From assembly GCA_905370255.1 (NCBI GenBank), contig CAJPKC010000003.1:25805-89804 (forward strand): 64,000 bases of DNA, written 5' to 3'. Origin of the DNA: Streptococcus oralis (GTDB lineage: Bacteria; Bacillota; Bacilli; Lactobacillales; Streptococcaceae). Shown piece after piece: positions 1-64,000 of this stretch. The notes beneath the pieces were generated by a model. The model saw only the letters and a list, made by a program, of their open reading frames with translations, was not told the DNA's origin and searched no databases. Every line of letters starts with the position of its first letter. Within the stretch, counting starts at the first letter, position 1. Position numbers and translations under genes: made by a program.

Positions 1-160
1 ATGAATCATCCTGAGTAGTGACGGTGGAGTCTCCGGAGGAGTGGCGCTCGCCACTCGACGGAAGTGTGGCCGTTGCCACACGTAGAGTTTAGCGCTAGAC
101 CAGGACCGGCAGTGGTCAGCTTGTCTGAGCCTGCTCGAGGCCGGGGAAGCGCCCTGTGCA

Positions 161-280
161 GAAACCTCGCGCAAGAATCAATCATAGAGACGCATCACGA
201 CGCATGTCTGATGCGTTTTTGTTTAGATGGAATTACGCGGGGGATAATCCCCTAAGTAATTGCATCGGCGTGAGCGTTTC
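161..280 (+). repeat. Multibranch RNA module, copy 1
   Basis: First of two copies of a ~120-nt module (second at 1273-1389). Both read GAAACCTC(G/A)CGCA, then the GACGCATCA hairpin, TTAGAT, ATTACGCGGGG, CCCTAAGTAAT and GTGAGCGTTTC. Differences between copies preserve pairing: UCGCGC/GCGUGA here against UCACGC/GUGUGA in copy 2. Confidence 0.7.
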
Positions 281-399
281 AAGCTGTAAAAGTTGCAAGA
301 CCACGGGTGTTCGTCCGAACGTCCCGATCATACGCTATTATACCGTGCACTTGCAAGAGATACGTCCACGAGGTTCGATTTGTGAGATTCTAAAAAGAG

Positions 400-430
400 A
401 ACTCTATCGAGTTATTCGATAGAGTTTTTT
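400..430 (+). terminator. Rho-independent terminator of RNA A
   Basis: Perfect 11-bp stem AACTCTATCGA / TCGATAGAGTT followed by a run of T. Confidence 0.85.
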
Positions 431-457
431 CGTTGAAGTGATTTGCGTGAAACACAA

Positions 458-483
458 AACCACCAGTCGAGAGACTAGTGGTT
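458..483. terminator. Hairpin, possible minus-strand terminator
   Basis: Stem AACCACCAGTC / GACTAGTGGTT with one mismatch and a GAGA loop. On the minus strand it is followed by TTTTG. No minus-strand gene is visible upstream of it, so its role is unclear. Confidence 0.4.
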
Positions 484-489
484 CTATGC

Positions 490-1845
490 GGAGATGAGAT
501 GAAAAATGGAGATATTGTGAGAGAGGTGCTTACGGCTTGTCCATAGTTTTACCTTCACTGTAGAAAACGGAAAGCGGAAGCGCTTTCCCGAACAACAATC
601 ATGAAGTGACTATGTAATAATGCGTAAGAGAGCTATACACGGTGTTTCGCGCGCGAGATACGCTTACGATGCCGTAACCCTTTGATAGGTATCGATTTTC
701 GTATCGTTGGTTTCCAATCGTGACGAGCAAGCACTCCACGCAAGTGTCTATCGGAGACGCATCACGACGAAGTCTGATGCGAGTTTATGTCACAAGGGGC
801 GTGGACGTGCGCGAAGGCAACGATTGCGATTTGTTGATACGCATACGATACAGAAAGCCGGGTTGGTAATCGCACACGAGATTCGAGCGCCATGAACGCT
901 ACAGAGACCGTGACAGAAACCGCCCGCAACACCAACCCAATAGACGCATTACGATGAACATCTAATGCGAATGTGGTCTTTACAGGGCGGGCGCGTGACG
1001 GTCAAGCGGATCGGTAGCGTGAAAACGCCACGGGTCGTAGACGTGGCGTCGACTACGAGGACGTTGTGCGAGGCGTCAGCCGAGAGGCTACGTCTGACGT
1101 AGCACGGAAGCGAAGCTCTCGGGCGAAGTCCGTGAGCGAGCAACGTGAACGAATCCACGGATGTGAGGCATCGCAGGAGTGGTGTCGCAAACGCATGTCG
1201 TTTGCGAGTTTTCTGTCCAGCTCATCTATCGGGTGCATTGTGCATGATTGTTATGCAAGAAGACGCTGACGAGAAACCTCACGCAGTTCCTGTCTCATAG
1301 ACGCATCACGACGAACGTCTGATGCGTTTTAATTAGATAAGATTACGCGGGGAATAATTCCCTAAGTAATCGTTCGGTGTGAGCGTTTCGCAGTGGATTC
1401 GTGCTGAATGTCTTGCTGGAAACTCGTGATAGATGGCTGGACAGTGCCGCGCACCGGGATTACGGTATAATATTTATGTATAGATGTCTAGAAATCGAGA
1501 CGCAACAGGAGTCGCCCACAAGTCCTATCCCTAGACGCATTACGACGAATGTCTAATGCGTATTTCGAGCGTTCGCCTGGGAACGCTGAGTGGGCGCGTG
1601 ACTGTTAAGGGATCGATTTCGTGTGGCTATACTGGAACTCGATACGGTGAATACGGTGCGGGGCGGGAGCGCGAAGTCTCGCAAGTGCACGGTGGCGAAG
1701 TGCTTGCACGGAGCTCGTGCGCGGGGCTCGCGCGAGTGTTATTCGTCTTGGTTGTTTCTATTGCGAATCTCTTGGAAGTTGTTTCTTATGGGATGATTCG
1801 CAGACGAGGCTCTATGACGAAGTATCGCCGACGATGAAAAAAAAA
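490..1845 (+). ncRNA. Long structured noncoding region B (~1.35 kb)
   Basis: No supported gene. The sequence carries many stable stems, for example CGCCACG/CGTGGCG near 1028-1050, GCAAACG/CGTTTGC near 1187-1206 and GGAAAGCG/CGCTTTCC near 570-590. It holds four of the five copies of the covarying hairpin GACGCATYA-CGAYG-AA-YRTC-TRATGCG (756-781, 943-969, 1300-1326, 1534-1560); the fifth is at 189-215. Copies 2, 3 and 5 are each flanked by a pairing of the type CNCCCNC with GNGGGCG followed by CGTGA. A TATAAT at about 1461-1466 could start a shorter RNA inside the region. It may be one giant RNA or several tandem ones. The plus-strand 3' end is not resolved: the hairpin at 1846-1872 is a better terminator for the minus strand. 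Confidence 0.55.
1273..1389 (+). repeat. Multibranch RNA module, copy 2
   Basis: Second copy of the module at 161-280, with paired changes in the closing stem and in the internal GGGGAATAATTCCC hairpin, which is the pattern expected of a conserved RNA structure. Confidence 0.7.
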
Positions 1846-1872
1846 GAAGAAGCACTCTTACGAGTACTTCTT
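1846..1872 (-). terminator. Terminator of the YpsA-like gene
   Basis: Minus-strand stem AAGAAGTACTC / GAGTGCTTCTT with loop GTAA, followed by a long T run. Variants of this terminator (GAAGCACTC...GAGTGCTTC) recur at 41831, 47267, 50321 and 53245. Confidence 0.85.
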
Positions 1873-1873
1873 A

Positions 1874-2425
1874 TTAGATGGATTGTGACGGAATCGTTAC
1901 AATCCACTTGCCCAGACGTCTGCCGTCGCGAACACCATTGGCGGTACCGCCGGAAGACACGCCGTCATAGATCGCAATGAGAATGTCGCAGGCCGTGATC
2001 ATGCCGATGTTGCGTGCGTTGAGAATATAGGCATAACTCTTGCCCTTATTCTGCGGCGCATATCGATTAACGCGATCGGCATGTTGCATCAACTCAGACC
2101 ATTTGTCGCGGGATTTTTGAGGCCATCTGCCGGGCTGATTGTAATCAGGGATCTCCGCCACAAATGGCACGCGATCTTTGCCGTATTTATCGCGACAGGC
2201 AATAATTGCCTCAGCCCAGACAGTGTCAGCGCCCAATGCCATGCCGGAGTGGCACTCGACAATAGGATATTGCGCGAGACTCCGTTCAATGATGCGGATG
2301 AGACGTTGCCGTAGACGATTATAGAAATCATCGGTCATGTCGTAACCGGCTAACTTGTCGGGGCGGTGACCTGTCAAGGAAATCACGCAAATACCAGGCG
2401 TCGCAGTGGTAAAAGTAGTAGACAT
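1874..2425 (-). CDS. YpsA/SLOG-like nucleotide-binding protein (DUF1273 type)
   Basis: A 183-residue protein. The N-terminal motif SLTGHRPDKL and the later GMALGADTVWAEA are hallmarks of the YpsA/SLOG Rossmann-like family, thought to bind nucleotides or nucleotide-derived ligands. The C-terminal half carries ADRVNRYAPQ and DILIAIYDG followed by a Gly-rich turn, also as in that family. I chose the ATG at 2425 because GGAGGTTTCTATT lies directly upstream; a longer frame to 2587 runs into the terminator of the CRISPR-like RNA at 2508-2680. It is a single gene behind its own terminator. The ligand and role on this element are unknown. Confidence 0.75.
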   Translation of the reverse strand: MSTTFTTATPGICVISLTGHRPDKLAGYDMTDDFYNRLRQRLIRIIERSLAQYPIVECHSGMALGADTVWAEAIIACRDKYGKDRVPFVAEIPDYNQPGRWPQKSRDKWSELMQHADRVNRYAPQNKGKSYAYILNARNIGMITACDILIAIYDGVSSGGTANGVRDGRRLGKWIVTIPSQSI

Positions 2426-2507
2426 AATAGAAACCTCCAAATCAAAATTCATGACAGTAAACGATATGGTGGCGACCATATCAGAAGGTCTGTCGGGTAG
2501 AAAAGAA

Positions 2508-2533
2508 AAGAACCACTCGTGAGAGTGGTTCTT
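2508..2533 (-). terminator. Terminator ending CRISPR-like RNA S1
   Basis: Stem AAGAACCACTC / GAGTGGTTCTT with loop GTGA, followed on the minus strand by TTTTCTTTTC. It lies about 30 nt after the repeat, so the S1 transcript would carry one guide-sized segment and then stop. Confidence 0.8.
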
Positions 2534-2680
2534 ATTAGATGAGTTCGATTGGTTGAATTGCGTTATTTCGATCCGCGCAGACAGCATTCCGCTGAATGCG
2601 ACGACTTAAAAGCTTAAGCCGTAAGTCTAACCTACGTCGCACTCGGTTGCCTTAAAAACGAATTTAGTTGCGACTTCGTT
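2534..2680 (-). CRISPR. Solo leader-repeat-guide locus S1
   Basis: The conserved leader (from 2680 down) starts ACGAAGTCGCAA and runs into a long-form type I-C-like repeat: GTCGCATTCAGCGGAATG, then CTGTCTGCGCGGATCGAAAT, ending at 2565. About 30 nt of locus-specific sequence follow (2564-2534), then the terminator. A TATAAAT-like -10 lies about 10 bp upstream of the leader, so the whole conserved block is probably transcribed. There is one repeat only and no cas gene. It could be a single-guide crRNA or a solitary-repeat anti-CRISPR RNA. Confidence 0.7.
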
Positions 2681-2710
2681 CTAATTTATAATATGAAACG
2701 CAGACGTGCG

Positions 2711-3091
2711 TTAGCTATGAAATAGATCGTGGGATGTTTGTCCCTCGTAGTGTGCTCGCTCAAAATCTTTATTCCGACGGTAATGTTTCACGGATTCTGT
2801 TTTGAATAATCCGATGAACATGGAAACGTCGTTGAGCGAGCGTCCGTTGAATTTGACGTTGAGGTTTGCTTCGATGGCTCGAATAGCGTTTCTTTGTGCG
2901 TCACTCATTGAGTCCGCTGGTTTAGAACCTTTTTTGCGACGGACGTATGGTTTGATATGAGATTCGCGTAGGCGATAGATTTGGTCAGTTTCTAAATCGA
3001 AAAATGTTACAATGTTTCCAATTACGGTTTTTTCGATTTTGACGATGACGCCTAAGCTGTTGTTATATAGTGCGAAATTGCCTAGTTGCAT
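2711..3091 (-). CDS. Hypothetical protein (FNGRSLNDVSMFIGLFK family)
   Basis: A 126-residue protein of unknown function. The start is set at 3091 by GGAGG seven bases upstream. It is paralogous to the gene at 29061-29366: both begin (M)QLGNFALYNN / (M)FNPGNFAIYNK and end with a shared signature (FNGxxxxDVSxFIGxFK). The N-terminal half looks like a small beta domain, the C-terminal half like a short helical hairpin. It is last in a minus-strand operon. No enzymatic motif seen. Confidence 0.6.
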   Translation of the reverse strand: MQLGNFALYNNSLGVIVKIEKTVIGNIVTFFDLETDQIYRLRESHIKPYVRRKKGSKPADSMSDAQRNAIRAIEANLNVKFNGRSLNDVSMFIGLFKTESVKHYRRNKDFERAHYEGQTSHDLFHS

Positions 3092-3104
3092 AAGATACCT
3101 CCTA

Positions 3105-3238
3105 TTAGATACAGTCCATTTGTCGTTCAACAATTGTATGTTCTAGCTCTGACAATTCTTTGTCTACAGCTTCGATTTCGGCGAGTCCGCGTCAATCAAA
3201 GCGTCATTTAGTTGTTGAATAAGTGCTTTTAGTTGCAT
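3105..3238 (-). pseudogene. Small coiled-coil gene with a frameshift
   Basis: An ATG at 3238 behind AAAGGACATAACC opens the frame MQLKALIQQLNDALIDAD, which hits a stop at the 25th codon. In the next frame the sequence continues LAEIEAVDKELSELEHTIVE to a TAA at 3105, just ahead of the RBS of the next gene. The two halves together would make a ~44-residue heptad-patterned protein. Either a base was gained or lost near 3180-3190, or the frame is shifted during translation. Confidence 0.55.
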
Positions 3239-3253
3239 GGTTATGTCCTTTCT

Positions 3254-3508
3254 TTAGTCATTGTAGAGCACAACGTTGACTGTGCTCGAGAAGTAGGTAC
3301 GTCCGTCTTTAAATGTGACACGGACACTGTCTGTTTTGTCTTCACGTGCCCATTCTTTGACGTCACCGTTAACGATTTCTCCGTTAGGTAATTTAACGGT
3401 CGCACGCTTAAACGTATATGTCGTTCCGAAGATGTCTTTGTTTCCGCAGGCTGTGAGTAACGGTACAGCGATAATGATAAGTGCGAGTGCTTTTTTAATT
3501 TTCTTCAT
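3254..3508 (-). CDS. Small lipoprotein
   Basis: An 84-residue protein with a lipoprotein signal: MKKIKKALALIIIAVPLL followed by the lipobox LTAC at residues 18-21. The mature part (~64 residues) is a small, charged domain with the repeated theme TVKLPNGEIVNG and VRVTFKDGRTYF, suggesting a beta-sheet fold. It would be anchored on the outer face of the membrane. It shares an operon with cytoplasmic proteins of unknown function. Its role is unknown. Confidence 0.7.
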   Translation of the reverse strand: MKKIKKALALIIIAVPLLTACGNKDIFGTTYTFKRATVKLPNGEIVNGDVKEWAREDKTDSVRVTFKDGRTYFSSTVNVVLYND

Positions 3509-3525
3509 TTTAGTTCTCCTTATAT

Positions 3526-3864
3526 TTATTGAAATAATCGTTGACCTGTTTTGGGATCTATGGTGTATGACAAATCTTCTTTCGTGAAGCGGATGATAAT
3601 TTCTTTTTCAATTCGAGTACGTTCTTTTTTATTCAAATTAACGCCATGGTAATCATCTTCGATGATAGTTCCCCAGTACTCTTCACTAAAATCTGTTTTA
3701 TAGACGATTTCGTCTTCATTGTCACTTAGAGTGCCGATGGTTCTAATACCGTATTCGCCATTGCTGTATAAGTAAAACTCAAGTTCTTCATCAGGAATGT
3801 TTTCAGCAACTATTTCGGCATAGAAATCTATTGATTTAAGTTCATTGTTTTTTTGTTCTGACAT
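3526..3864 (-). CDS. Hypothetical acidic protein
   Basis: 112 residues, very acidic in the first two thirds (DEELEFYLYSNGEYG, LSDNEDEIVY). Clear AAAAGGAGATTTATC ribosome binding site before ATG at 3864. No recognised domain. Confidence 0.6.
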   Translation of the reverse strand: MSEQKNNELKSIDFYAEIVAENIPDEELEFYLYSNGEYGIRTIGTLSDNEDEIVYKTDFSEEYWGTIIEDDYHGVNLNKKERTRIEKEIIIRFTKEDLSYTIDPKTGQRLFQ

Positions 3865-3878
3865 GATAAATCTCCTTT

Positions 3879-4415
3879 TTAGTTTTTGTGCGATGCGTAT
3901 GCGGTGAAATCGTCTAACATTGAATCGACGAAATCTCGCGCTAGTTCTTGGACGTATTCAACGGAGCAGCGTGGGTCGATTCCGTCAATGCGACGTAATG
4001 TTAAGCGGTACGAACTATCAACGTGGTCTGATGATTCTAGACCGCATACGCGTAAACCCGAATCGAGTGTCAATTCGAAATACTTACGTTCATCTCGGGC
4101 AAGTGTGATTGCGATATCGCATTCAACCTCTTCCCCACACAATGAGAACTCGATGTCAGGTTCGTAATCGAGATAGTAGGTGTACTGTGGGAATTCAAGA
4201 CGTTCGAATTTTTCAAATGCATGTTGCATAAAAGCATATTCGTAAGCGATAAGTGTTAACGAAACTTCTGAGCCATTAGTTTCGCGAACGATTTTAAATG
4301 GTTCATCGTTGACGCTTTCTACGTACGTTACACCTAGTGATTTTTTTAGGACTGTACCTGGACAATATTTATTTAAGAAATCTGTGATTTCTGTTTCAGT
4401 TAAGATTTTTTTCAT
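3879..4415 (-). CDS. Hypothetical protein
   Basis: 178 residues with no recognised family. Starts at 4415 behind AAAGGAGAAACATC. Rich in aromatic and acidic residues (FPQYTYYLDYEPDIEF). The 15-bp gap to the next gene indicates co-transcription. Its leader GGAGAAACATCATG is nearly identical to that of the gene at 5276, where ATG is replaced by ATT. Confidence 0.6.
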   Translation of the reverse strand: MKKILTETEITDFLNKYCPGTVLKKSLGVTYVESVNDEPFKIVRETNGSEVSLTLIAYEYAFMQHAFEKFERLEFPQYTYYLDYEPDIEFSLCGEEVECDIAITLARDERKYFELTLDSGLRVCGLESSDHVDSSYRLTLRRIDGIDPRCSVEYVQELARDFVDSMLDDFTAYASHKN

Positions 4416-4427
4416 GATGTTTCTCCT

Positions 4428-4781
4428 TTATTTCATGTAAGGTGCTATTTTTATTTCTTTAATATGCTCACGGAATAATTGACCACTTGGTTCAATATCG
4501 GCGTAAGGTTTTAGATATTTAGCTACTGCAAAAATAGATGAAAATGCATACGGATAGTCTTCATTTGTAGAAATAAAGATTGTATCGATGTTCTTTTTAT
4601 CTGATTCTGCTTGCAACTGTAAAAGATCAGCAATGATTTCTAGTTTTTCATGATATTCTTTTAAATATACAGCACGATTAACATTATTATTTGACACATA
4701 TGCGTCATAATATTTTTGAAGTTGATTGTGTTGTTTAGAATTGAATGAAAAATTAAATAGATTGATAAGTTTTGTAATCAT
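4428..4781 (-). CDS. Hypothetical protein
   Basis: 117 residues, mostly helical with an N-terminal amphipathic stretch. The ATG at 4781 lies behind GGAGGTTACCGCT, which overrides an earlier in-frame start. First gene of its cassette, preceded by the hairpin at 4818-4835. No family recognised. Confidence 0.55.
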   Translation of the reverse strand: MITKLINLFNFSFNSKQHNQLQKYYDAYVSNNNVNRAVYLKEYHEKLEIIADLLQLQAESDKKNIDTIFISTNEDYPYAFSSIFAVAKYLKPYADIEPSGQLFREHIKEIKIAPYMK

Positions 4782-4817
4782 AGCGGTAACCTCCATTTGT
4801 TTTTGTAGTAGTGTTTG

Positions 4818-4872
4818 GTCAGACGAAGGTCTGACGTAGAAGAATTACCACATCGAGAATTCTCGATGTGGT
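4818..4872 (-). promoter_or_regulatory. Inter-cassette terminator plus leader hairpin
   Basis: Reading the minus strand, a terminator-like stem (ACCACATCGAG/CTCGATGTGGT, 4847-4872) closes the upstream cassette. A second hairpin GTCAGAC-CTTC-GTCTGAC (4818-4835) follows, then the next gene's leader. The same two-hairpin layout, with different stem sequences, occurs at 5792, 7665, 8923, 9647 and 25090. Confidence 0.6.
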
Positions 4873-4889
4873 TTTATCTTTGAAAATCA

Positions 4890-5276
4890 TTATAGGATTT
4901 CTTCGTGATATCCGAAATCGTCAACTTGACGGAAGTCTGGTAATTCAGAAACGAATTCTGTACCGTCATAGCGGTTGATGACCCATGGAATATCGGTGTC
5001 GATTTCTACGACGTCTAAGTGAACGATGACGGGTTGGTTGTTCAATTTACTAACGAAGTAGTAACTATTTTTGTATTTGGTGAATTTTTGAATGTTCCAA
5101 AACTTTTTGACGACTTCTTCTGTTAGCAATCCAACTTTATCAATGGCATATGAATTTTCCATTAAGTGTTTTGCTAAATCGATACGCCATTGTGTGCCCG
5201 TGTTGTCGGATTGGAATGTGTTTGGTACGTGGAATTTACCGAAGCTTGAGTTGATTGCAATGTTAATTTTTGAAAT
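4890..5276 (-). CDS. Hypothetical protein with probable AUU start
   Basis: A 128-residue protein paralogous to 7725-8129: ISKINIAINSSFGKFHVP aligns with MIIKIALSPNFGEFIVP, and DVVEIDTDIPWVINRYDG with EIVKIDTDRPWEIDDVHG. Position and alignment point to the ATT at 5276, which sits in AAAGGAGAAACATC-ATT, exactly where the gene at 4415 has AAAGGAGAAACATC-ATG. A TTG at 5315 is in frame but has no RBS and overlaps the previous gene. AUU starts are rare (infC is the classic case) and usually lower expression. Function unknown. Confidence 0.65.
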   Translation of the reverse strand: MSKINIAINSSFGKFHVPNTFQSDNTGTQWRIDLAKHLMENSYAIDKVGLLTEEVVKKFWNIQKFTKYKNSYYFVSKLNNQPVIVHLDVVEIDTDIPWVINRYDGTEFVSELPDFRQVDDFGYHEEIL

Positions 5277-5308
5277 GATGTTTCTCCTTTTTAATAATGA
5301 TTTTAGAT

Positions 5309-5470
5309 TTACCAAATTGGTATAGCTAGAACACCTTTTTCTTCAGTGTCAGCGTAGATGTAATAGTTGTTTTGTGAACCATAAACTTTTGGGTCAACAG
5401 ATTTGATGGTTAAACGATTTCCATTTAGAAAAACAGTATCACCTGGTTTATATTTCTTATAAATCATCAT
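5309..5470 (-). CDS. Small hypothetical protein
   Basis: 53 residues starting at the tandem ATG-ATG at 5470, behind AAAAAGGAATTAGTCCAA. The sequence YKKYKPGDTVFLNGNRLTI reads as a small beta-barrel (SH3- or KOW-like), but no family can be assigned. Confidence 0.5.
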   Translation of the reverse strand: MMIYKKYKPGDTVFLNGNRLTIKSVDPKVYGSQNNYYIYADTEEKGVLAIPIW

Positions 5471-5489
5471 TTGGACTAATTCCTTTTTC

Positions 5490-5747
5490 TTAAAATACCA
5501 ATACGCCGAGTTCAGCCCAATTATCACGGAAGCGATTTTGTGCATCTCCGTCGTAACCACAAACGTAGAAGCTTAGTCCGTAGTTATCGTCTGAGTTGAG
5601 GTAGTCTTGGATGTCATTGATATGAGCGTCGACGAATCGACGTACGCCGTTGAGTAATCCATGTGGATAGAACAAGACTTGGTCATCAATTACGGGATGC
5701 CAATTCCAGCCTACGATAGTTTTTTTGAATACATATTTGATTTTCAT
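5490..5747 (-). CDS. Hypothetical protein
   Basis: 85 residues with AAAGGAGAATCAAC before ATG at 5747. First gene of its cassette. Contains GWNWHPVIDDQVLFYPHG and VCGYDGDAQ. Not recognised. Confidence 0.55.
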   Translation of the reverse strand: MKIKYVFKKTIVGWNWHPVIDDQVLFYPHGLLNGVRRFVDAHINDIQDYLNSDDNYGLSFYVCGYDGDAQNRFRDNWAELGVLVF

Positions 5748-5791
5748 GTTGATTCTCCTTTAATATAGATGTATTTTCAAGCTAGTGGTTG

Positions 5792-5846
5792 GACGTGCGA
5801 AGGCACGTCGGAAAAGAATTACCCTATCGAGGATTCTCGATAGGGC
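5792..5846 (-). promoter_or_regulatory. Inter-cassette hairpin pair
   Basis: Hairpin GACGTGC-CTTC-GCACGTC (5792-5809) just upstream of the 5747 gene leader, and a second stem CCCTATCGAG/CTCGATAGGG at about 5822-5845. Same architecture as at 4818-4872. Confidence 0.55.
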
Positions 5847-5879
5847 GTAAAGAAGTCAAAAAAAGTTTTCGGTGCCCGC

Positions 5880-6057
5880 ACGGCAACCCAGGGAACCGAC
5901 GTTTAGCCAAACCTGTACCTATTCGTTCGACCGATTGGTTCATTTCAATCCGCGCAGACGACATTCCGCCGAATGCGACGACTTAAAAGCTTAAGTCGTA
6001 AGTCTAGCCTATGTCGCTTTCGGCTGCCTTAAAAACGATATTAAATGCGACGTCGTT
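5880..6057 (-). CRISPR. Solo leader-repeat-guide locus S2
   Basis: The leader starts ACGACGTCGCA at about 6057. The repeat ends GCGCGGATTGAAAT at 5942, and a guide-sized segment runs 5941-5907. An imperfect hairpin (GGTTCCC...GGGCACC) then leads to TTTTTTTGAC near 5860, which should end the transcript. The leader change ACGAC/ATCGT replaces ACGAA/TTCGT of other loci, keeping the first stem. Confidence 0.7.
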
Positions 6058-6126
6058 CTAAGTTATAACGCGAAACGCAGACGTGCGTTTCAAAGAGAAG
6101 ATGCTTCGAAAAAGAAAGTCGCAAAA

Positions 6127-6153
6127 GAGAAAAACCCACGCGAATGCGTAGGT
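6127..6153 (-). terminator. Terminator of the PcfJ-like gene
   Basis: Minus-strand stem AACCTACGC-ATTC-GCGTGGGTT followed by TTTTC, three bases past the stop codon. Confidence 0.75.
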
Positions 6154-6155
6154 TC

Positions 6156-7622
6156 TTAGAACGGCAATACGAAGTCAGCATTATCGGCTTCAACACGACG
6201 AGCTCCGTGATAGCCCCAGTCGTATTTGGCGTAGTCGATTTCTTTTTCGTTAATACTATCGAGAAGTTCATAAACGTCATTCATAGTTTCTTGGGACGGT
6301 TTTTGATTGTGCTTCATCTGCACCTGCTTCGCATACAAAACGCCTTCTTTACGGTCATGTTGGAACTCGATCGTAACGCGTTCATCGTTTAGACGTCCGC
6401 GCACAATTATACAGTTGCCTTCATTGACAGAGTCTACGTAAGAGCCAACGCAGTGGTTCATCGCTGCGCCCTCACGAATCAACTCTGTTGCCAACTCAAT
6501 GACTTCGAAACGCTCGTCGTCACGGACAGCATCAACAATAGGTTGGAACACGTCAGCGATTTGCAAGTTATTCTTTTCACCTGAATATTTTTGATGAGCT
6601 TGATAAGCATGGTGATCAACCATGATACGGTCATGCAAGTTGGTGACAGTTGCACGCGTGACAGGATGGATGTCGACGCGACGTCCTAAATCCTTGGACA
6701 TTTTCAGCACGTCCCAAATATCGTAACGTACATCGTTGTCGTTGGCTAGTGCAGGAAACACGAGTTCTGCAAACATCCGCGGATCTGTTGAATAACCAGA
6801 GCCGTTTCGCAAAGCTTGGATGATACGGTCGGTTTGTTCCCAGGTAATGTATGGACGTAGGTTCTTGATAGCATTCAATTGGAACACATTCATCTTGCCA
6901 GCGTTAACATTCAGCGCACAAATCCGTTTCCATTTAGTGGATTTGATTTCCTTCATAGATTTTGCACTAAGCAAATCACGCCATGCTAAGTTGACGTGCA
7001 TTTCACGAGAAACATAACGGTTTATAGACTTCATATCAGCTTCAACTTGTTCAAGTTCGTGCAAGTAGTCGATAACGGCATAATATTTAGCTGACTCCAT
7101 GAGTTGAACGAAGAGCTCCTCGCGTAAGGTCCCCGCGCTCACGAACATATGCTTAGAGCCCGGCTTATGGCTCCATGGTTGATTAACACGTAGAGGAATA
7201 GAACGACGAGATTTACCGCGAGTTTCGCCGACGTAGTTCGTCTTCAGATTCCACGAAATCGAACGGACAAGAGAACGATCAAAGCAATAATTGTTACGGA
7301 AGTCAATCTTCAAACCGTTGACTTCATAGATGTCTTTTGTCAAGGTGTGACGTCCGTCGATGCGATACTCTGCGAAATGGAAGACGTCTTCTTTATTCAT
7401 GTTAACGCCAGTTTTCAAGATTTCGATTACACTTGCGTATTTGCTATATACTGTTTTGACGCTATCAGCGTCTGTGTCGAGCAAAACGAGTGTCGTGTTT
7501 TCATAGGCGCGGAAGAGTTCGATAACGTTTTTACTTTTTTCGAGGTTTTCGAGACAAGACAAATCGGTCCCGAATTCACCACGTTTCGTTTCGAATTGAG
7601 CAATAATTTCTTTAATTTCCAT
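6156..7622 (-). CDS. PcfJ-like protein
   Basis: 488 residues. The C-terminal third has the PcfJ signature: FEVIELATELIREGAAMNHCVGSYVDSV, then IIVRG and VTIEFQHD (residues ~375-430). PcfJ-like proteins occur on conjugative plasmids (pCF10) and phages; their biochemical role is not settled. The first ~350 residues are helical and carry no motif I can name. AAAGGAGAATCAAA precedes ATG at 7622. It is monocistronic between a leader hairpin (7665-7682) and its own terminator. Confidence 0.75.
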   Translation of the reverse strand: MEIKEIIAQFETKRGEFGTDLSCLENLEKSKNVIELFRAYENTTLVLLDTDADSVKTVYSKYASVIEILKTGVNMNKEDVFHFAEYRIDGRHTLTKDIYEVNGLKIDFRNNYCFDRSLVRSISWNLKTNYVGETRGKSRRSIPLRVNQPWSHKPGSKHMFVSAGTLREELFVQLMESAKYYAVIDYLHELEQVEADMKSINRYVSREMHVNLAWRDLLSAKSMKEIKSTKWKRICALNVNAGKMNVFQLNAIKNLRPYITWEQTDRIIQALRNGSGYSTDPRMFAELVFPALANDNDVRYDIWDVLKMSKDLGRRVDIHPVTRATVTNLHDRIMVDHHAYQAHQKYSGEKNNLQIADVFQPIVDAVRDDERFEVIELATELIREGAAMNHCVGSYVDSVNEGNCIIVRGRLNDERVTIEFQHDRKEGVLYAKQVQMKHNQKPSQETMNDVYELLDSINEKEIDYAKYDWGYHGARRVEADNADFVLPF

Positions 7623-7664
7623 TTTGATTCTCCTTTAATAAATATGTTTTCGCTTCAGAAAACG

Positions 7665-7732
7665 GATGCGTGAAGACGCATCGTAAAAGTAGAATAAAAA
7701 AAAAGACAACTCATTCGAGTTGTCTTAGTAAC
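7665..7732 (-). promoter_or_regulatory. Inter-cassette terminator and leader hairpin
   Basis: Minus-strand terminator AAGACAACTC-GAAT-GAGTTGTCTT followed by nine T (about 7698-7730), then hairpin GATGCGT-CTTC-ACGCATC (7665-7682) ahead of the PcfJ-like gene. Confidence 0.65.
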
Positions 7733-8129
7733 GATAGTAGCGGTTATATTCATCCGATTTATAGTAATCGCGTTTACCGTTGGCTTTTGGATTACGTGGT
7801 GTCGGTCTAGCGAATTCGATACCGTGAACATCATCGATTTCCCAGGGACGGTCTGTATCGATTTTGACAATTTCAAGCGATTGCGGATTACCGTTTGTGT
7901 CGAGATAGTAGTAACATCCAGCATCTTTTGTGAAATTACGATCACGCCAGTTTTGCTGAATATCTTCAAGACCTCGGATTGCGATGTCACGTTCGCGATG
8001 ATGACTTAGAATATAGTCTGCGATCGCGATTCGTCCATTTGTCGATTTTGCTTCGTCGAGCGTTCCGGAGAAGATATCTGGGACGATGAATTCACCGAAG
8101 TTTGGGGATAGTGCAATTTTAATGATCAT
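7725..8129 (-). CDS. Hypothetical protein, paralogue of 4890-5276
   Basis: 134 residues, ATG at 8129 behind GAAAGGAGCACTATAACA. Shares the IDTDxPWxIxxxxGxEF core with its paralogue. Tyrosine-rich basic tail (KRDYYKSDEYNRYYRY). Downstream partner of the RNase H gene in one operon. Function unknown. Confidence 0.6.
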   Translation of the reverse strand: MIIKIALSPNFGEFIVPDIFSGTLDEAKSTNGRIAIADYILSHHRERDIAIRGLEDIQQNWRDRNFTKDAGCYYYLDTNGNPQSLEIVKIDTDRPWEIDDVHGIEFARPTPRNPKANGKRDYYKSDEYNRYYRY

Positions 8130-8155
8130 TGTTATAGTGCTCCTTTCGAATCATC

Positions 8156-8878
8156 TTAAGCGGTTACTCCACAAGCCTCTTTAGCGAGTTTATCCACAAG
8201 CTCATTGCATAGATATCCTTTATGACCACGCACCCAGATATAATCGATGCGCTTAATCCCGTGAGACGCAGCGTAGGCGAGTGCTCTGTCATGTAGTTCT
8301 GCGATAGGAGATCCTAGTCGATTTCCCCAGCAGGCTTTATCACGGACGATGACAGATTTTGGCGCAGTCCAACGGAAGAGTCCCTCGTAATCGACAATGA
8401 CTGTGATTTCTGATAAGCCCCGTTTGACCGACTCAGCTATCGCGTGACTAAACGCAACAACCTCACCAGCAACATTGTTGGCTTTTGCGTATTCGGATTT
8501 GTCACCGTGCATGCGGTACGTGTCACTGACGGCGTTGTCGCGGTCGAAGAATGCGATACCGCTGCCGTATACACGAGTTTCTGTGTTGTAGCTTCCGTCC
8601 ACTGAGACACGGGTGGGAGCCTTCGTGCGGATGGTGAGTGGATCGACGCTACTGTCGACAACATAGATATCGCCCTGTATCAGGTACATGTCATTTTTAT
8701 AAGGGATGCAAGGTACAGCAACGTCAAGGTTGTTTTCTGTATCGTTGTTCAACCAAGCACGCGCGTCAGCTTCAGACTTGAAGCTTTTGTACTGTGCGCC
8801 CTTAACGCCTTTGACAAGAGACTCGCACACGGACCAGTCGGTAGTGATAGTATCAGGTTTGATCGCATAGTATTTCAT
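8156..8878 (-). CDS. rnhA: Ribonuclease HI with N-terminal viroplasmin-like domain
   Basis: 240 residues. Residues ~1-50 (KYYAIKPDTITTDWSVCESL, YKSFKSEADARAWL) match the RNase H1 N-terminal hybrid-binding domain. The catalytic domain shows the carboxylates expected: Asp in VDGSY (~93), Glu in GEVVAFSHA (~137), Asp in IVDYEGL (~163) and Asp in CNELVDKLA (~231), with the HKGYLCNE loop before the last. It should cleave RNA in RNA-DNA hybrids, for example primers or R-loops during element replication. A TATAAT-type -10 lies at about 8903-8908 upstream. ATG at 8878 follows TAAAGGAGTTACTTAAA. Confidence 0.9.
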   Translation of the reverse strand: MKYYAIKPDTITTDWSVCESLVKGVKGAQYKSFKSEADARAWLNNDTENNLDVAVPCIPYKNDMYLIQGDIYVVDSSVDPLTIRTKAPTRVSVDGSYNTETRVYGSGIAFFDRDNAVSDTYRMHGDKSEYAKANNVAGEVVAFSHAIAESVKRGLSEITVIVDYEGLFRWTAPKSVIVRDKACWGNRLGSPIAELHDRALAYAASHGIKRIDYIWVRGHKGYLCNELVDKLAKEACGVTA

Positions 8879-8899
8879 TTTAAGTAACTCCTTTATGTT

Positions 8900-8940
8900 G
8901 TATTATATCGTAATTCAGTACGGACATGCGGAGGCATGTC
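8900..8940 (-). promoter_or_regulatory. rnhA promoter with upstream inverted repeat
   Basis: Minus-strand GATATAAT lies about 30 bp before the rnhA start. The inverted repeat GACATGC-CTCC-GCATGTC (8923-8940) ends about 16 bp upstream of it, where the -35 box should be. Confidence 0.55.
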
Positions 8941-8977
8941 TTTCGATATGGTGCGTTCGTAAAGGATGCTCGTAAAA

Positions 8978-9005
8978 GAAGAACCGATGCGGATGCATCG
9001 GTTAC
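8978..9005 (-). terminator. Terminator after the 9015-9152 gene
   Basis: Minus-strand stem AACCGATGC/GCATCGGTT followed by CTTCTTTT. Confidence 0.75.
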
Positions 9006-9014
9006 GAGGGTTCG

Positions 9015-9152
9015 CTAACGAGATAGTCGACGTACCCACTTCACGGTGATTACGTCGCTGTATGTCGCGTAAGCTATTGCATAGGCTTCGTGTAGGTTGT
9101 TCGCTACGACGGATGCTGTACCGTCTGGTATAGTGATAAAGTAAAGATGCAT
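9015..9152 (-). CDS. Small hypothetical protein (45 aa)
   Basis: A short frame beginning MHLYFITIPDGTASVVANNL and ending VKWVRRLSR, with an AAGGAGCCTTCAAA ribosome binding site. It lies 16 bp after the stop of the gene at 9169. The good RBS and operonic spacing support it as a real gene. The pattern suggests a small alpha/beta protein. Not recognised. Confidence 0.6.
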   Translation of the reverse strand: MHLYFITIPDGTASVVANNLHEAYAIAYATYSDVITVKWVRRLSR

Positions 9153-9168
9153 TTTGAAGGCTCCTTTC

Positions 9169-9450
9169 TTAGAACGGCAAGGCTGGCAAGTAGAATGTGT
9201 TCGTTGCTGACGGATGGAAGACTTGCATGGAAGCTAGTTCTAGGATTTCTTCTTCAGTCATTGTGACAAGATCTTGGAATGGTACTTCAACGCGTTCGTT
9301 ACCGCTAACGACGCTAGGTACTGTACGGATGCCACTTACAAAAAACGTATGATGACTCGTACGAGTGACTTCTGCGATGTTGCCCGGTGTGAAGTACTCG
9401 GTTTCGATGGTCTGTCCGATGCCGAGTTCGGTGATCAATTTAGTAGTCAT
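9169..9450 (-). CDS. Hypothetical protein
   Basis: 93 residues; ATG at 9450 directly abuts the stop of the gene at 9452-9604. Mostly beta-like (IGQTIETEYFTPGNIAEVTR). No family recognised. Confidence 0.6.
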   Translation of the reverse strand: MTTKLITELGIGQTIETEYFTPGNIAEVTRTSHHTFFVSGIRTVPSVVSGNERVEVPFQDLVTMTEEEILELASMQVFHPSATNTFYLPALPF

Positions 9451-9451
9451 G

Positions 9452-9604
9452 TTAGTATCCTTTCTTATGTTTGTCGTGACGGCGATATGCTTTGCCGTTT
9501 TTTGTTTTCGATGCTCCTGTACGAGCCATTTGTAGATGCGCTTGCAGTTCCTCAGGCGTCATCTTAGACTGATAATGTTGCTTAGGTTTAATAACGATTT
9601 TCAT
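9452..9604 (-). CDS. Small basic protein (50 aa)
   Basis: Starts MKIVIKPKQHYQSKMTPEEL and ends AYRRHDKHKKGY. RBS AAAAGGAGAATCAT. The basic Lys/Arg/His tail is typical of small phage or plasmid nucleic-acid-binding proteins, but that is only a guess. Its stop and the next start are 1 bp apart, so translation is coupled. Confidence 0.65.
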   Translation of the reverse strand: MKIVIKPKQHYQSKMTPEELQAHLQMARTGASKTKNGKAYRRHDKHKKGY

Positions 9605-9646
9605 ATGATTCTCCTTTTGAGTGTTATTTTATCGAATTTTATAACG

Positions 9647-9726
9647 GATGCGCGAAGGCGCATCGCGAAAGTTGTTCGTTTATGTTGATTCGCAAAAAAA
9701 AGAACCGATGCAGATGCATCGGTTAC
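9647..9726 (-). promoter_or_regulatory. Inter-cassette terminator and leader hairpin
   Basis: Terminator AACCGATGC-ATCT-GCATCGGTT with eight T on the minus strand (about 9700-9726), then GATGCGC-CTTC-GCGCATC (9647-9664) and a TATAAAAT-like -10 near 9636-9643. Confidence 0.65.
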
Positions 9727-9733
9727 GAGAGTT

Positions 9734-10087
9734 TTATTCAGTGTCTTCGCATTTGGAAAAAGCTAAGAATTCACCGCCAGAAATTTCAATACGGATATTA
9801 TTGAGTGGTTTTTGATTACGTTGATCTACGAGGATGATAATACTGTTGTCTTCATAGAAATAGTATCCATATTTGCTAATGTGTTGATCGATAACGTATT
9901 TTAGTCCATCGAGAGTTTTTTCACGATTATCGATTGAAATGTCCTGGTTAGCGCAGAGATCTTCGAGATCTTTTGTGGTTGCATATGAAAGACATTTCTT
10001 AAGAGCATCTTCAAAATTGAGATTTGTTAGAAGATCAATAGGAATGTTGTTACCATCAGTAACGGCTACGTGATAAATTCGAGACAT
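9734..10087 (-). CDS. Hypothetical protein
   Basis: 117 residues, ATG at 10087 behind AAAAAGGAGCTAACAA. Contains SRIYHVAVTDGNNIPI and a C-terminal sheet IRIEISGGEFLAF. Single-gene cassette. Not recognised. Confidence 0.55.
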   Translation of the reverse strand: MSRIYHVAVTDGNNIPIDLLTNLNFEDALKKCLSYATTKDLEDLCANQDISIDNREKTLDGLKYVIDQHISKYGYYFYEDNSIIILVDQRNQKPLNNIRIEISGGEFLAFSKCEDTE

Positions 10088-10141
10088 TTGTTAGCTCCTT
10101 TTTGTTCTAGTTATGTTATTTTATTTTTAAATTAAAACGCG

Positions 10142-10160
10142 AAGAGCGCTGGGCGCTCTT
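10142..10160 (-). promoter_or_regulatory. Leader hairpin
   Basis: Stem AAGAGCGC/GCGCTCTT upstream of the 10087 gene, placed like the other cassette hairpins. Confidence 0.45.
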
Positions 10161-10198
10161 AAACGATAATCTTAAACCAAACCTTATAAATAAAACCA

Positions 10199-10480
10199 CC
10201 CTCTAACTTTTCTCCACTCTCTAACTGTTCTGAGTCGGGTTCGGGGCGCAGCCCCGCTTTAAAGAGGTGCGGACGTAGTCCGCCCTCAACCGTCCTCGGT
10301 TGCGTTTGAGCGTACGGTAACGTCTATCGTGTTCGTATACGCCCGTAAAAGAGCTTCTGAGGGCTCATAGATGGTTCGGAATATAAATAGATGTCCGATA
10401 AAAAAAAACGCCTCAGAGGACGTTTAAATGGCTTATATGATATCTATAGGAAAACATCGTACGGCGATAATCAACAGACA
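10199..10480. repeat. Structured repeat A, copy 1
   Basis: First of four ~300-bp noncoding copies (13555, 16965, 25150). Landmarks in order: CTAACTGTTCT, GGGGCgcaGCCCC hairpin, GCGGACgtaGTCCGC hairpin, AACCGtcctCGGTT hairpin, ACGTCTATCGTG, TATACGCYCGTAAAAGAG, CGAATATAAATAGATG, and a final AACGCC/GGCGTT-type hairpin. The stems are retained while surrounding bases drift. It sits immediately after the stop of primase 1 on the minus strand. Which strand is transcribed cannot be told from the sequence. Confidence 0.7.
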
Positions 10481-10488
10481 ACTGTTGA

Positions 10489-12147
10489 CTATTTTCGACG
10501 GACGAATCCGCGAATAGTTTTAGGTCTTGTGAAGGCGCGTTTGATTCGTGCGTCGGATCCCTTATAAGATGGATCCATGTAATCGGTGAGATTGTATTCC
10601 GTGATTAGTGGCTCGTCAGCATCCATACGTTGTCCGACGGTGATTTTATCGCCTTGAGCCAGACGGATGTTCCATTCGTTTGTGTCGTTGAAGAAATCGG
10701 TTGCGTATTCGATGAAGACTGATTTCTTGACAGGTTTTCCGTTTGCGTTATCTTTTGACATCCACGATTTATAGAGTTCGTATAAGAATTTCGGTGGAAG
10801 TGCGTCCCATTTGAATTGAGGAAGAAATTCGTCTAGGAATTCGATGACAGTGTTGTTTTCGAGTTTTGTTTTATACAGTGCTTCGTCGTTTTCTTTCGTT
10901 ACGATGAATTCGGTAACGACTGGTGATTCAAGTGCTCGTTTTAAAATGTATTCTTTGACGTCGGTTCTGTCCATGTAATCGTGTTTGATGTATGGTCTTT
11001 CGCACCCAGTAAATGTATGGGTGAATGGTACGATTAATAGACGTCGATAAATTGAGTTTGATTTGTCTCGTGTAAGTAACGTTCCATTGAGCATTTGGAT
11101 GTTTAACATACGGACTTGCATCGGATAGGCGTCTTTTCCTTTTGCTTCAATCTGGATGTCGTCCCCCGTGATAGCTGCTTTAAATTCGTCAGTCCCATCA
11201 ATATACGCACCAACTGGATTTTCGTCTGCAATATTGACGATTTTTCCAAGCAATTGCTGCGTTCTAAATCGTACGCCAAAGTTTTTAATATTGACAGACG
11301 AATACAGACCGTCTCCAATGATGTTTTTAAGAACTTGTCCGAGTGTTCCTTTACCGTTGTTACCTTGACGCGAATAAAAGATTACGCATTTGTTGTAGAC
11401 GCGCCCGGGGTTCAATGCGGCGGTGATAATTTGCCACATTTGAGTGAGACGATCGGGATCGTGATCGACGAGTTCATCGAGCCACATATCAAAAGACCAA
11501 CTCAACCCGTCAGGCATAGTAATTGTTGGACTACTTGCATTTGAGTTGTAATTAGTTTGGATTTTCGCGAGACGATATTCATTTTGTGTGAACTGCTCTA
11601 ATTGTTGAGTTTCTTTATTAAAGATTCCGTTCTTGACAAAGATTCGATTAGCATCGGAGGTTTCGTTAACATTAGGTATGGTTTGAATCATTGTTTCGTA
11701 AATACGACGATGGAATTTTACATCTTCGTCCTCTGCAGCCGCAAAGATGATATCCATCATAAGGTCTTGTGCTGGTACATATAAACCATACGTCGGTGAT
11801 GTTTCGTCGAAGTCATAAATATGTACAATTGGGTCTTTTCTATTTGTAGGATTCCCGTATTTCGATGCTGGTGTGATCGAAGCTAGAGGTACGATGTTCA
11901 ACAATAGATGTACATACTCACTTACAGTGATTTTGATGTTTTTAGGTTCACGCCCTCCGTTTTCGATTAATGCTCGAGCGTAACATTCTTGATAATAGTC
12001 AGTTACTAGTTCGCAAACATGTTCACGCAAGTCAGTCATTGTTTTTAACGGTACGTTCGTACGAGCGGTCATGAAATCGATCACATTAATAATGCGAGGG
12101 TTCTTTTTAGCGATAGCTTTTTTGTTAAACAATTGAGTTTTAAACAT
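10489..12147 (-). CDS. Primase-helicase 1 (D5/P4-type SF3 replication protein)
   Basis: 552 residues. The SF3 helicase core is plain: Walker A SRQGNNGKGTLGQ (~259-266), Walker B region IVNIADENP (~305), then GDDIQIEAKGKDAYPMQV and the arginine-finger region SIYRRLLIVPF. The N-terminal ~200 residues are divergent; no intact primase catalytic motif could be confirmed. It should act as replication initiator/helicase at the adjacent iteron region. ATG at 12147 is chosen because GATTGG upstream and the N-terminus match primase 3. About 75% of the core matches primase 3 and much less matches primase 2, so 1 and 3 are a recent pair. Confidence 0.85.
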   Translation of the reverse strand: MFKTQLFNKKAIAKKNPRIINVIDFMTARTNVPLKTMTDLREHVCELVTDYYQECYARALIENGGREPKNIKITVSEYVHLLLNIVPLASITPASKYGNPTNRKDPIVHIYDFDETSPTYGLYVPAQDLMMDIIFAAAEDEDVKFHRRIYETMIQTIPNVNETSDANRIFVKNGIFNKETQQLEQFTQNEYRLAKIQTNYNSNASSPTITMPDGLSWSFDMWLDELVDHDPDRLTQMWQIITAALNPGRVYNKCVIFYSRQGNNGKGTLGQVLKNIIGDGLYSSVNIKNFGVRFRTQQLLGKIVNIADENPVGAYIDGTDEFKAAITGDDIQIEAKGKDAYPMQVRMLNIQMLNGTLLTRDKSNSIYRRLLIVPFTHTFTGCERPYIKHDYMDRTDVKEYILKRALESPVVTEFIVTKENDEALYKTKLENNTVIEFLDEFLPQFKWDALPPKFLYELYKSWMSKDNANGKPVKKSVFIEYATDFFNDTNEWNIRLAQGDKITVGQRMDADEPLITEYNLTDYMDPSYKGSDARIKRAFTRPKTIRGFVRRK

Positions 12148-12185
12148 AGTTTTATCCAATCTATAAAATAAATTACGCAAAACTA

Positions 12186-12275
12186 TTGACTCAAATTTAA
12201 AATTGTGTTATCATTATACAAAAGTGATATAAATTAAAGTCTCTAGCGCAATCCGGCAAGATTGCGTTTTTTTTT
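12186..12275 (+). ncRNA. Candidate countertranscribed RNA upstream of primase 1
   Basis: A plus-strand promoter (TTGACT 12186-12191, 17 bp, TATCAT 12209-12214) faces away from primase 1. About 25-50 bp on lies a perfect terminator: CGCAATC/GATTGCG (12247-12266) plus nine T. The product would be a ~50-nt RNA antisense to the primase leader, the layout of plasmid copy-number antisense RNAs. The same promoter-terminator unit is found at primase 3 with the terminator stem conserved. Confidence 0.65.
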
Positions 12276-12289
12276 GCGTTGAAATTATT

Positions 12290-13070
12290 ATAGCATATTG
12301 TTTCAAAAACGTCAATTCGAAAATGGTCTCGAATTCGATAAAACTATATCAAATTATATAACTGTTGTATAATGTGTTTTAGGATCAACTTGAAAAAAGA
12401 GATATATCCCTTTTTGTGAGAAAAAAAAGGGATAATTTTAGAAATTCAATATGCGCGTGAATACGTTGATACGCTTGCTGTTTCAGGTACACGCCGATTT
12501 CGCCGTTCCCTTTTTCATTTTAAAAAAGGGATAGCTAAAAATAATAATAAACCGCGGTATTACAGTGTTTCTTTTTATAATTATCCCTTTTTTAACAATT
12601 ATTTGATAATTCGCTTCTTATATAAAAAAATAAACTATATTATATTATACGTTTTACTAAATGTGTCCGAGAAAAACATTAAGAAAAAAAAGGGATAAAG
12701 GGATAATTTTTTTAATAATTTCCGAACAATTCAGCGATGACGCTACTTTGTACGTATCTGTTTTTGAGACAGAATTATCCCTTTTTTGGAACTTTTTGAA
12801 ATGATTATTTCTTAATACTTTCTAAAACCATTGATATATAAAGTTTCAATTCGATTTTCAGGTTGTGGTCAATTATCCCTTTTTACTATCCCTTTTATTT
12901 TTCAAAAAAGGGATAATTTATGAATTCCGAACGATTATTGGTTTTATCTCTTAAAACGACGTATATTGTTCGTTTATTTTCAAAATTGATCTGTTGTCTA
13001 AAAGGGCACCTATTTCAAGATTGTTATGTCAAATAATATAGTTTACAAAGTCAAAACCGAAAACGAATTA
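12290..13070. other. Replication origin candidate 1 (GGGATAA iterons)
   Basis: AT-rich noncoding segment with about ten copies, in both orientations, of AAAAAAGGGATAATTT / AATTATCCCTTTTTT (12404, 12421, 12522, 12584, 12685, 12771, 12870, 12903 and others). Conserved single-copy blocks TTTCCGAACAATTCAGCGAT (about 12719) and TGAATTCCGAACGA (about 12919) also occur at origin 3. A very AT-rich tract lies near 12620-12655. Position directly upstream of primase 1 supports an origin. Confidence 0.65.
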
Positions 13071-13079
13071 GTCTCACTT

Positions 13080-13540
13080 TTTCAAAAATAGTGACAAAGA
13101 CGTGAAATCGATTGATATGATTAGCTTTAAGAGGTGTATTGTGTTCAATAAAAATATCACTAAAAAGTGGTGTCAGCGAAAAGTCTTATTTGACACGGGT
13201 TTTCGAACAAAAAATCGGTCTGGCACCAGTCTCGGGGTTGAAAAAACTTATATGAGCTTTTTCGAGACTATCAAATATATCAAATCATATGTTTTAAGAA
13301 GACAAAAATCGAAACCTTCTTTGATAAAACGTTAAAAAGTGGTGCCAAAAACGTGTAATCGATTGATGCTATTAGCTTGAAGAGGTGGCACTACTTTTTT
13401 CTTAAATAGTGCCAATAAAATAGATAAACAATAAATAAAATCAATGGTGATAAGCGTTTCGACGCGTATCTTGAGTGGCACTACTTTCGACAAAATTGGC
13501 ACTAAAATGACAGATCATCATAAAAACAAGTAAGTGCATC
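13080..13540. other. Second iteron array (GTGGTGCCA type), copy 1
   Basis: Repeated AAAAAGTGGTGYCA / TGGCACTACTTT motifs in both orientations. This stretch plus the following repeat A is a diverged copy of 16500-17275: long shared runs include GCGAAAAGTCTTATTTG, ATCGGTCTGGCACCAGT and GGGGTTGAAAAAACTTATAT. No gene here. Confidence 0.6.
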
Positions 13541-13554
13541 GCACGTGACGCTCT

Positions 13555-13828
13555 AAATGGAAACCACAATCTATCTCTCCAAACGAATCTATCTGTTCTG
13601 CACTTTCTAACTGTTCTAAGCCGGGTTCGGGGCGGAGCCCCGTCTTGGAGGGGTGCGGACGTAGTCCGCCTGCAACCGTCCTCGGTTGCGTTTGTGCGTA
13701 GGTGACGTCTATCGTGCGTGTATACGCCCGTAAAAGAGTCTCTGGGGGCGAGAAAACTATTCCGAATATAAATAGATGCCTAATAAAAAAAACGCCTCAG
13801 AGGGCGTTTTAAAATGGCTTATACGATG
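13555..13828. repeat. Structured repeat A, copy 2
   Basis: Same landmarks as copy 1, ending in AAAACGCC-TCAGAG-GGCGTTTT directly after the primase 2 stop codon. This final stem covaries with the AACGTC/GACGTT form of copy 4. Confidence 0.7.
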
Positions 13829-13829
13829 G

Positions 13830-15539
13830 CTATAGACGGACGATACCTCGAGCGGTACGTGGTCGTGAAAATGTTCGTTTTAGTTTATCGTCGGTGCCCT
13901 TATACGAGGGATCCATATACGAGACGAGATTATATTTTGTGATTAGTGGTTCGTCCGCGTCCATAGCTGATCCTAAATAGAACGGATTTGGACAAGTTTC
14001 ACGAGTGGCTAAGAAGTCCCAATTAGGGTTCTGTTGTAGGTGATTTTGAATGTGTTGAAGGAAAACCTTTTTTGAAAATGCTGATTTTTTATCACCGCCG
14101 TGTTCATCTTGGTACCATGCTAAATATAGTGCGTATAAGAAGTTCGGTGGGAGTACGTCCCAACTGAATTGACCTTCAAATTCATTCCAAAATTCTACAG
14201 CCGAGTTGTTATCTTCTTTATATTGGGCTAACGCTTTAATGGACGCTTTGGGTGTAATAAACTCAGTGAATGGTTTCATTTCAAGTGCACGTTTTAAGAC
14301 ATATTCGAGAACTTCAGGTCGATGAATATAGTCTTGTTTAATATAAGCACGTTCACCATTATTAGTAAACGAATAAACAAACGGAACAATAATGATTCGT
14401 CGATAGAATGAATCGGATTTGTCTTTTGTTTTAGGCAATCCATTAAGCATTTGAATGTTGATGGCTTTAATTTGAATAGCTATTGGTTTTTCGAATTTAC
14501 GGTTGATGAGGATGTCGTCGCCTGTAATGACAGCCTTGAAGTCTTGGACGGAATCAAGATAAATATCTACAGGGTTTTCATCGGCAATATTCAATGTTTT
14601 CCCCAATAGTTGTTCTTTCATGTATTCGTGTTTGAATGCGGGGATTGGAAGTGACGAATAGTTTTCTTTACCAACTAAATTTTTTAGTAGTTGCCCATAT
14701 GTTCCTTTTCCGTTGTTTCCGACGGAAGAATAAAAGAAGATAGCTTTAGCGTTTACTTGTTTTGGATTGATTGCGCTGGCGATAATTTGCCAAAACAAGG
14801 TATTTGTGTCTTGATCGAACTTATTGATTAAACCACCAGATAAGTCTTTCAACCACGATTCAACGTCCCAGTCAGTGCAGTCCTCATCATTATGAATTGT
14901 GACGAGTTGTGCGTTTGGGTTATAGTTTGTTGCGATTTTTGTGGTTGTGATGTATTCAGGTCGAAATGGTTCTAGTGTTTTTGTTTCACGATTGTAGATA
15001 CCGTTTCCGACAGGTATTAGATGTGCGTCGGACGTTTCTGTTGTGATATTGGCTTTAATTCCGATGATACGCAAACATGTATCTAATTGTGTTTTTGTGG
15101 TTGTTTGGTTAAACGTGTAAATGATCGTTTCAATTAGACGTGTGTCGAATTGATACGTGCCTTGTCTTGGACCCGTGTGTTGATATGTAGCTAGTTCATA
15201 CTTTTTGTTATTTTCCGTTAATACGAGTTGTACAATCGGGATGAATGCGTGTATGATGATTGCGACTTCATCTAAATCGAATTTGAAGTTTCGCCCTTGT
15301 GTGTAATTTGGTTGTTTTCCGACACGTAAGGCTTCATTCATGATATGGATGCGACGTAGATCATTAGCTAAGTCTGAGAATGTTTTAACGAGGTCATCTT
15401 CTGAGTTAATTGCGATTGGGTTTGGATATTCAGATCTCAAGAATTCAATAGTATCAAAAATATAAGGATTCAAGTCAATACTGTATTCCGATTCACATTT
15501 AGTCAGAAAGTCCGCGTCTAACCTTAGTGGCGTAGACAT
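13830..15539 (-). CDS. Primase-helicase 2 (D5/P4-type SF3 replication protein)
   Basis: 569 residues. Walker A SSVGNNGKGTYGQ (~271-278), NIADENP (~318), GDDILINRKFEKPIAIQI and FYRRIIIVPF mark an SF3 helicase of the D5 family. The shared ending AMDADEPLITKYNLVSYMDP places it with primases 1 and 3, but overall it is clearly more distant. It lies 16 bp downstream of a ribbon-helix-helix gene and its sigma-A promoter, with a third iteron type (TGGAGACATT) beyond. Start ATG 15539 behind a GGGGGG-containing leader. Confidence 0.85.
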   Translation of the reverse strand: MSTPLRLDADFLTKCESEYSIDLNPYIFDTIEFLRSEYPNPIAINSEDDLVKTFSDLANDLRRIHIMNEALRVGKQPNYTQGRNFKFDLDEVAIIIHAFIPIVQLVLTENNKKYELATYQHTGPRQGTYQFDTRLIETIIYTFNQTTTKTQLDTCLRIIGIKANITTETSDAHLIPVGNGIYNRETKTLEPFRPEYITTTKIATNYNPNAQLVTIHNDEDCTDWDVESWLKDLSGGLINKFDQDTNTLFWQIIASAINPKQVNAKAIFFYSSVGNNGKGTYGQLLKNLVGKENYSSLPIPAFKHEYMKEQLLGKTLNIADENPVDIYLDSVQDFKAVITGDDILINRKFEKPIAIQIKAINIQMLNGLPKTKDKSDSFYRRIIIVPFVYSFTNNGERAYIKQDYIHRPEVLEYVLKRALEMKPFTEFITPKASIKALAQYKEDNNSAVEFWNEFEGQFSWDVLPPNFLYALYLAWYQDEHGGDKKSAFSKKVFLQHIQNHLQQNPNWDFLATRETCPNPFYLGSAMDADEPLITKYNLVSYMDPSYKGTDDKLKRTFSRPRTARGIVRL

Positions 15540-15555
15540 AGTTTTTACCCCCCGA

Positions 15556-15714
15556 TTATTTTTTTGAACGTTCGTTGCGTTCGTTGAACCATTGAATAAA
15601 AAGGTTCCGGCCTAGTACGCTGAGAGGTAGTCCTTGTGTTTCGGCTTCGAGTGCTAATTTTTCTTTTAGAGCGTCATCTACGACGATAACGATACGTGAG
15701 TCTTTCTTTGTCAT
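15556..15714 (-). CDS. Ribbon-helix-helix (CopG-like) regulator
   Basis: 52 residues starting MTKKDSRIVIVVDDALKEKL, a strand followed by two helices as in RHH/CopG repressors. It is first in a two-gene operon with primase 2. The natural inference is that it represses its own promoter (15754-15782) to set copy number, the role RepCop-type proteins play on other plasmids. A longer frame starts at 15771, but its start would lie inside the promoter. Confidence 0.7.
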   Translation of the reverse strand: MTKKDSRIVIVVDDALKEKLALEAETQGLPLSVLGRNLFIQWFNERNERSKK

Positions 15715-15753
15715 TTTATGGATAAACCTTTCTGTTTTATTAGCTATAAATAC

Positions 15754-15782
15754 ATTATACACTGATTGCAACCAAATGTCAA
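15754..15782 (-). promoter_or_regulatory. Consensus sigma-A promoter of the RHH-primase 2 operon
   Basis: Minus-strand TTGACA (15777-15782), 17-bp spacer, TATAAT (15754-15759). A perfect consensus, about 40 bp before the RHH start. Confidence 0.85.
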
Positions 15783-15859
15783 ATAAATAACCATAATGTG
15801 AAACAAATAATTTATCGACTCAACGAGGTTCGCTATAATATTTTAGGTAATTTACTATA

Positions 15860-16345
15860 AATCTAAAATCGATGTCTCCGTTTTGTCTCCATTTTTTTAT
15901 CAAAAGTGGAGACATTTTCGCCAAAAGTGGAGACATTGTGGAGACATTTCGCGTGCTTGTATAAATTAGGACTATTCGGAATCGATTGGTACGCGTGCTT
16001 TTGCCGGAGTGACCTTTTTATAAATCTCCATATTTTCGTAATGTCTCCATTTTGACCCCCTTTTTTTAACCATATATAGAACCATAAATTAAAATATATA
16101 AAATGATATAGTTTAAGAGTGGTTTAAAATGAATTTTATTAAAAACGTAAAAAGTGGAGACATTCAATAAATTAATTATTTTATAAAATGTAGATATAAT
16201 AAGGGTTTTATTAAATATATTTATTAATTTTATTAAAAAAAATGTCTCCGTTTTCACCTAAAATGTCTCCGTTTTCACCTAAAATGTCTCCGTTTTCACC
16301 TAAAATGTCTCCGTTTTCGTCCGTTTTGTCTCCGTTTTTGAGTCA
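15860..16345. other. Replication origin candidate 2 (TGGAGACATT iterons)
   Basis: More than ten copies of AAAGTGGAGACATT / AATGTCTCCATTTT in both orientations: three within 15903-15950, others near 15870, 16038 and 16150, and a run of five near-perfect 21-bp units (AAAATGTCTCCGTTTTCACCT) at about 16240-16340. AT-rich segments lie between. It sits upstream of the RHH-primase 2 operon. No gene. Confidence 0.65.
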
Positions 16346-16489
16346 TTTTTGGCGTTATTTTGGATAAAATTGCTGAAATAAATTAGGAGATTGTGATTTT
16401 TAGACTTATTATATAGATAATATACCGAATAGCGTTTTACGCGTATTTTGGATGGCGAATTTTTTTGATAAGTTTGGATGATGAATCCT

Positions 16490-16930
16490 CTAAACGAGTT
16501 GATTCTAAAATGGCACCACTTTGGCACCAAAAAGCGGTGTCAGCGAAAAGTCTTATTTGGTGTGGGTTTTCGGACACAAAATCGGTCTGGCACCAGTTTC
16601 GGGGTTGAAAAAACTTATATAGACTTTTTAAGCCTATCATATAAAATAATATAGTTTACGAAGACAAAAATCGAAAGCTAGTTTACTGAAAACTTCTTCG
16701 ACAAAATGTTAAAAAGTGGTGCCAAAGAGCACGTAATCGATTGGTGTTATTAGCTTTAAGAGATGGCACCACTTTTTTCTTAAGTGGTGCCGCTAAAAGA
16801 AATAAATAATAGATAAAACCAACAATAACAAGCGTTTTGACGCGTATTTGACTCGGCACCACTTTTGTTGATTTTGACACCACTTTGTCGAAAATGGCAC
16901 CACTTTTGATGATCATCAAAACAGAAAACA
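16490..16930. other. Second iteron array (GTGGTGCCA type), copy 2
   Basis: TGGCACCACTTT / AAAGTGGTGCCA repeated about nine times, with dense clusters at 16507-16550 and 16850-16910. Diverged duplicate of 13080-13540. No primase of its own follows directly; the TGGAGACATT array and primase 2 come next on the minus strand. Confidence 0.6.
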
Positions 16931-16964
16931 AGTAAGTGCCTCGCACGTAACTCTCTAAATAGAA

Positions 16965-17275
16965 ACCACAATCTATCCCACCAAACGAATCTATCTGCTC
17001 TGCACTCTCTAACTGTTCTAAGCCGGGTCCGGGGCGAAGCCCCGTCTTAGAGAGGTGCGGACGTAGTCCGCTCGCAACCGTCCTCGGTTGCGTTTGAGCG
17101 TACGGTGACGTCTATCGTGCTCGTATACGCTCGTAAAAGAGCCTCTGAGAACGAGAAAACTATTCCGAATATAAATAGATGTCTAATAAAAAAAAAACGC
17201 CTCAGAGGGCGTTTAGGCTGCTTATATGATGTCTATAGAAAAACATCGTACAGTGATGATCAACAGTTATTCGTG
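16965..17275. repeat. Structured repeat A, copy 3
   Basis: Same order of hairpins as copies 1 and 2 (GGGGCgaaGCCCC, GCGGACgtaGTCCGC, AACCGtcctCGGTT, final AAACGCC/GGCGTTT stem), continuing into the stop region of the next gene. Confidence 0.7.
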
Positions 17276-17285
17276 AAAGCGGTTT

Positions 17286-17825
17286 CTACCACCAAAACAT
17301 TCCGTAAATCTCAGACCAAACGTCCAAGAATTTCGCAACATGTTCGCGTTGACGTTCACCATCAGACGCCATGATGATGCGTAATCGTTCAAGTAACCAG
17401 TTTAAAAGGAACGCCTGGGTGCCTTTTAAATGGATGTTTTCTGTTGTGATTTCTGCATGGTGATAGGTCATGACTACTGGTGAGTTTTTCTTATAGATAG
17501 ATAAAATGTTGTATGCGTGACGGAAGAACAATGCCAAGTCCGATAGGTCTGGAATCGTTTTCAGTGCGTGATAGAAACTGTAAATTTGTTCGTGGGCGTT
17601 CTTGAGTGAATTGGCTAATTTTTGATTGTCTGCATTGTCCGACGCTTGCATACTGTACCATGCGATGTTTAGAATAGCATCGTCAGCGTTCCAAGCAACC
17701 TGACTCAAATAACCGTAACGTTTTAATTGACGACGTTCTTTTCGTGATAACGTTTTCGAGTTCTTTTTATGGTAAAAGAATTCGGAGTTTTTAATTCGAT
17801 TTCGCAATTCTTTTTCTGTTAGCAT
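17286..17825 (-). CDS. Hypothetical helical protein
   Basis: 179 residues, last gene of the 25037-17286 operon. Basic N-terminus (KTLSRKERRQLKRYGYL), otherwise all helical (SLKNAHEQIYSFYHALKTI). No family recognised. Confidence 0.6.
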   Translation of the reverse strand: MLTEKELRNRIKNSEFFYHKKNSKTLSRKERRQLKRYGYLSQVAWNADDAILNIAWYSMQASDNADNQKLANSLKNAHEQIYSFYHALKTIPDLSDLALFFRHAYNILSIYKKNSPVVMTYHHAEITTENIHLKGTQAFLLNWLLERLRIIMASDGERQREHVAKFLDVWSEIYGMFWW

Positions 17826-17839
17826 TGATTATTTCCTTT

Positions 17840-18409
17840 CTAAATAACGTGATGCGTATAGTCTTGTTTTAGAAAATCGCTGTCATGTTCGAATAAGATA
17901 GTTGACTCGAGCAATTCTTCTGGTGTGAATTCGTTCGCGTCACGTTTGTTAAAACGCATTCGTGCACGAGATGAGACATCGTGATATCTGTTACGAATCT
18001 TATAATGGATGTATCGATCCAAGAAGACATTGTAACGTTTGATTTCATCAGGTATGACTTCTAAGTCAGCTTCTTTTAGTTTTTCTAAGAAGAATTCTTT
18101 AGTGAGTGGGCTTGAGTTGTCGTTTTGAAGATATTCGTCGGCAATTTTATTGTAGTTGTAGCCGTAGTAGAATGAGAAGCAGAGGAGCGCTATTGTGAAA
18201 AATGGTAGTCTTGTAATAAATCCGATTAGGATTGATGCTACGATGAGTGGAATGATTACGAATTCGGATTTTTTATAAGCTTCTTTCAACAAGTTCTTAT
18301 TTAGCTTATTGAATTCGTGACCGGTTGGCATTTCTTTGAAATATTGATTTTGAATGCGTTCGATTTCTTTTAATCGTTTATAGTCGATTTCGGTTAATAA
18401 GTCGCTCAA
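17840..18409 (-). CDS. Membrane protein
   Basis: 189 residues with a TTG start at 18409 (AGAAAGGAAATAACA before it). Two adjacent hydrophobic segments (about residues 50-68 and 70-85, EFVIIPLIVASILIGFI and FTIALLCFSFYYGY) form a membrane hairpin; both ends are charged and likely cytoplasmic. Unknown role. Confidence 0.6.
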   Translation of the reverse strand: MSDLLTEIDYKRLKEIERIQNQYFKEMPTGHEFNKLNKNLLKEAYKKSEFVIIPLIVASILIGFITRLPFFTIALLCFSFYYGYNYNKIADEYLQNDNSSPLTKEFFLEKLKEADLEVIPDEIKRYNVFLDRYIHYKIRNRYHDVSSRARMRFNKRDANEFTPEELLESTILFEHDSDFLKQDYTHHVI

Positions 18410-18422
18410 TGTTATTTCCTTT

Positions 18423-18902
18423 CTATTTCTGTTCGACGATAGTTTTCGGAATTTGGTAGACGTGACCTTTCTCGATAAAACTATATGCTTCGTCTGTTTC
18501 GCTTGTGATGTTTATCACATTATTATTTTGGAGGATAGATCGTAAGGCGTTTGGATGTTTCGGTTCGATAACGATTTGCCCGCCTGTCTTCGTGAAGGTA
18601 AAATTTTCAGTTAATGGTTGATTTAGCCCTTCGTTTACAGTAAACGTGTCGTGCGCGAATGTGTACGACAAGAATAAGCCCGTCATTAAGAATACGCTAC
18701 TTATGACACTCACGAAGAAGGCTGCGACGTTTATAAACCAGTTGTCTTTTAGGAGTTTTCGATCGAAAATAGTAGGAAAGGCAATCGATAGCGCCATGCA
18801 CGGTGCGACGATAAATAGAAACACGCCGATCGCGTAAAGTGGCAACATGCAAACTGTAACGAGAATAATGTTCATGTGAGGTATTAAGAGTTCTTCTAGC
18901 AT
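18423..18902 (-). CDS. Membrane protein with extracytoplasmic C-terminal domain
   Basis: 159 residues with two long hydrophobic segments (about 13-43 and 58-80), then a soluble tail ending ETDEAYSFIEKGHVYQIPKT. The plan, two membrane segments then a small beta domain, is shared with 20156-20539 and 36794-37168. AGAAAGGACAACT precedes ATG. Confidence 0.6.
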   Translation of the reverse strand: MLEELLIPHMNIILVTVCMLPLYAIGVFLFIVAPCMALSIAFPTIFDRKLLKDNWFINVAAFFVSVISSVFLMTGLFLSYTFAHDTFTVNEGLNQPLTENFTFTKTGGQIVIEPKHPNALRSILQNNNVINITSETDEAYSFIEKGHVYQIPKTIVEQK

Positions 18903-18940
18903 AGTTGTCCTTTCTAATTTGTCTGATGATGTGTTCTATT

Positions 18941-19664
18941 TTATATTTCCTCAATAAGACAGGTTGCCGAATAGCAGGTTTCGTTATTCAACAAGTCATC
19001 GAACAGTTTATAAAATTCATCTTTTTTCTGTTTGTCGTGTTTAATTTGTTTGTATAGCTCTTGTACTTGTTGAATGCGATAGATTGTCTGTCCGTGCGCC
19101 CACAAGGGGCTTTCACTTTTGAAAAGTTGGGCGGGTGACATTGTCTTTTCAATTAATGTTGGCACAGTTATCCCTGCTTGATAATAGGTGCGAATAGGAG
19201 TGAGTCGTGGATTATACGCACCATCAGGGATCTGTGCGTCGAGAAATGTTTTGATATCTTTAAGCGACCAATTCTCGTCGATCATTTGTGCGATATGTTC
19301 CCAGTGACTCCTATTAGAACGGTTGAGTAAGACGCCACAATATTCAGGATGTTTGTTAAGAACTGCTTTTTGAACTCGTTTATTTTTGTCTTGAATGAAA
19401 TGGTTGGGGAAATAACCGGCGTAGGCTAAAGTTCGACGCACTTCACCGTCTTTGTGTGTTTTCCATGTGTCATAATGTTCTTGTGCGCGACCATGTTGAA
19501 TCAACTCAATGAGTAGTCGAGGATCGTTGAGTGCAATTAACTTGTCTATATACAAACCATGCTTCGCCATATAGATACGGTCTTGCTTCGATTTTCGTTG
19601 CAAACAGTACTCCACACTTACAGTTCCGTCTTGTAGAGCGTCTTTGAGTGTTTTTTTTAGCCAT
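18941..19664 (-). CDS. KTMSP-family long member, frameshifted in an A8 tract
   Basis: The RBS AGAAAGGAAGTAGTT and ATG at 19664 open MAKKN and then run out of frame. Removing one A from the eight-A run (T run at 19651-19658) gives MAKKTLKDALQDGTVSVEYC, which joins the main frame and matches the other long paralogues. The body has HEAT-like units (YDTWKTHKDGEVRRTLAYAG) and the family motif IEKTMSPAQLFKSESPLWA near the C-terminus. This is either a sequencing or replication slip, or a slippage switch controlling the protein. Confidence 0.65.
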
Positions 19665-19705
19665 AACTACTTCCTTTCTAATTAATTCTATGTTTTGGCG
19701 TCGTT

Positions 19706-20143
19706 TTACATAAATTCGTCTATGTGTTTCGTGATGACAACATCTCGTCCTAGTTTGTTTTCTAGGATGAAAATGGTTTTGATTGTACTTACGCTAAGAT
19801 TAGTCATCCAGAGCTGATTATCAGCTTTATATAATTGCATAGGTGACATAGTTTTCTCGATTGTGGTTGGTACGAGATCGTATGCTTTAAGTTTTTGACG
19901 TACAGCTTTTTTGAATTCGGGGATATCTTTTCGGAATTTTTTAAATTTTGTAAGAGCTTGTAGGTTTTTTCGATTGGGATTGGTTTCGTCAACGATTGAT
20001 TCTTTGATAGCTTTATATAATTCGTCGACTTTATCCATTCGTAGTTGAATGCGCCAAATGATAGCGATAAAGCACAATAGGGGGATCATTAAAAACGCGG
20101 AGATTCCGGCAAGATGATTCAGTATTAGTATGGCTTCGCGCAT
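19706..20143 (-). CDS. KTMSP-family short member with N-terminal membrane anchor
   Basis: 145 residues. A transmembrane segment at about residues 9-30 (AGISAFLMIPLLCFIAIIW) is followed by a charged linker and the motif IEKTMSPMQLYKADNQLW. It is the only family member with a membrane anchor, so the domain would be held at the cytoplasmic face. Confidence 0.6.
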   Translation of the reverse strand: MREAILILNHLAGISAFLMIPLLCFIAIIWRIQLRMDKVDELYKAIKESIVDETNPNRKNLQALTKFKKFRKDIPEFKKAVRQKLKAYDLVPTTIEKTMSPMQLYKADNQLWMTNLSVSTIKTIFILENKLGRDVVITKHIDEFM

Positions 20144-20155
20144 AAGAATTCCTTC

Positions 20156-20539
20156 CTACCGTTTATCAATTATCACGGGAATCTTGTAAGTTTCGTCTTT
20201 GTAGAGCACGTAGATAGTTTGCTTGTCTTGGCCAATAATTTTGAGTTTGGCTGATTTCAAGTTACTGCTGTGACTGTTTAAGTAAACGTAATTCTTATCG
20301 CGACTCAAATTATAGTCGAGTTTAGATTTTTGACCAGCTGTTGAAATAGCTGTGATGATTATCACAGCTGTTGTGATTAGTGCAAGAATGACACAAATAC
20401 CTGAGCCTAATGAGAATTTCACACATTCGCATATGGCGCCAATAAGTAGTAAGCCACCAAGCGCGCAAAGTCCGATGATGATAATGCTGTCAGTAGTCGT
20501 TAAGATTTTCAACTCGGATAGTAGTTCTGTAAGATCCAT
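20156..20539 (-). CDS. Two-segment membrane protein
   Basis: 127 residues. Hydrophobic segments at about 17-35 and 42-66, then a soluble tail: YVYLNSHSSNLKSAKLKIIG and DETYKIP. The tail resembles that of 36794-37168 (FLESAKLSIE, YYKI), so the two are probably paralogues. Confidence 0.6.
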   Translation of the reverse strand: MDLTELLSELKILTTTDSIIIIGLCALGGLLLIGAICECVKFSLGSGICVILALITTAVIIITAISTAGQKSKLDYNLSRDKNYVYLNSHSSNLKSAKLKIIGQDKQTIYVLYKDETYKIPVIIDKR

Positions 20540-20553
20540 GTTGTGATTCCTTT

Positions 20554-20925
20554 CTATTTATTCGCACGTCGTTTTTCGTACAAAACTTTGTAGAAGCGGT
20601 TGTTCATTTCTACTTGTGGTGAACTGTAGTGACAAGGACTATTTAGGTTTCCGTTCTCATCAAATTTCAGCCAATGATTTGTATTATCTTTGTGCATGTG
20701 AATGATGGTAACGGTGTCGAGCATGTCGTTTTCCATAGCTAATGCCTTGATGGTATCAAGGAAAAGAATGTCGTTAGTTCGGACGATAATGGGCGTTACT
20801 TTTGAGTGTTCGAAAATGGTGGTTGCTTTTCGAATAGTTGTTTCTGGTGCGTCTAACGGTGACGGTTCCAGATTAACGTTGGGCATCACTTTTTCGAGGT
20901 GGTGACCTGTGTAAATGGTAAGCAT
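20554..20925 (-). CDS. Hypothetical protein
   Basis: 123 residues; TPIIVRTNDILFLDTIKALA faintly recalls the C-terminal part of ABC/AAA ATPases, but no Walker motif is present. RBS AGAAAGGAACACAA. Confidence 0.5.
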   Translation of the reverse strand: MLTIYTGHHLEKVMPNVNLEPSPLDAPETTIRKATTIFEHSKVTPIIVRTNDILFLDTIKALAMENDMLDTVTIIHMHKDNTNHWLKFDENGNLNSPCHYSSPQVEMNNRFYKVLYEKRRANK

Positions 20926-20937
20926 TTGTGTTCCTTT

Positions 20938-21411
20938 CTAGTCGTCTTTGTGCCAAATTTCGGTTGTGATGTGGTTGTCATTCGTTGTTTTATTGACAAG
21001 CACGTAACCGTGGTCTTTGAGTAATTGCTTGATGTCGTGATATTTATCGAATGGTTTGAAAATGTTATCGTCAAGATATTCAACCTCTTTACATAGTTTG
21101 AGGTGTCGAATTTGGCAATCTTGATACTGTTGTCGTAGGTAGTTTCTTGATGCTTTATATTCTTTAGAGGTTAATCGCTTCAATGTTCCTGTTTTCGACC
21201 GTAGTTCTTCGAGCTTATCTTTGATTTGTTGTGCTTGTTCTACTACCTGATTAATTTCATCAAGGATTTGGTTTTTAGCATCCTCATGTTCTAGATAGTA
21301 TCGGTGTCGCAATTCGTAGATTTCAGCTTCAAACGAACTGTCGTTCGTATCGAAGTTCACATATGGGTTACAAGTCAAGCTAAGTTTATGTTCTAACGTA
21401 ACATATTTCAT
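20938..21411 (-). CDS. Coiled-coil hypothetical protein
   Basis: 157 residues with a predicted coiled coil over about 35-110 (QILDEINQVVEQAQQIKDKL and onward) and a short C-terminal domain (KQLLKDHGYVLV). Unknown role. Confidence 0.55.
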   Translation of the reverse strand: MKYVTLEHKLSLTCNPYVNFDTNDSSFEAEIYELRHRYYLEHEDAKNQILDEINQVVEQAQQIKDKLEELRSKTGTLKRLTSKEYKASRNYLRQQYQDCQIRHLKLCKEVEYLDDNIFKPFDKYHDIKQLLKDHGYVLVNKTTNDNHITTEIWHKDD

Positions 21412-21423
21412 TGATTTCCCTTT

Positions 21424-21795
21424 CTAGTTATCTTGTTCCGCGACATCGAAAATCTCTTGGATCATTTCGGTCATTGTTTTTACAAGATCATCTGTCGCAT
21501 TGACTGTCTGTTCGTTTTTGTAAAATGCTACGAGTGCATGGTAACTATCAGGCATGTCGCATTCGTCTGCCCATATGGTATATGAGATGTTAATGTTGCC
21601 ACATGTTTTGTGCGCCCATTCTTTACGTTGTTCGTGAACGATTTCGATGAAAATTGTATTATTTTCAAACGGTATCAATTTGCAATTCATTTGGGATGGT
21701 TGTCCGTAGTTGATGAAGAAGAACGTATACGGCTTTTCTTCGTTAAAGTTTTTTAGTTCGGTTTGTAATTTTTGCTCTAGGTTAATGATTTGCAT
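21424..21795 (-). CDS. Hypothetical protein, paralogue of 22617-22982
   Basis: 123 residues from ATG at 21795 (AGAAAGGAAAATATC before it). Shares with its paralogue the block ITYSxWxDxxD / ISYTIWADECD and the ending VKTMTEMIQEIF / VKEMIQEII. The two genes bracket the phosphatase gene, suggesting duplication around it. Confidence 0.6.
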   Translation of the reverse strand: MQIINLEQKLQTELKNFNEEKPYTFFFINYGQPSQMNCKLIPFENNTIFIEIVHEQRKEWAHKTCGNINISYTIWADECDMPDSYHALVAFYKNEQTVNATDDLVKTMTEMIQEIFDVAEQDN

Positions 21796-21808
21796 GATAT
21801 TTTCCTTT

Positions 21809-22600
21809 CTAGTAACTATGATAGCCTGATGCGTCAAGATATCCTTGTTTGATTTCGTATCCTTTTTCGTCGAGTTCGAGGATGTTGATACGTCCATTGA
21901 TAGAACCAGATTTGGATCCACCGTCGATGAAGTAACGTGTTACGTAATTGCGTTCAAGGTCGTGAGGCATGTCTGTCAATGGAACATTTTTGGTATTTCC
22001 ATTGATGAAACTTGTAGGCGTATGTCCCGAAACGATGGTTTTTCCACGAAAATCTGGATGCAATTCGACATGACGTAGCAATGAAAAAGCGCCCTGAATG
22101 TACGGGTCGCGTGTCCAGGTCATAGTTTCTTCGTCTTGTTCTTCAAGCGACAAGTTTAAATCGAATCCTGCGTGGACGAGGATGTTTTTGCCATCTTCTA
22201 AATAGTAGGGAAGATCACGCAACCATTCAAGTTCGTCTGAATAGTGATACAAAAGTTGTTCACGTAAGTCTGATGGCGAACGATAGGTAACACCTAAGTT
22301 CTCAAGAGTTTCTTCGCGACCGTTGAGCCACCATGCGGTTTGGTTGAATGGTCGAAAAGTGGCGTCTAAAATAAAGCGGTCATGGTTGCCGAGGATGGCT
22401 TTTGCTTTACCACTATAGCAAAGGTTTTTGACGTAGCGTAGTGTGTTGATAACGGCGTTTGGTTCTAAATCGACACCGTCGATATAGTCCCCGCCGAAAC
22501 GGATTTCGCAATCCGGGTCTTGCATTTCAGGAAGCGAATCAAGATGTTTGAGGGCTTCGAAATTGGAATGGATGTCTGATAAGTAGAGATATGTTTTCAC
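21809..22600 (-). CDS. Metallophosphoesterase (PPP/calcineurin-like)
   Basis: About 263 residues from a GTG at 22600 (RBS AGAAAGGAAACCCCCGCC). The metal-binding motifs are in order: LSDIHSN (near residue 8), FGGDYIDG (~38), LGNHDR (~70), VHAGFD (~138) and SGHTPT (~195), the pattern of bacterial PPP-type or Ap4A-hydrolase-like phosphatases. The substrate cannot be told; protein phosphates, dinucleotides or RNA ends are all possible. Confidence 0.8.
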   Translation of the reverse strand: MKTYLYLSDIHSNFEALKHLDSLPEMQDPDCEIRFGGDYIDGVDLEPNAVINTLRYVKNLCYSGKAKAILGNHDRFILDATFRPFNQTAWWLNGREETLENLGVTYRSPSDLREQLLYHYSDELEWLRDLPYYLEDGKNILVHAGFDLNLSLEEQDEETMTWTRDPYIQGAFSLLRHVELHPDFRGKTIVSGHTPTSFINGNTKNVPLTDMPHDLERNYVTRYFIDGGSKSGSINGRINILELDEKGYEIKQGYLDASGYHSY

Positions 22601-22616
22601 GGCGGGGGTTTCCTTT

Positions 22617-22982
22617 CTAATTTGGCATATGTTGAGTTTTCGCCTCAATGATTTCTTGAATCATTTCCTTTACAATTGGCTCAAGTTGGTCGGTTTTGTC
22701 GATGGTTCTTTCGGTTTTATAGTCGACTGTTATGTTTGTATAAACGTCTATACAATCATCATCACTCCATGCGGAATACGTAATTGCGACATTCTTGTAA
22801 GTATGTTTGATACGCTGAGGCGTTTGTTCATACGTTGCGATAACAGTTAGGTGATTCAGGTCTTTGTTGATTCTGAAATCGATCTTTATTTCTGGTTCGA
22901 CTTTTACGGTGAATAACATGAACTTGTCTAAATCAATTTTGCTATTGAGCGCTTTTTTAATTTCTAAATCTAAATTTGACAT
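22617..22982 (-). CDS. Hypothetical protein, paralogue of 21424-21795
   Basis: 121 residues from MSNLDLEIKKALNSK; AGAAAGGAAACTT before ATG at 22982. See the paralogue for shared blocks. Confidence 0.6.
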   Translation of the reverse strand: MSNLDLEIKKALNSKIDLDKFMLFTVKVEPEIKIDFRINKDLNHLTVIATYEQTPQRIKHTYKNVAITYSAWSDDDCIDVYTNITVDYKTERTIDKTDQLEPIVKEMIQEIIEAKTQHMPN

Positions 22983-22998
22983 AAGTTTCCTTTCTAAG

Positions 22999-23361
22999 TT
23001 ATCGTCTAAGTTGCGCATAAACGTTTTCTTTTGCTAATTTGTAAGCATTTTCGAATTCAGATTTTGACAGTTTTCTGATTCCGATTGTTTTCGCTATGAT
23101 TCCGCTAATGTTTTGTGCCGATAGACCATTTGTCCATAGTGGATTGTCTAAAGCATATAGCTGATATGGCGACATAGTTTTCTCGATTACGGTTTGTTCG
23201 CGAGTGGCTGCTTCGAATTTTAATTCTAGTCCTCTAAGGTTGATTGGATCGATTGGCGATTCTTGATTGAATAATTGTTTGAGTTCTTCTGGGTCCGGAT
23301 TGATTTCCACGGATAATTTGTCGTACAACTTATACCAATCGTGATAACGGTCTTTTGCCAT
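22999..23361 (-). CDS. KTMSP-family short member
   Basis: 120 residues: a helical N-terminus, then IEKTMSPYQLYALDNPLWT at about 65-83 and a short helical tail (SAQNISGIIAKTIG). Function unknown; see the family finding. Confidence 0.65.
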   Translation of the reverse strand: MAKDRYHDWYKLYDKLSVEINPDPEELKQLFNQESPIDPINLRGLELKFEAATREQTVIEKTMSPYQLYALDNPLWTNGLSAQNISGIIAKTIGIRKLSKSEFENAYKLAKENVYAQLRR

Positions 23362-23372
23362 AGCGTTCCTTT

Positions 23373-24131
23373 CTAATTTAGTAATGGATATCCGAGCCTG
23401 TCTTTAACTTCAAGAATAGCGTCTGAGTGGAATTCTTGTAGATAATGATAATCTTCATTTTGATAGTCATCTACCATATTTAGAACTATATCCGCATAGT
23501 CTGCGCGGTTTTGATAACCCATGTTGGTTAGTGTTCGTACAATTGCGCATAAGGCTGCGATTGTTTCTGGATAGTAAGTTTTAGCCCAGGCTGGATGGTT
23601 AGTAGCGAACAATTGTGCAGGCGTCATCGTTTTGGCTATAGTGTCCAAATCACATGTCATAGACGAATATTTAAGTAATAACGCTTCGTGTTGTTCGTTG
23701 TTGACGCCTTCTTTTGAACACAAGTCTAAGTATTTTTTCAAATGATTTTTGTCTGGTTCGATTTCGTTGTATAAATAGTTTTGCACGAACGATAATTCAT
23801 CGACCGTTGGATTTTCTAAGAGTTTTTGTCTTATCTTCGGTTGTTTATATATAGCCATATATCTAATATTGTCTATTTCGTCATGTGCGTAATAGTCGAG
23901 GAAATATCCGTTGGATACTAAAGCCAGTCTGACGTTGCTGTCGGGATGGTCTTTCCACTGATCATAGAAATTGTATGCTTGTTTATGGTTGATGAGTTTG
24001 ATAATGAGATTAATGTCATTGATTTCATTTAGAATTTGTTCTAATGTGCGATTTTTAGTGCTACGCGGATCTACAAATTGATGAATGATTCGCAATTCAG
24101 TCGCTGATGGCATTCTTGTATTGTTCGCCAT
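23373..24131 (-). CDS. KTMSP-family long member (divergent)
   Basis: 252 residues. The N-terminal two thirds has HEAT-like units (AYNFYDQWKDHPDSNVRLAL, YAHDEIDNIRYMAIYKQPKI). The motif is the most divergent of the family: IAKTMTPAQLFATNHPAWA. RBS AGAAAGGACTGACT. Confidence 0.65.
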   Translation of the reverse strand: MANNTRMPSATELRIIHQFVDPRSTKNRTLEQILNEINDINLIIKLINHKQAYNFYDQWKDHPDSNVRLALVSNGYFLDYYAHDEIDNIRYMAIYKQPKIRQKLLENPTVDELSFVQNYLYNEIEPDKNHLKKYLDLCSKEGVNNEQHEALLLKYSSMTCDLDTIAKTMTPAQLFATNHPAWAKTYYPETIAALCAIVRTLTNMGYQNRADYADIVLNMVDDYQNEDYHYLQEFHSDAILEVKDRLGYPLLN

Positions 24132-24151
24132 AGTCAGTCCTTTCTAAGCGG

Positions 24152-24625
24152 TTACACGCTATATTGCTTTACGTCGTCGATGATAGCTTGAACTTCGTTT
24201 GCGAGTTCTGCATTGAGATTCGCACGAGAGACGATTTTTTGTCGTGTGAATGTTAGTTGTGACTTTTTAAAGGTGTCTGTTATTGAAAGAGTTACGTTTG
24301 TTCCGGATGGCGATTCGAATGTTGTGTCGCACAGAACTTGTACGATCTCAAATTTAATGAGAATTTGGCTCGAGCTGATTTGTTTGATGTCAACTTCGGC
24401 CCAATCTGTTTCAACTTGTTGATCGATTTGTTTATAGGCTGTGATCATAGCTGCAACTAATCCAAAATCGTAATGGATATCGTTAAAGTTGATTGAGATG
24501 CATATTTCTTCTATGATTGTCGTAAAAGTGATGTCGTATCGATTAAAGTAGTCGTTATACGTAACCGAAGCATCGATACCGTGATTCTTCAAATAAGTTT
24601 CTAATTGTTGTTCGTAAGATGGCAT
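24152..24625 (-). CDS. Hypothetical protein, tandem paralogue of 24657-25037
   Basis: 157 residues; shares LKNHGIDASVTYN at the N-terminus and an ending with IVSRANLNAEL then AIIDDVKQYSV with the neighbouring gene. The strong identity of the ends and looser middle suggest a recent tandem duplication with gene conversion at the ends. Confidence 0.65.
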   Translation of the reverse strand: MPSYEQQLETYLKNHGIDASVTYNDYFNRYDITFTTIIEEICISINFNDIHYDFGLVAAMITAYKQIDQQVETDWAEVDIKQISSSQILIKFEIVQVLCDTTFESPSGTNVTLSITDTFKKSQLTFTRQKIVSRANLNAELANEVQAIIDDVKQYSV

Positions 24626-24656
24626 TTTGCGAGTTCCTTTCTAGATTTCTAAGCGC

Positions 24657-25037
24657 TTACACGCTATATTGCTTTACGTCGTTGATGATCGCTTGAATTT
24701 CTTTTGTGAGTTCAGCGTTGAGATTTGCCGGTGAAACAATTTTATTGCGTGAGAATGTCATTTCTAAGAATGCATATACATCGAATTCTTCAATGTAGAG
24801 TTCTGTTCCTGATGCTAATTTGATAGTTGTGTCACGAACTTTTGAGTTGACTCTTAATTGAATTAAAATGTTATCTTTATCGATATGTTCGAGTTCGCAT
24901 TTAATTATTTCGATGTGGTTATCCGTGGATTTAAATCGAATACTATAAAAGCCTAGTGCCGAGTTATACGTAACCGAAGCATCGATTCCGTGATTCTTTA
25001 AAGAGGTTTCTAATTGTTTTTCGCTAATGTTGGTCAT
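24657..25037 (-). CDS. Hypothetical protein, tandem paralogue of 24152-24625
   Basis: 126 residues, first gene of the operon (AAAAGGAGACCCTCTC then ATG at 25037). About 30 residues shorter in the middle than its copy. Unknown function. Confidence 0.65.
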   Translation of the reverse strand: MTNISEKQLETSLKNHGIDASVTYNSALGFYSIRFKSTDNHIEIIKCELEHIDKDNILIQLRVNSKVRDTTIKLASGTELYIEEFDVYAFLEMTFSRNKIVSPANLNAELTKEIQAIINDVKQYSV

Positions 25038-25089
25038 GAGAGGGTCTCCTTTTAAGTGATTCGTTGAGTAATATTCGCAAGAGAGAATG

Positions 25090-25140
25090 GAGAACGCTTG
25101 GCGTTCTCGCTATGTAGATGTCGTAAAAAAAATAGCAAGA
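25090..25140 (-). promoter_or_regulatory. Cassette hairpin pair upstream of the 25037 operon
   Basis: Terminator-like AGCAAGAC-ATTC-GTCTTGCT with eight T on the minus strand, then GAGAACGC-CAA-GCGTTCTC (25090-25108) before the operon leader. Confidence 0.6.
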
Positions 25141-25149
25141 CGAATGTCT

Positions 25150-25490
25150 TGCTAAATAACCACCACAATCTATCTCTCCAAAAGAATCTATCTGTCCTGC
25201 ACTCTCTAACTGTTTTAAGTAGGGTCCGGGGCGAAGCCCCGTCTTAGAGAGGTGCGGACGTAGTCCGCTCGCAACCGTCCTCGGTTGCGTTTGAGCGTAC
25301 GGTAACGTCTATCGTGGTCATATACGCCCGTAAAAGAGTCTCTGAGAGCGAGAAATCTATTCCGAATATAAATAGATGTCCGATAAAAAAAACGTCTCAG
25401 AGGACGTTTAAGAGGCTTATACGATGTCTATATGGTTGACTTGTACGGCGATCATCAACAGTTATGTTGTTGAGTTGTTCGTGAAAGCGG
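25150..25490. repeat. Structured repeat A, copy 4
   Basis: Same landmarks as the other copies, with final stem AACGTC-TCAGAG-GACGTT. Unlike the others it is not next to a primase or iterons, lying instead between two operons. Its extension (GTGAAAGCGGTTTC near 25482) is shared with copy 3. Confidence 0.7.
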
Positions 25491-25508
25491 TTTCAGTATA
25501 GAGCACAA

Positions 25509-25566
25509 AAAAAGAACTCAGGACAAAAAGGACGAAAGAAGGAAGTCCAAAAACCTGAGTTCTTAA
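25509..25566 (-). terminator. Large terminator after ung
   Basis: Stem AAGAACTCAGG/CCTGAGTTCTT encloses a second hairpin (GGAC/GTCC) in a symmetric layout; a seven-T run follows on the minus strand. Confidence 0.75.
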
Positions 25567-25616
25567 TGATTATAACAAAAAAGAAAATTCTTGTCAACAC
25601 TTTTTAAAAATATTTT

Positions 25617-26294
25617 TTACGTCCACTTAATCGGTGTTTTTCTTTGACATCTTAGTTGATAATTAACCCATGAAAACGGTTTCGATCCAAAGAACGAGTG
25701 TCGGGCTGAGAGTGGCGATGGATGAGAACTGTAAAGAATGAGATCACTACGTTTAAGTTTGGGCTCGATGCGCTGACCGTGTTTTATAGCGTTTCCGCCC
25801 CACATAACGTAAAGAATGTCTGGATTAACTTGGGTCAAGTAGACTAACAAGTCATCGGTAAAGCGCTTCCAAAGTTTTTTGTGAGCGTTGGGTTCTTTTT
25901 CGGGGACGGTTAGCGCGGTGTTCAACAAGAATACACCTTGTTCGTGCCAGTCGGTTAGATTCGGATTAGTGCGTACTAGTCCGAGGTCTGATTCAAGTTC
26001 TTTGAAGATGTTCTTTAATGATCTCGGTACCGCAACGTTATTGTTGACGCTAAATGCTAGGCCGTTAGCTTGACCGACGTTGTAATAAGGATCTTGTCCG
26101 AGAATAATGACTTTGATGTCTTCTGGATGAGTTTCGAATACTTTGAAAACGTTATCGGGACTCGGAAAAATGGTCTTCGATTGAGCTTCTTGGTCGATTT
26201 TCTCAACAATGGCGTCTAAATCGGACTGTGTTGCGAGAAATTCGTGCCAGGGACTCTTTTTGAGTTGTTGGAGCGCTTCTTTGTAAGTTTTCAT
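25617..26294 (-). CDS. ung: Uracil-DNA glycosylase (family 1)
   Basis: 225 residues, the usual length. The water-activating motif is VIILGQDPYYN (~66-76), followed by GLAFSV, VFLLNTALTV and the DNA-intercalation loop HPSPLSARHSFFG (~185-197). It removes uracil from DNA. Start at ATG 26294, coupled to the small gene ending at 26299. Element-borne Ung together with DHFR suggests management of dUTP and uracil during replication. Confidence 0.93.
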   Translation of the reverse strand: MKTYKEALQQLKKSPWHEFLATQSDLDAIVEKIDQEAQSKTIFPSPDNVFKVFETHPEDIKVIILGQDPYYNVGQANGLAFSVNNNVAVPRSLKNIFKELESDLGLVRTNPNLTDWHEQGVFLLNTALTVPEKEPNAHKKLWKRFTDDLLVYLTQVNPDILYVMWGGNAIKHGQRIEPKLKRSDLILYSSHPSPLSARHSFFGSKPFSWVNYQLRCQRKTPIKWT

Positions 26295-26298
26295 TTGT

Positions 26299-26514
26299 TT
26301 ACAGTTCTCTTTCGTTTTTAATAATTTCAAAGAGATTGGATGTTGAGCTGATATAATACTCAACATAATATGCAAGTTCTAAATCATAGCCGAGATAGGC
26401 ATAAAACTCATCTACATTCTCATAATTAAGTTCATCATATTTTTCGAAGTAGAGAGCTGTAAGGAATGCTTTATAAAAAGCTTCTAGTTCTTCTAATTGT
26501 TTTGTTTTGTCCAT
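26299..26514 (-). CDS. Small acidic protein
   Basis: 71 residues, strongly acidic and tyrosine-rich (YDELNYENVDEFYAYLGY). It is translationally coupled to ung. A DNA-mimic inhibitor such as Ugi is a tempting comparison, but there is no sequence resemblance I can point to. Confidence 0.55.
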   Translation of the reverse strand: MDKTKQLEELEAFYKAFLTALYFEKYDELNYENVDEFYAYLGYDLELAYYVEYYISSTSNLFEIIKNEREL

Positions 26515-26519
26515 TTTTT

Positions 26520-27473
26520 TTAGTCCTTTTCGTTTTGTAGTCTAGTTCGAATGGCTGTTAAGCGAGATGTGAATTCGTTCTTAGTTAGAACTGTTTCAGA
26601 TGTCTTCTTTTTCCCCATATTATGCGTGAGAGTTGCATTTTGAGTGGCGAGAAGTGCACGTTTAAAGCTAGAATTTTCAGCGAGTGCATTAAAGGCTTTG
26701 TCTAACAATTCTTGGTAACGCTCTGAATCACGAGGAATGGCTTCTCCTTGCCAATACAACGTTTGAGTTTTCCACCATTTTTTCTTTTTGCCTTTGAATT
26801 TGGCTGCTTTTCCGACGAGAGTGCAGACGTGCTTTTGCATTTCAGGGTCTTGAAATTTGAGCGATTGTAGGAATCCTTCCATGGATGCACATTCAACGCC
26901 GTCTACAACGAAGCCGTGCGGTGAGAAGTTTGAGAGGTTCGAGGATGGATAGCCTGAGCCTGATCCAATGTCCATAATAATTTCCTTTCTGATAGGTAAT
27001 GTGATATATTCGACTACGTAGGCCGGTTCGTCGTCATTTTGAACGGGAATCCGTTCAACGGTCATTTCATCAGTGATATGAAAGTCTGGTGCGAGAACGT
27101 CGCCTTCGTAGTCTTTTGAGATGACTGTGCGGATGACCGCGTCGACAAACGGTAAGAAGTCTTTGTAGGTGGACGCGCCACCTGCGATAATGACGTCTTC
27201 TGTTTTTGCTAATTCGATTATAGCGTTAAAGTCCATAACTGTAAAGTTTTCGAAATCAGAAGAATCGACAGAGTGATTGCTGTATAAAATCATATTGCGA
27301 TTCGCGAAAGTCTTGTTTTTGAGACCTTGTGCGGTACGGTATCCCATTACGACAGAATGACCTGTGGTGAGTTGTTTAAAATGTTTGAGTTCACTGGGGA
27401 TGTGCCACGGCAATTGATCACCGTTTCCGATGATGCCATTTTGGCTTTCTGCCCAGATTGCGATAAGAGGCAT
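26520..27473 (-). CDS. Dihydrofolate reductase fused to a NADAR-like domain
   Basis: 317 residues. Residues 1-160 are a type I DHFR: IWAESQNGIIGNGDQLPWHI, ELKHFKQLTTGHSVVMG and VIIAGGASTYKDF. Residues ~167-317 start MDIGSGSGYPSSNLSNFSPH and continue VVDGVECASMEGFLQSLKF, resembling NADAR/YbiA-type glycosidase domains. At the junction, AGAAAGGAAATTATT-ATG (start 26975) is a canonical RBS and start for this element, read in frame by the DHFR. So both a fusion and a free 151-residue C-terminal protein are likely made. The NADAR assignment is by pattern only. Confidence 0.75.
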   Translation of the reverse strand: MPLIAIWAESQNGIIGNGDQLPWHIPSELKHFKQLTTGHSVVMGYRTAQGLKNKTFANRNMILYSNHSVDSSDFENFTVMDFNAIIELAKTEDVIIAGGASTYKDFLPFVDAVIRTVISKDYEGDVLAPDFHITDEMTVERIPVQNDDEPAYVVEYITLPIRKEIIMDIGSGSGYPSSNLSNFSPHGFVVDGVECASMEGFLQSLKFQDPEMQKHVCTLVGKAAKFKGKKKKWWKTQTLYWQGEAIPRDSERYQELLDKAFNALAENSSFKRALLATQNATLTHNMGKKKTSETVLTKNEFTSRLTAIRTRLQNEKD

Positions 27474-27488
27474 AAGTTAGTCCTTTCT

Positions 27489-27854
27489 TTATCGGTGGCT
27501 TACGGCGTCAGCTTTTTCGTCCAATGTTTGTGTTTCGGTTAAGCCGTGTGTGAGTTGATTTGTGAACCATTCTTTGACTTGATCGTAGTCGTTGATAAGT
27601 GTTTCGCCACGAGTAGCTGCGAGTACTGTGATGTTTAATGCGTATGGATCGACGCATACGGCGTCTAGAAATACAGGTTCTGGTAAAAGATATGTTGCGA
27701 AATTATCTTTTTCAAACGTTGTGAAAATGATGAAAATATCATCTTTGTTAAAGTATTCATCGTCGATGAATTGAGTTGCTTGGTTTTGAATGTATTTTGT
27801 TAGTTTTTCGATGTTGTTTAAGGCATAAGTGAATGATTGAGTTGTTAGTGACAT
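27489..27854 (-). CDS. Hypothetical protein
   Basis: 121 residues with a sheet-like middle (DDIFIIFTTFEKDNFATYLL). RBS AGAAAGGACTAAACT. No family recognised. Confidence 0.55.
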   Translation of the reverse strand: MSLTTQSFTYALNNIEKLTKYIQNQATQFIDDEYFNKDDIFIIFTTFEKDNFATYLLPEPVFLDAVCVDPYALNITVLAATRGETLINDYDQVKEWFTNQLTHGLTETQTLDEKADAVSHR

Positions 27855-27857
27855 AGT

Positions 27858-28652
27858 TTAGTCCTTTCTATTTTTGAGGCGGTATTCGACGTGGCAATTA
27901 ACTGTATATGTGTCTTCACAGCATGATAGTACTTTGAAGTCGTTTTCAGTTAGGATTAGATTTTCGTTGTCGAATTTTTTCTGACCGTATTTGACGCAGG
28001 AGATGTTATAACCCGAGAGATTTTGTTTCCAAAGTGGATTTCGGGCTTGATAAAGTTGGAATGACGACATGGTTTTTTCGATGACATTTGGTATTTTGTG
28101 CATGGCTTTGTATTTGCCTTTGAGAATTTGCAAATTGTAACCTGTTTTGTGCCAATTTCTAGTCAATAAAAACTTTAGAGCTTTTACGTCGGGTTCTGTT
28201 TGAGACATTAGTAAATCAAAACCATATCCCGGTTTTTCGTTGAAGTTTAATGATTTGAGATAGTTTAGTGTCCTATATGGATATCGTTCAGCGATCTCAT
28301 ACTGGATGTTTTCACTTTTGGATTGACTGAGAATGTCGACGTAGAGTCCTTTTTCGAGCAGTGCTTCTTGAATTTCGTCTTCGCCGTTTTCGGCCCATTC
28401 TTGATAATGTTCTTGAGCATATCCACCGCGCACGAGTTCAGCGATGATGTATTTATCGTTTGTTCTGATTAGTTTGTTAATATAGAGTCCGTGTCGCGCC
28501 ATAATTATGTGATACTGTCGTTGTAGGAACGTGTGTCCGTCGAAATATGGTTTGATACAATCTATTTCGCTATTTAGCAATCGGACTTCGAATAAGCCCA
28601 TCGAATCCGTCTTTAGATGTGTTAGTTCTTGTTGGTATTCATTGAGAGTCAT
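27858..28652 (-). CDS. KTMSP-family long member
   Basis: 264 residues, first gene of its operon segment. HEAT-like units (EHYQEWAENGEDEIQEALLE) precede IEKTMSSFQLYQARNPLWK (~190-208). RBS AGAAAGGACATC. Confidence 0.65.
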   Translation of the reverse strand: MTLNEYQQELTHLKTDSMGLFEVRLLNSEIDCIKPYFDGHTFLQRQYHIIMARHGLYINKLIRTNDKYIIAELVRGGYAQEHYQEWAENGEDEIQEALLEKGLYVDILSQSKSENIQYEIAERYPYRTLNYLKSLNFNEKPGYGFDLLMSQTEPDVKALKFLLTRNWHKTGYNLQILKGKYKAMHKIPNVIEKTMSSFQLYQARNPLWKQNLSGYNISCVKYGQKKFDNENLILTENDFKVLSCCEDTYTVNCHVEYRLKNRKD

Positions 28653-28741
28653 GATGTCCTTTCTATTTGCGATACGTCATTCGATGTGTTGGTTGACATT
28701 ATTCAATGACGTAAGTGGGTTTGTGATGTGATTTTTTATTT

Positions 28742-28762
28742 GCATTTTTAGAGTAAAAATGC
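28742..28762. promoter_or_regulatory. Hairpin followed by promoter of CRISPR-like locus S3
   Basis: Perfect GCATTTTTA-GAG-TAAAAATGC. TATACT and TATAAT hexamers follow within 12 bp, and a further TATAAT lies at about 28800, about 10 bp before the conserved leader. Confidence 0.5.
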
Positions 28763-28810
28763 TATACTTATAATTGTTAGGCTAATATGAACTGTCAGAA
28801 TATAATTATA

Positions 28811-28960
28811 AACGACGTCGCAATTAATATCGTTTTAAGGCAGCCGAAAGCGACATAGGCTAGACTTACGGCTTAAGTTTTTAAGTCGTCGCATTCGGCG
28901 GAATGCCGTCTGCGCGGATCGAAATAGCAAAATTTCTGGGAAAAGTCCTAACAAAATTGA
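28811..28960 (+). CRISPR. Solo leader-repeat-guide locus S3
   Basis: The leader begins AACGACGTCGCAATTAATAT at 28811. The repeat GTCGCATTCGGCGGAATG then CCGTCTGCGCGGATCGAAAT ends at 28925, with a guide-sized segment at 28926-28960. A GCC-TTGTAA-GGC hairpin and T run near 28988-29015 may end the RNA. This locus and the one at 48616 lie on the plus strand; the other four are on the minus strand. The guide overlaps, antisense, the end of the small gene at 28948-29064. Confidence 0.7.
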
Positions 28961-29064
28961 GCTAAACTGTATTGTTTTGATGTGTTGCCTTGTAAGGCTA
29001 TGTTTTTATAATGCAGTTTTGCTTTTTTTTTATTTTTGATAATTAAGAGTTCTTCAAAGTTCAT
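28948..29064 (-). CDS. Small basic protein (38 aa)
   Basis: MNFEELLIIKNKKKAKLHYK and onward, ending SLAQFC. Its ATG overlaps the TGA of the preceding gene (ATGA) and GAAAGG lies nine bases upstream, so translation is coupled. Unknown role; its 3' end is antisense to the S3 guide. Confidence 0.5.
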   Translation of the reverse strand: MNFEELLIIKNKKKAKLHYKNIALQGNTSKQYSLAQFC

Positions 29065-29366
29065 TTCATACGCCCTTTCTGCATCGATTGGTCTTTGAAC
29101 CGCCCAATAAATGTAGAAACATCGTGCATACAGAGACCGTTGAATTGATACCCTAGTGTTGCGCAAATAGCATTAACAGTATGTTCTTGCGCGTGAGACA
29201 TAGTGATAGGTGCCATACCTTGAGGGATTTGTGTATATGGTTCTAATTCAGACAACGGTACCGTTGTTTTGATCGAACCGTCTAGGATTTCTGCGTTATT
29301 GTTTTCTGTTGAGAGAACGATGACACGTTTTTTGTTGTAGATTGCGAAGTTTCCTGGATTGAACAT
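29061..29366 (-). CDS. Hypothetical protein, paralogue of 2711-3091
   Basis: 101 residues from MFNPGNFAIYNKKRVIVL; AGAAAGGAACCTC before ATG at 29366. Carries FNGLCMHDVSTFIGRFKDQS, the signature shared with the gene at 2711. Confidence 0.6.
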   Translation of the reverse strand: MFNPGNFAIYNKKRVIVLSTENNNAEILDGSIKTTVPLSELEPYTQIPQGMAPITMSHAQEHTVNAICATLGYQFNGLCMHDVSTFIGRFKDQSMQKGRMK

Positions 29367-29385
29367 GAGGTTCCTTTCTTTAAAG

Positions 29386-29979
29386 TTATTCGATATTGAG
29401 CATTTCGCGTTGTGTTGGCGACATTTGATCTTTATAGGTTTCAAGCCAATCTAGTTGAGCTTGTGTTGGCTTGAGATAGCCTGTTTCAGCGACATCTGTT
29501 AGACTGTTTGAAATAGGTGATGTTGCGCATGCGAAGTAGATGGCTGAATCGTCGTTTGTGATGTTGTGATTATGTGCGATTTCGTTGTGCGTTCCATAAG
29601 TGCATTCGTGGAATTGTCCTGTTGCGTCGAGCCAGCCGGTGAAGCCTTGATCTTTAGCGAGAGGTCGTTGCGGACATTCTTTAATTTCTACGATTTCGTC
29701 GTCAGTTGGATCGGGATAGAAACCGCCGACTTTATTGATGTAGAGTGTCTTTTTAGTTTTGAGCGTATCTTCAGGATGATCCATTTGGTCGAGCATGATT
29801 TCAGCCATTTCTGGTGAACCATATAGTCGTTGAATTAAAGCCGCGCGATGCATATCTGCGAGGTCGTCGAGGTATAAATATGCGTCGACGCCTTTTTCTG
29901 GATGTTCTAGGTCTGAATCTTTTAAGACGCGATACCATGCGTCGGTTTGATCTGTTTGAATATGAGCGTAGGTTGGCAT
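29386..29979 (-). CDS. Hypothetical protein
   Basis: 197 residues, acidic, with several His and Cys (DQMDHPED, CPQRPL, HNEIAHNHNI) but no clear metal motif. C-terminal QLDWLETYKDQMSPTQREML. RBS GAAAGGACTCTAACAC. Not recognised. Confidence 0.55.
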   Translation of the reverse strand: MPTYAHIQTDQTDAWYRVLKDSDLEHPEKGVDAYLYLDDLADMHRAALIQRLYGSPEMAEIMLDQMDHPEDTLKTKKTLYINKVGGFYPDPTDDEIVEIKECPQRPLAKDQGFTGWLDATGQFHECTYGTHNEIAHNHNITNDDSAIYFACATSPISNSLTDVAETGYLKPTQAQLDWLETYKDQMSPTQREMLNIE

Positions 29980-30001
29980 GTGTTAGAGTCCTTTCTTTGA
30001 A

Positions 30002-30403
30002 TTAGTAATGGAATTGGATTGTTGGTGAATCGTAGGTTTCCGTGTCGATGAAAACGTTGTTTGTTTCGTAATTATATGCAATGTTGAACACGGCTTTTGA
30101 TAATAATCTACCTGTATTTCTTTCTAAATCTATAAATGTTTCGATTTTGAGTGCGCTTAATCCGACTGCCCAGAGTGGGTTGTTCACGGCATATAGTTGA
30201 TATGGCGACATCGTTTTCTCGATTGTTGTTGGAACAGTAGTCATAGCCTGATATTTTAGTCGAAATGCGTTAATGTTTTGTGAGTCTTTGTTGCAAAATC
30301 GAAAGTTTTCAGCGGCTTTTATGAAATTTTCTAGTTCTTCGATATTGGGATTGACTTGTTCGCGCAATTTGTTATATTGCTTTATAGGTACGGTGGTGTC
30401 CAT
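30002..30403 (-). CDS. KTMSP-family short member
   Basis: 133 residues with IEKTMSPYQLYAVNNPLWA at about 74-92. Its start overlaps the previous stop (TAATG) and its RBS lies inside the previous reading frame. Confidence 0.65.
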   Translation of the reverse strand: MDTTVPIKQYNKLREQVNPNIEELENFIKAAENFRFCNKDSQNINAFRLKYQAMTTVPTTIEKTMSPYQLYAVNNPLWAVGLSALKIETFIDLERNTGRLLSKAVFNIAYNYETNNVFIDTETYDSPTIQFHY

Positions 30404-31167
30404 TAGATTCCTTTCTTTAAATTAGTTATTGATGCCGGATAGAGCGAGTCGAAGTCAACGTTGTCGTCGAAGTAGATTCCTTGTTTTGCGTTATTGTAAT
30501 AATCGTCGAATAAGATCTTTGGAAGCTTGCCGTTATATTTTTCTCGAATTACGAATCGTTCTATTCCACGGGCTGTGAGTTCGACAGCCCAAAGTGGACT
30601 GTTTGATTCGAATAATTGTACTTCGGACATGGTTTTCTCGATGGTGGATGGCGCTTCAGTCATAGCTCGATATTTTGTCATTATTCCAATATCGTTGTTA
30701 TTTGATTTGAGGGCTTCAATATAGGCTTTAAAAAGGGCAACGTTTGGATTGGCTTCGTTTTGAATGTAGTCGTGAACAATTTGATAAATTTTGCCTTGGT
30801 TTAATTGCTTAATACAAAAATCTGGATGATTTTCGATGACGGCTTTTCGAACGTCATCGTACTCAGATTCGATTAGCTCATCTAAATAGTATCCATTTTC
30901 AGCAAAGGTTTCCATAATCCATTCTTGATTCATGGCTTTCCACTCATCATATCGTTCTGGTAACAAACCTTCTTGGATGCAAACACCTATAGCGAAAGTA
31001 GGGTCTAATTCAAGAATGCGCTCGATTTCTATGCTGTGTTTCAACAGAACAAGCCGATACGGTTCATTGCGAAGTTTTTCTTTGATGTTGTTCGGTTCCT
31101 GTAAATAAGACTCGAAATCCGTGATTTCGTCAGCGAGAACGGCTTGTTCGAACTCCTCTGGTGTCAT
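30403..31167 (-). CDS. KTMSP-family long member
   Basis: 254 residues. HEAT-like units (ERYDEWKAMNQEWIMETFAE, EYDDVRKAVIENHPDFCI) precede IEKTMSEVQLFESNSPLWA (~177-195). RBS GAAAGGAACTAAA. Confidence 0.65.
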   Translation of the reverse strand: MTPEEFEQAVLADEITDFESYLQEPNNIKEKLRNEPYRLVLLKHSIEIERILELDPTFAIGVCIQEGLLPERYDEWKAMNQEWIMETFAENGYYLDELIESEYDDVRKAVIENHPDFCIKQLNQGKIYQIVHDYIQNEANPNVALFKAYIEALKSNNNDIGIMTKYRAMTEAPSTIEKTMSEVQLFESNSPLWAVELTARGIERFVIREKYNGKLPKILFDDYYNNAKQGIYFDDNVDFDSLYPASITNLKKGI

Positions 31168-31179
31168 TTTAGTTCCTTT

Positions 31180-31491
31180 CTATGTTGCGTCATATTTTGT
31201 GTTTTTGATGAGTTTTGTGGTAGTTGAATATCGCATATAACAAAATATTTGATAAATGGTATGTTCGCGAGCCCATAATGGATTTCCTACATTGTGCAAC
31301 TGTTCTGGTGACATCGTCTTTTCAATGATTGTTGGCACGGTTGTCATGGCTTGATACTTGAGGCGTATTGCTTTAAGTTTTGTCTCTCTATCGGTGATAA
31401 GCCATTGTTCATTTTCGAGTGCTTTTTTGAGCATTTCGATATCAGGCTCTTTTTTGTAGGCGTAGTTGATCCAGTCAGGTCGGTTAATCAT
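31180..31491 (-). CDS. KTMSP-family short member
   Basis: 103 residues from MINRPDWINYAYKKEPDI; the ATG at 31491 overlaps the previous TGA (ATGA). Motif IEKTMSPEQLHNVGNPLWA. Confidence 0.65.
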   Translation of the reverse strand: MINRPDWINYAYKKEPDIEMLKKALENEQWLITDRETKLKAIRLKYQAMTTVPTIIEKTMSPEQLHNVGNPLWAREHTIYQIFCYMRYSTTTKLIKNTKYDAT

Positions 31492-32168
31492 TCCGTCTCC
31501 TTTCTGTGTTGGTGCCATAGCATCATTCGTGTGTTGAAATATTGCTTGTTATCGAGTAATTGGTCAAAATACTTGAAGAAGGCTTCGGGTTCGATTTGTG
31601 GATACAAGTCTTGAATGTTTTGAATCTGTGTGATTGTTAAATCCACTACCCAAAACGGACTATTAATCTGGAATAGTTGCGCAGGCGACATAGTCTTTTC
31701 AATCATCGAAGGTTCGGTGGTTTTGGCTGCGTAGTAAAGGCGAATAGCGCGGAGCTTGTTTTTATCGACGGCTTTTGGAACCTTGGCGTCGAGGAATTCT
31801 TTGACGTATTTTAAGTCCGTTCTTGTGTTGATGATTGCACAAACGAATTCCCAGTGACGCTTTTTATTTCGAGCGAGTAGTTGACCACAATATTTATTGT
31901 GATGGCGTACGACTGCTTCACGAACCTTTGGATTTTTGTCGTTGATGAATGTTTCAGGGAAGAGACCTAGACAAGCTAGAGCGTATCGAACGTCACCGTG
32001 TTCGTGCGATTTCCATTCTTCATAGTGATCTTGTGCGTATTCATAGTCGATGAGTTTGGCAATAACTTCAGGTTCATTTTTTGCGATGAGAGCTTCAATG
32101 TTTTCGCCTTTAGACGCCATTAGGATGCGTTGTTGTTTGTTGGTTTTCGCGAGCACGTCGTTTTGCAT
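31488..32168 (-). CDS. KTMSP-family long member
   Basis: 226 residues and the clearest full-length example. HEAT-like units DHYEEWKSHEHGDVRYALA and NDKNPKVREAVVRHHNKYCG are followed by IEKTMSPAQLFQINSPFWV and a helical tail. Closest relative is 18941-19664. Confidence 0.7.
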   Translation of the reverse strand: MQNDVLAKTNKQQRILMASKGENIEALIAKNEPEVIAKLIDYEYAQDHYEEWKSHEHGDVRYALACLGLFPETFINDKNPKVREAVVRHHNKYCGQLLARNKKRHWEFVCAIINTRTDLKYVKEFLDAKVPKAVDKNKLRAIRLYYAAKTTEPSMIEKTMSPAQLFQINSPFWVVDLTITQIQNIQDLYPQIEPEAFFKYFDQLLDNKQYFNTRMMLWHQHRKETE

Positions 32169-32170
32169 GT

Positions 32171-32767
32171 TTAGGTTTCCTTTCTATGGTTGAGTTTTAA
32201 GTTCCATATTGATAAGTAGGCATGATCTTCGTCCAATTCTATTAGTTTTTTTAAATTTTCGAAAAAGATGTCGCTTTTGATGGTGTCGTATAAGTCTAGA
32301 ATGGATTCGATACGATTTAATGTCAAATTATTAGCCCAAAATGGACTTTGAGATTGAAATAATTGCGATAGTGACATGGTTTTTTCGATTGGGCTTGGTT
32401 GCGATGTTTTTGCCTTATACATAATGCGAATAGCTTGTAATTTACGTTGGTCTATGCTGTTAGGCACAGGTGCTTCAAGAACGATTTTAATACAATCTGT
32501 ATTCGTTGTTTCGTCGATTTGGTCGCATACGAAATTCCAATGATCTAAGCTATTAAGGGCTAACAGTTGTTTGCAATATTCTAGATCGGTTACCGCAAAG
32601 GCATGTTGGATTTCTGGATGTTCGTTTGTTTTTCACTCATCATAATGCTCAGTTGCAAGTCCTTTACTGATGAGTCCTGCAATGATTGGTGGATCGGCTT
32701 CGGTGATTAGTTCTTCGATGTGATCACCGCGAGATGCTATGTAAAGTTCTTGTTGTTTGGTTAGCAT
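32171..32767 (-). pseudogene. KTMSP-family long member with an internal TGA
   Basis: ATG at 32767 behind GAAAGGAGTCTGC opens MLTKQQELYIASRGDHIEEL and reaches EHYDE-TGA at 32633-32635. The TGA stands where the paralogues have the conserved Trp (EHYDxW). The frame then continues, missing about 20 residues relative to its relatives, to IEKTMSLSQLFQSQSPFWA and a stop at 32171. A TGG-to-TGA change is the simplest cause. The C-terminal piece could still be made from an internal start. Confidence 0.65.
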
Positions 32768-32779
32768 GCAGACTCCTTT

Positions 32780-33244
32780 CTAGTAGATATTGTGTTCTTT
32801 AAGGATTTCGGTCAGTCGTCGATGGTCGATGGTGCCGTAGTTTGTGATAGCATTGTTGATGATTGGTGAAATGATTTCAGATTTGTTGATGTTTTTGAGT
32901 TTATGATATTCAGCTAAAATGACTTTGATTGTAACAGGTCGTAATTCGATTGTCCATAAGGGGTTGCGACATAGAAACAATTGAGCTCTATTCATTGTTT
33001 TCTCGATTGGACTTGGTTCTTTTGTTAATCCGTCGAGTTTGAGTTGTAAAATTGACATATATTGGTCATATGCTTTTTGTTGTTGTGCTTCTTCCGACGT
33101 AAATACTATTTGAAACGGTGCTTCTAGAAAGCCTTTGAGCGCACTTAGTTGAGGATTTGCAATTTGGCCTAATCGTTTATATAAATATTTCCATGTTTTG
33201 CGCGACATGTTGTTTGTTTTAGGTTTTGTTTCGATGATTTTCAT
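32780..33244 (-). CDS. KTMSP-family short member
   Basis: 154 residues. Motif IEKTMNRAQLFLCRNPLWT. Close to 33256-33690: both have a LxxxLEAPFQ/LDAPYK block and TKEP(S/A)PIEKTM. Confidence 0.65.
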   Translation of the reverse strand: MKIIETKPKTNNMSRKTWKYLYKRLGQIANPQLSALKGFLEAPFQIVFTSEEAQQQKAYDQYMSILQLKLDGLTKEPSPIEKTMNRAQLFLCRNPLWTIELRPVTIKVILAEYHKLKNINKSEIISPIINNAITNYGTIDHRRLTEILKEHNIY

Positions 33245-33255
33245 GTGAGTTCCTT

Positions 33256-33690
33256 TTATTGATATAATTTATTCAATTTTAGGTAATTTACATTCCCATT
33301 AAAATCGATGATTTTATCAAACATATTGGTGATTTGGTTCTCGGTTCCATAGTTTTTGAGCCACGGGACGGCTGCGATGATTTCAATGATGTCCTTTGGT
33401 CTCATATTGTTTGTCCATAATGGATTGTTTGTTAAGTATAATTGCGAGCGGGTCATTGTTTTTTCGATTGGTGCTGGTTCTTTGGTGAGAGTTTCCAGTT
33501 TTAGTTGTAATGCCTTGATATAATCGTAATGATACTGTTCGCTGTCAGCTTGTGTGAACACCTTCTTATATGGTGCGTCTAGAAATTGTTTCAATGTATC
33601 TGTGTTTGGATTTTTTTCCGTTATTAGCGAATCATATAGAGCATTCCATTCTTGCGATGTCAATTTGTTATAATTGGTGATTGTTGACAT
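33256..33690 (-). CDS. KTMSP-family short member
   Basis: 144 residues. Motif IEKTMTRSQLYLTNNPLWT. Tandem paralogue of the preceding gene. Confidence 0.65.
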   Translation of the reverse strand: MSTITNYNKLTSQEWNALYDSLITEKNPNTDTLKQFLDAPYKKVFTQADSEQYHYDYIKALQLKLETLTKEPAPIEKTMTRSQLYLTNNPLWTNNMRPKDIIEIIAAVPWLKNYGTENQITNMFDKIIDFNGNVNYLKLNKLYQ

Positions 33691-33702
33691 TTACTTTCCT
33701 TT

Positions 33703-34224
33703 CTATTGTGGTGGTAAAATCGGTGGCACGTTAACGGTACCTTTTTTACGTGGTTTGTCGGGAATGACCATGTGGTGCGACATGACCATGGATGGATACG
33801 CACTATGTGTATGAATATTTCCGACGAGACCTGCATTTGTGGAAATGTTTTGCAATATAATATTTGGAATAACATAGTTTTCCATAAAATTGATAACGGA
33901 CGCACCTGTTGGCAGTTCAAATGTATTTGCAAAGTAATAGCTCAATTGCTCAATGCTGTATTCCGCACACCACAACGGACAGTTAGCTTCATATAACTGT
34001 GCCGGCGTCATTGTTTTTTCAATTGTAGTTGGAACGTGTGTTATGGCGCGATATTTAAGATCTAACGCTTGTAATTCATCTTTAGTACCAATAGGCGCCT
34101 TGTGAAAGTTCACAAGGCGCTTTAGATCGGCTATATCAGGATGCGTCTGCGACTTGATTTCTTCGAAGAGATTAATCGCTTGCGGAATAGTGAGGTGATT
34201 TTTGAAGAATTTACTCAGAATCAT
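33703..34224 (-). CDS. KTMSP-family member next to the MoxR gene
   Basis: 173 residues from ATG at 34224, which directly follows the MoxR stop (TGA-A-ATG). Motif IEKTMTPAQLYEANCPLWC. It has a His- and Pro-rich tail absent from the others (HTHSAYPSMVMSHHMVIP). Confidence 0.65.
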   Translation of the reverse strand: MILSKFFKNHLTIPQAINLFEEIKSQTHPDIADLKRLVNFHKAPIGTKDELQALDLKYRAITHVPTTIEKTMTPAQLYEANCPLWCAEYSIEQLSYYFANTFELPTGASVINFMENYVIPNIILQNISTNAGLVGNIHTHSAYPSMVMSHHMVIPDKPRKKGTVNVPPILPPQ

Positions 34225-34225
34225 T

Positions 34226-35422
34226 TCACGACACCTTGATTTCTGCGGCTGAGAGCGCTTTGTCCATGAATTCAACAAACGGTTTCGTATATGTTTCGTC
34301 TCCGAAATAGAAGAGGCCGGCGATACAGTCGTCTTTTACGTTGGCTTTATTAGATGCGTTTAAGTCAGCTGTAAAGAAGTCTCGTGTGATGGCGTAGCCT
34401 ACGTTGGTCTTGGCATCGTCAGACTTCATAGTTTCCCAGAAGGCGATGAAGTTTGCGACGTGTTGTGGTGTAAACTTGACATTACGTTCTTTCATTTCAG
34501 CGAGCCATGAGTCAACTGTGATGATTTGTTTTTGTAGAGTGTTATTTGCGAATTGATTGATGAGTTTTTGAGGAACTGGTTTGTTCGTCATAACTTTTGA
34601 CAATGGGATTGATTCGATTGAGTTCCAGACCATTGTGGCGAATAACGGTCCAGCATCGTAGCCGATTTGGTCACTAATAATACCCGCGATAAAGGCACGG
34701 TCGTCATCAGATGGGTTATCGAACAAGCCTTGAGCTTCCATGTCTTTTAACATGTCTGACAATTGTTCCCAACCTTTAGGTGTACGAACACGAACGTCGT
34801 CGACGGATTGTCCGTAGAAGTATGCGATGTTTTTAGCGTCTTCTAAGAAACGAATGACGTATTCGTGGATGTCATTTTTCTTTGCCCATTTGAGCCAGTC
34901 AATACGGTCTTCTTTCATGTAGATGAAATGGAAACGAGTCAAGTGAGCGGGGTCCATTTCGGTTGCGATGTAGTCGGTGTCTTCGTAACCTTTCATTGTG
35001 CTAGATGGGTTCATCGCGGCGACGAAGCGCACGTTTTTGCCAAATTTTCGACCTTGGATTTGACGTTCATTTAGAACAGTCATCCATTCTGAAATGACAG
35101 GGATTTGTGCACGGGCTAATTCATCGCACATGACAATAAAGTCTTTATTGGGGTTATCGAGAATTTCTTGAAATTTATGATGGAGTGCGTATTGCACGAG
35201 TGTTTGTCCGGCATTGATATGAGGGACCGGAAGGGCGTTATCCCCTTGGTTTTGTTGCGCCATGTTGAAGTAGACGAGTTCGGCGCCGAGTTCTTTAGCG
35301 ACTTGGTGTACAATTGCTGTTTTACCGATACCTGTCGGTCCGACAAGACATGGTACGATTTGCGGATTGCGTCCCGCCATATGGAATTTTAGTTTGCGAA
35401 TAGCCATTGAGTTGTTGTCCAT
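34226..35422 (-). CDS. MoxR-type AAA+ ATPase
   Basis: 398 residues. Walker A VGPTGIGKTA (~26-35), Walker B DFIVMCDELA (~93-102) and sensor-1 FVAAMNPSS (~130) identify a MoxR/RavA-type AAA+ protein. Such ATPases act as chaperones for a partner carrying a VWA domain, and the next gene upstream encodes one. Both genes are in the operon that carries most KTMSP paralogues, so these may be clients or adaptors; that link is inference. Confidence 0.85.
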   Translation of the reverse strand: MDNNSMAIRKLKFHMAGRNPQIVPCLVGPTGIGKTAIVHQVAKELGAELVYFNMAQQNQGDNALPVPHINAGQTLVQYALHHKFQEILDNPNKDFIVMCDELARAQIPVISEWMTVLNERQIQGRKFGKNVRFVAAMNPSSTMKGYEDTDYIATEMDPAHLTRFHFIYMKEDRIDWLKWAKKNDIHEYVIRFLEDAKNIAYFYGQSVDDVRVRTPKGWEQLSDMLKDMEAQGLFDNPSDDDRAFIAGIISDQIGYDAGPLFATMVWNSIESIPLSKVMTNKPVPQKLINQFANNTLQKQIITVDSWLAEMKERNVKFTPQHVANFIAFWETMKSDDAKTNVGYAITRDFFTADLNASNKANVKDDCIAGLFYFGDETYTKPFVEFMDKALSAAEIKVS

Positions 35423-35428
35423 GAAAAT

Positions 35429-36778
35429 TTATTCTCCGTTCTGTTTAGATTTGATGCGAATGATTTTATTGCGGTTATCACGAACTAACAATTCGTTGTC
35501 GTCTGTTAATAACCATGTATAGTTTTTATAACCGTGGGTCTTGATAGATGATTCAACACCACCATCGGTGAAGATGAAAATTTGGGTTTCACGTGGAAAC
35601 TTGTTTTCTTTAAGATAGTCGAATACTGATTGAACTGTAGTTCCCCCGCAACCGTAACGCGTAAAGTCGACTTTTTTTGGGTTTACGCCGTCGATTTCAT
35701 TGACGCTAACGATGTCGGAATCGAATTGAATGTGGGTGATTGGTAAGTGAAGACGTTTGATGATTTGATAGAGTTCATTCATGAAGACTTCCGTTTCTGC
35801 TTTTGAAACGGAACCGGATACGTCATGTGCGAATACAATCGGCATGACTTGATCTGAGAGCATGCCTTGACGGTGTAGAGCCATTGGATCACGACGATAG
35901 AGGCGATTTGGTGATGGCCGTTGACCTGTGATGTGTCGACCCATCTTCTTTTTCACTTCATTTTGCCATTTTACTTGAGGTGGCTTATTGAGATTTTTAA
36001 TAGCATCTTCGATATGTGCACTTAAAGAGCCACGACCTTTTGCTTGAGTAGCGGCGTTTTCGAAGACGGTTTTAATTGTAACGTCAACTGGAATATAGTT
36101 TCCATTTTTACCGACTTCAGCTTCTTGCCAGTGTTTCGCTGAGCACATACCGGGTGATTGTTTTTGTTTACCGTTTTCACTATCTGATTTTTGATTGTCT
36201 TTTTTCGGTTGTTTGTGCTTGTTAGGTGGCATCTTTTGGTTGAGCAGTTCGTAATAATAGAGCGAACCTGCTTTTTCTTTAACCGTATGTTCAGGCATAT
36301 CGCATAGTTGTGCGATGTATTCTCGAGAAATCCAATGTTTATGTGGCTTTTCGAGATGTTGGTTGATTTCGCAGTCTGCTGCGAGATTTGACATGTAATT
36401 GTCTAAGTTTTTGTGAACGTTTAAGTGGTTAAAGAGTAAATGGTAGCCTTCGTGGCGCAAACCTTCTAACATGGTTTCAACGGTGTAATCGTCTTCGATT
36501 TCTTTAGGGTTGAATAAGAGTGTTAGTTGATTATTACGATATGTAACGGCATACATTGCATCAAGTTCGAAGTCGACAATTTTAGCGATAAAGTTAAAGG
36601 TATAGCCCCAAAAGTTGTCATCTTCTTGTTGGGGTACTCTGTTAGAGACGTAGTCGTTGTTGGTTAAGGCGTTTTTCATGCGGACGAGGATATTGACCAA
36701 ATGCTCAATAAACTGTAGCGCATGATCGTAGTTCCCGCTTTTTAGAACGTCTAGTTCATATTCGATTTGTGATTGCAT
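35429..36778 (-). CDS. Metallopeptidase-like protein with VWA domain (MoxR partner)
   Basis: 449 residues. An HExxH site (RHEGYHLLFNH, ~108-118) lies in the N-terminal domain. A charged linker near 180-215 (KHKQPKKDNQKSDSENGKQK) separates it from a C-terminal VWA-like domain with the MIDAS-type FAHDVSGSVSKAE (~313) and FIFTDGGVES. This is the DUF2201-type arrangement that pairs with MoxR ATPases. Stop and next start are 7 bp apart. Confidence 0.8.
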   Translation of the reverse strand: MQSQIEYELDVLKSGNYDHALQFIEHLVNILVRMKNALTNNDYVSNRVPQQEDDNFWGYTFNFIAKIVDFELDAMYAVTYRNNQLTLLFNPKEIEDDYTVETMLEGLRHEGYHLLFNHLNVHKNLDNYMSNLAADCEINQHLEKPHKHWISREYIAQLCDMPEHTVKEKAGSLYYYELLNQKMPPNKHKQPKKDNQKSDSENGKQKQSPGMCSAKHWQEAEVGKNGNYIPVDVTIKTVFENAATQAKGRGSLSAHIEDAIKNLNKPPQVKWQNEVKKKMGRHITGQRPSPNRLYRRDPMALHRQGMLSDQVMPIVFAHDVSGSVSKAETEVFMNELYQIIKRLHLPITHIQFDSDIVSVNEIDGVNPKKVDFTRYGCGGTTVQSVFDYLKENKFPRETQIFIFTDGGVESSIKTHGYKNYTWLLTDDNELLVRDNRNKIIRIKSKQNGE

Positions 36779-36793
36779 TTGGTCAGATCCTTT

Positions 36794-37168
36794 CTAGTCT
36801 GTAATGTCTTTTTGATCGATCTTGTAATAGTTTGATTTATATTCGACGAGATAGCCGTCTTTTAATTCTTTTTCAATGGATAATTTTGCTGATTCTAAGA
36901 AGGCGCTGTTGTTTTTTAGAATGATGTGGTTATCTTGTTTTGTGACTGTATAGGGATGTAGTTGAGGCGCGAGCCAGAAACCGTAAGAAAAGATTGTCAT
37001 AGCTAATATCATTGATATCACTAAACTGGTTAGGAAATAGTTTTCAAATTTTTTAGTTTGTTTGATGATAACAGCAATGAGCAAGATTGCATTTATTAAG
37101 AGCGCAATATAGATGATGTTTCGAATCCAGTCTGGCATTGTTGTTAATAATGGATATAGTTTTGACAT
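36794..37168 (-). CDS. Two-segment membrane protein
   Basis: 124 residues. Hydrophobic segments at about 15-36 and 46-68, then a soluble tail with FLESAKLSIE and SNYYKI. Paralogous plan to 20156-20539. Confidence 0.6.
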   Translation of the reverse strand: MSKLYPLLTTMPDWIRNIIYIALLINAILLIAVIIKQTKKFENYFLTSLVISMILAMTIFSYGFWLAPQLHPYTVTKQDNHIILKNNSAFLESAKLSIEKELKDGYLVEYKSNYYKIDQKDITD

Positions 37169-37180
37169 TTTGACACCTTT

Positions 37181-37567
37181 CTAGTTGTTTTTCTTGAAAA
37201 TTAAAGTGACAACCAATGTGTCTGTACGCGTATATCGGCTATATGGAATGAGGCCGGTTGTGTCTGTTGAAATAAGATAGTAATTATGTTCAGTCATTGT
37301 TTTATCAGCTGATTTGATAAATTTGATAATCGCTTTGGGCATATCAGATACTTCGTCTTGCGAAACGTCGATAGCTTCTGTGATAATAATCGTTTCTTTG
37401 TTTTCTTTAATTTCTTTTTTTGTGATGTCCGATAGACTATATGTTTTTGTTGGAGTGATTCGCGTGATGCTTGTTTCTCCACCCTCGTTTGTTGAAATAT
37501 TATCTGAGCAGGCTGTTAAAATAGTTAAGGTTGTGAATAATGCAAATAAGATACGTAAAGTTTTCAC
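37181..37567 (-). CDS. Lipoprotein
   Basis: 128 residues. Signal LRILFALFTTLTILTACSD with lipobox LTAC at 17-20. Mature domain ~108 residues, acidic (KKEIKENKETIIITEA). It contains KTMTEHNYYL, but this is not the KTMSP motif. Anchored outside the membrane; role unknown. Confidence 0.7.
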   Translation of the reverse strand: MKTLRILFALFTTLTILTACSDNISTNEGGETSITRITPTKTYSLSDITKKEIKENKETIIITEAIDVSQDEVSDMPKAIIKFIKSADKTMTEHNYYLISTDTTGLIPYSRYTRTDTLVVTLIFKKNN

Positions 37568-37582
37568 AATTTTGGTTCCTTT

Positions 37583-37942
37583 CTAGTCTATGTCGAAATA
37601 AATATATTCGTCGTTTGCGACGGAGTCTAATGCGTTAAGTGCAAATGCCCATTTTTCGCGTAAATAGTCGTTAACGGGATCGTGTACGATTTCAATTAGT
37701 TGATTTTTGTGCATGCGATACATGTTGTGCTCGAATTCTTTTGTGAAGTCGTCGGAATACGGTTCTGCTTCGTTGATAACGTCGAGTAAGCGATCTGCGC
37801 CACTGAAGTACGAAAAGCTCGTGTTATAGATGACAGCGTTGTTGAAGAATTCTTCAATTTCCTCGTAAGATAGGTTGTTATTAAGTTGATTGAGAAAATT
37901 TTGATAAGATGTTTCTGATAAGATTTCTAAGTCGTAGCTCAT
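37583..37942 (-). CDS. Hypothetical protein
   Basis: 119 residues, acidic and helical (YLREKWAFALNALDSVANDE). Start overlaps the previous stop by 4 bp. Not recognised. Confidence 0.55.
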   Translation of the reverse strand: MSYDLEILSETSYQNFLNQLNNNLSYEEIEEFFNNAVIYNTSFSYFSGADRLLDVINEAEPYSDDFTKEFEHNMYRMHKNQLIEIVHDPVNDYLREKWAFALNALDSVANDEYIYFDID

Positions 37943-38337
37943 AATTTACTCCTTTCTGCTTCGTGAAATAGATCTTCGCTTAAGATGTGAAGATCAACGT
38001 ATAATTCTTTACGAGGCACGATTGCCTCTTTTTTAAAGTTGTGATATTGCGAATCGTTGTCGGATACGTAGCCTAATTCTAACGCGACAGCAACTTGATC
38101 GTTTTCGATTTTAGTCAATGTCAAGTCAAAAGTTGAGATTTTGGCTAAGCAAGCACCGAAGACGGATAACGTTCTGAGGGCATGGATATAGATGCAAATA
38201 AAGCGGTAATCACTTTCGTTTGCATCGAATACGAGGCACCGGTCAGTTTCCCAGTCGTGTACGTGCAAGCCCTCGTCGTCGATCCATGTGTCGGCATCAG
38301 CGTTGCGATTGCTTAAAAATCTCTCTAAATCGGTCAT
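37939..38337 (-). CDS. Hypothetical protein
   Basis: 132 residues, first gene of the long operon (AAAAAGGAGACTATCG then ATG 38337). Alternating sheet pattern (RFICIYIHALRTLSVFG). Not recognised. Confidence 0.55.
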   Translation of the reverse strand: MTDLERFLSNRNADADTWIDDEGLHVHDWETDRCLVFDANESDYRFICIYIHALRTLSVFGACLAKISTFDLTLTKIENDQVAVALELGYVSDNDSQYHNFKKEAIVPRKELYVDLHILSEDLFHEAERSKL

Positions 38338-38376
38338 CGATAGTCTCCTTTTTGAAAATATTCACGAGAAAAAACG

Positions 38377-38395
38377 GACAGAGCTTGGCTCTGTC
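38377..38395 (-). promoter_or_regulatory. Leader hairpin of the 38337 operon
   Basis: GACAGAGC-CAA-GCTCTGTC followed on the minus strand by CCGTTTTTT. Same flanks as the hairpins at 25090 and 54411 but a different stem. Confidence 0.5.
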
Positions 38396-38412
38396 GCTAT
38401 GTCGAAGTTGTC

Positions 38413-38441
38413 TTGCCAGATTCGTCAGAATCTGCTATAAT
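38413..38441 (+). promoter_or_regulatory. Promoter with a central inverted repeat (operator candidate)
   Basis: TTGCCA (38413-38418), 17 bp, TATAAT (38436-38441). Between the boxes lies a perfect inverted repeat CAGATTC-gtca-GAATCTG (38417-38434), well placed for a repressor that blocks expression of the surface protease. Confidence 0.7.
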
Positions 38442-38479
38442 AGAACACGATTAAGAAAAATCTAGAAGGAAATACGTAT

Positions 38480-41400
38480 ATGAAATCTAAAAAGATATCT
38501 ATTTTGATGCTCGGTTTACTTGTCGCACCGATGCTTCTTCAGAGTGTCTCGTCAGCGAAAGCTGATGACGAACCCGCAATCGTACACACTCAAAAGAGCA
38601 CTGTGTCGAGTCTCGTAGAAGAAGGTCACTATTTCGGTCCGACACCGGCACGTAATAAGTCGTCTAAGAACATTTTGGATGACCTCCCTAAAGACAATCC
38701 GTTTAAGTACGTCCACGGTGACGGAACCGATCTTCGTCAAATGGCACCGGATGCGTACGGGCGCGCGGCAACTGTACAGTTGTATATGCGACACGCGAAC
38801 GGTCAATATACAGTAGGCACGGGAGCGTTCGTCGGTAACCGTACGATTTTGACAGTTGCTCATAATTTCTTGAAAGCAAATCTTGATAATACAACTAACG
38901 ACATTACTGACGTGTGGTTTGTTGTTGGTTCAAATTCTGCCTATAAATTTGAAGGACCCGCTAATAATTACAGACTCCTTCCGACAAGCGGAACAATGTA
39001 TCATGTCGATAAAAGTCAGTTACGATTCTTCAATCAACAAAATTATTCAAGTAATATTTCAGATCGTAACGATAAAGCTTTATGGGAAAATGATGTGGCC
39101 GCGATTCAGATTAAGGATCCTTTCCCGATTCTGGCTAAGAAGCAAGGGCTTAAAAACGATGAAGTGCTTCGTATTGCACCACTCGATGAACTCTTGCAAT
39201 TTAATCGCTCGCCAGTAAATACGCGGAACGTGGTGATTAATGGATATCCTGGCAATTATAAGCCCGGGACGAAAGAAGCCGGAACTCTCAAAAATGCTAT
39301 TATTGGTGGATTCCAGTATCGTGCTGCTTCCGTGATTGCTAATAAGCCACGGTACATTTCTACGGGCGCGGATCTCGATTCAGGGTCACTTTTTGAGTTT
39401 AAAAATACAGCTGTCGGTGGTATGAGTGGTTCATCAGTTCTCGATGAAAAAGGAAATGTTGTGGGAACTTATAATTTTTCAACACCTGGATCAACGCCAG
39501 ATGGACTCGCCGGCGGTGTTCTTTTCTCTAAAGCGCATCATACATGGCTTACAAATCTTGTAAAAGAAAATACGGCTACTGGTTGGTATGACTTGGATGG
39601 TACGCGTTACTATCTTGGAGAAGACGGTAATATTGTTAAGAATAAGACGCTCGTGATTGATGGTCATATTTGGAACTTTGATGGAGAAGGTCGTCCAACT
39701 GATCAGGGTGAATACTTTGAAACAAAAGTCTTTGTAAAACGTGTTGATGAAAATGGTAAAGAAATTGAAGCTCGTCAGGAAGTTGGTAAAGCAACGGCTT
39801 TGAAAGATTTCGAATATAGTGGTGCTACTGAATATGTCAAACGTGATGCTGCTTTTAAAGATGCTTGGTTGTTGAAGAGCGTGAACGGTTCGACTGAGAA
39901 TAAAGCTACGATTAAAGCTGAAAAAGGAAAATCTGAAGTTGAAATTGTTGAAGTGTATCAATCACGATGGAGTCCATTGCGTCGTACGTCTCTGACGAAA
40001 GCGATTGAAGAAGTTAAAGCTCATGCGAAAGATCGTGAATCGAAACTTCCGATTAAAGGTTTTGAGGCTTATGCTCCAGCTGAATTGGCTGGTAAGTTGA
40101 ATACGGCTCAAAACAATTATAACAAGGCTCTTACGGATGCTGAGAATCTAGCAAAAGCGACTGATAAAGATGATCAGACTGCGAAACGTACTCAAAAAGT
40201 AATTGATGGTGCGGAAAAAGCTCTTCGTGATAGTGATAAAGCATTTGAGCCACTTTTGGCAGAATACGCTAAGGCGAAACGTGATGAACGTATTTCAGCA
40301 GTAGCTGTATTGGATGTCGCGGCTCAGTATTTGGAAGATCATAAGTCTGAAAGTACGAAATCTGTGAAACCTGAAACGCTAAAACAATATGATAACGCTA
40401 AAGACGCTCTTCAAAAAGCGATTACAGCGCAGACTCAATTTTTAGCGTCTAATAAATCGAATGATTTGTTTAAAACGCTCGATTTGAAGAATGGATCTGA
40501 TGCAATTACGAAAGCACAAGCTGATTTAGAAGCGGCTGTTGCAAAAGTGACTAGTGAGAGTGGCATGTTAGACACATCTACTTTAACGAAGTCGATTGCT
40601 GATTTGGATATGAAACTCGATTGGACTTTTGATGGAGCCTTTACGGCTGATTCATTAAAAGGATTTGATGTAGTGAAGCAAGCGGCAACGGATCGTGTGA
40701 AAGAAGCGCGTGAATTGCTTTCGACGGGGTTGACTAAGAATGATCAAGCTAAGGTCGACGATATGTTGAAGAAAATCGCTCAAGCGAAAGATGATTACTT
40801 GAAAGCAATCGATAAGTTTGTTCCAAGTGAGCACAATCGAGTTGAGGATCCGAAAAACCCATCAGGCTCTACAGAACCTCGTAAAGTCGTTCCAGCTGTT
40901 GTTGTAAAAGAAAAAGTAGTTGGACCTGTGAAGCCGACTGTGCCTGAGAAGCCAGTTGAGACGAAACCTTCTGAGCCTGTAACTCCTGCAAAACCAGTTG
41001 AAACGAAACCGTCTGAACCTGTGACGCCTGCGAAACCAGTTGAGACGAAACCTTCTGAGCCTGTAACTCCTGCAAAACCAGTTGAAACGAAACCGTCTGA
41101 GCCTGTAACTCCGACGAAACCAGTTGAGACGAAACCGTCTGAACCTGTGACTCCGACGAAACCAGTTGAAACGAAACCGTCTGAGCCTGTAACTCCGACG
41201 AAACCAGTTGAAACGAAACCGTCTGAGCCTGTAACTCCGACGAAACCAGTTGAGACGAAACCGTCTGAACCTGTGACTCCGACGAAACCAGTTGAAACGA
41301 AGCCTTCTGCGCCTGTAGAGACTAAACCTTCGACTCCGGTTACGACAGAGGAGCCTACAGTGCCTGATAATCCGGTCATCCCTACAGTTCCGACTAAGCC

Positions 41401-41803
41401 TACTGATCAGAAATCAACGGAAGAGAAGCCTAAGGGCACGGATCCTGTAGATAAGCCAACTACAGAAGCTCCGACTAAGCAGACAGATCCGAAAGAATCT
41501 GATCCGAAAAACCCTGTAGGGAAAACGGATCCGAAAACTGTAGAGAAGAAAACAGACCCGAAAGACGGTTCGAAAACTTCTGATCCTAAGTCAGGCGAAA
41601 AAGGAACGGATCCAAAAGTCATTGGAAAGGAAACTGATCCGAAGACGTCTGATCCGAAATCAACTGTAGGGGATCCCTCTACAAAAGTCTTGCCAAAAAC
41701 AAGTGAACGAGACCGTCGTCATAGTACCGTCGTTGGCGTGCTCCTCGCATTAGTTGGATTCGGTAGCGTTGTTTCTTATAAGAAACTTCGCAGACGAGAC
41801 TAG
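38480..41803 (+). CDS. Cell-wall-anchored trypsin-like (V8-type) serine protease
   Basis: 1107 residues. Sec signal peptide (1-~28), then a trypsin-fold protease with His in ILTVAHNF (~131), Asp in ENDVAAIQI (~205) and Ser in GGMSGSSV (~315), as in glutamyl endopeptidases. A short cell-wall-binding-type repeat (GWYDLDGTRYYLGEDG) follows near 370, then FIVAR-like helical modules (~510-775), then about ten PVETKPSEPVTPxK units, a DPK-rich linker, and a sorting signal LPKTS with hydrophobic stretch and RRRD tail. Likely secreted, sortase-anchored and active on host or neighbour proteins. Confidence 0.85.
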   Translation: MKSKKISILMLGLLVAPMLLQSVSSAKADDEPAIVHTQKSTVSSLVEEGHYFGPTPARNKSSKNILDDLPKDNPFKYVHGDGTDLRQMAPDAYGRAATVQLYMRHANGQYTVGTGAFVGNRTILTVAHNFLKANLDNTTNDITDVWFVVGSNSAYKFEGPANNYRLLPTSGTMYHVDKSQLRFFNQQNYSSNISDRNDKALWENDVAAIQIKDPFPILAKKQGLKNDEVLRIAPLDELLQFNRSPVNTRNVVINGYPGNYKPGTKEAGTLKNAIIGGFQYRAASVIANKPRYISTGADLDSGSLFEFKNTAVGGMSGSSVLDEKGNVVGTYNFSTPGSTPDGLAGGVLFSKAHHTWLTNLVKENTATGWYDLDGTRYYLGEDGNIVKNKTLVIDGHIWNFDGEGRPTDQGEYFETKVFVKRVDENGKEIEARQEVGKATALKDFEYSGATEYVKRDAAFKDAWLLKSVNGSTENKATIKAEKGKSEVEIVEVYQSRWSPLRRTSLTKAIEEVKAHAKDRESKLPIKGFEAYAPAELAGKLNTAQNNYNKALTDAENLAKATDKDDQTAKRTQKVIDGAEKALRDSDKAFEPLLAEYAKAKRDERISAVAVLDVAAQYLEDHKSESTKSVKPETLKQYDNAKDALQKAITAQTQFLASNKSNDLFKTLDLKNGSDAITKAQADLEAAVAKVTSESGMLDTSTLTKSIADLDMKLDWTFDGAFTADSLKGFDVVKQAATDRVKEARELLSTGLTKNDQAKVDDMLKKIAQAKDDYLKAIDKFVPSEHNRVEDPKNPSGSTEPRKVVPAVVVKEKVVGPVKPTVPEKPVETKPSEPVTPAKPVETKPSEPVTPAKPVETKPSEPVTPAKPVETKPSEPVTPTKPVETKPSEPVTPTKPVETKPSEPVTPTKPVETKPSEPVTPTKPVETKPSEPVTPTKPVETKPSAPVETKPSTPVTTEEPTVPDNPVIPTVPTKPTDQKSTEEKPKGTDPVDKPTTEAPTKQTDPKESDPKNPVGKTDPKTVEKKTDPKDGSKTSDPKSGEKGTDPKVIGKETDPKTSDPKSTVGDPSTKVLPKTSERDRRHSTVVGVLLALVGFGSVVSYKKLRRRD
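40945..41310 (+). repeat. 42-bp tandem repeats (PVETKPSEPVTPxK)
   Basis: Near-identical 14-codon units in the surface protease, about eight full copies. Prone to slippage, so the spacer length probably varies between isolates. Confidence 0.85.
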
Positions 41804-41830
41804 TAAGCGACGTTCGTAAACGTGATTATT

Positions 41831-41862
41831 AAAAAAGCACTCGATTGAGTGCTTTTTTAGTT
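41831..41862 (+). terminator. Terminator of the protease gene
   Basis: AAAAAAGCACTC-GATT-GAGTGCTTTTTT. Confidence 0.9.
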
Positions 41863-41893
41863 GTTCTTTGACGATTACGTGCGCGAATATCTG

Positions 41894-41922
41894 TTGCGTA
41901 ATACTTTGAGATGTGATATAAT
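41894..41922 (+). promoter_or_regulatory. Promoter of the MucBP-like surface protein
   Basis: TTGCGT (41894-41899), 17 bp, TATAAT (41917-41922). The predicted transcript starts about 50 bp before the coding frame, leaving no room for a signal peptide. Confidence 0.65.
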
Positions 41923-41938
41923 TGAGTCTGTACAGTAA

Positions 41939-44900
41939 CTCTGTAACAATGCAACACTAAATGTTCCCGCTGATCGAACTGTGACCGCTAGTTCAGCTAC
42001 TGATGATGCGCGTCTTTTAGATAAATCTAAAGAACAAGTCATTAATCTGAACGTTTCTGGTGAAGGTTCTCTTCCAGCGAAAAGTCGTATTGAGATTGAA
42101 GTTACAACGGATATTGAACGTGGTCAAGAAAAAGTATTAGGTAATGATTTGAAGGCGTCATCTTCAACTAAATTGATTGATAATAATAATGGTAAAGTTT
42201 ATAAATCGGTGATTGATATTTCAGGATTTAAAGCAGGTCTTCAAAAAGAGATGATTGTGTCACCAAATAGTGTAATGGGTTCTGAAGTAACAATTAAACC
42301 AATGCATCGATTTACCACGTACAATCTTTTTGTGGGTGATGAGTTAGTTTCAACTCAAAAAGTCATGGAAACATTTATTCCGGCATCGCCTGTGCTTAAA
42401 CTCAAACCAATTGAAAATCGTCTAACGGTTGAACGAAAATCTGATGGTCAAGTTGTTGAGTCTTTTGTTAAAGCCAATCGTGATTTAAATGTGGCGTCGA
42501 GAAATTGGAATAGTGTTTATAAGTTTGAATTAGAAGATAAATCAGCTAGACTTGTGGATTCGACGGGACGCATTGATTATGAACGATTCAGGGATGATGC
42601 AACTAATTCTTATTTGATTAATTATTCAGTGTTGCGTCAGAATTTTAGTTCAAATAATAATCTTCCAATTGCAGTAGATACGTATGCAACTGCAAAATCG
42701 GCTTATCGTGAATCAAATGAAACTCGATTTGTTGATACGAATTTATCTGTGACGATGTATTATTCGGATGAAGCAATTTCTGATACAACAGATTTATCTT
42801 CGCTTAAGAGCGTAAAAACAGATGTACCTATTCGTACAATTATTGAGGAGAAAATTTCAAATAAAGGTGTATTGCAGGCTAGTCTGGAGTTGAGTCGTAA
42901 TCAAGATGGTGTTTTGGGTACTATTAATCATAATGTGGTTGTTGCTTGTATTGCGCCACCGAAAGATGATAAGTTGTATGATGACACAAATCTACCTGAG
43001 TCAATTTTGAAATTAAATCTTGATGATAAAAAACTTAAACCGTCTAAATTAGATATTGGTTTTTATAATACTCTTGGATCAGCACCGTTGACTGATATTT
43101 ATAAAATTGAGGTGTCTGATGCAGATACGGGTGTAAAAATTGGTGTTGTTTCCGTTAATCCTTATAATAATGACGGGTCTGGTTCATTGGTTGGATATGG
43201 TACGATTAGTTTACCTGAAAATGTGAAAGCTCTTAAATTTACACCGTTAACGCCTGTGGGTGTGGGTCGAAATTTGTCATCTAATATTCGTGTTGTTGAT
43301 TATTCAGTTTTATTTGCATCGGATATTAATGATGCTTTATCTTGGAAATCGGAATTGGATCATTCGAATGTTAAAGAGGATCATACTCGATACGAACTTC
43401 AATTGTTAAATGATGATGGATCAGTTGCGGCTCAAACGAATACCACACTGACAATCCTGAATAAATCGGTTGTTGCGAAGTTATATAATAATGGTCAATC
43501 TATTTTTGTACCTAGTGATAATGTACGGGGTACGTTAGAGATTCCATTCGAACTTGTAAATGTTGATTATCAATTACTTGGCAAGTTGTACGATGTTACC
43601 GTTGATGAATCAGCACTTCGAGCCGCGTTTAAACAAGGTGATAATATTTCGAGAAACGTAGTGCGTTTTGGTTACGTTGACGCAACAGGTTCTTTAAGAA
43701 AAACGCTTAATCCGGAATATGACAGTGCTACAGTGGATCGTGATGCTATTAGGTATAGTGGTTATCTTGAACCCGGAAATCACGTGTATCAAATTCCGAT
43801 TACGTTGAAACCTAAGTATGACGTTGTTAAGATAGCTGATGCCAATAATGTTTTAAAAGATGGTGAAGTTAAAGCGGTGTATACGCTTGTCACTTATAGT
43901 GAATATACATCGATTGCGGAATCTTTATTTAAAACAACGGATTCAACGGGTGATAATGTTTATGTGAAAAATAAAGATTTAACCGCGGTTACAACTGTTG
44001 GTAATCTAACGCAATCAGATATGCCTCGTCTAGAAGCAATGGCTTATATTCCGAAATCTGGATTAGAGGGCTCTACTGCGGATACAACTCTTGGTGGAAA
44101 AGTTAAACCAGTTGACGGTTGGGATGTACTCTATACGACAGATTCGATTTCAGGTTCTTATAAAGCTGATAGAAATTTGAATTATTCATCTGAAGTTGAT
44201 GATTATTCTAAAGTCACGGCTGTTAAATTTGTTTCGAATCGAGTTGTGAAAAAGGGTGATATTGCTTCATTTGACGTTAAGCTTGATTATTCGAAAGATC
44301 TTGGTCTTCAAGATTCTATTCGATATCGTTCTGTTTTGTTGACAGATAATGATGAAGTCTTATCAACACCTGTTGTTGCACGTGAAACGAAACCTCTACC
44401 AACGACTGTTAAAGAACTCTTTAGACCTGATTTGACGGACCCTTTAACAAAACGTCTATATGAGACGCTATTGTCAGAAGGTGCTCTGATGAGTAGGACG
44501 GACTCTCTTGGCGGTAAAGTACTATTCGATGAGTCGTCTACAAAGATTTCTGATTTCGGATCGTCAACTATCAAATCTTTAGAGGATCGTAATCTCAAGA
44601 GTCGATTCTTATCTATCGACTTAAGCGATCAATCTGGCAAGTTCAATCATGATCATACTGAGCATCGTAATTCGTCAGACTTAGATTCACAATTTGAAAG
44701 CTACAGCGCTGATAAAGATCTGACAGTGACGAATACGGGTGAACAGGGTTCGAACGCAACAATTATTCATTACTATCGAGCTGCAAAAGGTAATATCGTT
44801 GAACGTTTTGTGGATGAATCTGGAATTGAAATTAAGACTCCAGTAAATTCGGGTGAGAAGATTGCACATTATGAGTACGCATCTTATTCGCATCCGGCTA

Positions 44901-47263
44901 CGATTGAGACTGATCGTGCAACTTATGAGTATGCTCGCACCGAAGGCGATCAACCATATATTGTACCAGAAGGTACTACGACTGTTACATATGTTTATCG
45001 TAAAACCGCAGATAAAATCACGTATGGTTCTGTTATCGCAACGTATAAAGATACTGAAGGCAATGAGCTTGCACCTCAAGAAAATGTGAAAATAGATGTT
45101 CCTGATGGTGAAGCTTACACTACTGTAGCTAAGACAATTCCGTCTAGTGAAGTTGTTGAGAAAACACCAGAAGGTCTTACTAAACGTACAACTACTAGCT
45201 ATGAATTGATTGAAACGCCTGCAAATGCGGAAGGTAATGTTGTTGGTAACCAAACAATTACTGTTCCTTATGTTTATCGTAAGAATGTGACTGTTCAAAT
45301 TTATGGTTCAGTTATTGCAACTTATAAAGATGAAGAAGGTAACGAACTTGCAAGTACGGAAAAAGTAATTACGAATCAACCGGGTGGTACTTACTACGCG
45401 GCGGCATCTAAGTCTATTCAAGGTTCCGCTCAATCGAAAGTGACACCTGAAGGACGTACGGTTACGGTTACGACTTACGAATTGATTAAGACGCCTGATA
45501 ATGAAACGGGTGATGTTCGTGGTGGTGAAGTGATTGAAGTACCATACGTGTATCGCAAAAAGGTTGTAGAACGTTTAGTTCCGGGAGATACACCGTCTGT
45601 AGAAATTCCTGAGTTGAAAGTAACTCGTTATCAAACGGAAGATGGAATAGATATCAAAGATTCTTCAGAAGGCTTCGTAGAGGCACCGAATACTATCGAC
45701 AAGTATCAATTTACAGGTACGACAAATACCAACGAAGCTGGTGACGTGCAAACGCACATCTACAAGTTAATTGAAACCGAAGTTCCGGGTGATGCACCGC
45801 AAGTTGATGTTCCTGCGTTGAATGTAACACGCTATGTCAATGAAGAAGGAACTGAAATCAAAGATGCTGAAGAAGGACTTGTCCCAGCTCCATCAATGAT
45901 CGGTGAACATTATCAGTTTACGGGTCGTACGGAAACTACTGAGGATGGAACAGTTCAAACTCATATCTATAAAGTGGTTGAGCATGACGTTCCTGGTGAT
46001 GCACCTAAACGTGAACCTGAAGAAATTCAAATCACACTTCATGTAGACGAAGAAACAGGTAAAGAGCTTGTTGAATATGATCCAGGATTGACTAGTCCAA
46101 AAGAAATCAAACACTATACTTATACAGGTAAGACTACTCAAGAAGAGGGTATTCGAACTCATTACTATAAGAAAGTGATTACGGAAATTCCGGGCGATGC
46201 TCCATCTGTAGAAATTCCTGAGTTGAAAGTAACTCGTTATCAAACGGAAGATGGAACCGACATCAAAGATTCTGAAACAGGCTTCGTGGATGCGCCTAAG
46301 ACAATCGATAACTATCAATTCACGGGTGTGACGAACATGAACGAAGGAAATGACGTTCAAACTCATATCTATGCTAAGATCGTCACTGAAGTACCAGGCG
46401 ATGCTCCGCAAGTGGACATTCCAGAACTTCAATTGACACGCCACGTGAGCGAAAAAGGTAAAGAACTTCTTCCAATTGAAGAAGGCTCAAACGGACCTCG
46501 TAAAACAATCGGTGATTACGAATATACAGGTCGGACAGACGTTGAAGGTGGAATCACTACTCACGTATATGCTCCAATTCGTTATGAACTTCCGGGCGAC
46601 GCGCCTCAGTATGATATTCCTGAGTTGAAAGTAACTCGTCACGTGGATGAAAAAGGCAAAGAACTCATCGACACCGAAAAAGGCATCCAACCGCCTCGTA
46701 AGACGATTGGTGATCATGAATACACTGGACGTACGACTGAAAAAGACGGAATCACGACCCATGTGTACGAACCAATCAAGCACGAAGTTCCGGGTGACGC
46801 CCCTCAAGTAGATGTTCCTGAGTTGAAAGTAACTCGTTACGTCAACGAAAAAGGTGAAGAAATTAAAGAATCTGAAGCAGGATTCATTAACGCACCTAAG
46901 TCAATCGGTGAATACGAGTTCACCGGTAAGACTGAACTTAACGACGGTAAAGATGTTCAAACACATATTTACAAACTTGTTGAAAAACCAGTGACACCGA
47001 CACTAGATCCTAAGAAACCTGAGACTCCAAGTCCTCGTACTCCGGATCCTAAGAAACCAGAAACACCACAACCTGAAGCTCCAAAACCAATTGAAACTCC
47101 TAAATCTAACGATTCCGTTGTAGAATCAGTAGATCAACCTCAATTCGTTAAGAATGAACTTCCTAAGACTGGTGAAACAAACAGTAACTTAGCGCTTGTG
47201 GGCGTATCGTTGTTGACAGCTCTTGGTTTAATTGGATTTGTTAAACGCAAGCGTGAAGAATAA
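41939..47263 (+). CDS. Giant LPXTG surface protein with MucBP-like repeats, 5' end apparently truncated
   Basis: About 1770 residues. The reading frame is open from 41939 (NATLNVPADRTVTASSATDD) but has no ATG and no signal peptide; the first possible start is GTG at 41981 without an RBS. A large N-terminal region (to ~900) of beta-rich domains is followed by MucBP-type modules (GSVIATYKDTEGNELAP, GSVIATYKDEEGNELAS), then about eight ~65-residue repeats with PGDAPxVxIPELKVTRY, a proline-rich wall-spanning part, and LPKTG plus membrane segment and KRKREE. The C-terminal sorting signal is intact while the secretion signal is missing, so as it stands the protein would not be exported. Confidence 0.75.
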   Translation, partial: LCNNATLNVPADRTVTASSATDDARLLDKSKEQVINLNVSGEGSLPAKSRIEIEVTTDIERGQEKVLGNDLKASSSTKLIDNNNGKVYKSVIDISGFKAGLQKEMIVSPNSVMGSEVTIKPMHRFTTYNLFVGDELVSTQKVMETFIPASPVLKLKPIENRLTVERKSDGQVVESFVKANRDLNVASRNWNSVYKFELEDKSARLVDSTGRIDYERFRDDATNSYLINYSVLRQNFSSNNNLPIAVDTYATAKSAYRESNETRFVDTNLSVTMYYSDEAISDTTDLSSLKSVKTDVPIRTIIEEKISNKGVLQASLELSRNQDGVLGTINHNVVVACIAPPKDDKLYDDTNLPESILKLNLDDKKLKPSKLDIGFYNTLGSAPLTDIYKIEVSDADTGVKIGVVSVNPYNNDGSGSLVGYGTISLPENVKALKFTPLTPVGVGRNLSSNIRVVDYSVLFASDINDALSWKSELDHSNVKEDHTRYELQLLNDDGSVAAQTNTTLTILNKSVVAKLYNNGQSIFVPSDNVRGTLEIPFELVNVDYQLLGKLYDVTVDESALRAAFKQGDNISRNVVRFGYVDATGSLRKTLNPEYDSATVDRDAIRYSGYLEPGNHVYQIPITLKPKYDVVKIADANNVLKDGEVKAVYTLVTYSEYTSIAESLFKTTDSTGDNVYVKNKDLTAVTTVGNLTQSDMPRLEAMAYIPKSGLEGSTADTTLGGKVKPVDGWDVLYTTDSISGSYKADRNLNYSSEVDDYSKVTAVKFVSNRVVKKGDIASFDVKLDYSKDLGLQDSIRYRSVLLTDNDEVLSTPVVARETKPLPTTVKELFRPDLTDPLTKRLYETLLSEGALMSRTDSLGGKVLFDESSTKISDFGSSTIKSLEDRNLKSRFLSIDLSDQSGKFNHDHTEHRNSSDLDSQFESYSADKDLTVTNTGEQGSNATIIHYYRAAKGNIVERFVDESGIEIKTPVNSGEKIAHYEYASYSHPATIETDRATYEYARTEGDQPYIVPEGTTTVTYVYRKTADKITYGSVIATYKDTEGNELAPQENVKIDVPDGEAYTTVAKTIPSSEVVEKTPEGLTKRTTTSYELIETPANAEGNVVGNQTITVPYVYRKNVTVQIYGSVIATYKDEEGNELASTEKVITNQPGGTYYAAASKSIQGSAQSKVTPEGRTVTVTTYELIKTPDNETGDVRGGEVIEVPYVYRKKVVERLVPGDTPSVEIPELKVTRYQTEDGIDIKDSSEGFVEAPNTIDKYQFTGTTNTNEAGDVQTHIYKLIETEVPGDAPQVDVPALNVTRYVNEEGTEIKDAEEGLVPAPSMIGEHYQFTGRTETTEDGTVQTHIYKVVEHDVPGDAPKREPEEIQITLHVDEETGKELVEYDPGLTSPKEIKHYTYTGKTTQEEGIRTHYYKKVITEIPGDAPSVEIPELKVTRYQTEDGTDIKDSETGFVDAPKTIDNYQFTGVTNMNEGNDVQTHIYAKIVTEVPGDAPQVDIPELQLTRHVSEKGKELLPIEEGSNGPRKTIGDYEYTGRTDVEGGITTHVYAPIRYELPGDAPQYDIPELKVTRHVDEKGKELIDTEKGIQPPRKTIGDHEYTGRTTEKDGITTHVYEPIKHEVPGDAPQVDVPELKVTRYVNEKGEEIKESEAGFINAPKSIGEYEFTGKTELNDGKDVQTHIYKLVEKPVTPTLDPKKPETPSPRTPDPKKPETPQPEAPKPIETPKSNDSVVESVDQPQFVKNELPKTGETNSNLALVGVSLLTALGLIGFVKRKREE

Positions 47264-47266
47264 AAG

Positions 47267-47294
47267 AAGAAGTACTCGATTGAGTACTTCTTTT
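47267..47294 (+). terminator. Terminator of the MucBP-like protein
   Basis: AAGAAGTACTC-GATT-GAGTACTTCTT followed by TTTAAA, a few bases past the stop. Confidence 0.85.
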
Positions 47295-47450
47295 AAATTG
47301 CGTTTAAAAGCGTTTTTAAGGCGATTTTCAATCCAGACGGTTAATTATATTTTCTTGCTCCCAAAATCGCTCAGAAGGCTTCCTGTGACCTCACAGACTT
47401 ATTCTGAGACAGTAGCAATAAAAAAAATAAAATCAATTGAAACTTTTTTC

Positions 47451-47479
47451 TTGACTTTAAGAAATCGTTATGCTATAAT
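47451..47479 (+). promoter_or_regulatory. Sigma-A promoter
   Basis: TTGACT (47451-47456), 17 bp, TATAAT (47474-47479), ahead of the gene at 47510. Confidence 0.8.
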
Positions 47480-47509
47480 ATAAGAAAACAATGGGAAAGG
47501 TTGTGGAAT

Positions 47510-48586
47510 ATGGAAACGACTCAGATTTATACACCGGAAGCTCTTGCGAAGTTGCTCAAAGAAATAGATTTGAAAGACCTCGCACTGCAAACCGATATTA
47601 AATATGGAACGCTCAAGAATTATGCGTATGGTCAGTCTAATATAGACAAGATGCCGATTTGGATGGCGCAACGGATTATGGAAGCTCGTAATCGAGTAGA
47701 CTTCTTCAATCGAATCGGAAATATTAGTGTGCCGGAAAACGTCTTTCAAATCTTGAAAGAAAAACTTGGTATCACTCATCGTACGACTTATGATGAATAC
47801 GTGTCGGCACAGTTGTTGTTCGATAATTATCAGACGTTCTTATATCCGTCGGATGAGCCCTATTATTTCTTCTTGCGTTTGCATGAGTTGTCGAAAATCA
47901 ATGTAGACTTGACGCTATTCAGTTTGAGCCCTGCGAAAAACATTCGTTTTGTTTTTGTGGATGACCGTAAGAATTTTCAAGACTATAGCTTCGGTCAAGA
48001 ACAGATGTCTTTTGAGGACTTTAAGAAATTGACAGATCCGTTTTCTTTTAGATCGCAGTCTATGTATAAGGTCATCGGAACTGAAATCGGACGTCGTGTT
48101 TCTTACTACAAAGAAGGTGGCTGGTTACGTGACGGTGTAGAACTTTCGAATTATCGAAGTTGTGATTTTTCTTATATGCGTCCGTTCGATTTAGAAAATG
48201 GTTGTCGGACAGTCGTGACAGAAAACACGTATTCGATGTTTATTGAGTATAAACTTCATCAATTCTTAGATCAAGGTGTCTTGAGCGATGCGTTAGACGT
48301 AACAACCGGCGCTGCGATTTTGCGAGAATGCTTGAAAGACTATAGTGTTTTCGATTTAATGCCTCTCTTCATGCTCGACAAAGAAAAAGTGAACGAATTC
48401 ATTCGGGAACGTGTTAATGAAAAACACTTGGATGATGATTCTCAAAAAGATGCTCTCTTGAGTTTAGCTTTTAGCGCATGGGATGTGTTTTACGACGATT
48501 GTGAGAAACACTTAGCTTGGTTCAAGGGTGCGCGCGATGGTGAATATTGGAAAGACGTTGAGCCCGTTGGTCGAGAAGTGATCTAA
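47510..48586 (+). CDS. Unknown protein with HTH-like N-terminus, partial match to a CRISPR-like spacer
   Basis: 358 residues from ATG 47510. Residues ~8-45 (YTPEALAKLLKEIDLKDLAL, TLKNYAYGQSNIDKMP) look like a helix-turn-helix of the XRE style; the rest is unassigned. Near the 3' end, the sequence following TTC at about 48523 aligns with spacer 2 of the array at 48616, with 15 identical consecutive bases (TGGTGAATATTGGAA) and codon-level differences elsewhere. This suggests the spacer came from an allele of this gene on a related element. Confidence 0.65.
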   Translation: METTQIYTPEALAKLLKEIDLKDLALQTDIKYGTLKNYAYGQSNIDKMPIWMAQRIMEARNRVDFFNRIGNISVPENVFQILKEKLGITHRTTYDEYVSAQLLFDNYQTFLYPSDEPYYFFLRLHELSKINVDLTLFSLSPAKNIRFVFVDDRKNFQDYSFGQEQMSFEDFKKLTDPFSFRSQSMYKVIGTEIGRRVSYYKEGGWLRDGVELSNYRSCDFSYMRPFDLENGCRTVVTENTYSMFIEYKLHQFLDQGVLSDALDVTTGAAILRECLKDYSVFDLMPLFMLDKEKVNEFIRERVNEKHLDDDSQKDALLSLAFSAWDVFYDDCEKHLAWFKGARDGEYWKDVEPVGREVI

Positions 48587-48615
48587 AAAAAATAACTAAC
48601 CAAATCAAATATATA

Positions 48616-48890
48616 AACGAAGTCGCAATTAAATTCGTTTTTAAGGCAGCCGAGGGCGACGTAGGCTAGACTTACGGCTTAAGCTTTTAAGTCGTCGCAT
48701 TCGGCGGAATGCCGTCTGCGCGGATCGAAATAGTAATGAAGAAGAAACAATGGTTAGTTATCGTGCGTGATACGCACGTGGATTGAAATAGCGGTGAGCG
48801 TGCTGGTGAATATTGGAACAAACATCTAGCATTATCGCACTCTAACGAGTGCGTGGATCGAAATATGATCAAACGAGCGATCAACAACAT
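48616..48890 (+). CRISPR. Three-repeat mini-CRISPR array S4 with conserved leader
   Basis: The leader begins AACGAAGTCGCAATTAAATT. Repeat 1 is the long form, ending GCGCGGATCGAAAT at 48731. Repeat 2 (48760-48789) has stem GTGCGT/ACGCAC and ends GTGGATTGAAAT. Repeat 3 (48834-48864) has stem CGCACTC/GAGTGCG and ends GTGGATCGAAAT. Spacers: 48732-48759, 48790-48833 and a last one from 48865. The array runs straight into the RBS of the helicase gene with no terminator, so they may be co-transcribed. Spacer 2 resembles the gene just upstream, with a TTC PAM. Confidence 0.8.
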
Positions 48891-48905
48891 GGAAAGGCGG
48901 TGTCA

Positions 48906-50105
48906 ATGGCACTAACTCTCAGAAAATGGCAACAACAGGCTGTGAATCGCAGTCTGTTGAACTTGCCTGGAATATTCTTAGAAGCGGCTGGTGGTCGAGG
49001 TAAGACCCTTTGTGCGCTTGAGATTGCGCGTGCGAGAAACGCTCAATCTATCTTAATAGTTAATAAAAAGTTGTCTATTTTAGATGGCTGGAAAGAATCT
49101 TTGCAACATTATTCATTTCCGAATGTGACGTGCATCACGGATAAGACACTCAAAAATCGTCTCGCAAAAGGTGAAAAGTTCAACGTTGATATCTTCATTA
49201 TCGATGAATGGCAAGATATGTGTTCGGATAAGAATTTAGCAGCCTATAAACGCGTTAAACGCAATTATACGATTGGCTTATCCGCAACTCCTATTCGTCG
49301 AAAAGGAACGAATTTCTTCGGACTTGAGCAGACAGTCTTCGGACAAGCAAATCCTTCGAGTAAATGGGAATGGATGACGTATTGGGGGCGAATGATTGCG
49401 GATCAGTGGACGCAGACGGGTCTTAAGTGGCTAGACTTTCGCGATTACGATAGCTATATCGCTCAACTGCCCAACTTTATGAGTTATGAAGAGATCGAAG
49501 CCATAGAAAACGCTGTCGAGAACAACGGACACGAGCTTCGATTCCATAGAGTCTTGTTAGAAGGTGCGAATCCAGAATTGATACGAATTTTTAACAAGTA
49601 TAATCTTGTCCGTGTAAATGGACAGTCAGCTATGGCGAGACAAAGCTTCGGGCGAAACAGCTTCATGCGGTACTTACGACAAACCGGTGTCGAGGTTGAG
49701 TTCCCGAAACTTCGCGCCGTGAATAGAGACACACCGACACTCTTGTACGTGGATAAGATGATTAATACAGCTCCCGGCGGTCTTTTAATCGTTACGAAGT
49801 CGGTTCAGATAGCGGAAATCATTAAAGAGCGCAACCCACACATTGCGTTTTGGAGTGGCGACCGTCGCGATGACTCAGGAGAGCGCATAATGGTTGCGAC
49901 ACAGCAAGTGATGGGTGTTGGTGTAGACGGATTACAATCACGATTCAACGCGATATTGGTGCTTGACCCGGTTCTCCCATCGAGCGGTGAGTACAACGAT
50001 TACAGACAGCTCCTGTGGCGCGTGACAGGGTCACGCCAACAACATGATGTGGTGGTCATTGAAACCTATTTCGAAGGAGATGTGCCTAGCGATGAAGCGG
50101 TTTAA
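48906..50105 (+). CDS. SF2 DEAD/DEAH-like helicase
   Basis: 399 residues from ATG 48906 (GGAAAGGCGGTGTCA upstream). Walker A AAGGRGKT (~22-29), a DExH-type box IIDEW (~96-100), motif III GLSATP (~125) and a C-terminal RecA domain with VGVDGLQ and RVTGSRQ. Compact, with no extra domain. It resembles small phage helicases that unwind recombination or replication intermediates. The leader doubles as the mini-CRISPR array. Confidence 0.8.
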   Translation: MALTLRKWQQQAVNRSLLNLPGIFLEAAGGRGKTLCALEIARARNAQSILIVNKKLSILDGWKESLQHYSFPNVTCITDKTLKNRLAKGEKFNVDIFIIDEWQDMCSDKNLAAYKRVKRNYTIGLSATPIRRKGTNFFGLEQTVFGQANPSSKWEWMTYWGRMIADQWTQTGLKWLDFRDYDSYIAQLPNFMSYEEIEAIENAVENNGHELRFHRVLLEGANPELIRIFNKYNLVRVNGQSAMARQSFGRNSFMRYLRQTGVEVEFPKLRAVNRDTPTLLYVDKMINTAPGGLLIVTKSVQIAEIIKERNPHIAFWSGDRRDDSGERIMVATQQVMGVGVDGLQSRFNAILVLDPVLPSSGEYNDYRQLLWRVTGSRQQHDVVVIETYFEGDVPSDEAV

Positions 50106-50322
50106 GATGTTGTTTAAGTGGCTCGTTTTTGTGATCCATTGTGTGCTCGTATACTTGGTACTGTACAAATTTCCGCATGAGAAGGCTGTTCCGACACACA
50201 ATCAAGAATTAGTACTGTCACTAGGTTCTATCGGTGCTTTCGTGATAGTTGTCATCGCGATAGTGGTGTGGGAACATTATCGTGGTAGCTGTACGGATGG
50301 GTCGTATAAGAAGAAACGATAA
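50092..50322 (+). CDS. Small membrane protein
   Basis: 76 residues from ATG 50092, overlapping the helicase gene by 14 bp (RBS AAGGAGATGTGCCTAGCG). Two membrane segments (FKWLVFVIHCVLVYLVLY and LGSIGAFVIVVIAIVVW), basic tail. Holin-like in size, but nothing more supports that. Confidence 0.6.
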   Translation: MKRFKMLFKWLVFVIHCVLVYLVLYKFPHEKAVPTHNQELVLSLGSIGAFVIVVIAIVVWEHYRGSCTDGSYKKKR

Positions 50323-50349
50323 GAAGCACTCGATTGAGTGCTTCTTTTA
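50321..50349. terminator. Bidirectional terminator
   Basis: AAGAAGCACTC-GATT-GAGTGCTTCTT with TTTT, between convergent genes. Confidence 0.8.
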
Positions 50350-50368
50350 ATATGCTCTTTTTAACGTT

Positions 50369-52042
50369 TTAACGTTTCGCGCGAGTGGTTCGACGCACGA
50401 ATCCGCGAGTAGTTTTCGGGCGCGAGAAGGCGCGCTGTAGTTTCCGACCATTGCCCTTATAGCATGGGTCGTAGAAGTCGACTAGTTGGTATTCAGTTAT
50501 AAGCGGTTCGTCCGCGTCCATGCGCGCGCCGACTTTGATGATGTCTTTTTGCGTGAGGCGGGCGTCCCACTCATTCGTTTCGGCTAAGTAGTCTGTTGCA
50601 TATTCAATAAAGGCTGACTTCTTGACAGGTTTTCCGTTAGCGTTATCTTTAGACATCCACGAAACGTATAAATCGTATAAGAATTTAGTTGGAAGTACGT
50701 CCCATTTGAATCGTGGTAAAAACTCGTCGAAGAATTCGAAAACAGAGTTATTCTCAACCTTTGTTCGATAAAGTGCTTCTTCGTTTTCTTTCGTTATAAG
50801 GAATTCGGTGACGACGGGTGCTTCAAGTGCTCGTTTGAGAATATATTCTTTAACGTCTGTTCGATCCATGTAGTCTCGTTTGATGTATGGTCGCTCACAG
50901 CCAGTAAACGTATGTGTGAAAGGCACAATGAGGAGACGGCGATAAATTGAGTTGGACTTGTCTCGTGTGAGTAACGTTCCGTTCATCATCTGAATGTTCA
51001 ACATACGCACTTGCATAGGATAAGCATCTTTACCTTTTGCTTCGATTTGGATGTCGTCGCCAGTGATTGCTGCTTTGAATTCATCAGTGCCGTCGATGTA
51101 GGCCCCGACAGGATTCTCATCTGCGATGTTGAGGATTTTCCCTAGTAATTGTTGTGTACGAAATCGTACGCCGAAGTTCTTAATATTGACAGATGAATAA
51201 AGACCGTCTCCAATGATGTTTTTAAGAACTTGTCCGAGAGTTCCTTTCCCGTTGTTACCTTGTCGTGAATAGAAAATAACGCATTTATTGTAGACACGAC
51301 CGGGGTTCAATGCAGCTGTGATGATTTGCCACATTTGCTCTAGACGATCTGGATTGTGATCGACGAGTTCGTCTAACCATGAATCGAACGTCCAGTCTAC
51401 GCCGTCAGGCATAGTGATTGTTGGATTAATTGCGTTTGGGTTGTAGTTAGTTTGGATTTTCGCAAGACGGTATTCATGTTGGTTAAACGGTTCTAGTTGT
51501 TTTGTTTCTTTATTGTAGATACCGTTCTTAACAAAGATTCTATTAACGTCTGATGTTTCGTGGACTTCTGAAATCGTCTGAATCATTGTGTTAAAAACGC
51601 GACGGTGGAAATAGAAGTCTTCGTTTGGTACAGCGTTGTAAATGATGTCAATTAATAATTTGTTTGCGGGTACATATAGACCGTGTGTTCGTGATGTTTC
51701 GTCGAAATCGTAAATATATACGATTGGTTCTTTTACGTTCGTCGGTTCGCTGTGTTTCGATGCTGGTGTAATCAATGCGAGTGGGATAATATGTAATAAT
51801 AAAATCGCATATTCGCCAACAGAGATTTTAACATTTTTCGGTTCACGCCCCCCACTTTCGACTAGTGCTTCAGAATATAATTCTTGATAATATTCTGTTG
51901 TGATGTCGCGGACGTGGTTGCGCATATCGCGAATTGTTTTAAGAGTTACGCCGGTGCGAACTGACATGAAGTCGTTAGCTTTGATGATTTTAGAGTCTGT
52001 TTTTGTCATAGATTCCGAATTAGATAAATTTGTTATAAACAT
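50369..52042 (-). CDS. Primase-helicase 3 (D5/P4-type SF3 replication protein)
   Basis: 557 residues from ATG 52042. Walker A SRQGNNGKGTLGQ (~262), ILNIADENP (~308), GDDIQIEAKGKDAYPMQV and IYRRLLIVPFTH are nearly identical to primase 1. The last codons, after GGA TTC, read GTG CGT CGA ACC ACT CGC (VRRTTR) and continue AKR-stop; from ACC onward they are identical to the guide of locus S5, which instead begins GTC AAA CGG (VKR). Own origin lies upstream at 52200-52740. This is the third replication module of the window. Confidence 0.87.
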   Translation of the reverse strand: MFITNLSNSESMTKTDSKIIKANDFMSVRTGVTLKTIRDMRNHVRDITTEYYQELYSEALVESGGREPKNVKISVGEYAILLLHIIPLALITPASKHSEPTNVKEPIVYIYDFDETSRTHGLYVPANKLLIDIIYNAVPNEDFYFHRRVFNTMIQTISEVHETSDVNRIFVKNGIYNKETKQLEPFNQHEYRLAKIQTNYNPNAINPTITMPDGVDWTFDSWLDELVDHNPDRLEQMWQIITAALNPGRVYNKCVIFYSRQGNNGKGTLGQVLKNIIGDGLYSSVNIKNFGVRFRTQQLLGKILNIADENPVGAYIDGTDEFKAAITGDDIQIEAKGKDAYPMQVRMLNIQMMNGTLLTRDKSNSIYRRLLIVPFTHTFTGCERPYIKRDYMDRTDVKEYILKRALEAPVVTEFLITKENEEALYRTKVENNSVFEFFDEFLPRFKWDVLPTKFLYDLYVSWMSKDNANGKPVKKSAFIEYATDYLAETNEWDARLTQKDIIKVGARMDADEPLITEYQLVDFYDPCYKGNGRKLQRAFSRPKTTRGFVRRTTRAKR

Positions 52043-52083
52043 GATACGTTTCCAATCTTTTGAAATAATTTTTTGCAAAAGAG

Positions 52084-52174
52084 TTGACACGTATGCGTCT
52101 TTATGGTATACTTATTTTTAGCAATAAATAAAACACGTGTCATACGCAATCCGGCAAGATTGCGTTTTTTTTTT
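52084..52174 (+). ncRNA. Candidate countertranscribed RNA upstream of primase 3
   Basis: Promoter TTGACA (52084-52089), 17 bp, TATACT (52107-52112). Terminator CGCAATC/GATTGCG (52145-52164) plus a long T run. The ~50-nt RNA would be antisense to the primase 3 leader, matching the unit at 12186-12275. Confidence 0.7.
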
Positions 52175-52199
52175 GCGTATCTAAAGTATAGCACAAATT

Positions 52200-52740
52200 T
52201 AAGTCGACGTCAATGTCAGGTTTACTTTTTTTTCAGTTATTTTTCTAAAAAAGAAACCTAAAAAGTAAACCTTTGTGGTTTTGTAAGAGTCGTTGATGCG
52301 CATGGGTTTCGATGGCTATCTCGTCTATTTTATCAAAGATTGGCTTTTAAAAAAGTAAACCTCAAAAATCGTCAAAAACGTTGGCGTTATGCGATTTTTA
52401 TATTTTAGGTTTACTTAGTTTACTTAATCGCTATTACTCGTATTATATGTAAGAGACAACCTATATGCTATTATATAGGTTTATAATACCATATAAAGAA
52501 TTTATCTCAAAAAAGAGTAAACTAAGTAAACTTTTTTAACATTATTTCCGAACTATTCAGCGATGACGCCCATTTTGGACGTATTTTTATGGTTTCTTTA
52601 GGTTTACTAAAAAAGAAACCCTTATTTGCTGATTTTTGGTTAATGCTTTGTTTAACGGGTGTTTTCATATTCCAGCGGGGTTTACTTTTTAGGTTTACTT
52701 TCTTGCGGCGAAAAAGAAACCTTTTATGAATTCCGAACGA
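52200..52740. other. Replication origin candidate 3 (GGTTTACTTTTT iterons)
   Basis: About ten copies of AAAAAGTAAACC / GGTTTACTTTTT and related AAAAGAAACC in both orientations (52220, 52255, 52350, 52408, 52513, 52602, 52678-52700). The blocks TTTCCGAACTATTCAGCGAT (about 52546) and TGAATTCCGAACGA (about 52728) are shared with origin 1, whose iterons are different. Confidence 0.65.
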
Positions 52741-52783
52741 ATGGTAGCAAACGAATACAAATTATTCGCAATTCAGCATAATC

Positions 52784-52812
52784 TTGAAAACGTTTTCGAT
52801 TCGTGATATAAT
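52784..52812 (+). promoter_or_regulatory. Promoter with cre-like palindrome
   Basis: TTGAAA (52784-52789), 17 bp, TATAAT (52807-52812). The -35 overlaps TTGAAAACGTTTTCGA, one mismatch from the CcpA cre consensus of Gram-positives, so carbon-catabolite control by the host is possible. Confidence 0.6.
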
Positions 52813-52842
52813 AAAGAAAAAGTTTAAAACGAGGTCTAAAAA

Positions 52843-53238
52843 ATGTCTAAAGTGACAAAGAAAAAACCAAACGAATTTATGAAAAAGTTGAATCAATTCT
52901 CGAATAAGATGTTCGAAAAATCAACGGGCTTGACGGCTCCGAATACGTCAGAATATGAAGATGAACCGTATAGTTATAACTCATCAGCACCGTCTTCTGT
53001 TTATATTCAACAACCGTCTGGCACACAATATGTAAGGCAATCTGTGTTGTTCACGAATGCGTTTCGCGCCGGCTTCTTTTTTACATTAGGTTGTATGGTG
53101 GCAGGAATTATTCCGTTTATCATTGTCTATATGATGTTGATGGGATCTTTACAGCAACAAACGCCAAGATATGTACAACAAACACCTTCGATTGATCAAG
53201 TCGTTCCTGATCAAAATCAGGATGCACCTCAACAGTAA
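52843..53238 (+). CDS. Single-span membrane protein
   Basis: 131 residues. Charged, Ser/Tyr-rich N-terminal ~65 residues, one membrane segment (AGFFFTLGCMVAGIIPFIIV, ~76-100), Gln/Pro-rich C-terminal tail (QQQTPRYVQQTPSIDQV). It has its own promoter and terminator. Unknown role. Confidence 0.6.
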   Translation: MSKVTKKKPNEFMKKLNQFSNKMFEKSTGLTAPNTSEYEDEPYSYNSSAPSSVYIQQPSGTQYVRQSVLFTNAFRAGFFFTLGCMVAGIIPFIIVYMMLMGSLQQQTPRYVQQTPSIDQVVPDQNQDAPQQ

Positions 53239-53244
53239 AAAAAT

Positions 53245-53275
53245 AAGAAGCACTCAATTGAGTGCTTCTTTTGTG
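53245..53275. terminator. Bidirectional terminator shared with CRISPR-like RNA S5
   Basis: AAGAAGCACTC-AATT-GAGTGCTTCTT. It ends the 52843 gene on the plus strand and the S5 transcript on the minus strand. Confidence 0.8.
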
Positions 53276-53281
53276 TGTTTT

Positions 53282-53431
53282 TGTTTTAACGTTTCGCGCG
53301 AGTGGTCCGTTTGACATTTCAATCCGCGCAGACAACATTCCGCTGAATGCAACGACTTAAAAACTTAAGCCGTAAGTCTAGCCTACGTCGCACTCGGTTG
53401 CCTTAAAAACGAATTTAATTGCGACTTCGTT
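53282..53431 (-). CRISPR. Solo leader-repeat-guide locus S5, guide matches primase 3
   Basis: The leader starts ACGAAGTCGCAATTAAATTC at 53431. The repeat ends GTCTGCGCGGATTGAAAT at 53316; within it GTTGCATT and AATGTTGT differ from other loci. The guide (53315 down to about 53282) carries 24 bases (53283-53306) identical to 50366-50389 at the 3' end of primase 3. Its 5' part differs from that gene but keeps the reading frame (VKR for VRR). The terminator follows at once. Confidence 0.78.
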
Positions 53432-53478
53432 TTCGTTTTTTTATGTGTGTTCTAATATTTCGTCATCGAATACTTCTT

Positions 53479-53739
53479 TTAATGTGATTCGTTATAATAT
53501 TCTAGAGCAAGCATGATGCGTGGGTCGCTGTTAATATATTGCAGGAGACTGGTTAATTGACTCTCAGCCGGTCCATTGCTTACGCAGGAAACGAGCGCGG
53601 CTGACGGATCGATTGGATCGTTGTGTGCGGCTGTCAAGATGAATGCGCCGTTGTTGTGTTCTTGTGTTTTTAATTCTTGTAAGATTTCGATTGCTTGATC
53701 GATAGATTCCGCAAACGTGAGTTCTTTTTGTTCTGTCAT
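53479..53739 (-). CDS. Small hypothetical protein, paralogue of 55150-55431
   Basis: 86 residues: ESIDQAIEILQELKTQEHNN matches DSIDKAIELLQELKQAKHSP of the paralogue. Probably an alpha/beta fold with a C-terminal helix. Last in its operon. Confidence 0.6.
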   Translation of the reverse strand: MTEQKELTFAESIDQAIEILQELKTQEHNNGAFILTAAHNDPIDPSAALVSCVSNGPAESQLTSLLQYINSDPRIMLALEYYNESH

Positions 53740-53753
53740 AAGGGTTCCTTTCG

Positions 53754-54095
53754 TTATTTCAGAATGATGTTAATCATTGCACGTTCATATTCGGCGAGGT
53801 GTGTTGTAATTTTATCGACTTCTAAGTCGAGTACAACATCTAGCGCTTCCTGGTTACTATATAGTGGTAACGCTTCAAGGTCGTACATGTGGGCGTCAAT
53901 AGTTAGAATTGCAACGGTGTAGCTTTTCCACGGTTCTAATGTACAGCTTAGTTTCATAGCCGTGTCAATTTTGTATTCGTCTTTAAGTGATTCTACAAAG
54001 TTATGCAATTTAGGTTTTTCAGCGATAATCTGTGGTGGAATGCAGACTACGATTTCGGTTGTTATTACATTTTCTAAGAATTCTTTTAATTTCAC
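53754..54095 (-). CDS. Hypothetical protein
   Basis: 113 residues with RBS AGAAAGGAAACAAAACCGTG, the frame starting at 54095. Alternating sheet and helix (YTVAILTIDAHMYDLEALPL). Not recognised. Confidence 0.55.
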   Translation of the reverse strand: MKLKEFLENVITTEIVVCIPPQIIAEKPKLHNFVESLKDEYKIDTAMKLSCTLEPWKSYTVAILTIDAHMYDLEALPLYSNQEALDVVLDLEVDKITTHLAEYERAMINIILK

Positions 54096-54110
54096 GGTTT
54101 TGTTTCCTTT

Positions 54111-54359
54111 CTATAACGGCAACGAGTCGGTGGTTGTGGCATCGACGAGGTAACTCATTGTGAGTTCAATAGCGCCTTCCATCATATGTTCGCCGTCAGC
54201 ACGTTGATAGTAGTCGATGCAAGGTTCGACGTGTTCGATAATGTCGTCTGGATATTGATCGTTGTATTCTTCGATCCATTCATGGACGATTGGTTGCCAG
54301 TCTTTACGGAATTGTTCTGGTACGGGGATTCTGATGATTCGGGCTAGTCTGATTTTCAT
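54111..54359 (-). CDS. Hypothetical protein
   Basis: 82 residues, MKIRLARIIRIPVPEQFRKD and onward; preceded by a long A/T tract with AAGGAAAAAAAAAGCT. Not recognised. Confidence 0.5.
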   Translation of the reverse strand: MKIRLARIIRIPVPEQFRKDWQPIVHEWIEEYNDQYPDDIIEHVEPCIDYYQRADGEHMMEGAIELTMSYLVDATTTDSLPL

Positions 54360-54410
54360 AGCTTTTTTTTTCCTTTTTTTTTATTTGATTTTTTTTTTCA
54401 ATAAAAAAAT

Positions 54411-54431
54411 GGACAGGACTTGGTCCTGTCC
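54411..54431 (-). promoter_or_regulatory. Leader hairpin or terminator
   Basis: GGACAGGAC-CAA-GTCCTGTCC followed by ATTTTTTTATT on the minus strand. It lies just after the stop at 54439, so it may serve as a terminator as well. Confidence 0.55.
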
Positions 54432-54438
54432 CTATGCG

Positions 54439-55140
54439 CTATTCGATAAACGTAAAGATTTCGTTATCGTTACGTTTCCAGATATGTGGTTTGTCGCTCA
54501 GATCTTTCTGAAGACGTTTGATCGCAGACAATGGAATATTGCTTGTTGGATAAGGATTCTTTCGTAACAATTTAATAGGTTTCAACGCTAAACTGTATAG
54601 AGTTTCAATCCGCCATTCGTTATATTCGTCGGCATTACATGTGTCGAATAAGTCGCTAAAGTCGAAAACAGTTCGTTCGAAATCAGGATATCCTTTTTCG
54701 TCAAACGCCCAATCAATAATAATGGTTCCGTCTGACCAAAACAAGTGATCGTTTTGATCTTTTTCAGCTACGGCTAACATGCCGAAGTTTCGATTGACAT
54801 TTTCACGGTCGATATCAATCGTGAATTGTGACATATAGTCTAACGATTCTTTGCGTGAAGGACTTATACCACTGATTACAGAATAGCACATAAGATTAAA
54901 CAAATCGATAGATTCTTCGTTTGCGAGGGATCCGTTATCGAATTTTTCAAGAAGATGGCGTCCTTTATCGGTTAACATTGATAAGAATACATCAAAGCGA
55001 TTATGGTACTTGTGTGATAGACTGTTCGCGAAACTATCCAATTCTGCAATCGAGCTTTCTGTGTACGCGGACCAATGATAGTAGATAGTATTAACGGTTT
55101 TTCCGTTGATTCTGTTTTGAATGATTAATACCTGTCCCAT
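54439..55140 (-). CDS. Hypothetical protein
   Basis: 233 residues, acidic. MGQVLIIQNRINGKTVNTIY then mixed helix and sheet; HLFWSDGTIIIDWAFDEKGY in the middle. No family recognised. Confidence 0.6.
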   Translation of the reverse strand: MGQVLIIQNRINGKTVNTIYYHWSAYTESSIAELDSFANSLSHKYHNRFDVFLSMLTDKGRHLLEKFDNGSLANEESIDLFNLMCYSVISGISPSRKESLDYMSQFTIDIDRENVNRNFGMLAVAEKDQNDHLFWSDGTIIIDWAFDEKGYPDFERTVFDFSDLFDTCNADEYNEWRIETLYSLALKPIKLLRKNPYPTSNIPLSAIKRLQKDLSDKPHIWKRNDNEIFTFIE

Positions 55141-55149
55141 GGTGTCTCC

Positions 55150-55431
55150 TTATTGATTCTTAAAATAAGCATTCAATACAGCCAGTGCATCAGGATTCGC
55201 ACGGAAGTACGCGGTTAGACTGTTAAGTTGGTCGATACCGCGACCGCCTGCGACACCTTTAATAGTGGCTGTAGCTTTTTGGTCGACAACGTCACTAATC
55301 GAAGATGTTGTGAGCACGAATGCGGGTGAGTGTTTGGCTTGTTTTAACTCTTGTAAGAGTTCGATAGCCTTGTCGATAGAGTCTTCATTAGAAAACTCTT
55401 CGACGTTGCTGATTGAAATTTCTTTAGTCAT
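55150..55431 (-). CDS. Small hypothetical protein, paralogue of 53479-53739
   Basis: 93 residues; see paralogue. Ends RANPDALAVLNAYFKNQ against NSDPRIMLALEYYNESH. Confidence 0.6.
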   Translation of the reverse strand: MTKEISISNVEEFSNEDSIDKAIELLQELKQAKHSPAFVLTTSSISDVVDQKATATIKGVAGGRGIDQLNSLTAYFRANPDALAVLNAYFKNQ

Positions 55432-55447
55432 ATTTTATTCTTCTTTC

Positions 55448-55717
55448 TTATTCGTCTAGATCGTTCACGAAGTCGTCTAGTTCTTCGAGAATGGTCAATA
55501 TGTCTGATGCGGTATAGTTTTTGTCGAGTGGGCTATTTGTTTGAGCAGCCGTCAAGATATCTCGTAAGTACGGTTCTTTTAGAGCCGCAATTTTACGGGA
55601 GATTTGATGCGAACGGTCTTTTTGTTCGGTTTCGACTGCTGATTCAGCATCTTCAACAAATTCGTTAATGTGTTTTGCGATGTTTTCTTTTAGTTCGCGG
55701 ATTTCTGCTTTGAGCAT
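55448..55717 (-). CDS. Hypothetical coiled-coil protein
   Basis: 89 residues from MLKAEIRELKENIAKHINEF, ATG 55717 behind AAGAAAAGGAAAAATCAAT. Helical, with a Glu/Asp-rich tail. Confidence 0.55.
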   Translation of the reverse strand: MLKAEIRELKENIAKHINEFVEDAESAVETEQKDRSHQISRKIAALKEPYLRDILTAAQTNSPLDKNYTASDILTILEELDDFVNDLDE

Positions 55718-55734
55718 ATTGATTTTTCCTTTTC

Positions 55735-58164
55735 TTAAAGTTGTTTTCCACAATCTTTTTCAAAATCACGGAAAATGTCGATGATGTGTGTTTCAAAAAT
55801 ATAAGCATTGTCTTTATCACGCAACCAGTTCAAGAATCGAACTTGTACAGCCGTAAAGGCTTTGTTCAATTTGATAGCGGTACTTGTGCGGAGACTTTTG
55901 ATTGCGTTTTCATGCAAACCACGTAAGCGTTTGACTTCACGATAGTAGGCGTATTTGACTTTGAACATGAAGCCGTTTTGGTCAGTCAGAACGAGACCTT
56001 CAGAGTCGCGATCGTAATCATGTTCTTTGATGTAACGCATAAGTGTTGGGATATCATCAAAGGTTGTAATCACTTCTTTACGTTTGAAGAAGGGTGTCGT
56101 GATTTCTAATTGTTCGAGTACATTGTTTGAAAACGCAGAATCAATATCGATACCGTCAAATTCGAAACTATTTGGAATAGCATCGAGAATTGTTAACGAG
56201 TTTTTATCGAAATCGATGATGTGTCGGTCGTCAATGTGTTCTACTTCAAAAGTGAACGAACAGTCATATTTTTCAGAAAGGTCTTTCAATTGATCTTTTT
56301 CGTTTTGAGTCAATTGTTCGAAGATTTCTCGGAAGTAGTCAACATATTCGCCTTCTGTAGTTGATTTAGTTGCGAGTACAAATTCACCATTAATTGTAGA
56401 TGCAATTCCCAAGAAACCATTATATTTCTTGTGGGCGATAAGTGGGAATTTAACGGATTTTTTCAGGTTGGAAATTTGAGTTTCGTCCTGTTCACCAATT
56501 GCGAAGAATTTGTTGTAACTACGCATTTTGATTTGACCTGATGTTTGATCAACGAAAAGACCACGTGCTTTAATGGTTTCTGTATCCCAGATGCCTTTCT
56601 CGAAAGCTCGCGATGTGAAGTTCAAACTGTATAGGTTATGATCTAATGATTTAACACGAATGTGTTTATTGCGAATCATTGAGTTCGTCGTTTGATTTTC
56701 AGTGTCTTCAATCCATGGTTTTGCAGTGGCGTCTGATTCGGTATCTGTTTGAGGGATACGGAAAACAGTGTTTGCATATTTTTGGACAGAGTGTCCATTT
56801 TCAGTGATGTGTAGGACGCAGAGATTCCCACCGTATTCAACGTTATCTTCTAAACAAATTGAATGTTCAGTCGAGTCTGTGTGGCGATGACCATGCACTT
56901 GGATGAATCCTTGAGTGTTTCCTTTTTGGAATGATTCTTCCCAGATTTCATCGATTTGCGTTTCATATTTCCCAACGCCTCGAATCAATTGGAAGCTCGG
57001 AATAAAGGTCATTTTTGGAAGCGCTGAAATACCGGCGTGGTTGATGAAATACTTCCGTCCATGGAATTCGAGAGCGACTGCGTCACGGAAACGTCGAATA
57101 AGGTCACGTATTTGCTTTTTGAGTTTGAATTCGTCAACCGTGAATGTTGAATAATTCGTGTCGTGACGAACTTGATAGGGGTCAATTAGGTGAACTGTTC
57201 CGTCACGGAAAGTCATTCGAGGTTTTTCTACTAATTTGTCTTTATACCAAAAGACAGGAATGTCTGTAATCTGACCGTTTACGGTATAGTACAGGTTTGT
57301 ATCGTCAATATCGTCGTTAATGTCTAGTCCTATCTCGTAGTGGTCGTAATCTTTTTGACCGAGCAATTGCGGACGAGTTTTATAATTGAAGACGTGTGGT
57401 AATTTGATTGGATCGCCGTTTTCATCGAGGGCGTCAAAAGCCCAGTTTTCAAGGTGAACGTCATGGTTACCACGGATAAAGATAACATTTGGATCTTTTG
57501 CGTGATCGAAAGCCCATTGTAGAACTTTGTCATTTTCGATACCACGGTCAAGCAAATCACCTGCGAAGATATAGAGCGTTTCTGGATTGAAGTCTGACAG
57601 AGCTTCTGTTAGTACTGTATAGCAACCTTGAACGTCGCCGATTACTTTGATGTCTTTATATTTGTTGGCATCCATTGTGTAGAAATTGTCGATTTCGGAT
57701 AAGTCGTTGATTTCTGTTGCGAAGTTTGGAACGTCGTTTGTTTGAAGTAATGCGTGTTTTTGACGAATATCTTCTTCAGGGACACGCTTGTGTTCAGGTC
57801 GTGTTTGATTTCGTTTGAGTAATTCATCAAGCGAGCAATCAATTGTTTTGTAATAGACGCGATAACGATAGAGCTCAATAAGCTTTTTATAATTTTGCAT
57901 GGATGTTTTTGTTGTGTGCGTTGCGTCGATAATGGTGAAGTCACCGCGACGCATACGATGTTCAAGCGCTTTATAAAGCATATCCCATGCAAGTCGGTCG
58001 CTGTTTTGCGTGATTCGATATTCACCGTCTGTTGTCATGACGGGGTTTGAGATGAGTTGTCGGAAGCGATCCGCTTCAAGCGTGTATCCTTCGAGGTTGT
58101 TTTCTCGAATCCATGTTGATTTTCCAGAGCCGGGTGCTCCACGGAGTAATAGTAATGTGCGCAT
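55735..58164 (-). CDS. Three-domain RNA repair enzyme: polynucleotide kinase, phosphatase and RNA ligase
   Basis: 809 residues. (1) Kinase: P-loop RGAPGSGKSTW (~7-17). (2) Calcineurin-like phosphatase: VIGDVQGCY (~175), FAGDLLDRG (~202), IRGNHDVH (~233), NHAGISAL and VHGHRHT. (3) Nucleotidyltransferase ligase: HKKYNGFLG with the probable adenylated Lys ~577, TFEVEH, EGLVL (~722) and FKVKYAYYREVK (~735). The order kinase-phosphatase-ligase is that of bacterial Pnkp, but the ligase looks closer to T4 Rnl1. No Hen1 neighbour is seen. It would heal and seal cut tRNA or other RNA, countering host anticodon nucleases. Confidence 0.88.
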   Translation of the reverse strand: MRTLLLLRGAPGSGKSTWIRENNLEGYTLEADRFRQLISNPVMTTDGEYRITQNSDRLAWDMLYKALEHRMRRGDFTIIDATHTTKTSMQNYKKLIELYRYRVYYKTIDCSLDELLKRNQTRPEHKRVPEEDIRQKHALLQTNDVPNFATEINDLSEIDNFYTMDANKYKDIKVIGDVQGCYTVLTEALSDFNPETLYIFAGDLLDRGIENDKVLQWAFDHAKDPNVIFIRGNHDVHLENWAFDALDENGDPIKLPHVFNYKTRPQLLGQKDYDHYEIGLDINDDIDDTNLYYTVNGQITDIPVFWYKDKLVEKPRMTFRDGTVHLIDPYQVRHDTNYSTFTVDEFKLKKQIRDLIRRFRDAVALEFHGRKYFINHAGISALPKMTFIPSFQLIRGVGKYETQIDEIWEESFQKGNTQGFIQVHGHRHTDSTEHSICLEDNVEYGGNLCVLHITENGHSVQKYANTVFRIPQTDTESDATAKPWIEDTENQTTNSMIRNKHIRVKSLDHNLYSLNFTSRAFEKGIWDTETIKARGLFVDQTSGQIKMRSYNKFFAIGEQDETQISNLKKSVKFPLIAHKKYNGFLGIASTINGEFVLATKSTTEGEYVDYFREIFEQLTQNEKDQLKDLSEKYDCSFTFEVEHIDDRHIIDFDKNSLTILDAIPNSFEFDGIDIDSAFSNNVLEQLEITTPFFKRKEVITTFDDIPTLMRYIKEHDYDRDSEGLVLTDQNGFMFKVKYAYYREVKRLRGLHENAIKSLRTSTAIKLNKAFTAVQVRFLNWLRDKDNAYIFETHIIDIFRDFEKDCGKQL

Positions 58165-58204
58165 ATTTGATTCCTTTCTTTTGCGAGTTTCTATCCAACC
58201 GCAC

Positions 58205-58232
58205 TCAAAAGAGCCCCCTACGAGGCTCTCTG
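58205..58232 (-). terminator. Terminator after the HipA-like gene
   Basis: Minus-strand AGAGCC-TCGTAGGG-GGCTCT followed by TTTT. The surrounding bases (ATCGCAC...GTGCGG) faintly resemble the CRISPR-like repeats but lack a proper handle. Confidence 0.6.
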
Positions 58233-58318
58233 TGCGATTTTATTTGCGAGATGGTCTATTTATCTACCGCATTGATTTACGCGCGCTATGAGCCCCCACA
58301 GGAGCATGTACGTGCGAA

Positions 58319-60010
58319 TTAGAGCTCGAACTCGTCATCGATCTCATGAGCGGGTTTTTGTGTGAATTTCGTTTTCGATTTCGTGGGCGATTTTTTGACA
58401 CGATTCTCTTCAAAGAGCGCATTGAAGATGTCTTGTCCGTCCTTCGATAACGAACCGATTTTGACCATACCGTCGAATGTGTCTTGATCGAAGTAGAGCA
58501 CGGTGTCTAGTGAGACAGTCAGTGCAGAATTGCCTGACGGATCTTTCTCATCCGTACTTTGCGAGCAAGGCATTGCGACGAGTTGACCATTATTTTCCAG
58601 GACAAGAATCGGTTGAATGTGACCGTCTTGTTCTTTTTTAATAGGGTTTTCTTTCGATATATCCTCTCTGTTTGGTACGTATGCCATAATAATGTCAAAT
58701 TGCTTCGGCACCGTATTTTCCACTTGAGATTCGTGCTGATGTTCTATCACGGGTTCCTCGACAGAAACTTCTTTATAGAAATTCTTAGAAAAGTCACTAT
58801 TCAGCATTTCTTTAAAGGACTCGATCTTGACTTCGGCGTATTTCTTGCAAGGAGCGTCTGATGCGAGGATTCGCGATTTCAACTCGTCAAGATCCTGAAG
58901 AAGTCCCGCCATGTTGATTTCAAACGGTTCAAATCCATGTTGGTTGAGAAATTCGATGGCTTCTGTACGCTTCAAACCACTGACGATAGAATTATCGGAG
59001 CTGTTTAGAAAAGAGCTGAAGTCATCAATATCATCTTGCAAGTATTCGCCGACGATGTATCTCTCTTCCATGGTTTCGTTCCAGAGCATTGGAAGTGTTC
59101 GCCCAAAGTCTAGGTTGACGAGGCGACTTTTCTGTGTTTCGGTGTCATATGCGAATACGAAGTTCGACGGATTGTTCAGTCGGTCTTGATTTCCTACAAG
59201 CATGTCGAAAGCGGCTTGTTGTACGAGGAAGCCCCGAGTTGTTTCGCCATCGATGTTCGTATTGAGGAATGCTTTTTGGAGGTTCGCAATCCGTTTTTCG
59301 GTGTTGACATCGTACATGTTCTCGGCATAGTCCGCGACAGTCATGGTCGTATGCTTGTCAATCTTACGGTCAACGGCTAAGACGTGTTCTTCTTCGTTTT
59401 CGCGTAAGAAGTTCTTAGAAATTGTTCCTGTCACTTTTTTGCCGTCGAGTTCGAACTCACGCCACTCATAAAGAACATTATTCAGTTGGTTCGCGTTCGT
59501 GATATTCTTCAGAAGCGCTGATGTAATCGCTTCCGAAACGGACGAGTATTGAGCATTAAAGTCATTCTTCCACGTGCCGTTAACGTCAGGCGATAAATCG
59601 TCTAGCTTAACGAAGTATGCTTCACCGTCTATCTGGATATTGTCCTTATGCTGAAGACCGTTGATATTTGTATTACCGAAGGTGTCAGGCAAGATGATCG
59701 TATCCGTGTTTTTCGGTGACGATGATTCTTTAATGGCTTTCTCACTGTGGTTAATTGCAAGATTTTGTTGCATAGGTGCATGGAATCCATTCTCTTGGAT
59801 ATCTTGCAATAGTTCCGCAAGTGATTGATTGGTTTGTTGGAATTCATTCAGACGTTTCTCGATTCCTTTGTAGTTGCGCTCGTCAGGTGTCAGGATTACG
59901 TGAGAGGCTAACTCATCGGGACTTGCAAGTAAACGTGCAGTTTGATTCTTGTGGTTGATCTCGAAGGTGAGGACTTCTTGACCGGATATATTAAAGCGTA
60001 ACGTTTCCAT
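58319..60010 (-). CDS. HipA/CtkA-like kinase with C-terminal extension
   Basis: 563 residues from METLRFNISG (ATG 60010, AAAAAGGAAATCGAAAAT upstream). Residues ~265-300 show the HipA-type catalytic loop FDMLVGNQDRLNNPSNFVF and the metal site LVNLDFGRTLP. An N-terminal ~130-residue region is unassigned. A C-terminal part (IQPILVLENNGQLVAMPCSQ) faintly recalls PemK/MazF-like barrels, which is only a suggestion. There is no HipB-like partner, so it is not a simple toxin-antitoxin pair. The nine-repeat CRISPR-like array lies directly upstream with no terminator between. Confidence 0.7.
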   Translation of the reverse strand: METLRFNISGQEVLTFEINHKNQTARLLASPDELASHVILTPDERNYKGIEKRLNEFQQTNQSLAELLQDIQENGFHAPMQQNLAINHSEKAIKESSSPKNTDTIILPDTFGNTNINGLQHKDNIQIDGEAYFVKLDDLSPDVNGTWKNDFNAQYSSVSEAITSALLKNITNANQLNNVLYEWREFELDGKKVTGTISKNFLRENEEEHVLAVDRKIDKHTTMTVADYAENMYDVNTEKRIANLQKAFLNTNIDGETTRGFLVQQAAFDMLVGNQDRLNNPSNFVFAYDTETQKSRLVNLDFGRTLPMLWNETMEERYIVGEYLQDDIDDFSSFLNSSDNSIVSGLKRTEAIEFLNQHGFEPFEINMAGLLQDLDELKSRILASDAPCKKYAEVKIESFKEMLNSDFSKNFYKEVSVEEPVIEHQHESQVENTVPKQFDIIMAYVPNREDISKENPIKKEQDGHIQPILVLENNGQLVAMPCSQSTDEKDPSGNSALTVSLDTVLYFDQDTFDGMVKIGSLSKDGQDIFNALFEENRVKKSPTKSKTKFTQKPAHEIDDEFEL

Positions 60011-60054
60011 ATTTTCGATTTCCTTTTTCTTTTTTGTTGTTTGTTCTTTGCGAT

Positions 60055-60717
60055 ATTTCGATCCGCGCACCTTCGGAGAGGTGAGAGGTGCGATGTACTA
60101 ACATGTAACATCATAGATGCTTGTGTTTGGCGATTTCGATCCGCGCACGTTTTTAGGCGTGCGATCGCAACCATAATCGCTTTAATAGCTTTTTTCTGAT
60201 TTCGATCCGCGCTCCTGTGATAGGAGCGTGAACATCCGATTAGACAGGTTATTCTTTTATTATTTTGATCCGCGCACGTTTGATGACGTGCGATATGCTT
60301 GTATTGTTGCATCATCTAATGCTTTTGACATTTCAACCCACACACCTGTAGAGGTGCGACTTTGTTGGGCAATATATATCTAGACGATTATAATATTTCG
60401 ATCCGCGCAAACGGCGTTCTGCCGAATGCGATGTTAGTCAATTGTAACAGTAAGAGCTATTAGAGAATTTCAATCCACGCACCCGTGAAGAGTGCGATAT
60501 AATGTTACCGCGTAATTAGTCAGACGACCCCATTTCAATCCGCGCACGTTCTGTGATGTGCGATAGCTAATAAATGGATGATGCGCTATGTGTTATTTAG
60601 ATCCGCGCAGACAGCATTTCGCTGAATGCGACGACTTAAAAGCTTAAGTCGTAAGTCTAGCCTACGTCGCTCTCGGCTGCCTTAAAAACGATTATAATTG
60701 CGACTTCGTTTATAATT
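60055..60717 (-). CRISPR. Cas-less type I-C-like CRISPR array, nine diverged repeats
   Basis: Read on the minus strand from the conserved leader (60717-60640) there are nine repeats, whose handles end at 60595, 60532, 60467, 60395, 60330, 60262, 60199, 60133 and 60055. Spacing is 63, 65, 72, 65, 68, 63, 66 and 78. Nearly all end in G(C/T)G-GATYGAAAT or close variants. The stems differ but pair: CGCTCCT/AGGAGCG, CGCACGT/ACGTGCG, CGCACCT/AGGTGTG, CGCACTC/GGGTGCG. Two repeats are the long form. The repeat at 60467 (GCACTCTTCACGGGTGCGTG, then GATTGAAAT) is close to common I-C repeats. No cas genes in the window. Confidence 0.85.
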
Positions 60718-60753
60718 ATATTTTTATGTATTCATGGTTGTGGATGAATTAGA

Positions 60754-61092
60754 TTATCGCAAGTGCTCAAAGCGGAGGTGCACCGCGATGTGATCTGCGT
60801 AGCCGTAACGCTCGATGTCACGTTGTAAGCGATATTCAATGTAGTGTTCAGCTATTTGAGTATATCCCGCAGATAGCAAGCGTTGTTCGACTTGGGATTG
60901 CACCATGCTGATTGTAACAACGTCTAGCTCTAGTTCTTCGAGGTCGAGTGTGACCTTGCGAGTGACTTCGGCGAGATGGCCGCGCATTTCGTCTGTTAAG
61001 AAAAAGACAGAGTTGGCTGCTTTTAAGAGAGCTTGATAGATTTTATCGGGTTCGTAGTCGACACGACTACCATTACGTTTGATAATTTGCAT
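60754..61092 (-). CDS. Stand-alone ATP-cone protein
   Basis: 112 residues. IIKRNGSRVDYEPDKIYQAL and later VSQVEQRLL-type helices match the ATP-cone regulatory domain found at the N-terminus of ribonucleotide reductases and in NrdR. NrdR's zinc finger and any reductase domain are absent. As a free domain it could sense ATP/dATP or act on the host reductase or nrd regulation. RBS AGAAAGGCATTTAC. Confidence 0.8.
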   Translation of the reverse strand: MQIIKRNGSRVDYEPDKIYQALLKAANSVFFLTDEMRGHLAEVTRKVTLDLEELELDVVTISMVQSQVEQRLLSAGYTQIAEHYIEYRLQRDIERYGYADHIAVHLRFEHLR

Positions 61093-61216
61093 GTAAATGC
61101 CTTTCTATTTGAATTTGCACATGACGCGCCTATGCGATTATTATAGCAGTTTCTGGATGTTTTGCATAGTGATTTTTACAACGATTTGGCTATAGGTTGA
61201 TAGGCGCGAGGTTGCG

Positions 61217-62158
61217 CTATTGCTCATACGATTGAGCTGTTTTGATTGCTTTTTTAATAGTTGCTTTCGATAACTTATATTTATCAATAAGTTGTTCGAT
61301 GGATAGACCGTCGAGATGATCGTTTAAAATAGTCAAATACCGTTCTCTTGTTTCGGCTTTACGTTTATCTACTGCGAAGTCATGTGTTTTTAAGAAGTCA
61401 TCTAGCCATTTAGACGCTTGACCGAATGTTTTTGGTTGTGGTTTATCACATTCATAAAATGTACAAATAGCGTCGATGTATTCTAATTGTCTTTCTGACG
61501 GTTCACGTGTAGCACGACTTTTTCTAATAACTGATTTGTTAGTATTTGGTTTATGATGGATAATGTTACCGTTAATGTGTAATTCACATTCTTCTGAAGC
61601 TAACATTTCTAACACTTTCATGACGAACTGAGCGGATATGAGTTCTGTAACATCTCGACCCTCAGTTGCGAAATCGTCATCGATTTCTTTAATTGGATAA
61701 TCGTAATTGTTCGGATCTTTGATAGGTGTATGGAAGCTATATTTTCCGATTACATAATAAAGAAAATATAGATTGTTTTCCATATCGGTTTCGTAATCGT
61801 AGAACCAAACTTCTCGATCATAATCGTGATCGTAGTAGCAATTCTCCCAGACAATGTTTCGATCGTCTTGTTCGTCATAATCGTCTTCGTAGTCGTAGAC
61901 ACGGATGCGCACGTACCCTGCGAATTGTTTGTGAATGCAAACAGGTTCGAAGAATGATAAGAGTTGGTCTTTGTAGCTGTAATAGCGATCCATATCTTCA
62001 CGTTGACTATTTCCATGATAGTAGCTGTGTCTGTAAGCATATGCTTTGTCGCGGAAGTTTTTAGCACGTTTGTTGACGGAATATAGACAATCACCAATCA
62101 TGTCTTCGGTGATGATATGGTTTTTTAGATTTTGCGTATATTCTTTTGGCGTTTTCAT
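61217..62158 (-). CDS. Hypothetical protein with C-terminal helix-turn-helix
   Basis: 313 residues from MKTPKEYTQNLKNHI. An acidic, Tyr-rich middle (RVYDYEDDYDEQDDRN, YYDHDYDREVWFYDYETDME) and a C-terminal sigma-like HTH (LSIEQLIDKYKLSKATIKKA, ~285-304). The ~230-270 region (PSERQLEYIDAICTFYECDK) resembles the small helical domain with PTxxQ repeats common in phage proteins. Probably DNA-binding; target unknown. Confidence 0.6.
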   Translation of the reverse strand: MKTPKEYTQNLKNHIITEDMIGDCLYSVNKRAKNFRDKAYAYRHSYYHGNSQREDMDRYYSYKDQLLSFFEPVCIHKQFAGYVRIRVYDYEDDYDEQDDRNIVWENCYYDHDYDREVWFYDYETDMENNLYFLYYVIGKYSFHTPIKDPNNYDYPIKEIDDDFATEGRDVTELISAQFVMKVLEMLASEECELHINGNIIHHKPNTNKSVIRKSRATREPSERQLEYIDAICTFYECDKPQPKTFGQASKWLDDFLKTHDFAVDKRKAETRERYLTILNDHLDGLSIEQLIDKYKLSKATIKKAIKTAQSYEQ

Positions 62159-62181
62159 TTTTGTTCTTTCTATTGATAGAG

Positions 62182-62210
62182 AAAAAGTTACCACGATTGT
62201 GATAACTTTT
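62182..62210 (-). terminator. Terminator of the surface-protein remnant
   Basis: Minus-strand AAAAGTTATCAC/GTGGTAACTTTT followed by T. Confidence 0.7.
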
Positions 62211-62225
62211 AATCTGTCTTAGTAA

Positions 62226-62334
62226 TTATTCAGCTTTTTTGCGGATTCCTACTGCGAAAAGTCCAGTGAGAAGACCGAGAATGTTTAGAGCACTAGCCGA
62301 TGTGCTAGTTTTAGGCTCATCCTTCTTAGGCTGC
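62226..62334 (-). pseudogene. C-terminal remnant of a surface protein
   Basis: The frame reads QPKKDEPKTSTSASALNILG, a hydrophobic stretch LLTGLFAVG and the tail IRKKAE, a wall-anchor domain without a proper LPXTG. It is cut off upstream by the tnpB element. The PKKDEP start matches the repeats of the gene at 63738-64000. Confidence 0.65.
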
Positions 62335-62339
62335 TACAT

Positions 62340-62531
62340 AAAACATAATAAACTATATATTTTATGAACCTTTCAAATAAATTTTAAAAGATTTCCTGCT
62401 TCATCCCGTTCGATTTTGTTAAAAACGTTAATACTTGAGACTCAAATATCTTCGTTTAAAACTACTTTCGTTTATGTAACGATCCACAGGCTTAACGTCC
62501 CGTGTAGCCCACGGTAGTGACTTGTGTTTTG
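62340..62531 (-). ncRNA. Probable omega-RNA / right-end RNA of the tnpB element
   Basis: On the minus strand, directly after the tnpB stop, the sequence has CTACCGTGGGCTACACGGGACG (hairpin) and GGGATGAAGCAGGAA, the conserved scaffold-like end of TnpB guide RNAs. The guide would be read from the flank beyond about 62335. Confidence 0.6.
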
Positions 62532-63710
62532 TTAAACTGTTGTCAAGACAGTGTAATCGACGCATTTCTCTAAATTGATCGCCGCGTTTTCGTCACGATT
62601 ATGAACAACGTGACAGTCAGGACATTCCCAACTACGGTCTTTCAATTTAAGATTTACGTTTTTATATCCACAATTAGAACATAGTTTACTTGATGGATAG
62701 AAACGCGGTGTTAAACGCAATTCGATTCCCAATTTTTCACATTGTTGTTGTAGAAAAACGCGAGACATATACCATTGCGCTTGAGAAATTGCCTTTGATA
62801 GATGTTTATTTTTCATCAAACCTTTTACATTTAGGTCTTCAATCACGATAAAACTTGGTTTTCGTTTTAAAATAGATTTAAGAGCTTTTCGATTGTAATC
62901 AGTTCGAATCCGAGATAAACGTTCATAAAGTTTATTTACGATTAATTGTTGTTTTCGAAGATTTTTACATTCATGCAAAGGACGTATCCATTCAAATGAT
63001 TTTAACTGTCCTTTTTTAGCACCACTTTTGTAATAAACCTTGTTTGTCATGTTACTTTCATAACGACGTGACAAAGAACGTTGTTCTCTACGCAACTTCT
63101 TTTCAAGCTTACGAACTTTTTTAGATTTATTGATCGACCGAATGGTTTGATCTTTTGTGATAAATTGATCTTTTAAACCAAAGTCAATTCCGATTCCTTC
63201 ACCAGACGTGGCGATACGTTCGTCGGTTTCGGTTTTAGATAAACATGAAATATAATAACGTCCGTTTTTAACGGAAACGGTTACAGATGAAATATCTTTT
63301 GGAATATAACCAAATTCTTTTAAACGCACCCACTTCAACGTTGGTAGAAAAATGCGATGTCTTTCAACTTTGATTCCTTGTGTTAGATAAAAACTGTTAT
63401 ATTTCGATTTTTTCTTAAATTTAGGTTTTCCTTTGTCGCCTTTTAAATAAGCCCAAACCGCATCGTTTGCGTTCATAATAGCTTGTTTTAAGGCTTTACT
63501 CGAAACTGTTTTTAACCAACTAGGAATTGTCGGATCATGATTAATCATTTTAGAATAATCATAGCCTGAGATAATTGATTCATTTTTATCTAAACGTTTA
63601 AAATTGAAAGCAATATATTGGTTATAAATATAACGAACATTACCGCACGTTTGATGAATTAGTTTAATTTGATCTTTTGTCGGATAAATTTCCGTTTTGT
63701 AGGCTTTCAT
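62532..63710 (-). CDS. tnpB: TnpB RNA-guided nuclease
   Basis: 392 residues, full length. RuvC carboxylates: Asp in GIGIDFGLKD (~175), Glu in IVIEDLNVKG (~290) and Asp in HNRDENAAIN (~370), with the zinc ribbon CSNCGYKN and CPDCHVVH. All key residues are present, so it is probably active. TnpB uses an RNA from its own 3' end to cut DNA next to a TAM. RBS AAAAAGGATATCGGTTCAG. Confidence 0.9.
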   Translation of the reverse strand: MKAYKTEIYPTKDQIKLIHQTCGNVRYIYNQYIAFNFKRLDKNESIISGYDYSKMINHDPTIPSWLKTVSSKALKQAIMNANDAVWAYLKGDKGKPKFKKKSKYNSFYLTQGIKVERHRIFLPTLKWVRLKEFGYIPKDISSVTVSVKNGRYYISCLSKTETDERIATSGEGIGIDFGLKDQFITKDQTIRSINKSKKVRKLEKKLRREQRSLSRRYESNMTNKVYYKSGAKKGQLKSFEWIRPLHECKNLRKQQLIVNKLYERLSRIRTDYNRKALKSILKRKPSFIVIEDLNVKGLMKNKHLSKAISQAQWYMSRVFLQQQCEKLGIELRLTPRFYPSSKLCSNCGYKNVNLKLKDRSWECPDCHVVHNRDENAAINLEKCVDYTVLTTV

Positions 63711-63737
63711 CTGAACCGATATCCTTTTTATAATTAT

Positions 63738-64000
63738 TTAATTTTTCTTTTTATGGATAAATGTTAGAGTTGATAATAACATTAATCCAATTAGACTGAA
63801 CACACTGTTTGATGTACCGGTGTTTGGCAATTGTTTCTTTTCAGGTCGAACCTCTTGCGCGTTATTGTGTGTTTTAGGTTCGTCCTTCTTAGGTTCGTCC
63901 TTCTTAGGTTCGTCCTTCTTAGGTTCGTCCTTCTTAGGTTCGTCCTTCTTAGGTTCGTCCTTCTTAGGTTCGTCCTTCTTAGGTTCGTCCTTCTTAGGTT
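63738..64000 (-). CDS. LPNTG surface protein, C-terminal part (runs off the window)
   Basis: Only the last ~87 residues are in view. A run of at least eight EPKKD units (15-bp repeat, from about 63880 to the edge) is followed by KTHNNAQEVRPEKKQLPNTG, a hydrophobic segment (FSLIGLMLLSTLTFI) and HKKKN. A standard sortase signal, here complete. Confidence 0.85.
   Translation of the reverse strand, partial: PKKDEPKKDEPKKDEPKKDEPKKDEPKKDEPKKDEPKKDEPKTHNNAQEVRPEKKQLPNTGTSNSVFSLIGLMLLSTLTFIHKKKN
63880..64000 (-). repeat. 15-bp tandem repeats encoding EPKKD
   Basis: Identical units TTCTTAGGTTCGTCC on the plus strand, continuing past the window edge. Near-perfect identity implies recent expansion. 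Confidence 0.9.

What the first reader, a model, noticed from the sequence alone, without database searches (positions are those of the whole stretch)
53282..53431. Guide of locus S5 matches the 3' end of primase 3, with TTC PAM and seed mismatches
Seen: 53283-53306 is identical over 24 bases to 50366-50389 (minus-strand ACCACTCGCGCGAAACGTTA and flank). Aligned from the first guide base, the gene reads GTG CGT CGA where the guide reads GTC AAA CGG, synonymous or conservative codons. The gene bases just 5' of the alignment are TTC. Known: TTC is the type I-C PAM. Inference: the guide was made against a primase allele of a related replicon. Mismatches at positions 3-6 and 9 protect the element itself.
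Basis: partly seen in the sequence, partly recalled or inferred. Interest (0 to 1): 0.95.

Follow-up and report, generated by a model that had tools for sequence, protein, structure and literature searches.

The report
Self-sparing guide against sister elements
A stretch of 34 bases beside a CRISPR-type repeat, on what is probably a mobile DNA element, matches the end of the element's own predicted replication gene next to the tag that type I-C CRISPR machinery needs but differs in the critical first bases, so it is likely a guide that would turn a host's CRISPR machinery on sister elements while sparing its carrier.

Summary
On the minus strand, 53315-53282 follows a type I-C-like repeat and matches the 3' end of primase 3 at 27 of its first 32 positions. 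Positions 10-33 are identical, TTC lies directly 5' of the matching site, and mismatches fall at 3-6 and 9. None of 4,000 shuffled spacers did as well. Homology stops at the repeat boundary and after guide position 33, so a leftover primase end is unlikely.

A second spacer, S4.2, repeats the pattern more weakly: 25 of 32 near the 3' end of the gene beside its array, again after TTC, mismatched at 2 and 3. The DNA of those sisters could not be reached.

S5 is one of six copies of a conserved module; it has one repeat and, instead of a second, a terminator-like hairpin. I read it as a guide gene, likely using host type I-C Cas proteins to exclude sister elements: a new variant of the known virus-borne mini-CRISPR arrays. 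Transcription, processing, interference and the host are not shown.

The parts
53282..53315 (-). S5 guide, 34 nt read from 53315 down; would encode VKRTTRAKR-stop in frame with the primase
53316..53353 (-). S5 repeat, 38 nt, hairpin plus the type I-C-like 3' end CGGATTGAAAT
53354..53432 (-). Conserved 5' module (leader-like) upstream of the repeat, shared by six loci
53238..53270 (-). Terminator-like hairpin (11-pair stem, then ATTTTTTT) 11 bases after the guide; no second repeat
50365..50398 (-). Own matching site at the 3' end of primase 3; mismatches to the guide at 3-6, 9 and 34
50399..50401 (-). TTC (Phe codon) at the PAM position of the own site
50369..52090 (-). Predicted primase 3 (DUF5906, Pox_D5)
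48790..48834 (+). S4.2 spacer, the second spacer with a TTC-flanked match in a neighbouring gene
48524..48555 (+). Own matching site of S4.2 (25 of 32, TTC at 48521-48523; mismatches 2, 3, 8, 12, 14, 30, 31) near the 3' end of the gene 47510-48586
48601..48864 (+). S4: module and three-repeat array
60055..60714 (-). S6: module and nine-repeat array with diverged repeats and spacers of about 31-40 nt
2531..2695 (-). S1: module, one repeat, guide-like stretch of about 31-34 nt, then a hairpin with a T run (read by eye)
5900..6060 (-). S2: module, one repeat, guide-like stretch, then a hairpin with a T run (read by eye)
28800..28964 (+). S3: module, one repeat, guide-like stretch

Best explanation
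S5 is likely a one-guide crRNA gene on a probable mobile element, aimed at the 3' end of the predicted primase of sister elements, whose allele its guide would match better than the resident one. Shown: a conserved 5' module, a type I-C-like repeat, a 34-nt stretch and a terminator-like hairpin lie in that order on the minus strand; the stretch matches the resident primase end beside a TTC and differs from it at positions 3-6 and 9; primases with the peptide it encodes exist elsewhere. Inferred: the transcript is cut at the repeat hairpin by a host type I-C Cas5 and loaded into Cascade. It would then bind sister elements with TTC-GTCAAACGG..., recruit Cas3 and remove them, so that the resident is not displaced. 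Inferred: the resident escapes through its seed mismatches. How the guide was acquired (host Cas1-Cas2, or recombination) is open.
For: Match far above chance: 27 of 32, 0 of 4,000 shuffles. Likeness limited to guide positions 1-33. TTC exactly at the PAM position; TTC is the I-C PAM and +2/+3 changes are escapes in PMC7913775. The five mismatches in positions 1-33 all fall in positions 1-9 (5.3e-4 if placed at random). S4.2 repeats the pattern in another gene: 25 of 32 (5 of 4,000 shuffles reach that, so about 2% for one of 16 spacers; 0 with TTC), mismatches at 2 and 3. Primases with the guide-encoded tail after Phe: 12 of the 120 listed. That tail differs between otherwise nearly identical primases: 13 changes on the best tree of 36, of which well-supported branches alone force 4, 5 and 3 for the three classes. 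The K/R column is tied first of 42 informative columns for repeated change and the T/S column tied third. Repeats look like structured RNA: in nine short repeats 61 of 63 stem pairs form, 52 on average when arms are exchanged, 1 of 20,000 exchanges as high (arms taken by hand). Terminator-like hairpin on the right strand. Type I-C effectors exist in possible hosts: Csd1 over cut-off in 27 of 284 Streptococcus genomes; 23 of 284 carry the I-C-type repeat pattern, 20 of them three or more times. Virus mini-arrays that target relatives near the array, with mutated own sites, are known (PMC6858448).
Against: No sister DNA was reached, so no perfect protospacer was seen; peptide identity does not fix the codons, and Phe could be TTT. 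No second repeat follows the guide, so maturation of the 3' end is unclear. The host is unknown, and no cas gene was recognised in the 30 window proteins scanned with Pfam (of 107 ORFs listed), a TnpB-type gene apart. The module is not a Streptococcus leader: absent from 284 genomes but for one 31-nt hit at E 0.009. Of 16 stretches that follow repeats only two match the window above chance; three others searched in phages gave background hits (best E 0.4 to 2). For S4.2 the encoded peptide is no closer to its gene than shuffled peptides are (29 against a maximum of 38), and none of its 17 relatives has it exactly. The tail residues are easily exchanged ones, another column (Y/F) flips as often as K/R, and the tail classes are slightly clustered on the tree (5 of 200 shuffles as low).
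Confidence: 0.66

Rival explanations
1. 53282-53315 is the leftover 3' end of a second primase copy whose body was replaced by the module; the likeness is ancestry, not targeting.
For: The stretch is in frame with the primase end including its stop codon, and both are followed by terminators of the same family.
Against: Likeness starts exactly at the repeat and ends after guide position 33. The same terminator family also occurs at 1840, 2501 and 47260, so it is no sign of shared descent. TTC sits at the PAM position. S4.2, which lies between two repeats, shows the same pattern in another gene.
Confidence: 0.15
2. S5 and the other solitary copies are RNA anti-CRISPRs (Racr): repeat mimics that tie up Cas proteins, with the downstream sequence irrelevant.
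For: Solitary repeats; 14 of 16 stretches after repeats have no match above chance in the window; RacrIC1 is a known type I-C case (PMC10651486, passages read).
Against: The sequence after the repeat in S5 and in S4.2 matches neighbouring genes at TTC; two loci are multi-spacer arrays with stem-keeping repeats.
Confidence: 0.12
3. S5 regulates its own element: Cascade guided by S5 binds the resident primase gene without cutting and holds replication down.
For: TTC and 24 matching bases in the resident gene; crRNA-guided repression is known for type IV systems (PMC11656645, passages read).
Against: Mismatches at 3, 4, 5 and 9 lie in and beside the positions of type I-C escape mutations (+2, +3); the site is the last codons of the gene, not a promoter.
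Confidence: 0.05

Closest known systems
Virus-borne mini-CRISPR arrays, SPV1 and SPV2 (PMC6858448; passages read)
   Same: Few-spacer arrays without cas genes, aimed at close relatives, targets near the array, own sites altered by point mutations or deletions. The same paper says that phage mini-arrays without leaders also target adjacent genes of related viruses.
   Different: There spacers lie between repeats, and leaders and repeats resemble the host's; here one dedicated module recurs six times, repeats diverge with stems kept, and solitary guides end in a terminator-like hairpin; the carrier is not a recognised virus and sister DNA was not seen
RNA anti-CRISPRs, Racr (PMC10651486; passages read)
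   Same: Solitary CRISPR-type repeats on mobile elements; a type I-C example exists
   Different: Racrs work without a targeting guide; here the sequence after the repeat matches a gene at a PAM
Plasmid type IV systems in inter-plasmid conflict (PMC11656645; passages read)
   Same: Guides on one replicon against rival replicons
   Different: Those bring their own Cas proteins; none recognised here in the 30 proteins scanned

Membership tests
Type I-C CRISPR guide | Repeat with a hairpin and a 3' end like TGGATTGAAAT | tested here: met
   S5 repeat ends CGGATTGAAAT; the Streptococcus I-C repeats listed end GCGTGGATTGAAAT; stems of nine short window repeats 61 of 63 pairs
Type I-C CRISPR guide | Protospacer next to TTC | tested here: met
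   TTC at 50401-50399 and at 48521-48523 of the carrier's own, mismatched sites; I-C PAM in PMC7913775
Type I-C CRISPR guide | Processed by Cas5 and loaded in Cascade | not testable with these tools
   No RNA data, no genome held for the window
Virus-borne mini-CRISPR array | Spacer flanked by two repeats | tested here: not met
   S5 has one repeat, then a terminator-like hairpin; the S4 and S6 arrays do have flanked spacers
Virus-borne mini-CRISPR array | Leader and repeats like those of host arrays | tested here: inconclusive
   Module absent from 284 Streptococcus genomes but for one 31-nt hit, E 0.009; the eight full array leaders printed look unlike it (by eye); true host unknown
Virus-borne mini-CRISPR array | Spacer matches a related element, not the carrier | tested here: inconclusive
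   Carrier mismatched at 3-6 and 9; sister match seen at protein level only, 12 of 120 listed
Virus-borne mini-CRISPR array | No cas genes on the carrier | tested here: inconclusive
   None among 30 window proteins scanned with Pfam, a TnpB-type gene apart; only 64 kb of the element seen
Racr | Solitary repeat that inhibits Cas without guiding | tested here: inconclusive
   Repeat is solitary, but the following bases match a gene at a PAM; inhibition not testable

The most novel reading that the evidence does not exclude
The element carries hard-wired single-guide crRNA genes (module, repeat, guide, terminator) plus arrays whose repeats have diverged while keeping their stems. It uses borrowed type I-C machinery to police sister elements, and the primase tail is a recognition tag that lineages keep switching to escape each other's guides.
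Probability: 0.35. Interest if true: 0.82.

Novelty: new variant of a known kind. Interest (0 to 1): 0.66.

Why it matters
If true, large bacterial mobile elements fight their own relatives with host CRISPR machinery through guide genes too small to be noticed as arrays. The replication gene of the rival is the target, and the switching of its last codons would be a readable record of that conflict. It makes incompatibility between such elements directly testable.

Tried and rejected
Host array leader as origin of the module: not found in Streptococcus (leaders printed). Host spacers against this window: 156 between-repeat stretches from ten of the 12 loci L004-L015 (two hold one repeat; arrays are cut at the 3-kb locus ends and some spacers were clipped by the loose repeat pattern); best 26 of 35, not after TTC, none convincing. 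Phage targets for S3, S6.5 and S2: background hits only, best E 2, 0.4 and 0.7. S5 guide in phages and plasmids: best E 4 and 0.9; S4.2 in plasmids: best E 0.6. Not searched outside the window: 11 of the 16 stretches. Near relatives of the primase in named records: 31 plasmid and 486 phage records, all under 60% identity. Sister DNA: no relative confirmed in viral contigs (5 and 91 candidate stretches) or genome contigs (25 stretches); patterns for the module, the 38-nt repeat and the back-translated tail gave 0 in viral contigs. S5 module in plasmids: only short chance-level matches. Host by shared genes: the TnpB region and part of a surface-protein gene gave only short matches in 284 Streptococcus genomes, so the host stays unassigned. 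S4.2 peptide: not above shuffled peptides, no exact copy among 17 relatives. RNA folding of the module was not beyond shuffles (z -1.0 to -1.6). PADLOC on ten window proteins: only helicase-type matches for one, 48849-50105.

Full report
What was claimed and what is there. Every base-level statement holds. On the minus strand the guide starts at 53315 and its counterpart at 50398. Positions 10-33 are identical (24 bases). Positions 3, 4, 5, 6 and 9 differ, and position 34 differs. TTC lies at 50401-50399. In 4,000 dinucleotide-shuffled spacers none reached 27 of 32 anywhere in the window.

Anatomy. S5 is one of six copies of a conserved module: S1, S2, S5 and S6 read on the minus strand, S3 and S4 on the plus strand. 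Each has a conserved 5' part followed by a 38-nt repeat ending GCGCGGATYGAAAT (GCGCGGATCTAAAT in S6). S4 and S6 continue as arrays of three and nine repeats; S1, S2, S3 and S5 have one repeat. The nine short repeats of the arrays differ from one another but keep their stems: 61 of 63 stem pairs form, against 52 on average when 3' arms are exchanged among them, and 1 of 20,000 exchanges is as high (arms taken by hand from the stems). This is what an RNA hairpin under selection looks like, and it is unlike a fresh CRISPR array, where repeats are copies. In S5 the guide is followed 11 bases later by an 11-pair terminator-like hairpin with a T run on the same strand (the scan found 23 such hairpins in 14.2 kb, 13.7 expected from shuffles). 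So the unit reads module, repeat, guide, hairpin. Folding of the module itself is not better than shuffles.

Why a guide and not a leftover gene end. The ungapped likeness to the primase begins at the last base of the repeat, ends after guide position 33, and is absent on either side. That is the size of a type I-C spacer: the 32-nt Streptococcus I-C repeats listed recur about every 65-70 bases, which leaves spacers of about 33-38. TTC stands at the PAM position. A second spacer does the same: S4.2, at 48790 on the plus strand between two repeats, matches 25 of 32 bases in the gene just upstream of its array, again right after TTC, near that gene's 3' end. Five of 4,000 shuffled spacers reach 25, none of them with TTC; with 16 spacers looked at, a match of that size alone would turn up about once in fifty such sets. 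Its encoded peptide does not stand out from shuffled peptides and is not found exactly in the 17 relatives of that gene, so S4.2 is support of the second rank. In S4.2 the own site differs at 2 and 3 (and 8, 12, 14, 30, 31), in S5 at 3-6 and 9. In P. aeruginosa type I-C, TTC is the PAM and phage escape mutations fell at +2 and +3 (PMC7913775, passages read). In S5 all five mismatches within positions 1-33 lie in the first nine (chance 5.3e-4).

The sister primases. The search for primase 3 found 746 relatives, of which the best 120 are listed, the window's own protein among them (P0001, and P0002 with a later start). Among these 120, 14 end FVRRTTRAKR like the resident (P0001 and P0002 counted), 12 end FVKRTTRAKR, the peptide the guide encodes after a Phe codon, and 10 end FVKRSTRAKR; the other 84 have other ends. 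On a tree of these 36 (built without the last 12 residues, with two further relatives added) the tail class changes 13 times on the best tree; well-supported branches alone force 4, 5 and 3 changes for the three classes, and shuffled labels need 17.2 on average with 5 of 200 as low, so the classes are weakly clustered. With a block around each tested column left out of its tree, the K/R column that corresponds to guide positions 4-6 changes nine times, tied first with one other column among 42 informative columns (median four), and the T/S column eight times, tied third. This fits a contested site, but K/R and S/T exchange easily and recombination could do the same.

What could not be reached. 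No whole genome is held for the window. No relative of the primase was confirmed in viral contigs or genome contigs; patterns for the module, the 38-nt repeat and the guide-type tail found nothing in viral contigs. So the DNA of a sister element with a perfect protospacer was not seen. The host is unknown. A predicted surface protein has SSSPR51 repeats and an LPXTG anchor, which points to Gram-positive bacteria; SSSPR-51 is mentioned in a S. salivarius genome paper (PMC9610097, search listing only). As a plausibility test, 27 of 284 Streptococcus genomes carry Csd1 over the cut-off, and 23 of 284 carry the pattern GTCGC...GCGYGGATYGAAAT, 20 of them three or more times. The module itself is not in those genomes, apart from one 31-nt match at E 0.009. 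The element resembles the giant oral extrachromosomal elements named Inocles; that is recalled, and the paper is not held (its title was seen in a reference list).

Mechanism. Most likely the S5 transcript is cut at its repeat by the Cas5 of a host type I-C system and guides Cascade and Cas3 to sister elements with the guide-type primase end. The carrier is spared by its seed mismatches. Shown: anatomy, match, PAM, position of mismatches, existence of proteins with the encoded tail. Inferred: transcription, processing, loading, interference, exclusion. The missing second repeat is the weak point; type I-C Cas5 needs the upstream hairpin (recalled), and the terminator-like hairpin may stand in for the downstream one (inference).

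Comparison with the known. Virus-borne mini-CRISPR arrays of SPV1 and SPV2 target each other, near the arrays, with own sites altered by point mutations or deletions, and that paper notes phage mini-arrays that target adjacent genes of related viruses (PMC6858448, passages read). A 2024 review describes mini-arrays against related viruses and solitary repeats as RNA anti-CRISPRs (PMC11656645, passages read; PMC10651486, passages read). S5 works like a mini-array but fails one defining feature, a spacer between two repeats. I therefore call it a new variant. In the listings of the paper searches made I saw no report of such guide genes on a large bacterial non-viral element; most subscription papers are not in that library.

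Noticed in passing
62393-63710 (-): TnpB-like gene (62532-63710) with a RAGATH-18 RNA match directly at its 3' side (62393-62490, 65.7 bits): a likely omega RNA.
   Followed up: partly
48835-48910 (+) and 60000-60070 (-): The last repeats of arrays S4 and S6 lie just before the likely starts of a helicase gene and a 583-aa gene; the ORFs listed even begin with GTG inside the repeat (VRGSKY...). The arrays may form the 5' leaders of these mRNAs, so crRNA processing could cut them.
   Followed up: no
10167-10407, 13553-13793, 16955-17195, 25152-25392: Four copies of a 241-nt repeat, two of them just past the 3' ends of the two other primase genes.
   Followed up: no
19100-34035: Eleven copies of a 66-nt stretch (62-100% alike) in a region of many small minus-strand ORFs, probably a paralogous gene family.
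   Followed up: no
40864-41367: 42-nt tandem repeats inside a 1107-aa predicted secreted protein with a trypsin-like domain.
   Followed up: no
16239-16343: Tandem 21-nt repeats AAAATGTCTCCGTTTTCACCT.
   Followed up: no
55735-58164 (-): 809-aa protein with kinase-like AAA_33, calcineurin-like phosphoesterase and T4 RNA ligase domains: looks like an RNA end-healing and sealing enzyme.
   Followed up: no
L006, L010 and genome G157: Single type I-C-like repeats in Streptococcus genomes (one match each in G018, G038, G157), possible solitary repeat units.
   Followed up: no
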